DNA from: a virus
Length of the DNA: 27,393 nucleotides
Strand: one strand, 5' to 3'
IMG/VR virus record: IMGVR_UViG_3300017991_004451
Location: 1-27,393 of that record
Below the pieces are notes generated by a model. The model saw only the letters and a program-made list of their open reading frames with translations, searched no databases and was not told where the DNA came from. Every line of letters begins with the position of its first letter. Position 1 is the stretch's first letter. A program made the translations under genes and the position numbers. Shown here piece after piece: positions 1 through 27,393 of the stretch.

Positions 1-1
1 G

Positions 2-3000
2 ATCGAGCCCGGTGTCGAGGTTGATGTTAACTCGTATGCCATCCAGGTTGGCTACTCTTCGAGTTCGTATGGGAATCTGAGTGCAAATGGAGCGACGTTT
101 ACAGGCAGTGGGTTTAGGGCGATATATGCGACATATGGGACAGCGTCAATTACTCGATGTGTCCTGCGTAATTTGGGCACAGCGATTGTCACTAGCGGTG
201 AAACAACGATGAGTTTGATAGACAATTGTTTTGGTGGAAATGTAACTGCTGTATCGAACTCATCCGTGAACCAGGTGATTGCCGAGAACAACTGGTGGGG
301 AGACTCAAGGGGGCCGACCCACCCAGGCAACCCGCACGGGGCAGGCGATCTGATTGTTGGAGATGTTGACTATGAACCGTGGCTTACAGAATCGGTTTGT
401 AGCAGCACGGGAAGCGTGGAGGGCATCATATATGCAGATGTCGACTTTAGCGGGACCTTCACGCCGAGTGTTGACTCGCTCCTTGTCGGAGCAGTCGTTA
501 GTACTCAGTTAGGGGATACCACAATAACTAATGTGTTAGGCGAGTATCGTCTAAACGACACCCCAGCCGCTTGGGGCTATGAGCTAACGGCTGGGGCTTC
601 TGGCTTCTTTTCTAAGACAACCACGGATGTAGTGGTGACTGCCGATAGCACTACGCATGTAGACTTTGGGTTGGAATGGGTAGGTTTTGCTAGTGCTAGG
701 ATCGACACCCTAATACCGAATCCTAATCCTCTGGTTTCGTTGGTCGAGCAAGGAGGAACGGTTCATAGACACTATGCAGTTTACGACTCGGCAACTGGCG
801 TGCCACTGGCGGGTGTCACGGTGCGCGTGGAATCGGGTCCCCTATATTACAGTTGCATGACGGATTCCAGGGGTGAGGCGCACATCACTGTTCCTAGCGA
901 TGACATAGGCGATGGATTGCCTGGAAGCTCGGCTTCCTATGAAATTGTGGCAGTCAATGAGCAGCTGCTGCCAGCAAATGATAGGATCGCCTTTACATGT
1001 CAAATAGCTGACAGGGAATATGCCAAATTTTGGGAACATGATAGCTACGGTCGATTGGGAATATCATTCCTGCAAATCGAGGCAGGTGGGGGTGCGAGAA
1101 CCATACTCAAGGAGACTGAGGATTCTCAACCGGGAGTAGACAGACTTGCGATCGAGCGCCAGGGACGTGCTGGAGGCGGATTGGCTTACAAGGTTCAAGC
1201 GCCGCTGCAAGTTGCAATTGGCGATATTGGTTTTGCTGCTCAGGCTGGGATCGAAGGCTTAGTCTCCTTTGTTACTGAGGACGCCTACGAGTTTCCACAT
1301 CCGATCCCTAATGACGTGACTGCTGAGGCAGAGTACATCCTGCTGACGAGTTCAAAGATCTCAATCCTAGACAACATGTTGATCCGCCTACTTAGCTTTC
1401 TCGAAGATTCATTTGGTGGGACTTTGTCGGATGCTTACATGTTTGATTCGAAGGGTGTTGACCTTCGCGGCTCTGCAAATGCATCCATGCTGCTTGGAGT
1501 AAGCACTGGTCGTCGCTGTCTGGTGGGCGCAAATCTGGAGGGAGGCGCAGAAGGTCACGTCAATCTCCTGGATCAATGGCTGCCCGCTGTGAGCTCAGAG
1601 CGCCTTGCGTTCGGTAGTTCAAAGGCAGTGGAAGGGACAGCGTCTCTTGGGATGTTCTTGGATCAACCGCGCGGTCTAGAATCCAACAAGATACTCACAA
1701 AACTGGGGCTTAATAGGTCTTGGTCGGGAACTTGGGGAGGAGAAATCGCCGCGCGATTCGACAGTACTACCAAGGAGCTATTGGCTGCCGAGCTTATTAG
1801 TCTGAAAAGGGTCGAAGATTGGGACTCGGCATCCGAGACGAAGACCGAGATAACGATTAGGGGTGATCATGCCATTGATATCTTTAGAGCCCTTCCTAAT
1901 GCGGCTGCAACTGCTGTGCTCAACCCTTGGGGCACATTAGTCTCGCTTGTTGCTGGCCCCGGAGCATTTGGCCCTCTATTCACAGAAGCCTTCTCTGAGT
2001 TGAGTGATCTGCAAGATCCTTCCAAGACTGCGCTGGAAATCGTCAACGATACAGACGTGGAATATGTCATTTCCAAGGCTGACGTCACCAAGGTAGGCGG
2101 ATTTGATTTGTCAATCTCCCTCAGTGCCACTGGAGAGCAGACTATAAGTGGGACTGTTGCCGCGGGAACCGGATTTAGTGAAGGTTATGAAGCCATTGTC
2201 GAACGTGGAAAGTGGGTCCGAGGGCAGTTCTACCCAAGCGAGACTTACGACAATATCCCCAAAGACATATCAACGACCTACCAGGAGCTGTGGCAGCAGA
2301 TTGACGAGAACATACCATTCTCTATAAAGGCTCTTGCATTCCTGAGTGATGTTTTCTCCTTCTTTGGCTCAAGCCAGAGTGATGCGCAGCTGGCGAGCTT
2401 CACCGGTCCAGACACTTTCTGGGTCGCTGACTGTGGTTCTTTCATGGTGTTCCCAACCGGCTCCGTTCCGGATACGGTCGAGAGCGTTTATTCACATAGC
2501 TGGGGCTGGTGGGGAGGTTCTCCATGTGCTTCAGAGAGTATGCTATCCACAAATCAGAAGATCCGACACCGAGCCATCAAGGCAGAGGCCGAGGAGTCGT
2601 TTGGTATGTCCTATGGAGTGGGGGGGTTCTATCAGTTCGAGCCTCATGGCCTAGCGTTACAACTTCCTGCCACATTTGTGATGACTTATCAAGACGAGGA
2701 TGTAGTGAACATCAATGAGAGCGAGCTTGCGATGTACCGTGAGCTTAAGGATACACACGAGTTCAAGTTCATAGGTGGAATTGTGGATACAGTAGCCAAC
2801 ACTGTAACTGCTCAGATCGACACGCTAGGGTTATTCACTCTGGCACCAAGGCTTCCCAGCGGGACCATTGAGCTGATTCCTTTACCAGATGTCCTCCCTG
2901 CGGACAGCGCGTCTGTTTCGACGATCACTAGCGATACTCTTCGAAACAACGACGGCTCTCTCGTTGATGACGGCACGCTATACACGGTCTCGTCAAACGC

Positions 3001-3796
3001 CGGTTTTATCATTACTGCGGACGCAGATACCGCTGAGGGCATTCAGATCCCGTGCACAGACGGCAGGATCACATTTGACCTTATGGCTGGGCCTATAGCA
3101 TTCGACGCAGAAGTGACGGCTAAGAGCGTCTACGGGACTGCGGAAGGATCAACAGTAATCGAGTTCACAGATGGGGAGGCACCTGGCGCTCCCTCCGGAT
3201 TTGCTGTCGATTTCAACTACGGTGTCGGGCAAGTGGTGGCATCGTGGAATCGAAACAAGGAGGCTGACATAGCCGGGTACAAGATCTACTTTGACGATGA
3301 CGCGTCAACCCCGCCATACACCGGTAAGGTGTCAGCCGAGGGGATTCCCTCCCCCATTGACGTGATGGCCGATACGAGCGTGATAATAACGGGTCTCCAT
3401 CCTGATAGCCTTTACTACTTCACTGTCACTTGCTACGACGTTGCGGGGAACGAAGGAGCATATGCCGAGGTTCAGACACTGGATCTAACTGGCGTTAAGC
3501 CAGGTGGCCGGACGCCAGAGGAGCTGCTCCTGAGGAACAACTACCCCAATCCGTTCGGCCGCATTACGACGATTGAGTACTCCCTACCGAGGCCCAGTCA
3601 TGTAAGGCTGTACATCTTCGATGCCATGGGTCGTCTGGTGAAGACTCTTGTAGACCAGCCTCAAGGGCCTGGTGAGCAGCGGGTCACTTGGGATGGAACG
3701 GGCAACTCGGGCAGACGAGTGGCGGCCGGCGTCTATTTCTATGTCCTGCGGACTGAAGAAAAGACCCAAAGTAAGAAAATGATCCTATTGAGATAA
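2..3796 (+). CDS. Large secreted multidomain protein (beta-helix, Ig/FnIII, FlgD-like C-terminal sorting domain), 5'-truncated
   Basis: The reading frame is open from base 2 with no stop, so the gene begins before the window; 1264 residues are visible. The TTG at 173 is only an internal codon. Visible residues 1 to about 130 look like the end of a right-handed parallel beta-helix (NosD-type) and carry an NNWWGD...GPTHPGNP signature near residues 96-110. A carboxypeptidase-regulatory/CnaB-like beta domain follows (about 138-230), then further Ig-like sequence and a long unrecognised middle. A fibronectin type III-like domain lies at about 1060-1160. The last 90 residues hold a FlgD-Ig/T9SS-type-A-like tail with YPNPF, an IEYSLP strand, WDG and AAGVYFYVL. 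Known tails of this kind mark exported, surface-anchored or released proteins. The role of the passenger is unknown. Codon use is less GC-rich than in the phage genes. Confidence 0.88.
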   Translation: MEPGVEVDVNSYAIQVGYSSSSYGNLSANGATFTGSGFRAIYATYGTASITRCVLRNLGTAIVTSGETTMSLIDNCFGGNVTAVSNSSVNQVIAENNWWGDSRGPTHPGNPHGAGDLIVGDVDYEPWLTESVCSSTGSVEGIIYADVDFSGTFTPSVDSLLVGAVVSTQLGDTTITNVLGEYRLNDTPAAWGYELTAGASGFFSKTTTDVVVTADSTTHVDFGLEWVGFASARIDTLIPNPNPLVSLVEQGGTVHRHYAVYDSATGVPLAGVTVRVESGPLYYSCMTDSRGEAHITVPSDDIGDGLPGSSASYEIVAVNEQLLPANDRIAFTCQIADREYAKFWEHDSYGRLGISFLQIEAGGGARTILKETEDSQPGVDRLAIERQGRAGGGLAYKVQAPLQVAIGDIGFAAQAGIEGLVSFVTEDAYEFPHPIPNDVTAEAEYILLTSSKISILDNMLIRLLSFLEDSFGGTLSDAYMFDSKGVDLRGSANASMLLGVSTGRRCLVGANLEGGAEGHVNLLDQWLPAVSSERLAFGSSKAVEGTASLGMFLDQPRGLESNKILTKLGLNRSWSGTWGGEIAARFDSTTKELLAAELISLKRVEDWDSASETKTEITIRGDHAIDIFRALPNAAATAVLNPWGTLVSLVAGPGAFGPLFTEAFSELSDLQDPSKTALEIVNDTDVEYVISKADVTKVGGFDLSISLSATGEQTISGTVAAGTGFSEGYEAIVERGKWVRGQFYPSETYDNIPKDISTTYQELWQQIDENIPFSIKALAFLSDVFSFFGSSQSDAQLASFTGPDTFWVADCGSFMVFPTGSVPDTVESVYSHSWGWWGGSPCASESMLSTNQKIRHRAIKAEAEESFGMSYGVGGFYQFEPHGLALQLPATFVMTYQDEDVVNINESELAMYRELKDTHEFKFIGGIVDTVANTVTAQIDTLGLFTLAPRLPSGTIELIPLPDVLPADSASVSTITSDTLRNNDGSLVDDGTLYTVSSNAGFIITADADTAEGIQIPCTDGRITFDLMAGPIAFDAEVTAKSVYGTAEGSTVIEFTDGEAPGAPSGFAVDFNYGVGQVVASWNRNKEADIAGYKIYFDDDASTPPYTGKVSAEGIPSPIDVMADTSVIITGLHPDSLYYFTVTCYDVAGNEGAYAEVQTLDLTGVKPGGRTPEELLLRNNYPNPFGRITTIEYSLPRPSHVRLYIFDAMGRLVKTLVDQPQGPGEQRVTWDGTGNSGRRVAAGVYFYVLRTEEKTQSKKMILLR

Positions 3797-3944
3797 GCGC
3801 TTGATTGGATGTCCAACCATGGCATGGCCTGGGATCACAACTCCAGGCAATCCGCTGGCCGCCTCGCTGTTTGGAAGGCCCGCACGCGCATCCAACTGCA
3901 GTATTAATAACCTGCCAGGAGAGCACCGCACCGAATCACGCATT
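3797..3944. other. Convergent intergenic region between host gene and methyltransferase gene
   Basis: This stretch lies between the stop codon of the rightward secreted-protein gene and the stop codon of the leftward methyltransferase gene. It holds only a small palindrome, TTGGATGTCCAA, at 3805-3816 and no T-tract, so no convincing intrinsic terminator is visible. No tRNA or gene is recognised. It is one candidate for the left boundary of an inserted element, but no direct repeat matching the right side was found by eye. Confidence 0.5.
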
Positions 3945-5516
3945 TCAAGTGAAAAGGTTCTTCACTCTGTATTCTCTGAACCTCTTAGGGAGGATGTCCC
4001 AGATCACATCAGCGGAAACGTTCGCTAGTTCCTTCGGCTCCATCTTATGCAACCCTCCACCATAGACTCTCCCTTCTCCAACTAGCATCTCCGAAGTAAT
4101 CGAGGAGAGGGCTTTCCATAGTTCTCTCAAGAGAGCAGGATCTGTCTTCAAGAGCGAATCTAGCGGTGACCTCGGATAGAGCATCAGATACACGTTTGCT
4201 GCCGTGGCTGCAGAACGATTCAGGATAAAACGGAAGGGAATATTGCTTCTCTTTGTCGGTCGGCCCATGTAGGTGCATAGCAGCGGGCTAGGTGGACGAA
4301 TTTCCTGAGAATACCAGGGCGAACGGTGGCGGCAGAGATACCGTCCATCCACGCCCTCGGCCATGCCACGCTGAAGGTATCGCCATAGTGATGGATATCC
4401 TTTCTGAACCTGCACCTCTGGCAAATCACATGACAGCAAGAAGAGCGGATTCTTGATCCTTGGGATCCCCTCCTCATCCGCCATCACTTCGTTCGTTCCT
4501 AGATCCTTGGGACTCGGGAGAATCGGGATTAAGAACCGCCTTGGAATTCTCTCTTTCTGAATTCGGTCTGGCGTGAGGATAAAGAACGAATTACAGCCGG
4601 TAGCCAGCCCCCTCTTGATTCTAAAGAGACTGTCCAGCACATCACACGATCCACTTATGGGACGCCACGTACTATTCTGTACAAGACCCGTCCATTTTGT
4701 GGAATGCCGAAGCTGATCGACATCCACTTCACGTGACAACTTTGGGTCCTCAAGAGTCCGTCCCAATGAAAACTCTACCTTGTGCCCTGCCGGTGGCACC
4801 GAGTTTCTAAAGAACACGATGGCCGATGACACGAGGGCATCTTCAAATTGAACCTCTTCAGGGTCGCATCGGTGGATATGGTAAAGTGTGACGGCATCAA
4901 GAAGGAACTCCTTGACTTTCCGGCCGTAGTTGACATCCATGAACTCACTTGGAATCAGCCACGCTCCTATACCATCATCTGACATCCACGCCTTTGACAG
5001 AATCATGAAATAGGTGTATAAGCCGCTCAGCCCATTCATCTTGAACGCCGTATGGCGGGCTACCGTCATTTGGAGTTCCTTCTTCTGATTCTGGCTCAGA
5101 TGGTGATGGCGAACATACGGTGGATTACACACCACAAGGTTGAACTTTGCCTTGTCTGTCTTCGGCGGTTCTACTTTAGTGAAGTCGGCGATGCTGAGCC
5201 GCAACCCAGTTCCGTTCCAACACCGCTTAGCCGCTTTCCCATAGTCTTGATCGATCTCGAAGCCACGTGCGATTCGGACACGTTTTGCGAAGGGAGAATT
5301 GAGCAGCGCAGAATAGAAGGGACCACTACCGAAGCCGGGTTCGAGGAAGCGAATCTCGGAACGTGCCGGAAGCATCGCCGCCGCGTGGCACACTAGTTCG
5401 GAGGCCAGCCTATATGGTGTGGCAAACTGGCCGAGACGATTCCGCTCGGCCTGCGTTCTCAAAGAATCGAGGCCCATCAGCGATTTGAGCCTACACTTTT
5501 CGCGTTCCTGACTCAC
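3945..5516 (-). CDS. N6-adenine DNA methyltransferase of a XamI-type restriction-modification system
   Basis: This 523-residue protein has the gamma-class amino-methyltransferase layout. GQFATP at residues 29-34 corresponds to motif X. FLEPGFGSG at 57-65 is motif I, the S-adenosylmethionine binding loop. NPPY at 131-134 is the catalytic motif IV, diagnostic of N6-adenine methylation. The C-terminal half (about 250-500) would be the target-recognition region, as in Eco57I/SalI/XamI-like methylases. The start is a GTG at 5516 that overlaps the TGA of the upstream nuclease gene (GTGA), so the two are translationally coupled. Its expected job is to protect the nuclease site in host DNA. Specificity for GTCGAC is inferred only from the nuclease partner. 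Confidence 0.9.
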   Translation of the reverse strand: MSQEREKCRLKSLMGLDSLRTQAERNRLGQFATPYRLASELVCHAAAMLPARSEIRFLEPGFGSGPFYSALLNSPFAKRVRIARGFEIDQDYGKAAKRCWNGTGLRLSIADFTKVEPPKTDKAKFNLVVCNPPYVRHHHLSQNQKKELQMTVARHTAFKMNGLSGLYTYFMILSKAWMSDDGIGAWLIPSEFMDVNYGRKVKEFLLDAVTLYHIHRCDPEEVQFEDALVSSAIVFFRNSVPPAGHKVEFSLGRTLEDPKLSREVDVDQLRHSTKWTGLVQNSTWRPISGSCDVLDSLFRIKRGLATGCNSFFILTPDRIQKERIPRRFLIPILPSPKDLGTNEVMADEEGIPRIKNPLFLLSCDLPEVQVQKGYPSLWRYLQRGMAEGVDGRYLCRHRSPWYSQEIRPPSPLLCTYMGRPTKRSNIPFRFILNRSAATAANVYLMLYPRSPLDSLLKTDPALLRELWKALSSITSEMLVGEGRVYGGGLHKMEPKELANVSADVIWDILPKRFREYRVKNLFT

Positions 5517-6466
5517 AACCCAAGTTCCGCCAATTCATCCATTCGATGTTCCCAAATCCAGTCAATACCCTCAGCAGCTTCGTATCCCAGATAACCACTA
5601 TCGAAGTAGCCACAAAGGAAGAGGACGTATCTAACATTAGTCCCGTGTCTTCTTCTGAGTTGCCCAACCTTCGTGGCTTCCTCCTTTCGCCGCTTGTTTG
5701 TGTTTGTGAAATCGCCAGCAGACTTCGCTTCTATCAAGACCGGCATCTCGCCAACCCTTGCATTCTTTGGCATAACCACTGCGTCCACGGGGATGTTCAC
5801 TGTATTGTCATCTTCCTTCAATCCGGGGACGTTCAACCGAAATGCGAAGTTTCCCGCTTGCAACTTGTCGAGAGCGACTGTTCCGGTCACATCTTTGTAG
5901 TCACGGTTCTCGAGCCAGTTCTTGATCTTTGCAAGTTGCCGCTTCTCTTGGGCATTGCGAACGATCGGGTCGGCGTTCGCCCCACAAAGGCGATCCGCGA
6001 CGATTGTCGCAGCTCGACGGAACTCTTCCTCTTCAGGCTCGCGCTCCGCACTAAGCCACGGGAAGATGTCTACATCGGTGAGCTGCAGAATCATCTCGAC
6101 CATTCTTGCGAGGTTCTTCTCGAGGGTGGCTGCTTTCATTCTTCGTGGAAGTTGGTGCCTCAGCTCCATGTTGTTAACGACGTTCTTTGAGACGCCGGCT
6201 AACCCGACAAGACGGTCGCGGGCGATCGGAGGAGCCGTTGACATCCGCAGAGCGAAAAGGATTGACGGATGTTTCCGCAGTTCCTCCACTGACAATCTCC
6301 GAAGGTGGCTCGTCCGTTCGAGCATAGCCTCAACACGCTTAATGGCCTTCCCTCGTTCTTCCCTGTACGTCCTAGGCGCGAACTTGAGGAACCACTCGTT
6401 GTAAAGATCAACGGAAGAGGCGATGTCTTCTTTCCATCGATCGGGCTTGTTTAAATTGACCGGCAT
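5513..6466 (-). CDS. XamI-family Type II restriction endonuclease
   Basis: This 317-residue protein is recognised as the XamI restriction endonuclease family from its N-terminus (NLNKPDRWKEDIASSVDLYN, then WFLKFAPRTYRE) and overall length. A PD-(D/E)xK-type active site is visible as PVD at 226-228 followed by IEAK at 245-248, giving D228, E246 and K248 as candidate metal and catalytic residues. Known XamI cleaves GTCGAC; whether this homologue keeps that specificity is inference. The gene opens the operon, has an ATG start with GGAG about 11 bases upstream, and overlaps the methylase gene by four bases. Nuclease-first order usually needs delayed nuclease expression, which fits the candidate operator just upstream. 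Confidence 0.88.
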   Translation of the reverse strand: MPVNLNKPDRWKEDIASSVDLYNEWFLKFAPRTYREERGKAIKRVEAMLERTSHLRRLSVEELRKHPSILFALRMSTAPPIARDRLVGLAGVSKNVVNNMELRHQLPRRMKAATLEKNLARMVEMILQLTDVDIFPWLSAEREPEEEEFRRAATIVADRLCGANADPIVRNAQEKRQLAKIKNWLENRDYKDVTGTVALDKLQAGNFAFRLNVPGLKEDDNTVNIPVDAVVMPKNARVGEMPVLIEAKSAGDFTNTNKRRKEEATKVGQLRRRHGTNVRYVLFLCGYFDSGYLGYEAAEGIDWIWEHRMDELAELGL

Positions 6467-6522
6467 GCTGGTCTGTTCTCCGCTGGGGATTTTTCGGATT
6501 AGTCAATCGTGTTTGCCCGACA

Positions 6523-6539
6523 GGGCACCTAGGATGCCC
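6523..6539. promoter_or_regulatory. Candidate operator of the restriction-modification operon
   Basis: The minus strand reads GGGCATCCTAGGTGCCC, a palindrome with 5-bp GGGCA/TGCCC arms around CCTAGG and one extra base. It sits just downstream of the predicted -10 box, where a bound protein would block initiation or early elongation. A further GGGCA arm at 6514-6518 could pair with the TGCCC at 6523-6527, giving two mutually exclusive small hairpins in the leader RNA. No controller (C) protein gene is seen nearby. Confidence 0.35.
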
Positions 6540-6551
6540 ACTTGACCAGCT

Positions 6552-6580
6552 ATATTAGGCCGATTAGCCGGGCTCGTCAA
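6552..6580 (-). promoter_or_regulatory. Sigma70-like promoter of the restriction-modification operon
   Basis: On the minus strand, TTGACG (6580-6575) is followed after exactly 17 bases by TAATAT (6557-6552). These match the -35 consensus at 5 of 6 positions and the -10 consensus at 4 of 6. Transcription would start near 6545, about 80 bases before the nuclease ATG at 6466. The placement is good, but activity is inferred. Confidence 0.6.
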
Positions 6581-6701
6581 GGTTCCATCCGAATTGCCGG
6601 AGCAAAGGCCGGTCGGTCACTGTGCAAACTGTGGTGTAGGGAATCTAGGCGTTTCTTGAGGTCCGGAACGTTAGAGAGCCGACGCTAGACGCCCCTGCCG
6701 C

Positions 6702-7103
6702 TCACCCCTTCTTCACGGACTCTACGAGCACCGGCAAGACCTTCTCGGCCGAGCGCCCGATGACGTACCCGCCGAGGCCGATCTCCACGATGTCCCAGAG
6801 CTTGAGGGCCTCGGCCTCACTCAAGTTGGGAGCCGACCATCCAAGCCAGCGAGCGACTATGAGGGCAACAAAAGTGAGCATCGTGATCGGCCGCCAGGTG
6901 CGCTGAAGCCAGCTCTGGCCCTGCGCCTCGGTCTTGACGACCTCGGCTGCCGCCCTTTCAATCTCCGACGTGCGCTCAAGGACGGCGGCTTGAAGTGCCT
7001 GTTGGAGCTCCAAGCGTTTCAGCTCGTGCTGGGGATCAGGGAAGATGCGCTCGGCGACTGTACCCGCTACCTTCCCGAGGATTGCAAGTACCGTTCCTAC
7101 CAT
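6702..7103 (-). CDS. 3TM-type (GTA-like) phage holin
   Basis: This 133-residue protein has an amphipathic, coiled-coil-like first half (residues about 25-65). It is followed by the conserved WRPITMLTFVALIVARW segment and a GLGGYVIGRSAEKVLP ending, which match the GTA/phage '3TM holin' family. Such proteins permeabilise the inner membrane so that the endolysin reaches the peptidoglycan. ATG at 7103 is preferred because AAGGGGAGG lies just upstream; a TTG at 7118 overlapping the endolysin stop codon is an alternative. It is the last gene of the leftward arm, immediately after the endolysin gene. Confidence 0.8.
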   Translation of the reverse strand: MVGTVLAILGKVAGTVAERIFPDPQHELKRLELQQALQAAVLERTSEIERAAAEVVKTEAQGQSWLQRTWRPITMLTFVALIVARWLGWSAPNLSEAEALKLWDIVEIGLGGYVIGRSAEKVLPVLVESVKKG

Positions 7104-7114
7104 GGCCTCCCCTT

Positions 7115-7609
7115 TCAAGCGTACGCCCGGTTAAGCCAGCCGTCCCGAAAGACGCCTTGGCCTTCAGCTCGCGCGACCCTATGCCGGTACTCCCCTGCGG
7201 CTTCCGAGCGCAGCGCGGCAACTAGAGTTGCCACCTCGGCGCCCCGAGCTGCGCCGCAGGTCTGGGGTCCGAGGAGCCCGTCGATCCTAACCCGGATGCC
7301 GCAGGCACGGAGGGCCCTCTGAAGACACCGCACCGCCGTTCGCTCACCGAGGTTTACAGCCAGATCGAAGACTTTGATTGCTACGGGCTCAGGGAGTCGC
7401 TCGTATCCGCGGCCCTGCCAGTAGCACTCCCAGTAGATCTCGATCGCCTGCGCGCGGGTGAGCTCCCGCACGTTGACGTCGGGATTCCAGCGTTGTGAGA
7501 TCCCGAACTTGGTCGCGCCGCCGCGATCGTTCGGGTGGTCTGTGTAGGTTTCTCCTTCGTGTTTGAGGACTACCTCAATGGCCCGGTCGAATAACTCCCG
7601 GCTCGTCAT
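7115..7609 (-). CDS. Phage endolysin, GH108-type N-acetylmuramidase with peptidoglycan-binding domain
   Basis: This 164-residue protein begins with the GH108 signature: VLKHEG, then DHPNDRGGATKFGIS. E18 of HEG is the expected catalytic glutamate that cuts the glycan strand of peptidoglycan. Residues from about 75 to the end match the PG_binding_3 half that normally follows this catalytic domain (VFDLAVNLG, then DGLLGPQT). No signal peptide is seen, so release should need a holin. ATG at 7609 is chosen because GGAGG sits 6-7 bases upstream; a TTG at 7636 would add residues before this ribosome-binding site. It lies one base after the preceding membrane protein gene and just ahead of the holin gene, forming a lysis cassette. 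Confidence 0.88.
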   Translation of the reverse strand: MTSRELFDRAIEVVLKHEGETYTDHPNDRGGATKFGISQRWNPDVNVRELTRAQAIEIYWECYWQGRGYERLPEPVAIKVFDLAVNLGERTAVRCLQRALRACGIRVRIDGLLGPQTCGAARGAEVATLVAALRSEAAGEYRHRVARAEGQGVFRDGWLNRAYA

Positions 7610-7610
7610 T

Positions 7611-7970
7611 TCACCCCTCCATCCTTGCAAGCTCAACCCGGAGCGCGCTTAAGACGTCATACAAACGCTCACTTCGCTCCTTCATATCCGTCTCGATCTC
7701 CTTCTGCGTCTCGTTGAGCCGTTCCATGCCCGCTCTTATTTGAATGAGGACCTCATGGACGTCGTCCAGGGAGTGATTCCCCGGGGCGAGTGGGCAGACC
7801 ACCCGCAGCTCATCGAGATCGACCTTGGACTTGTTCGGCCCGTTGCGGCGTTTCTGCTGGGCTCGTGCGAAATCGACCGCCTGGATGGCAAGCTTCACCG
7901 AGAAGACCGCGGCCAGAAGCCCGAGTCCACCGAGGCCGAAGCTTCGAGCGATCTCAAGCACCTCATCCAT
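7611..7970 (-). CDS. Small membrane protein with C-terminal coiled coil, lysis-cassette accessory
   Basis: This 119-residue protein has one strong transmembrane segment at residues about 10-33 (GLGGLGLLAAVFSVKLAIQA). A basic stretch (KRRNGPNKSK) follows, then a charged heptad-like region (about 70-117) with VHEVLIQIRAGMERLNETQK. This layout resembles single-span holins or i-spanin-like proteins encoded beside endolysins, but no specific family is recognised. ATG at 7970 has AAGGAG about 7 bases upstream; a GTG three bases earlier is also possible. It precedes the endolysin gene by one base, so the two should be co-translated. The lysis role is inferred from position. Confidence 0.7.
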   Translation of the reverse strand: MDEVLEIARSFGLGGLGLLAAVFSVKLAIQAVDFARAQQKRRNGPNKSKVDLDELRVVCPLAPGNHSLDDVHEVLIQIRAGMERLNETQKEIETDMKERSERLYDVLSALRVELARMEG

Positions 7971-7988
7971 CACGCATCTCCTTCCGGC

Positions 7989-8369
7989 TCACGTGGTCGT
8001 CTCGGTAACGTCTGCCGTGAGCTGAATCGTGCCCTTCTCAATCGTGTAGACCTTGCCGTCGTTAAGCTTGATCTGAATGTCGTGGACGAACTTCTTCACT
8101 CCGAGGGACGTCGTGTCCTCCGGCGTGAGATCGAAGCGCAGATCCCCATCTGACCCGGGCCCGCCGGCCTCTACGATCCACCCCGTGCCCGGCACGTTTG
8201 TCGTCGTGATCCGTTTCTGAAGCCTGGCCTCTCCGTCCGCCTGAGCGTGGTGGAGTTTCACTGTCAGCCACGCGACATCGATCGCTGCTGGCAGGCCCGT
8301 CACCGTGCGGCGTATCTCCAGATCGTCTCCGGCAACGAAGCCCGTGATCTCGACGGCGAGGTCGGGCAT
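7989..8369 (-). CDS. Small Ig-like virion/baseplate-associated protein
   Basis: This 126-residue protein is predicted to be all beta. Its N-terminus (VEITGFVAGDDLEIRRTVTG) followed by VAWLTVKL resembles the BppU-like/Ig-fold modules found beside fibre genes in tailed phages. The sequence ends with regular beta strands (VHDIQIKLNDG, KGTIQLTADV). ATG at 8369 overlaps the TGA of the upstream gene (TGATG) and has a strong AGGAGG about 8 bases upstream, so the frame extending further upstream to 8528 is rejected as the start. Probable role is a structural accessory to the receptor-binding protein encoded just before it. Function is inferred. Confidence 0.65.
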   Translation of the reverse strand: MPDLAVEITGFVAGDDLEIRRTVTGLPAAIDVAWLTVKLHHAQADGEARLQKRITTTNVPGTGWIVEAGGPGSDGDLRFDLTPEDTTSLGVKKFVHDIQIKLNDGKVYTIEKGTIQLTADVTETTT

Positions 8370-9655
8370 CAGCTCTTCCTCCTGGGGCCCCGCGATTGGG
8401 CGTCTGTAGGGACACACCCTCTGGATGCATGATGAGCCCCAGAGACGGACCGTGCCCCATCGTGGACGGCTGCCACGGCCCGCGTCCCTGAGTGGCGCGC
8501 CAGAGGGTCGTACTCCACGGTTGTCCAACTCACGCTGAGATAGGGATCGTTTGTTCCCTCAGCAGGATCGAGCGTTATGTACTGCCTGAGCCCGGGAGGA
8601 GACGGCCAGAAGTCTGCAAACGGCATGGCTTCAAAGTCGGTGTCGCCCTGTTTGTTGATCTTCGTGTCCGGCGCGGGTATGTCGGTTTGGATGTAACGTG
8701 CAGGGGGCATGTCCCATATCCCGGCGTCAAACACCGGTCCCAGGCCCCAATCATCTGTGTCAAGAGCGGCGCCTATCTTATCGTGGCCCCAGGCGACTAG
8801 AACCCTCGGTGTGTATCCGGACCCAACCTTCCCCTTTATGTAGAAGTTGAGCGTCGCACTCGTTACAGTCGCATCCGCACCAATCGCTGAAGTATCGAAG
8901 CCTCCGGGATAGCCCCTGGTAATCTGACTCGATCCGACATTGTTGTATCCTAGCGTGATCCAGGTCCTATTATTGTATGCGGTGTAGAAAGGAAGCGGGA
9001 ATGCCTGCACCTCGACGATGTAGCCATCTTGCGCCGCGCTTGACACGTAGAATGACTGGGTGGGGTCTATCCGTACCTTCGTCCTCGGCTTTACCTCAAC
9101 GAGCAACGCTCCGTTCTTAATGCCGTATTTGAGCCCTGAGTAATAGAGATCATCGACGGAGAAGTAGACGAGATCATCGAACCGAAAACCCAAGAGTTGA
9201 TTTGGAAGCTCCAATTCCGGCCCCGGATAATGCGCGTCCATGACAGGCAGCGGGCCTCGAACGGCGACGACATTCACGCTACCTTCCATCCGCCACCCAA
9301 AAGCCGTCATCATCGGCAGCGTGATCATCTCCACTCCAAACTTGCAGGAGTGGCGGCCAAGCTCGAACGTAGGCGTAGCCCTCAGACTCTTCCACAGCTC
9401 AGGTGTGACGTCTCTTTGTATCCCCCCTATTACCGCAACGGGTATCAACCTCAGCCATTGTGAACCCACCTTGAAACCCAGCTCCCCATTCTTGTGATAC
9501 GGCTCAGCCCGATCCCGGAAGTGCTTCCACGCGTTGCCAACGCGATCCCACACTTTTCTCAAGTGGAACTCGCCCTGGGCTATGCCTTCGCGGATCTCTA
9601 TCCTGCTTTTCTCGGTAAAATGCTCGCCGGAAGATGGCGTTATTCTGTCGTGCAT
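8369..9655 (-). CDS. Putative receptor-binding or fibre-like virion protein
   Basis: This 428-residue protein has no confidently recognised catalytic motif. Residues about 1-50 are helical and charged, and about 60-220 are mixed beta. About 225-385 contain a jelly-roll-like stretch, with GGFDTSAIGADATVTSATLNFYI resembling the '...FDTSSI...ITSATLxLY' motif of carbohydrate-binding/adhesive beta-sandwich domains. This suggests a host-recognition role. It lies between the portal gene (14 bases upstream) and the small Ig-like gene. The last 45 residues or so (after VEYDPL) are rich in Arg, Ala, Ser and His and look unlike the rest, possibly a recent extension or a frameshifted tail. The start ATG at 9655 has GAGG upstream. 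Confidence 0.6.
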   Translation of the reverse strand: MHDRITPSSGEHFTEKSRIEIREGIAQGEFHLRKVWDRVGNAWKHFRDRAEPYHKNGELGFKVGSQWLRLIPVAVIGGIQRDVTPELWKSLRATPTFELGRHSCKFGVEMITLPMMTAFGWRMEGSVNVVAVRGPLPVMDAHYPGPELELPNQLLGFRFDDLVYFSVDDLYYSGLKYGIKNGALLVEVKPRTKVRIDPTQSFYVSSAAQDGYIVEVQAFPLPFYTAYNNRTWITLGYNNVGSSQITRGYPGGFDTSAIGADATVTSATLNFYIKGKVGSGYTPRVLVAWGHDKIGAALDTDDWGLGPVFDAGIWDMPPARYIQTDIPAPDTKINKQGDTDFEAMPFADFWPSPPGLRQYITLDPAEGTNDPYLSVSWTTVEYDPLARHSGTRAVAAVHDGARSVSGAHHASRGCVPTDAQSRGPRRKS

Positions 9656-9668
9656 CTCACGTCCTCAG

Positions 9669-11249
9669 TCAGCGGCTTAACACAGGGAGCCGCCCCCGCG
9701 TCGCTCCCACCGCAACAGCGGCCTTGTTACCGTTTCCGTTCTCACCGGTGTCTTCCTCACCCGACTCTTCGCCGTCTTCCTCCTCCGGTTCCTCGCCCTC
9801 CTCGTCTTCCGGTTTCGTTTGAGTGGATGCGGTTTTCGCCGAGATCGAGATGCCATACTCTTCCGCCAGCTCTCGCTCACGCGCGAGCTCGGCGAAGACG
9901 TCCTCTAGGTCCTCACCCTTTTCAGCAAGGAATCCGGTGCGTGTGCCGAGACCGTTCTGTATCGAAATCACAGCGGCTTGGGCCTCTTTCTGCGGGTCGA
10001 TCCACTGCCAGCCGCGCGGCCGATGCCGGACGGCCATGTAACGGGAGGGATCGCGCGAGGCTAGCTTGAGAGCACCGGTAAGAAGTGCCATACCGAGCCA
10101 GGCGGAGTAGACCGGGCGGCGCCACATGTCGATGAAGTCGTGCTGTATCGAGCGCCAATCGTCGCGTTCGACCAGGGAGAAGCTGCGCATCGTGGAGTAG
10201 CTCACCCCTTCGGCGTCGTTGGCCAGCACGTTATAGAAGACGCTGAACCCCGAGGCGATTTTGCGCAGCATCTGCTTGATGAAGGCCGGGAACTGTCCAG
10301 TCGGATGTTCGGGCTCCCACGTCTTGAACTCATAGCCGTCCGGCACTATGTCGAACGTCCCCGGGTTGGCCTCCATCGTGGCGGGCGTCGTTTCGCCTGC
10401 CAGATCCCCCGCTACGGAGTCGGCCCTTTTCTCGAAGAGGCCCATCTTGGACGCACCGATCCGCGCGGCGACCGCCTCGCTCTCCTCGTAGGCGTTGAGC
10501 ATATGTGCCGGGACCATGACCGAGTGTACCCAGGTCACACCGCGCGTCTGGTTCACACGCTCGGGATCGTAGAGGTGTAGCATCTCGCCTGCGGGGACGA
10601 AATAGCGCTCACGCATGAGGTCAACGCCCGCGGCGTTCCACACCCAGTAGCCGACCGGCCGCGAGAGGGCATCTATCTCGACTCCCATCCGGATCTCGTT
10701 ATCAGCACCGCGGCGTGGCCGATTGAATGTCTCGTCGATCAAGTCTGCGTCGATGGGCTGAAGTGCTAGGCCGTAGCGGTTCCCCTCGAATCCTCTCCAC
10801 ACGCGCACGAACGCCTCGCCGTCGCACGCCATGGTCTTGAGTATCAGCTTCTCGAAGCGGCGCAGCGTGAGCTTCCCGTCCACCGTGACGGGCGAGCTCG
10901 CCCAGTCGTTCCATGCGGCCTCAATGGCGGCGTTGATTTCGGCGTCGGTTTCCCCGCCGTTTTTCACCTGGGCCTGAAGCTTGATGCCCATGGGCCCGAT
11001 GACGTTGTTCACGAGGAGACGGAAGTAGCGTTTGACGTAGGAGTTGTTGCGCCCGAGCTCGCGTGCCCGTGCGCGCAGTAGACGGATGTCGCCGCGGATC
11101 TCCTCATCCGCCGAGCGGGCCTGTGCAATCCAATCGAGTAGGAGCCGGTGCATACCCGCCCCGTCGAAGACGCTCCTTTGGCCCGTGATCTCACGCCACG
11201 CCAGGCGGAATGCACGGCCCAGGCGCTTATGCAAAGGCCGCCGCTTCAT
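9669..11249 (-). CDS. Phage portal protein, lambda family
   Basis: This 526-residue protein matches the lambda gpB-type portal family. It has NNSYVKRYFRLLVNNVIGP and GIKLQAQV near residues 70-95, LQPIDADLID, and the wing/stem region with FDIVPDGYEF. The clip/crown part includes DPQKEAQA and IQNGLGT. It would form the dodecameric ring at the capsid vertex through which DNA enters and to which the tail attaches. Residues about 475-505 form a striking acidic tail (PEDEEGEEPEEEDGEESGEE), followed by a basic end. The start ATG overlaps the upstream adaptor-like gene (ATGA). In lambda-like phages the terminase gene lies just upstream and the capsid downstream. Here no terminase is present and the capsid gene is on the other strand. 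Confidence 0.93.
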   Translation of the reverse strand: MKRRPLHKRLGRAFRLAWREITGQRSVFDGAGMHRLLLDWIAQARSADEEIRGDIRLLRARARELGRNNSYVKRYFRLLVNNVIGPMGIKLQAQVKNGGETDAEINAAIEAAWNDWASSPVTVDGKLTLRRFEKLILKTMACDGEAFVRVWRGFEGNRYGLALQPIDADLIDETFNRPRRGADNEIRMGVEIDALSRPVGYWVWNAAGVDLMRERYFVPAGEMLHLYDPERVNQTRGVTWVHSVMVPAHMLNAYEESEAVAARIGASKMGLFEKRADSVAGDLAGETTPATMEANPGTFDIVPDGYEFKTWEPEHPTGQFPAFIKQMLRKIASGFSVFYNVLANDAEGVSYSTMRSFSLVERDDWRSIQHDFIDMWRRPVYSAWLGMALLTGALKLASRDPSRYMAVRHRPRGWQWIDPQKEAQAAVISIQNGLGTRTGFLAEKGEDLEDVFAELARERELAEEYGISISAKTASTQTKPEDEEGEEPEEEDGEESGEEDTGENGNGNKAAVAVGATRGRLPVLSR

Positions 11250-11803
11250 CGTTCAAACCCCGGGCCGGTGAAGGAGACGAGGACCGACCGCGTGACGAAA
11301 TCAGGATTTTTGAGACGTGCCAGGCGCGACTCGAGGGTGCTCAGGAGATCGACCGCCTCCTTGACCGGTATCCTCGAGACAGCGCGCCCTGCGATCTGAT
11401 AGGACTCCATCCCAGCGGGGAGCCGACCCTCGATGTGCGCTTTGAGCGCGGCGATCGCGCGCTCAACCCATTCCTGTTCACTCCCTTCGGTGGCCTCGGC
11501 CAAGTTGGGAAGGACGGTGAGGACCCCCGAGGCGACCTCGTAGACTTCACCGTCCGGGTTTGAGACGCGCTCCACCCACTTGTATAGCCCTGCTGTGAAC
11601 GCGGCCTCGGTGTCGGTCGCATCGATCGTCACGACGAAGTCGTCGCCGTCCGCAACGGCTGTCTTAGCAAGAACGCTTGCGCCGGCCAGATGGAGTTTCA
11701 ATGTCCACCCAGAGCTTGCCGGGTAGTCGCTGAACCGCTTGCGGTAGCAGACGGTCGTGCCCGCGGCGAATGATTCGGGAAGTGCTGAAAGCTCTTGTGC
11801 CAT
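11246..11803 (-). CDS. Ig-like plus gpW-like head-tail adaptor fusion protein
   Basis: This 185-residue protein appears to have two parts. Residues about 1-105 form an Ig/BppU-like beta module: LPESFAAGTTVCYRKRFSDY, GWTLKLHL, AGLYKWVERV and SGVLTVLPN. Residues about 115-175 are helical with a short beta hairpin: AIAALKAHIEGRL, ESYQIAGRAVSRIPVKEAVDLL, STLESRLARL. The second part resembles the gpW head-completion layout, and lambda W lies directly before portal gene B, as here. The gpW assignment is by pattern and position, not certain. ATG at 11803 is preferred over the upstream TTG at 11839, which lies inside the divergent palindrome. It is the first gene of the leftward arm. Confidence 0.6.
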   Translation of the reverse strand: MAQELSALPESFAAGTTVCYRKRFSDYPASSGWTLKLHLAGASVLAKTAVADGDDFVVTIDATDTEAAFTAGLYKWVERVSNPDGEVYEVASGVLTVLPNLAEATEGSEQEWVERAIAALKAHIEGRLPAGMESYQIAGRAVSRIPVKEAVDLLSTLESRLARLKNPDFVTRSVLVSFTGPGFER

Positions 11804-11832
11804 AGTGCCACGTTGCCACCCCGCGATTTGGC

Positions 11833-11863
11833 CGACCAATCTAAATTAGATTTAGATTGGTCG
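11833..11863. promoter_or_regulatory. Perfect 13-bp inverted repeat in the divergent control region (candidate operator)
   Basis: The left arm CGACCAATCTAAA (11833-11845) and right arm TTTAGATTTGGTCG-like partner are best given exactly as TTTAGATTGGTCG (11851-11863). They are perfect reverse complements around the 5-base centre TTAGA. It is AT-rich inside GC-rich surroundings and lies midway between the leftward adaptor start (11803) and the rightward capsid start (11894). A second short inverted repeat, CGCGTTTTCGCG, follows at 11862-11873. Such symmetry fits a dimeric repressor or activator site controlling both arms. The minus strand also carries TCTAAT, a 5-of-6 match to a -10 box, inside the palindrome. 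Confidence 0.65.
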
Positions 11864-11893
11864 CGTTTTCGCGGATGCGTCACAACTGGTGTC

Positions 11894-13918
11894 ATGAGCA
11901 CGACAGCAGCGCTACGCGTGAAGACGCGCACCGTCAAGGTGCCGCGGATACAGTACCGGAACTTCGAGGTCGAAGTCGAAGCACGTGCGGACGGTGCCGA
12001 GGGAGAGGTGAGGCTCTATCCCCTTTCCTTCTCGAGCGAGGCCCCGGTGCGGCGCTTCTCCTGGGACACCTGGGAAGACTACGACGAGATCCTCTCCCAC
12101 ACCCCCGGCGATGTCGACCTGTCCCGCGCCAAAGACGGCCTGCCTCTCATCAAGTCGCATCAACGTCTTCTGCACTTCGGGTCGGTGAACGACGTCTCGC
12201 TTGACGAGAAGCGCAAGCGCCTTCGAGGCGTTGCGAACTTCTCGTCGATCCCGCTGGGACAGGAGCAGGAAACGATGCTGCGCGAGGGGCACACAAAGAC
12301 GGTCTCTGTCGGCTACCAAGTGCTCTCGATGGACATGATCTCCAAGGACAAGAAGACGGGCATCGCTACGTATCGCTGCCGCTGGATGCCCTACGAGGTG
12401 TCAACAGAACCCATTCCCGCCGATTTCAAGGTCGGCTTCGGCCGCACGCGTGCGGAAGCCCGCGCGGGAACCACGGACATAGATCTTGTCGAGTTCACGA
12501 TAGAAGAACCCGCGATGGAAGGAGAACGAGCCATGAGTGTCGAACCAGAAACCCCGCTCACCAAGGGCACTGATACCCCCGCGCTGCCAGAAGCGGTTGA
12601 ACCCAGTGCAGCGGCAGCACCGCCCGCAGCCGCTTCGCCGGCATCTGCACAAGTTGAAGTCACTGACCGCGGCGCCGAGGCGGCCGAGATCATGGAGATG
12701 GCCCAGGCACACGGCATGACCGACAAGGCAGCCGCGTGGATACGTCAGGGGCTCACGCCGGACAAGGTCTCAGGCGAGATCCTCAAAGCCGTGCGGACCC
12801 ACGGCCAGGGGCAACCCTCCGCCGAGTCGCTCGCCGCGATGCCGGCCAAGGACCGCAAGCGCTACTCCGTCCACCGCGCGATTCGGATGCAGGCTGAGAT
12901 CATGGACGGCAAGCGCAGCAGCTACGACGGACTTGAGGCCGAGGTGCACGAGGAGCTGGCCAAGCACCGCACCGGCGCAGACCACGGTGGGATACTTGTC
13001 CCCTGGCGCTTGCGCGATCAAGACGCGGGCCAAGAATGCGTGCTCGGCACGACCCAGCCCACGGGAGGCGCAACGCTCGTCGGCCAGCAGGTCATGCCTG
13101 ACATGATCGATCTACTGCGCAACCGCGCGCTTGTGCTCATCGCCGGCGCGCGGCTCTACCCTGGCCTCCAGGGCGTCGTCTACTTCAACAAGAAGACGGG
13201 TGCACCGAGCGTGACCTGGATGGAAGAGAACCCTGCCGCCGACGCGCCGCAGTCCGAGCCCGCTTACGGCTACGTGTCGCTCTCACCCAAAACCTTGATC
13301 GGCCAAGTCCAGATCCCACGGCAGTTGCTCGTTATGTCATCGATCGACGTAGAGGCGGATGTTCGAAACGACCTCGCGATCGGCCACGGCCTAGCGCTCG
13401 ATCTTGGCGCGTTGCACGGCAAGGGCACGGACAAGCAGCCGGTCGGCATCTACTCGGCGGCCGATGTGCAGTCGCACCCCGTGGGCGGTGTGCCAGACCT
13501 CGAGGACATCACAACGATGCCCGCACTGGTCGCGGATAAGAACGCCGACTTGGGCTCGCTCTCCTGGATGACTACCCCGCTCATGGCCGGAGTCCTCAAG
13601 CGCACACCGCTTGTCTCCGGCTACCCGGTCTTCCTGTGGGTGGGCACCTATCGCGACGGCGAGCTCGGGGGCTACCCGGGGCGCACCACGAACCAGATCT
13701 CGAAGACCCTGGGCGCAGGCAGCAACGAACACGGCCTCATCTTCGGCAACTGGAACGATCTGCTGGTCGGCATGTGGGGCAACGACTTTGAGATCGTGGT
13801 CGACGTGGTCACAAAGGCCGCACGTGGCCAGATCCTGATCACGAGCTATTCGATGGGCGACACGGTCGTGCGCCGTGGCGAGTCGTTCGTCAAGGGCACG
13901 GGCGCCACGCTGTCGTAA
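11894..13918 (+). CDS. Prohead protease-major capsid protein fusion (HK97 type)
   Basis: This 674-residue protein joins two proteins that are often separate. Residues about 1-210 match the S78 prohead protease. H89 in LIKSHQ and S138 in KTVSVGY are the expected catalytic pair, followed by YEVSTEPIPADF and VGFGR. Residues about 214-330 form an Ala/Pro-rich and then helical linker, a likely scaffold or delta domain. Residues about 340-674 match an HK97-fold major capsid protein: GATLVGQQVMPDMIDLLRNRA, SWMEENPAADAP-like text as WMEENPAADAPQSEP, PKTLIGQVQIPRQLLVMSS and TDKQPVGIY. ATG at 11894 is chosen because residues upstream of it run through the operator. Its own ribosome-binding site is weak, whereas an internal start at 12533 is strong. 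Confidence 0.9.
   Translation: MSTTAALRVKTRTVKVPRIQYRNFEVEVEARADGAEGEVRLYPLSFSSEAPVRRFSWDTWEDYDEILSHTPGDVDLSRAKDGLPLIKSHQRLLHFGSVNDVSLDEKRKRLRGVANFSSIPLGQEQETMLREGHTKTVSVGYQVLSMDMISKDKKTGIATYRCRWMPYEVSTEPIPADFKVGFGRTRAEARAGTTDIDLVEFTIEEPAMEGERAMSVEPETPLTKGTDTPALPEAVEPSAAAAPPAAASPASAQVEVTDRGAEAAEIMEMAQAHGMTDKAAAWIRQGLTPDKVSGEILKAVRTHGQGQPSAESLAAMPAKDRKRYSVHRAIRMQAEIMDGKRSSYDGLEAEVHEELAKHRTGADHGGILVPWRLRDQDAGQECVLGTTQPTGGATLVGQQVMPDMIDLLRNRALVLIAGARLYPGLQGVVYFNKKTGAPSVTWMEENPAADAPQSEPAYGYVSLSPKTLIGQVQIPRQLLVMSSIDVEADVRNDLAIGHGLALDLGALHGKGTDKQPVGIYSAADVQSHPVGGVPDLEDITTMPALVADKNADLGSLSWMTTPLMAGVLKRTPLVSGYPVFLWVGTYRDGELGGYPGRTTNQISKTLGAGSNEHGLIFGNWNDLLVGMWGNDFEIVVDVVTKAARGQILITSYSMGDTVVRRGESFVKGTGATLS
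12519..12535 (+). promoter_or_regulatory. Internal ribosome-binding site and in-frame start in the protease-capsid gene
   Basis: AAGGAG (12519-12524) lies 8 bases before an in-frame ATG (12533-12535). This is exactly between the protease domain and the Ala/Pro-rich linker, at residue 214 of the full product. Initiation here would give a 461-residue scaffold-plus-capsid protein lacking the protease. The spacing is ideal and much better than at the upstream start. Use of the site is inferred. Confidence 0.6.
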
Positions 13919-13936
13919 GCCGGAGGGATGGATCGC

Positions 13937-14269
13937 ATGGCGGATAAAGAGAAGCTGACGATCGAGATCACGACGGGCCACTGCCTGGGCGGCGAAGGCA
14001 ACGACGTCTATCCGGGCCAGGTCCTCGTTGCACCTAAGGATCTCTCGATCGCCGACGCACGGAAGAAGGTCCGAATGGGGTACGCGCGCGTCATCCCGAA
14101 CGCGCCGGAGCCCGAACCAGATAAGAAAACGTCAGGCACCACAGTCGTCACTCACCAGGATCCGGCGCTTGAAAGCCGCGATCCTGAAACCGAAGCGCCC
14201 GACGCGGTATCACCGCACACGAACCCACGTAGAGACCGGCGTACTGCCGGCCCGAGGAGAGGCAAATGA
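13937..14269 (+). CDS. Small head-associated protein of unknown function
   Basis: This 110-residue protein has a compact N-terminal part (residues about 1-60) with TGHCLGGEGNDVYPGQVL and ARKKVRMGYARVIP. A Pro/charged-rich, probably disordered tail follows. Similar small proteins commonly follow the capsid gene in siphovirus head modules, but no biochemical role is known to me. ATG at 13937 is chosen because GGAGGG (13922-13927) is 9 bases upstream; an ATG at 13928 would touch that site. It starts 18 bases after the capsid stop codon and overlaps the next gene by four bases. Confidence 0.7.
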   Translation: MADKEKLTIEITTGHCLGGEGNDVYPGQVLVAPKDLSIADARKKVRMGYARVIPNAPEPEPDKKTSGTTVVTHQDPALESRDPETEAPDAVSPHTNPRRDRRTAGPRRGK

Positions 14270-14649
14270 ACCTGCTAAATGCACTATCACAGGCCTATGT
14301 GCTGAGCCTTGCTGAAGCCGATGAACGCACGACTACCTTGACCGGCACGGGAATAGACGTCCTCGATTACGAGGGCGTCTGCCTCGCAATTCTGAATTCC
14401 GGGGCGGCATCCGCTGGCACGACCCCAACGCTGAACGTCAAGCTCCAGCACTCCGATGACGACTCGACTTACGCGGACGTCACAGATGGTGCCTTCACCG
14501 AGGTGACCGATGCCGCCGCGGTAGTCGAAGCGCTCAAGTTCAACGTGTCAGACCTCAAGCGGTATCTCCGCGTCATCGGGACTATCGCGGGTAGCGGCGC
14601 GACCTTCGACTTCGGCGTGGAGTTCGTGGGGATCAAGAAGGCGAGCTAA
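14266..14649 (+). CDS. Putative beta-sandwich head decoration or completion protein
   Basis: This 127-residue protein is predicted to be mainly beta, with TLNVKLQHSDDDSTYADVTDG, LKFNVSDLKRYLRVIG and FDFGVEFVGIKK. This LQHSDD...KRYLRV pattern is common in small structural proteins encoded between capsid and head-closure genes of siphoviruses. A capsid decoration or accessory role is likely but not proved. ATG overlaps the previous stop codon (ATGA) and the stop codon lies 3 bases before the next gene. Confidence 0.65.
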   Translation: MNLLNALSQAYVLSLAEADERTTTLTGTGIDVLDYEGVCLAILNSGAASAGTTPTLNVKLQHSDDDSTYADVTDGAFTEVTDAAAVVEALKFNVSDLKRYLRVIGTIAGSGATFDFGVEFVGIKKAS

Positions 14650-14652
14650 GCG

Positions 14653-14961
14653 ATGTCCTTTCTCGGCGAGTCCGACATCGCGGCGATGCTGGCCGATTTG
14701 TCAGCCGCTGAGGGGGCCGTCGACGTGACGATCGGCGACACCACCGTGACCGGCCTCCTCGACCAGGAGGCCGTTGAGCTTCTAGGCGGCGAGATGCCAG
14801 GCGTCATTGCGGCGGACGAGATGGTGCACATCCGCACGGGCACGCTGCCCGGGCTCGTATCGGGAGTGGCGATCACAGTGGGCGGGACCAGCTACAAGGT
14901 TCTGAAGATCATGCCCTACGGCGATGGCGCGATGACACGGATTGCACTGAGGAAGCCATGA
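14653..14961 (+). CDS. Head-tail joining protein (gpFII-like)
   Basis: This 102-residue protein ends with VAITVGGTSYKVLKIMPYGDGAMTRIALRKP, the beta-rich ending typical of the lambda gpFII-like head-tail joining family. The helical beginning (ESDIAAMLADLSAAEG) also fits. It would bind the connector and provide the platform for the tail. Length and position, between head accessory genes and the tail-terminator gene, agree with the call. It overlaps the next gene by four bases (ATGA). Confidence 0.72.
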   Translation: MSFLGESDIAAMLADLSAAEGAVDVTIGDTTVTGLLDQEAVELLGGEMPGVIAADEMVHIRTGTLPGLVSGVAITVGGTSYKVLKIMPYGDGAMTRIALRKP

Positions 14962-15428
14962 GCACGATCCGCGAACAGATCGTCGCGGCGGCAACCTCCG
15001 CGCTTAACACTGACCGGCCGGCTGAAGTGCCGGAGTTCGTGAGAACTCGGCTCGACTCCCCGGGGCCTGAGCAGCTCCCGGTCAATACGGTCTACCAGGC
15101 TTCAGAAACCGTAGCGCCCATGCACGACAGCAAAGAAGGCCGTTCAAGCCGCGGCCCGATCGTGAGGCGAACACTTGTACTGAAGATCGAGTGCATAACG
15201 AAAGCAGACGGCGCTACTGAGCCGGACAAGGCAGCCGATCCGACGATCGCCTGGGCGACAAAGACACTCGCTGCGGCTGGGAGATTCAATGACCTGGCAA
15301 ATAACCCGGCCGACGAAACGGGAACGCAGTTCGAGTACGAGCAGGGGGAAACCTCCTTCTGCCGGGCGACGATGACGTTTCATATCGAATTCCAATCAAA
15401 GACGGACGACGCCGAACAGTTGACGTAG
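14958..15428 (+). CDS. Tail terminator/tail completion protein (gpU- or gpZ-like)
   Basis: This 156-residue protein starts with a helix (STIREQIVAAATSALN) followed by alternating beta strands (RTLVLKIECITKA, GETSFCRATMTFHIEFQSK). This is the usual pattern of tail-terminator or neck proteins that cap the tail tube. It lies between the joining protein and major tail protein genes, as expected. The particular subfamily (U or Z) is not decided. It starts by four-base overlap with the previous gene and ends 16 bases before the major tail gene. Confidence 0.65.
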   Translation: MSTIREQIVAAATSALNTDRPAEVPEFVRTRLDSPGPEQLPVNTVYQASETVAPMHDSKEGRSSRGPIVRRTLVLKIECITKADGATEPDKAADPTIAWATKTLAAAGRFNDLANNPADETGTQFEYEQGETSFCRATMTFHIEFQSKTDDAEQLT

Positions 15429-15444
15429 GCGTAAGGAGGAAATC

Positions 15445-16212
15445 ATGTCCACTGACGTTGACGGCAGCAAGCTACTGCTCGGCAGGGGGAAGGTCTACTT
15501 TGACCGGTTCGACGGGAATGGCGCCCGTCAAGGTGAGCGCTTCCTCGGTAACTGCTCGGCCCTCGAGGTGACTCCCACCGTAGAGGACATCAAGAAGTAC
15601 TCGAGCGCCGCTGCGGCCGGAGACTTGATCGCCTCCGATATCCTGCGGACAACGCTGGCGCTCCGGGTCGTCGCAGACGAATTCAAGAAAGAGAACCTCG
15701 CGATGGCCCTATTTGGCGACAACGCCACCCTTTCACAGACAGGTGCGTCGGTCACCGACGAGTCGATCCAGAGCGTAAAGCAGGGCTACTACTACCCGAC
15801 GGTTTATCGCCAGATAAGCTCGGTGGTTGTCACAAGCGATCCGGCGGGCACGACCTACGTCGAAGGGACCGACTATAGCGTGGATGCCGTAAGCGGCCGG
15901 ATCTACATCATCCCGGGCGGCGGGATTTCGGATGACGACGATATCCTCGTGGACTACGACTACGCGACGATCGCACTGAATGTCACGCGCGGTATGAATA
16001 CGACCTCGGTTAAAGGTTACCTCCGGTTTGTCGGTGATCCCGCTCGTGGGCCTAAGCTCGAACTGGAGATCTGGCGCGCATCGATCCACGCGGACGGCGC
16101 GATAGGGTTCATTTCCGATGAGTACGCTAACTTCACGATGACCGGTGACATCGAGTCCGATGCCACTAACCACCCGAACGAGCCGCACTACAGGCTGATC
16201 GAGAACACGTAA
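15445..16212 (+). CDS. Major tail tube protein
   Basis: This 255-residue protein begins LLLGRGKVYFDRFD and continues with GERFLGNCSALEVTPTVEDIKKYSS, the usual opening of siphovirus major tail subunits. The rest is beta-rich, with a repeated 'TYVEGTDYSVD...GRIYIIPGG' turn, ending in NFTMTGDIESD. Hexamers of it would stack into the tail tube. It has the strongest ribosome-binding site seen in the right arm: AAGGAGG at 15433-15439, 5 bases before ATG. This suits a high-copy structural protein. The stop codon overlaps the next start (TAATG). Confidence 0.85.
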   Translation: MSTDVDGSKLLLGRGKVYFDRFDGNGARQGERFLGNCSALEVTPTVEDIKKYSSAAAAGDLIASDILRTTLALRVVADEFKKENLAMALFGDNATLSQTGASVTDESIQSVKQGYYYPTVYRQISSVVVTSDPAGTTYVEGTDYSVDAVSGRIYIIPGGGISDDDDILVDYDYATIALNVTRGMNTTSVKGYLRFVGDPARGPKLELEIWRASIHADGAIGFISDEYANFTMTGDIESDATNHPNEPHYRLIENT

Positions 16213-16790
16213 TGAGAACGCCATCGGGGGACGTCGAAAAGCACGTGATCGGCGGGCGCACGTTTCTGACCGTCCGAGAATCAACGGTAGCGCAGGACTT
16301 TCACTTCCTGGGCCTCGTTTCGCGCGCGGGGATCGACCGGATCACCATGGGTGAGAACGAGCAGCCGGAGGATTTTGCGCGAAGACTGATGGAACTCGCG
16401 GTCCGTAGCGGCGCGGTCCTCGAGCTCATGGGATGCCTGATCCTTCCCGAGGACCACGCGCCGAAGGACGGTGAGCCCGGTGAGGCCTGGACGCTTGAGA
16501 TGTGCAAGGAGACCGCGCGCTTCCTGGGCGGCTTGAAATCGGAAGAGGACAAGGCCGCCATTCGCGGGTTGGTGCTGTCGCTTCTCATCTCTTTTTTCGA
16601 GTCAGGGATCGTCTCTTTGTGGAGTTCGAAGACATCCTCCGGCGAGGCGATCCCGGGCAAATCAGGACAGACGGACGCTACGGGGCGTGGACGGAGCTCG
16701 TCTACGAGATCGCCGGGGGCGACCACGAGTACGCAGAGCGAATCAGCCAATGGCCGTTGCGGGTCGCCCTTACCTCCTTCCGCCGTCTGA
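16212..16790 (+). CDS. Tail assembly chaperone, unshifted product
   Basis: This is the zero-frame product of 192 residues. It lies between major tail and tape measure genes, the standard place for tail chaperones (lambda G). Residues 1-127 look like a normal protein, with VIGGRTFLTVRESTVAQDFHF, EDFARRLMELAVRSG and GLKSEEDKAAIRGLVLSLLIS. From about residue 130 the zero frame becomes Ser/Thr/Gly-rich and unlike a fold, as expected if the true continuation is in the -1 frame. The start ATG overlaps the tail gene stop codon. The unshifted form is expected to be the abundant one by analogy with lambda gpG. Confidence 0.7.
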   Translation: MRTPSGDVEKHVIGGRTFLTVRESTVAQDFHFLGLVSRAGIDRITMGENEQPEDFARRLMELAVRSGAVLELMGCLILPEDHAPKDGEPGEAWTLEMCKETARFLGGLKSEEDKAAIRGLVLSLLISFFESGIVSLWSSKTSSGEAIPGKSGQTDATGRGRSSSTRSPGATTSTQSESANGRCGSPLPPSAV

Positions 16791-16933
16791 TGATACAGGC
16801 GGCGATTGAGGATTACAGACACAGGCTCCTGTGCTGGTGCGTAACCGCTCCGCATTACTCAAAGGCGTCACGGCCCAGGCCTCCGGCACTTCCCGATATC
16901 TTAAGAGGACGACCCAGAGATGCCTCCTCCTGA
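16212..16933 (+). CDS. Tail assembly chaperone, -1 frameshift fusion (GT-like)
   Basis: A -1 shift at 16592-16598 joins residues 1-129 of the chaperone to 111 residues of the overlapping frame, giving about 240 residues. The second frame continues RVRDRLFVEFEDILRRGDPG, YGAWTELVYEIAGG and QWPLRVALTSFRRLMIQAA, which reads like a real folded protein. It ends at 16933, overlapping the tape measure start by 14 bases. In known siphoviruses the shifted fusion binds the tape measure protein and recruits tail subunits. A simple sequencing error cannot be excluded, but the exact slippery heptamer and following stem argue for programming. Confidence 0.72.
16592..16654 (+). promoter_or_regulatory. Programmed -1 ribosomal frameshift signal
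   Basis: The heptamer T TTT TTC (16592-16598) is in the zero frame after TCT and allows both tRNAs to re-pair on TTT after a one-base backward slip. Six bases downstream, GGGATCG (16605-16611) is perfectly complementary to CGATCCC (16648-16654). Inside the loop a second hairpin, CCTC-CGGC-GAGG, lies at 16636-16647 and could stack on the first. Spacing and stem fit known stimulatory elements. Confidence 0.72.
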
Positions 16934-19490
16934 CGTAAGAGTCCGGCTTTCCGCCGAAGGCGTGGCGGAAGTCGTCGGCGCGCTGAAGAAAGTTCAAACC
17001 GAAAGCGATCGCACTGCGGCCAAGCAGTCGCGCGGGTTCGGGCGGCTTAACAGTGTGCTCGGCTCCACGACGAACCTTCTGGCAGGCCTCGGCATCGCAG
17101 TCGGGTTCGTACAGCTTAAGGGCCTTATCTCCAACGCTATCGAGGCGGCCGATCAGATAAACAAGCTCGGTGCCAAGGTAGGTGCCTCCAGCCGCAATCT
17201 CTCTGCCCTCCAGCTGGTGGCACGCACAGCCGATTCCGACCTCAATCAGCTCGGTTCAGCGCTGGTTCGCATGAACAAGAACATCGGCGACGCACAGGCC
17301 GGCATCCCCACGATGGTCGCAGCGTTCCGGGATCTCGGCCTCGAGATGGCGGATTTCAAAGGCAAGGATTCAGTCGAGGTCTTTGAACTGATCTCCAAAC
17401 GGATCATGGCCCTGCCTGATTCCATCCGCCAGGGCCGTTCGGCCATCCAGATCTTCGGGCGCGCCGGCGCGATGCTCCTGCCGACGATGCGCGCACTGGC
17501 CGACGAGGGCCTGGGCAGCGTGATCGAGCGCGCAGAGGAGCTCGGCGTCTTGATAGACACCGACCTTGCCGCGGCCGCCGAGAAGATCAAAGACGACGTC
17601 GAGATCCTAAAGATGCAAAGCGAGGGCCTGGGTACCCGGTTCGTTTCCGGCTTCGGGCCGCAGATGAGTCAAGCCTTACAAGCTCTAAGCGGCGATCTTT
17701 CACAAACCACCGAGGCCTGGAGGGATTTCGGAACCGGGATCGGCGTCGTGATGAAGTTTGTCATCGGGGTGGTCTCCGGTGCTTTCGATCTCATCGGAAC
17801 GTTGGCGGCAAACGGAGTCTTTGCGATCCAGCGCTATGCGACGGCCCTCTGGCTCGTGGCTCGGGGGCGGCTGGATGAGGCTAAGGAATACTTTGAGAAC
17901 ACGAATGAAGCTCTAATGCAATCACAGTCCGAGTTGTATGAACGGATGCGCGGACGCTTCCAACTAGTGTTCACAATGCCCGAGCCGCCAGCGGGCACCA
18001 CAGGTGCCGGAGCCCCGACGGGCGAGCCCGCCGAGGACCCGGCCGAGCTCGCTGCGCGCCGCGCCCAGGCCATGCAAATGATCCTCGAGCGCGAGCTTGC
18101 ATTGACGAGGCTGCAGGGGACGCTGCGCAATAACGAGGAAAGGCGCGCATTTGAACAGGGCCTCAAGGACATCCACGCCTACTACGACGAGCGTCGCCGT
18201 ATCGCAGAGGATGCGTTCGCCAAGACCGAGGAGGTTCTCCAGAAAAAGCGCGAGGCGCTCGCTTCTGAAGTAGATCCCGCCAGACGCCTCCAGGAAGAAG
18301 GCAAGATCGAGGACCAGCTTGCCCGGGCGCGGCTCGAGCGTGAAGAGGCGATTGCGGCTGCAACCTACGAGGAGGCTGAGACCGTCCGCAAGCTCAACCT
18401 CGAGCGACTGGATTTCGAGAAGAAGCTCCTCGAGGCACAAGGTAGACGAACAGAGGCGGCGCTGCTTGGGATAGATGAGGAGATCAGAAAGACCGACATA
18501 CTCCTTCGCAAGCAGGGCGTCGGGGATCAGGAGCGCCAGGAGGCATTGGACCGCCTGCGGGCCTCCCTTGAGGCGGGAATCAACTTCGACGAGGCGAAAC
18601 GGCAGGCCGACGACGCCCTTGCCTCCCTGGACGCGGCGCGCGCCGAGATAGATGCCAAGGTCGCTGCGGGGCTCTTGTCGCAGTTTGAAGGCGAACAGCG
18701 GCTATTGATGATCGAGGAAGACCGCCTCGATCTCCTCCAGGGCCTCGCTGAAGGGCTCGAAGAGGCCGCGCTTGCAACCGGCGACCCCGAGAAGATCGCG
18801 CAGGCGCAAGCGTTCGCGGAGGCCATCCGCGACATCGGCTTCTCCGTTGAAGCAAGCAAGGTGTCATTCCAGAACTTCAAGGCGGCGGCGATCGACGCGG
18901 GCATCGATGCACTGGCAAACTTCTTCGATACCGGAATCACGGGTGCTAAGTCGTTCCGTGACGCGTTCCGCGAAATGGGCGCGGGAGTCATAAATACGCT
19001 TCGCCGGATGGCGGCCGAGCTCCTGGCGGTCGCGATCATGAAGAAGATAGCGGGGATCTTCGGGTTTGGGTTCTCAGGCGGCGGCGAGGTCGGGGCGGAG
19101 GCCAAAGCCACCGGAGGCCTCCTCGGGGGGCGCGGAACGGGCCGGTCAGATTCGAACCTAGCCTGGTTCTCAAGGGGAGAGTACCTGGTGCGCGCCGCAG
19201 TCGTCGAGCAACCCGGGGTCCTTGCGCACCTCGATGACCTCAACCGCCGTGGCACGCGGGCGATCGTCAGTCCTCCCGCGCTGGCACAAATCAAACCCGG
19301 CGGATTCGCGGAAGGCGGGCTGATCGGTGCGGGCGGGCCAGAGGCGGTAGCAGGCGGCGACAGCCGGCTCTTTGTGGGCCTCGAGGAAGGCCTGGTTCTG
19401 CGGGCCCTCGAGACCTCGGCAGGACAAAGGATACTGGTGAAATCGATCGGCAATAACCGACGCGCAGTTCGCTCGGCGCTGGGAACATGA
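16920..19490 (+). CDS. Tail tape measure protein
   Basis: This 856-residue protein has the usual tape measure layout. An N-terminal region carries a hydrophobic segment (LLAGLGIAVGFVQLKGLI) and ADQINKLGAKVGASSRNLSALQ. A second hydrophobic stretch lies near 270-305. A long charged coiled coil spans about 370-640 (repeated EERRAFEQGLKDIH- and RLEREEAIAAA-type text). The Gly-rich end has GFGFSGGGEVGAEA, ATGGLLGGRG and WFSRGEYLV, a typical lambda-gpH-like tail. If the known rule of about 0.15 nm per residue holds, the tail would be roughly 125-130 nm long. It follows the frameshifted chaperone with a 14-base overlap. No lytic transglycosylase or peptidase motif was noticed. Confidence 0.9.
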   Translation: MPPPDVRVRLSAEGVAEVVGALKKVQTESDRTAAKQSRGFGRLNSVLGSTTNLLAGLGIAVGFVQLKGLISNAIEAADQINKLGAKVGASSRNLSALQLVARTADSDLNQLGSALVRMNKNIGDAQAGIPTMVAAFRDLGLEMADFKGKDSVEVFELISKRIMALPDSIRQGRSAIQIFGRAGAMLLPTMRALADEGLGSVIERAEELGVLIDTDLAAAAEKIKDDVEILKMQSEGLGTRFVSGFGPQMSQALQALSGDLSQTTEAWRDFGTGIGVVMKFVIGVVSGAFDLIGTLAANGVFAIQRYATALWLVARGRLDEAKEYFENTNEALMQSQSELYERMRGRFQLVFTMPEPPAGTTGAGAPTGEPAEDPAELAARRAQAMQMILERELALTRLQGTLRNNEERRAFEQGLKDIHAYYDERRRIAEDAFAKTEEVLQKKREALASEVDPARRLQEEGKIEDQLARARLEREEAIAAATYEEAETVRKLNLERLDFEKKLLEAQGRRTEAALLGIDEEIRKTDILLRKQGVGDQERQEALDRLRASLEAGINFDEAKRQADDALASLDAARAEIDAKVAAGLLSQFEGEQRLLMIEEDRLDLLQGLAEGLEEAALATGDPEKIAQAQAFAEAIRDIGFSVEASKVSFQNFKAAAIDAGIDALANFFDTGITGAKSFRDAFREMGAGVINTLRRMAAELLAVAIMKKIAGIFGFGFSGGGEVGAEAKATGGLLGGRGTGRSDSNLAWFSRGEYLVRAAVVEQPGVLAHLDDLNRRGTRAIVSPPALAQIKPGGFAEGGLIGAGGPEAVAGGDSRLFVGLEEGLVLRALETSAGQRILVKSIGNNRRAVRSALGT

Positions 19491-19491
19491 G

Positions 19492-21090
19492 ATGTTTGAG
19501 ATTGGAACTGCTACAGACTACGTTGACCTACTCGACCGGCTTAATACATTCCTCACGGCCAAGGGATCAGCCTTCGGGTTGTCGTACTCGGGCACCGGCG
19601 ATGGCGAGCTGACCGATTACTCCGGCGGCGCCTCCTCCGTGGCCGAGACGTTTACGATTACCGCCACCTCCCCCACAGTCTTTGACGTCGTCGGGAGCGT
19701 TAGCGGCGATATCGGTGACGCTACGGTGGGCACTCCCTTTGTCCATGCCAAACTCGAGTTCACCATTACGGCGGGCGGGACCGCCTTTGTCGCGGGCGAT
19801 ACATTTACGATCTCGACTGCGCCCAAATGGACATCTCACCGCAAGACGCTCGGCGCTCGAGTACTCGCCACGCAAGGAAATAGCGGCTCGCTCGCCGCGC
19901 AGAATGTGGTCGATGGAAAGCAAACCCAGACCGGGCGTAACTGGCAGGTAGGCGCGCCGGTGACGCTGCCACAAGAGCTAGAGTTCACGCTCTTTGAATC
20001 CGAAACGATCACGCAGTATCAGATGGCGGCGTTCTCGTCCTCAGGCTACACGAATATGCCGAAGTCCTGGGTGTTCCAGTATTGGGATGGGGATTCATGG
20101 GAGGACCTCCACACAGTATTCGACTATACCGGTTGGACCCCGAGCGGCGTTGTCACCTTTGATATCCCTGTGCCTCAAGCGGCCACGAAGTATAGGCTCC
20201 ACATGACCGCGATCCCCTCCACGACGCTCCAGATCGGTGCGGTCCGGCTTTTGCGATCATCCGGTATCGACGTCGCCTTCAGCCAGGTCATTTGGGAGGC
20301 CCCGGGGAACGACGGTGATGAAGAGATCTTCTGCGGCGCGCACGCCTTCGAAAGACAGGACGCGGACTATTTCGACTGGGAGCTGTGTGCACTCGACGGC
20401 TACGTGGCGGGAGAATTCTGGCGTAACCAGACCGGCTTCCACGGCATGAGCTTTGTCCCCCTTTGGGATGACTCGATTCCCTACTGGTTCATCTGTAACG
20501 GCCGACGTGCGATCGTTGTTGCGAAGATCGACATCCAGTACGAGGTCGCTTACCTGGGGCTCCACGCGCCCTATTTCTCGCCGAATCAGCTCCCCTACCC
20601 CATGGTGCTCGGGGGATCGATGGCGTTCGGGCAAGTATTCCCGCAGTGGGATTCCACCGAATGGCGATGGAACAACGCCACGGACAAGCATCGCGCCTTC
20701 ACGCACTCAGATCCCAGTAACCCCGCGACGGTCTATCCCGAGAACCTCCAGCTGCGTGCCCGCTCATGGGACGGCAGCTGGATCGGTTATGAATCGAGTA
20801 AACAGGACAGTATCAGCACACCTCCGGCAGCCGGGCGTGCGGTGGTCTGGCCCTATAGATGCGGGCTGTCCTTGCTCGATCCGAACTTGGACGGGGGCTA
20901 CTCCTTGTGGCCCATCATCATGATAGACAGCACGCCCAACACGATCGGACAACTCGACGGCGTCCGGTGCGTGAGCGGCCAGGGCGTCACTGCTGAAACC
21001 CTCATCCGGATCGGCTCGATCGACTGGATGGTAGTTCCCAACATCTTCCGGACCGACCGCGATGACTTCTTCGCGGTGTCCTTGGACTGA
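19492..21090 (+). CDS. Tail/virion structural protein with discoidin-like domain
   Basis: This 532-residue protein begins with a helix (TATDYVDLLDRLNTFLTAKG) and a beta insert with TITATSPTVFDVVGSVSG and FTITAGGTAFVAGDTFTIS. Residues about 137-255 read as an F5/8 type C (discoidin) carbohydrate-binding domain: NVVDG, WVFQYWDGDSWEDLH, AATKYRLHMTA and LQIGAVRLL. The last part ends with IRIGSIDWMVVPNIFRTDRDDFFAV, an ending found in phage virion proteins. The next gene product has a related opening and ending, so the two look like paralogues. A distal-tail role with glycan binding is inferred. ATG begins one base after the tape measure stop codon. Confidence 0.65.
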   Translation: MFEIGTATDYVDLLDRLNTFLTAKGSAFGLSYSGTGDGELTDYSGGASSVAETFTITATSPTVFDVVGSVSGDIGDATVGTPFVHAKLEFTITAGGTAFVAGDTFTISTAPKWTSHRKTLGARVLATQGNSGSLAAQNVVDGKQTQTGRNWQVGAPVTLPQELEFTLFESETITQYQMAAFSSSGYTNMPKSWVFQYWDGDSWEDLHTVFDYTGWTPSGVVTFDIPVPQAATKYRLHMTAIPSTTLQIGAVRLLRSSGIDVAFSQVIWEAPGNDGDEEIFCGAHAFERQDADYFDWELCALDGYVAGEFWRNQTGFHGMSFVPLWDDSIPYWFICNGRRAIVVAKIDIQYEVAYLGLHAPYFSPNQLPYPMVLGGSMAFGQVFPQWDSTEWRWNNATDKHRAFTHSDPSNPATVYPENLQLRARSWDGSWIGYESSKQDSISTPPAAGRAVVWPYRCGLSLLDPNLDGGYSLWPIIMIDSTPNTIGQLDGVRCVSGQGVTAETLIRIGSIDWMVVPNIFRTDRDDFFAVSLD

Positions 21091-21094
21091 GACC

Positions 21095-22144
21095 ATGGCA
21101 GCTTCGTATCAAACGGGCAGCGCGTCCTCCCCGACAAATCTCCTTCAGACATTGGTGACCTGGCTAGTGGCGCAAAGCTGGACGCAGGACTCAAACGGTG
21201 CTGAGGGAACCGGATGGCGCTCGCATCTTCACAAGGGAAGCCAGTACGTCCACTTCCGCGCGGCAAACAACGAGCAAATCTGGCCTCGAAATGAGCCGCC
21301 CACCTATTATCACGACTATGGCGATGGCGGCTACGGGATCGGGATGTACCTCGGGACCGGCTACAGCGGCGCGTTCGATTGGGACAAGCAGGAGGGAGGC
21401 CCGATCCGCCCGGGCGAGACGATCGGGGCAAAGATCGGCGTGGGCATGAATCTTCCCGCCTCGGCCGGTGATTATCACTTCTTCGATGACGGCAACGACA
21501 ACATTACAGTGGTCGTCGAGCGATCGCCCGGGATCTTCACGCACATGGGTTGGGGCCCGGCGCTGGCCGCGGCCGGACAGCCGGAGGACTTCTGGTACTT
21601 CTTCGGTAGCGCGAGTGCCTTCCTAAACACCGATGACGACCTGCTCACCGGCGATCGCTACGGTCGGGATTTGTCGGCGCTACCCCCCTTCTCACACGCC
21701 GACAAGGACAACGGCAGCTATCAAAGCGCGGGGCAATATGTGCACGCGACTGCCTTCGTCCGTGTCGATTCAGGCACATTCGGCGAGCGATGGATTTCCA
21801 ACTGCGGCTATGCCGCAGGCGGTTATGGCTACACCGGGAGGTTCATGCGTAACGCGCTAAACCTGCACCCGGGCACGCAGGGCCTTCTGGATGAGGGCGA
21901 GTTCCCCGGCTATGAGTACATCCACGACCGCATTTATCAGTCCGCATTCGCGGGCGCGCTGCTGCTCCCGCTACATTCTTACGTTCTCACTGACCCCGAC
22001 GCGCGCTGGGCTCCCATAGGCTATCCGCCGACCGTCTTCTGGTGCGAAGCGGTCGGAAACGGCTACTCACAGAACCAGATCTACCAGGTCGGTGGCCTCG
22101 ACTACATGCTCTTCCCCCATTTCGCGGTAAGAAAGGCGGCCTGA
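21095..22144 (+). CDS. Tail/virion structural protein, paralogue of the preceding one without the discoidin domain
   Basis: This 349-residue protein opens with SSPTNLLQTLVTWLVAQSWTQDS and closes with IYQVGGLDYMLFPHFAV, matching the opening and closing patterns of the preceding 532-residue protein. It lacks the discoidin-like insert. The middle is rich in Gly, Tyr and Trp (YYHDYGDGGYGIGMYLGTG, GNDNITVVVE, WGPALAAAG), as is usual for virion surface proteins. ATG at 21095 is preferred because an ATG at 21062 would overlap the upstream gene by 29 bases. Placement after the tape measure implies a tail-tip component. Function is inferred. Confidence 0.65.
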   Translation: MAASYQTGSASSPTNLLQTLVTWLVAQSWTQDSNGAEGTGWRSHLHKGSQYVHFRAANNEQIWPRNEPPTYYHDYGDGGYGIGMYLGTGYSGAFDWDKQEGGPIRPGETIGAKIGVGMNLPASAGDYHFFDDGNDNITVVVERSPGIFTHMGWGPALAAAGQPEDFWYFFGSASAFLNTDDDLLTGDRYGRDLSALPPFSHADKDNGSYQSAGQYVHATAFVRVDSGTFGERWISNCGYAAGGYGYTGRFMRNALNLHPGTQGLLDEGEFPGYEYIHDRIYQSAFAGALLLPLHSYVLTDPDARWAPIGYPPTVFWCEAVGNGYSQNQIYQVGGLDYMLFPHFAVRKAA

Positions 22145-22146
22145 TA

Positions 22147-23220
22147 ATGCCCACCGGCATTCTCGTAGCGGGGCCCGAGTCGCTTGATCCCAACGGGGCC
22201 CAGCAACTCCAGGACGCGATACTTCCTCCGCCTACGGACCCGGCGTGGTCGAAGGCGGCAATGGCGGAGGTGGGTACATATGGCTCGCTGGCTGATCCGC
22301 GCCCGGATGCATTCGCAAAGACCGGGGTCTGGGCGCCGGCGCATGACCTCGCATGCCATGACAAGATCCACGTGATCCCGCGGAACCGCGACGTGGGCTT
22401 CGTGGTCTCCGAGCAGGAACATCTCGTTGAGGTCTGGAACGCATTCCTGACGCGCGCAATGATCCTTGATTCGATCGGCCTGACGGGGCCGGCTGGTGTC
22501 GAGGTGATCGACCATCTCGGCCAGCCGGCGCATTACCCGGCCTCGCAGTCAGAGATCTATACCTACAAGGTGCTCCCTGAAGGGCCTCCCACGATAGACA
22601 ACATGATCACGTGGGTCTTCTTGACGATCGACTCGAGCGGAACCGACCACCGCGTCGTGGGGTTTCGAATCATCCCGTACCCGTTCCCTCCGAACTGGCG
22701 GCACCCGGTAGTCGAGGACTACGGCTACATGACGGACATCATGACCTCTTTCCGCGGGATGGAGCAGCGCGTCCAGCTGCGCGCGGTGCCCGTCGGCTCG
22801 CTAAGCTATACCTCACTTCTTAACGAACCGCGCGATGCGCAAATGGCAGTCGCGATCCTGTTCGGCAACCAGCCGCGCGCCTTCGGGGTGGCCCGCTGGC
22901 AGTTCCGGCGCACGCTCACAACCGATGCCAACCCGCACGACACAGAGATCTTCCTGGACACCACGGACATCCCGTTCCAGACCGGGGGCTTGGTGTTCTT
23001 GTGGACTGATCCCTACACATGGGAAGCGCAGACGATAGACACCGTCTTGAGTGACCGCCTCGTGCTCGAGGTGGGTCTTGAAAGGTCATGGGCGGCCGGG
23101 GTGACCGTTGTACTCCCGATGGTCGTGGGCAGGCTATCCCCCGACGAGGCCGTGACCTGGGAGAATCTCCTGATCGCCTCGACCGCCCTTACATTTGATA
23201 TCGATGGATTCAAGCCATGA
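22147..23220 (+). CDS. Distal tail-like structural protein
   Basis: This 357-residue protein has a mostly unrecognised first half. The second half has MTSFRGMEQRVQLRAVPVGSLSYTSLL, a pattern common in distal tail proteins of siphoviruses, in which a conserved EQRxxLR stretch follows an aromatic segment. A beta domain follows (TEIFLDTTDIPF, GGLVFLWTDPYTWEAQTID, DRLVLEVGLERSW). ATG at 22147 is chosen because it follows the previous stop codon by two bases; an upstream GTG- or ATG-led extension to 22042 would be buried in the previous gene. It overlaps the next gene by four bases (ATGA). Confidence 0.62.
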   Translation: MPTGILVAGPESLDPNGAQQLQDAILPPPTDPAWSKAAMAEVGTYGSLADPRPDAFAKTGVWAPAHDLACHDKIHVIPRNRDVGFVVSEQEHLVEVWNAFLTRAMILDSIGLTGPAGVEVIDHLGQPAHYPASQSEIYTYKVLPEGPPTIDNMITWVFLTIDSSGTDHRVVGFRIIPYPFPPNWRHPVVEDYGYMTDIMTSFRGMEQRVQLRAVPVGSLSYTSLLNEPRDAQMAVAILFGNQPRAFGVARWQFRRTLTTDANPHDTEIFLDTTDIPFQTGGLVFLWTDPYTWEAQTIDTVLSDRLVLEVGLERSWAAGVTVVLPMVVGRLSPDEAVTWENLLIASTALTFDIDGFKP

Positions 23221-23840
23221 GCACTTACGATGGCTACGACGTCCTTGAGCTAAACTACAACCGCCTCGGCGCGTTCCAGGAGACGCATCACCGCAAGTTC
23301 GTCCTGCTGGATTCCAAGACGGGCAAACGCGACTCCGATGAACAGTCCCCCGCCCCCGCTCCGGTGCGGCCTTTCACCTGGACCGCCCTTGGAAGCTCAG
23401 AGATCGCCGCAATGTTGGCATTCCTCGACGCGCGCAAGGGCCGCGCGGTCCCCTTCTGGCTCCCGAGCTATCAGTGGGACCTCTCCCTCGCGCAGGACGT
23501 GATCCAGAACCAGACGATCGTCACCATCCACTGGGTGCGCTATGTCCAGCAGATGTGGGGAACGACCGGGGCGCGGAGACATATCGCCGTCTGGACACTG
23601 GGATTTCCCGAGATGGACTTCTATAGGATCTCCGACGCGGTCGATCCGGGGGACTACCTCACCGAAACTTTGACACTCGATCCGCCTGCGATACGCGATT
23701 ACCCCGTGGCGCAAAGGATCTTGTCATTCAATAAGCTCTGCCGGCTCGACGAGGACGAGGTGGAGGTATCTTACCCGCGCGTGGGCGTTGCCGAGGCCAC
23801 GATCCGCGTGCGCGAGCTGCCACTGGAGGCACCGCTTTGA
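23217..23840 (+). CDS. Distal tail protein (DUF2460/GTA gp12-like position)
   Basis: This 207-residue protein has SSEIAAMLAFLDARKGRAVPFWLPSYQWDLSL, matching the 'Gly-Arg...PFW-P...D' signature of phage distal tail proteins. A beta domain follows, with EMDFYRISDAVDPGDYLTETLTLD, then KLCRLDEDEVEVSYPRVGVAEATIRVREL. Its place before a BR0599-type gene copies the order gp12-gp13-gp15 of gene transfer agents and many siphoviruses. It may be the second half of a protein that is single elsewhere, since the upstream gene carries the related EQRVQLR part. It is coupled to both neighbours by short overlaps. Confidence 0.62.
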   Translation: MSTYDGYDVLELNYNRLGAFQETHHRKFVLLDSKTGKRDSDEQSPAPAPVRPFTWTALGSSEIAAMLAFLDARKGRAVPFWLPSYQWDLSLAQDVIQNQTIVTIHWVRYVQQMWGTTGARRHIAVWTLGFPEMDFYRISDAVDPGDYLTETLTLDPPAIRDYPVAQRILSFNKLCRLDEDEVEVSYPRVGVAEATIRVRELPLEAPL

Positions 23841-24643
23841 CCGATTACGACACAAGGGAGATACATCGATTTGAGGGCCAACCTGTCGAATGCTACAAGT
23901 TCACCCAGGGCGACAACGCGTGGTTTTATACGTCCGCCGACCGCCAGGTGGTTCTTCCCGCGGCGGGTACGTTTGAGCCAGCCATCATTACCCGCGGCGA
24001 GCTGGATTTCTCTCATGAAGATACCGGTGAGATGATCGACTTCACGGTGCCCCGCAGTAACCCGGTCGCGGCGCTCTTCATCGGGGATCTGCCCTCCACC
24101 CCTATCGGGATAACGGTCTACAGGGCACATCGCGGCGACGAGGACGCCACGATCGTGATCTTTAGCGGGAAGCTCATCCGCGCCCGGTTCGAGGAATCGC
24201 AAGCGATCTTGACCGGCGCGAGTTTGATGTCGGTGTTGGACCGCGCGGTGCCTCCGCTGGGGATGCAAACGCCTTGTAACCACGTCCTCTATTCCCAGGA
24301 ATGCGGGGTGAACCCCACGGTCTGCCGCGATGGGGTCGTTGTGGGCACGGTAAGCGGTGCGACTGTCACCTCGGACGATTTTGCGGCGCGCGCGGACCAG
24401 TGGTTTCGCGGCGGCCGGCTCGAGACGTCCGAAGGCGAGACCAGGTTCATTGCCGATCACGTGGGGGACACCATTGTCCTCCTGTCCGCACTGCCCGGGC
24501 TTGCCCCCCTTAACGTCGTCTGGGCCTATTGGGGATGCGATCACCTCGAGGATACTTGCGAGTCGAAGTTCAGCAATCTGGCGAACCACCTCGGGTGGGC
24601 GCGCCTGCCAGGCCGCAATCCCTTTGACGGGAGGATCGACTGA
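23837..24643 (+). CDS. Phage BR0599-family/DUF2163 tail hub protein
   Basis: This 268-residue protein matches the BR0599/DUF2163 family (RcGTA gp13-like). The N-terminal beta part includes CYKFTQGDNAWFYTSADRQV, TFEPAIITRGELDFSHED and the VYRAHRGD strand. The C-terminal part has the family cysteine pattern: TPCNHVLYSQECGVNP, then WGCDHLEDTCESKFSNLANHLG and RLPGRNPF. In GTAs these proteins form the iron-sulfur- or disulfide-stabilised hub below the tail tube. The four conserved cysteines are present. The start is TTG at 23837 overlapping the previous stop codon (TTGA), an uncommon start codon, and the stop codon overlaps the next ATG. Confidence 0.85.
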   Translation: MTDYDTREIHRFEGQPVECYKFTQGDNAWFYTSADRQVVLPAAGTFEPAIITRGELDFSHEDTGEMIDFTVPRSNPVAALFIGDLPSTPIGITVYRAHRGDEDATIVIFSGKLIRARFEESQAILTGASLMSVLDRAVPPLGMQTPCNHVLYSQECGVNPTVCRDGVVVGTVSGATVTSDDFAARADQWFRGGRLETSEGETRFIADHVGDTIVLLSALPGLAPLNVVWAYWGCDHLEDTCESKFSNLANHLGWARLPGRNPFDGRID

Positions 24644-27093
24644 TGGTCGTCTGGTGGGTCGTCGCGCTGATCTACATCGGCCTCACGATCGGCTACGAGC
24701 TCCTTCGGCCCAAGCAGGAGTTTGACGAGCCCACACCTGGCGGCCTGGGAGATTTCCGCTTTCCGACGATCGGTGAAGGGCGCGCCATTCCCATCGTGTG
24801 GGGTACCTGCAAGATTGAAGGCCCGATGGTGACCTGGTACGGCGACCTCGACATAAAGGCGATCACGAAGAAAGTGAAGACCGGCCTTTTCTCCTCCGAG
24901 GACGTCACGGTCGGTTACAAGTATTACCTCGGGCTACAGCTCGTCTTGGCAAGCGGCGTGATCGACGAGCTCGTCAGCATCGAGTTCGACGGGAAGGTCC
25001 CCAACTGGTCGCAGTCGCAGCTCGGTGATCATGTTCGGGTCACGGTCGATTCCCCGGGGCTATTCGGCGGCGAGGAATCCGAAGGCGGCGTCCAGGGGAA
25101 TATCGACTTCTACACCGGCACGCGAACCCAGGGAGCAAACGACTATCTTGAAACCGCCGTCAACGATAGTCTCCCTGGATGGCGCGGCATCTCGCACATG
25201 ATCTTCCGCCGATTCTACGTCGGAACGAGCCCTTACATCAAAACCGTGGCCGCCATCGTTCGGCGTTGCCCGAACAAGCTAGGGCTCACCGATAACGATC
25301 ACAACATCAACGGCGATGCTAACCCGGCCTGCATGATCCATGATCTCTTGACCTCACCAGTCGCGGACAACGGCTTAGGCGTACCCGAAGGCCTGCTCGA
25401 TCTTCAGAGCTTTCGTGATGTGGGCGCGACGCTCGCGGACGAGGGGCTGGGGCTGTCGATACTTCAGCAGCGAAAGCAAAAGGCAAAGGACCTGGTCCTC
25501 GAGATCCTGCGGCACATTGATGGAATCATCTACGTTGAACCCTCCACCGGTCTTCTCGTCTTGAGGCTTGTCAGGTTCGACTACACGGCCGGTGAGCTCC
25601 CGGTCCTCGACTCGAACAACTGCACCGTGAAATCTTTCTCGCGGCCTTCCTGGAGCGAGCTTAAGAACACGGTGCGCGCCACATACATTGACCGCGACGC
25701 CGGGTTCATCGAGCGCACTGCCCAGGCCCAGGACCTGGCCGCGATCGAGGTCAACGGCGGCGAGGTATCAGTCCACGAGCTGCAGCTGCGCGGGCTCACG
25801 ACCGCTGCGAACGCACAACAGGCGGTCGCCCGCGGGTTGATCGGCCTGGGTTACCCACTGGCAGCGACAGTGATCGAAGCCGACCGCACCGCTTGGGCGT
25901 TCCGCCCGGGCACGGTCTTCAAACTTAACTGGCCGCCCCTGGGGATCTCAGGCCTCGTCTGCCGTGTGTCGCGGATTAAAGGTGGGAACCTCGGCTCCGG
26001 CAAGATCGAGCTGGACGCGATGGAAGATATCTTCGCGGTCGACTGGACGGCGTACAGCGCGCCTCCGGCGACCGGATGGACCGACCCGATCACCGACGTG
26101 CCCGCGCTGACCGACTGGGCCTGCCTCTGCGCACCCTATGAGGCGGTGAAGCTCTATGGAAGCGGTGGCGAGGACGTCGAGCTCGCAGTGGTCATGGCAG
26201 CGCGCGGCCAACCGGGGATCTCAACCGGCTACAGGGTGTGGGTTAAGGTCTACCTGGGAACCGGATGGCATCCGCCGACCACGATCGACTTCTTCACACC
26301 TTCCGGAACGCTCAATGCTGCAATTGACGAGAAGTCCACCTCGATCGTCATCGACCTCGGTCCCGACATAGAAGACGTGGAGTCCGTAGGCGATCCGGAC
26401 TTTGCCAAGGGCGTCAACGTGCTGTGGATTCAACAAGCAGGCTCGGGGCTCGATGAGTTCATCGCCTTCAAGACGGTCACCGCCGACAACGGGACCATCA
26501 CGCTGACGGATCTCGCGCGGGGCTGCCTGGACACTGCGCCGACGGCATTCAATGCCGGCACGCGTGTGTGGTTTATATCGTACAGGAGCGGCGTTGTCAA
26601 TGTCCCCGCGCCGGCCGTTTCACCCGAGAATCTCTTGCGATTTCAGCCCTTCAATAACCAGAGCGAGTACGCATTCGGATCGTCTTTCGACCGCAACCTC
26701 TCGACTCCAAACGATCCGGCGCGCTGGCAGCAGGTCTATTGCCCCACCGATCTACGATTCAACGGTCTGAGCTATCCGGACGAGATCTCAGGCGAGCTGA
26801 CCGTATCTTTCGAACACCGGAACCGCCTCGCGTCTTGGAGCTACAGCGACTCGGGGAAGAAGGACACGCCGGAAACCGGCACGCAGTATAGGATCAAGGT
26901 CTATGGTGAGCTCGGAACGCTCGTCCACACAGAGAACACGACCGACAAGACCTGGACGTACCTCGAGGCAGACGAGATAGCCGAGTCCGGCCTCGGGCGG
27001 CTCAATAATCACCTGCGTATTACTGTCGAGACGTTTGACGTAAACCTCAATGAGGCGTGGCGGATGCTTGAGTGGGAGTTTGATCGCACTTGA
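24643..27093 (+). CDS. Tail-tip/baseplate protein (GTA 'megatron'/gpJ-like)
   Basis: This 816-residue protein opens with a hydrophobic segment (residues about 1-20). FRFPTIGEGRAIPIVWGTCKIEGPMVTWYGDL and VGYKYYLGLQLVLASGVIDEL follow, the characteristic start of large phage tail proteins in this family. ANPACMIHDLLT and HIDGIIYVEPSTGLLVLRLVRFDY lie in the central hub-like region (about 220-310). The C-terminal half is beta-rich, with ITLTDLARGCLDTAPTAFNAG and a terminal beta-sandwich (about 660-810) that may bind cell-surface sugars. It would form the end of the tail that contacts the host. It is the last gene of the rightward arm. The residues that would define an NlpC/P60 peptidase were not seen. 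Confidence 0.82.
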   Translation: MVVWWVVALIYIGLTIGYELLRPKQEFDEPTPGGLGDFRFPTIGEGRAIPIVWGTCKIEGPMVTWYGDLDIKAITKKVKTGLFSSEDVTVGYKYYLGLQLVLASGVIDELVSIEFDGKVPNWSQSQLGDHVRVTVDSPGLFGGEESEGGVQGNIDFYTGTRTQGANDYLETAVNDSLPGWRGISHMIFRRFYVGTSPYIKTVAAIVRRCPNKLGLTDNDHNINGDANPACMIHDLLTSPVADNGLGVPEGLLDLQSFRDVGATLADEGLGLSILQQRKQKAKDLVLEILRHIDGIIYVEPSTGLLVLRLVRFDYTAGELPVLDSNNCTVKSFSRPSWSELKNTVRATYIDRDAGFIERTAQAQDLAAIEVNGGEVSVHELQLRGLTTAANAQQAVARGLIGLGYPLAATVIEADRTAWAFRPGTVFKLNWPPLGISGLVCRVSRIKGGNLGSGKIELDAMEDIFAVDWTAYSAPPATGWTDPITDVPALTDWACLCAPYEAVKLYGSGGEDVELAVVMAARGQPGISTGYRVWVKVYLGTGWHPPTTIDFFTPSGTLNAAIDEKSTSIVIDLGPDIEDVESVGDPDFAKGVNVLWIQQAGSGLDEFIAFKTVTADNGTITLTDLARGCLDTAPTAFNAGTRVWFISYRSGVVNVPAPAVSPENLLRFQPFNNQSEYAFGSSFDRNLSTPNDPARWQQVYCPTDLRFNGLSYPDEISGELTVSFEHRNRLASWSYSDSGKKDTPETGTQYRIKVYGELGTLVHTENTTDKTWTYLEADEIAESGLGRLNNHLRITVETFDVNLNEAWRMLEWEFDRT

Positions 27094-27111
27094 GGCCAGC
27101 TTCCGGCCTCA
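27091..27111 (+). terminator. Stem-loop at the end of the rightward arm
   Basis: TGAGGCC (27091-27097) pairs perfectly with GGCCTCA (27105-27111) around a 7-base loop. The stem begins at the tail-tip stop codon. No T-tract follows, so it would be a weak or factor-assisted terminator, or an mRNA 3'-end stabiliser. Confidence 0.4.
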
Positions 27112-27243
27112 CCGAAGGTCAGCAGTTTGGTTCCCACCGGAGGAGAGGGGGACGTTTCAAAGCATCGGCGCATGTGTGGGACTTGTGACAGGATAGCCCC
27201 GGCAGGTTCACGCAGTTAGACGAGGCTTGACAAGGCTCGCCAC
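27112..27243. other. Right junction between the phage cluster and the host gene
   Basis: No gene, tRNA or long direct repeat is seen. At 27221-27239 there is an imperfect palindrome, CGAG-G-CTTG-A-CAAG-G-CTCG, symmetrical apart from the two G positions, lying 4 bases from the host stop codon. It could be a recombinase or protein binding site marking the element end, or a converging terminator relic; nothing in the left junction matches it by eye. Confidence 0.4.
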
Positions 27244-27393
27244 TCAGGGAACCACTTCCATTCTCCGTGTTCCGGCAGCCTTGCCCCCGACACGAAGCTG
27301 ATAGAAATAGAGTCCGGCACTCACGCGTCGTCCGTTCTCATCATATCCGTCCCACGAACTCGAATGTACCCCGCCGGGCCGGTCTCCGTCCAC
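27244..27393 (-). CDS. C-terminal end of a secreted host protein with FlgD-like sorting domain (truncated by window)
   Basis: The minus strand is open from the window edge to a TGA at 27246-27244, giving 49 visible residues. They read GGVHSSSWDGYDENGRRVSA and GLYFYQLRVGG, then RRMEVVP. This is the last strand set of a FlgD-Ig/T9SS-like C-terminal domain, closely matching in layout the WDG...GRRVAAGVYFYVL end of the protein at 2-3796. It is too short to appear as a standard long open frame. The passenger domain lies outside the window. It marks the return to host chromosome on the right. Confidence 0.8.
   Translation of the reverse strand: MDGDRPGGVHSSSWDGYDENGRRVSAGLYFYQLRVGGKAAGTRRMEVVP

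Follow-up and report, generated by a model that had tools for sequence, protein, structure and literature searches.

Programmed -1 ribosomal frameshifting in tail-assembly chaperone genes is a well-known trick of tailed phages. In phage lambda, the G/G-T region yields two products at about 30:1, and this ratio is crucial to tail assembly (PMC5009743). In a GeneTack study, frameshifting in a cluster of HK97-like chaperones was measured at 6-7% (PMC3711429). Here, we analyzed a 27,393-base virus DNA (the whole record, referred to as the window), in which a putative tail-assembly chaperone appears to use -1 programmed ribosomal frameshifting; from the sequence, we put the probability of this reading at roughly 0.95. 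The case is an ordinary one of low surprise and leaves the known mechanism unchanged.

The zero frame of the chaperone begins at ATG 16212, and the stop codon of the -1 frame lies at 16931-16933 (Table 1). Joining the first 129 residues to the -1 extension gives a fusion of 240 aa. The gene order typical of a chaperone was found, with the phrog_807 major tail protein on the 5' side and tape measure families on the 3' side. Several other named tape measure families also match 16920..19490, a gene whose first 14 bases are shared with the end of the -1 frame. Synonymous sites are constrained in the last -1 codons (103-110, 16895-16933) too, which overlap the start and the ribosome binding site of the tape measure gene. 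Elsewhere in the window, the minus strand (3945-11839) carries portal, head-tail joining protein, holin, endolysin, and DNA methyltransferase-like genes, and the plus strand (11795-27093) carries capsid and tail genes, so that the structural modules are divergent. At 11795-13918, a single 707-aa ORF has matches in families of both kinds, protease and major head protein (phrog_617 and phrog_4523, the latter named 'major head and protease protein'), and is read as a fused protease-capsid gene.

Table 1. Features of the chaperone locus in the window.
Feature	Coordinates	Strand	Basis
Major tail protein gene, upstream neighbour	15445..16212	+	phrog_807, E = 1.3e-52
Chaperone zero-frame ORF (putative), short form, 192 aa	16212..16790	+	129 codons to the shift, 63 after
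Slippery heptamer T_TTT_TTC	16592..16598	+	phase checked; same heptamer in 23/30 loci
-1 frame extension, 111 aa + stop	16598..16933	+	frame reading, homologues
6-nt spacer GAGTCA	16599..16604	+	constant at 6 nt across the T_TTT_TTC and T_TTT_TTT loci
Stem 5' arm GGGATCGTCTC	16605..16615	+	fold, pair counts, synonymous constraint
Loop with predicted inner hairpin, weakly conserved	16616..16643	+	window fold
Stem 3' arm GAGGCGATCCC	16644..16654	+	fold, pair counts, synonymous constraint
Tape measure protein gene	16920..19490	+	phrog_13338, E = 1.5e-47

Codons 128-129 of the zero frame are TTT TTC in the context TCT TTT TTC, and the preceding T at 16592 places them in the phase for a -1 slip. 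The initial annotation had proposed a TTTTTTC heptamer in the right phase and a GGGATCG/CGATCCC stem after a 6-base spacer; both lie exactly at the positions it gave. The perfect 7-bp core pairs GGGATCG (16605-16611) with CGATCCC (16648-16654), and the stem is in fact longer than proposed: with one U.G pair it reaches 11 bp, GGGAUCGUCUC/GAGGCGAUCCC (16605-16615/16644-16654), with a fold of -24.9 kcal/mol (z = -3.5 against 200 shuffles). In a census of the window covering 25 in-phase X_XXY_YYZ heptamers within 23 likely genes, the chaperone site ranked first in the length of its perfect stem (7 bp) and of the -1 ORF that follows. When the downstream region was shuffled by mononucleotide, 1.7% of the shuffles had a perfect stem of at least 7 bp. 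A search of Rfam gave no match.

Related loci were searched for with a 6-member alignment, and 30 loci cover the junction, namely the window and 29 others from viral contigs and genome bins. Some are near-duplicates: the chaperones of L014 and L016 are identical in the compared stretches, L047 and L048 are nearly identical, and L008, L009, and L059 are close. First-half identity to the window drops to about 30% in the most distant locus. The two halves join at the same codon, with the second in the -1 frame of the first, in all 30 loci; a version fused in one frame, which would have contradicted the initial annotation, was found in none of them. Every locus has a canonical in-phase X_XXY_YYZ heptamer at the junction. 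The conservation of the heptamer in homologues, suggested earlier as a check, was thus borne out for T_TTT_TTC in 23 loci including the window, and other canonical heptamers stand in the remainder (T_TTT_TTT in 3, C_CCT_TTT in 4). In the T_TTT_TTT loci (L020-L022), the upstream bases also form C_CCT_TTT, so that both slip sites are held in tandem, CCCCTTTTTTT (L020:4540-4549). In L035, L045, L047, and L048, GTC replaces TTC as the last codon, and the sole canonical heptamer is C_CCT_TTT one codon upstream (L035:1857-1863, with the same position in L045 and L047/L048); from this upstream site the spacer is 9 nt. The differences in slip site between relatives look like natural turnover of the frameshift site. 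Only three relatives are in genome bins (L058, L059, and L060), whose MAGs are assigned to Candidatus Krumholzibacteriia, an unclassified bacterium, and Candidatus Eisenbacteria; these assignments hint at the host group.

Downstream stimulatory RNA structures are common, not universal, in chaperone -1 frameshifts. At this locus, the 11-bp stem is kept across the family: 95.9% of base-pair cells are paired among 22 distinct sequences, compared with 30-61% when the partner is slid by 1-3 columns. Most changes in the stem lead to G.U pairs, as in CGATCCC to CGGTCCC opposite GGGATCG, and L052 has GGGATTG with CGGTCCC. At two pairs both sides have changed, in a single sequence each. L014 carries GGGACCG/CGGTCCC in place of GGGATCG/CGATCCC, and its -1 protein changes there from GDP to AGP (D to G), indicating that pairing was kept at the cost of an amino acid. 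Covariation of the stem is modest, about 23 of 500 shuffles being as high. The stem is weak in L053 and L060, with 2-3 mismatches, and no equivalent stem is evident in L019. The initial annotation had also placed a second hairpin in the loop. It is predicted in the window fold, but across homologues its 4-bp helix is 86% paired, shows no covariation, and is left out of the RNAalifold consensus; since it is only partly kept and does not covary, we leave the inner hairpin outside the claim.

The -1 frame shows synonymous identity of 1.45-1.9x expectation over codons 1-24 and about 0.9-1.1x over codons 25-48, though the zero frame is open to codon 63. By column, codons 1-19 exceed codons 20-100 (permutation p = 5e-5), and the constraint is highest on and near the stem arms. 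Synonymous constraint is therefore concentrated on the 19 codons that carry the stem. Taken together, the two-frame architecture, the slip site, and the paired stem are conserved, and the split, heptamer, and spacer recur with the stem in the 29 other loci, which strongly supports the earlier reading of a frameshift in the tail chaperone.

The virus, an uncultured tailed phage, thus very probably produces its chaperone in two lengths, by a -1 slip at TTTTTTC assisted by the hairpin. Most ribosomes would stay in the zero frame and stop at 16790, giving the 192-aa protein. A minority would be held up by the 11-bp stem-loop, 6 nt further on, while their P-site and A-site tRNAs occupy TTT TTC; these ribosomes would move back onto TTT TTT and read the -1 frame to 16933, giving the 240-aa fusion. 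If the two forms act as lambda gpG/gpGT do, each would bind the tape measure protein, and recruitment of the tail tube protein would fall to the extended form. The ribosomal shift, its efficiency, and the role in tail assembly are what we infer from these features.

A fusion could also arise by programmed transcriptional slippage on the T run, with mRNAs that have gained or lost a base encoding it. Six T's in a row occur in 26 of the 30 loci. Six T's are, however, a short run for polymerase slippage, and the four loci that have only CCCTTTTG (four T's) keep an in-phase tandem-slip heptamer; the conserved spacer and downstream stem, moreover, suit the needs of ribosomal frameshifting. Because the C_CCT_TTT group has a run of just four T's, we consider transcript slippage very unlikely. 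Less probable still is that the locus encodes two separate proteins, the -1 ORF being initiated at a start codon of its own within the upstream gene. The window does have a GTG in the -1 frame 32 codons upstream of the junction, which would open a possible 143-aa ORF, but this start is not common to the relatives. In L012, the -1 frame is closed by a stop 20 codons before the junction, with no start in between, which excludes independent initiation as a shared mechanism; it would also leave the conserved heptamer, spacer, and stem unexplained. Finally, homopolymers such as this T run are error-prone in some sequencing chemistries, but an assembly or sequencing indel in a gene that is truly in one frame, named earlier as a possible refutation, has a negligible chance, since the split recurs in the same direction and at the same codon in 29 further loci, which come from various metagenomes and from three genome bins. 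Ribosomal frameshifting remains the preferred reading.

The short form runs 63 codons past the shift, as the initial annotation had counted, and the -1 frame runs 111. The contrast drawn there with lambda G, which ends 5 codons past its shift, holds as a number, but it is not distinctive. Within the family, the tails measure 13-68 codons, and 31-68 in nearly all relatives. In cultured phages whose major tail protein is related, predicted tails after canonical in-phase heptamers are 26 (Klebsiella N133), 31 (PS6), 31 (DLP_5), and 38 codons (AhaSv). Synonymous shuffling of the -1 frame gave a tail no shorter than the natural one in 13-89% of cases, a share that varied by locus. A long tail is thus what coding in the other frame gives and is no new feature in itself, and we rejected its length as a sign of selection. 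A weak residual synonymous excess is present over -1 codons 20-63 (p = 0.001). Because each -1 wobble base is also a second codon position in the zero frame, strong selection on the tail would suppress changes at these bases over its whole length. It is unlikely, in our view, that the tail is a functional, selected C-terminus exclusive to the short form; if it were, the frameshift would exchange one C-terminal segment for another.

The identity of the protein was addressed by sequence and fold searches. PHROG and Pfam gave no match for the two chaperone frames of the window or for 8 family members, the PDB gave no sequence match for the chaperone protein, and tblastn of the fusion against cultured phages returned only noise (E > 1). 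Profile comparison by hhalign with chaperones from phages whose major tail proteins are related was negative (about 0.2% probability). The predicted model of the first 129 residues has a pLDDT of 88.7. Its fold search against BFVD placed several annotated chaperones among the top matches, but weakly (E about 0.02-0.4, TM below 0.5). Two of the matches, of 155 and 279 aa, come from Arthrobacter phage Kitkat, and others bear the name tail assembly chaperone. The PDB fold search found nothing, and that of the -1 extension model was uninformative. As a family match is absent and the fold matches are weak, the assignment as a tail-assembly chaperone rests on position, architecture, and frameshift, with weak support from the modelled fold.

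If so, the locus brings in a chaperone family of divergent sequence, whose U_UUU_UUC and stem cassette is clean and conserved, together with a natural case in which some relatives have a C_CCU_UUU slip site one codon upstream. Among the papers searched, none described a UUUUUUC/TTTTTTC chaperone site in a phage. The analysis suggests a likely function for proteins that no PHROG or Pfam model names. It also carries a warning, as gene callers will report only the short form with its 63-codon tail and overlook the extension.

Among described systems, lambda G/G-T offers the fullest comparison. As in the window, the gene is flanked by those of the major tail protein (V) and the tape measure (H), a -1 shift occurs at a canonical heptamer, and the extension overlaps the tape measure start. 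The zero-frame length of lambda G is similar (140 aa), with the slip site at codon 133 compared with 127 in the window. The heptamers differ (GGGAAAG in lambda, TTTTTTC in the window), and the two chaperones have no detectable sequence kinship. The window has an evident conserved stem after its heptamer, the comparison with lambda being limited to heptamer, lengths, and gene order.

The same gene order is found in cultured phages whose major tail protein is a relative, namely Xanthomonas AhaSv, Marinobacter PS6, Klebsiella N133 (Casjensviridae), and Stenotrophomonas DLP_5 (Delepquintavirus). In the records of Curvibacter phage PCA1 (L064) and Acidovorax phage ACF1 (L067), the major tail protein and tape measure genes have no separately annotated chaperone gene between them. 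The in-phase heptamers of the cultured set are GGGAAAC, TTTTTTG, GGGAAAA, and TTTTTTT, which are predictions and not annotations. Its -1 extensions span 93-111 aa and its zero-frame tails 26-38 codons, and one neighbour is annotated as a 'pre-tape measure frameshift protein'. By profile comparison, these chaperones show no detectable relation to the chaperone family of the window. The HK97-like cluster likewise has a chaperone frameshift; it belongs to a different phage group, and the family libraries gave no match for the chaperone of the window. Its measured 6-7% may serve as a guide to the efficiency to be expected here.
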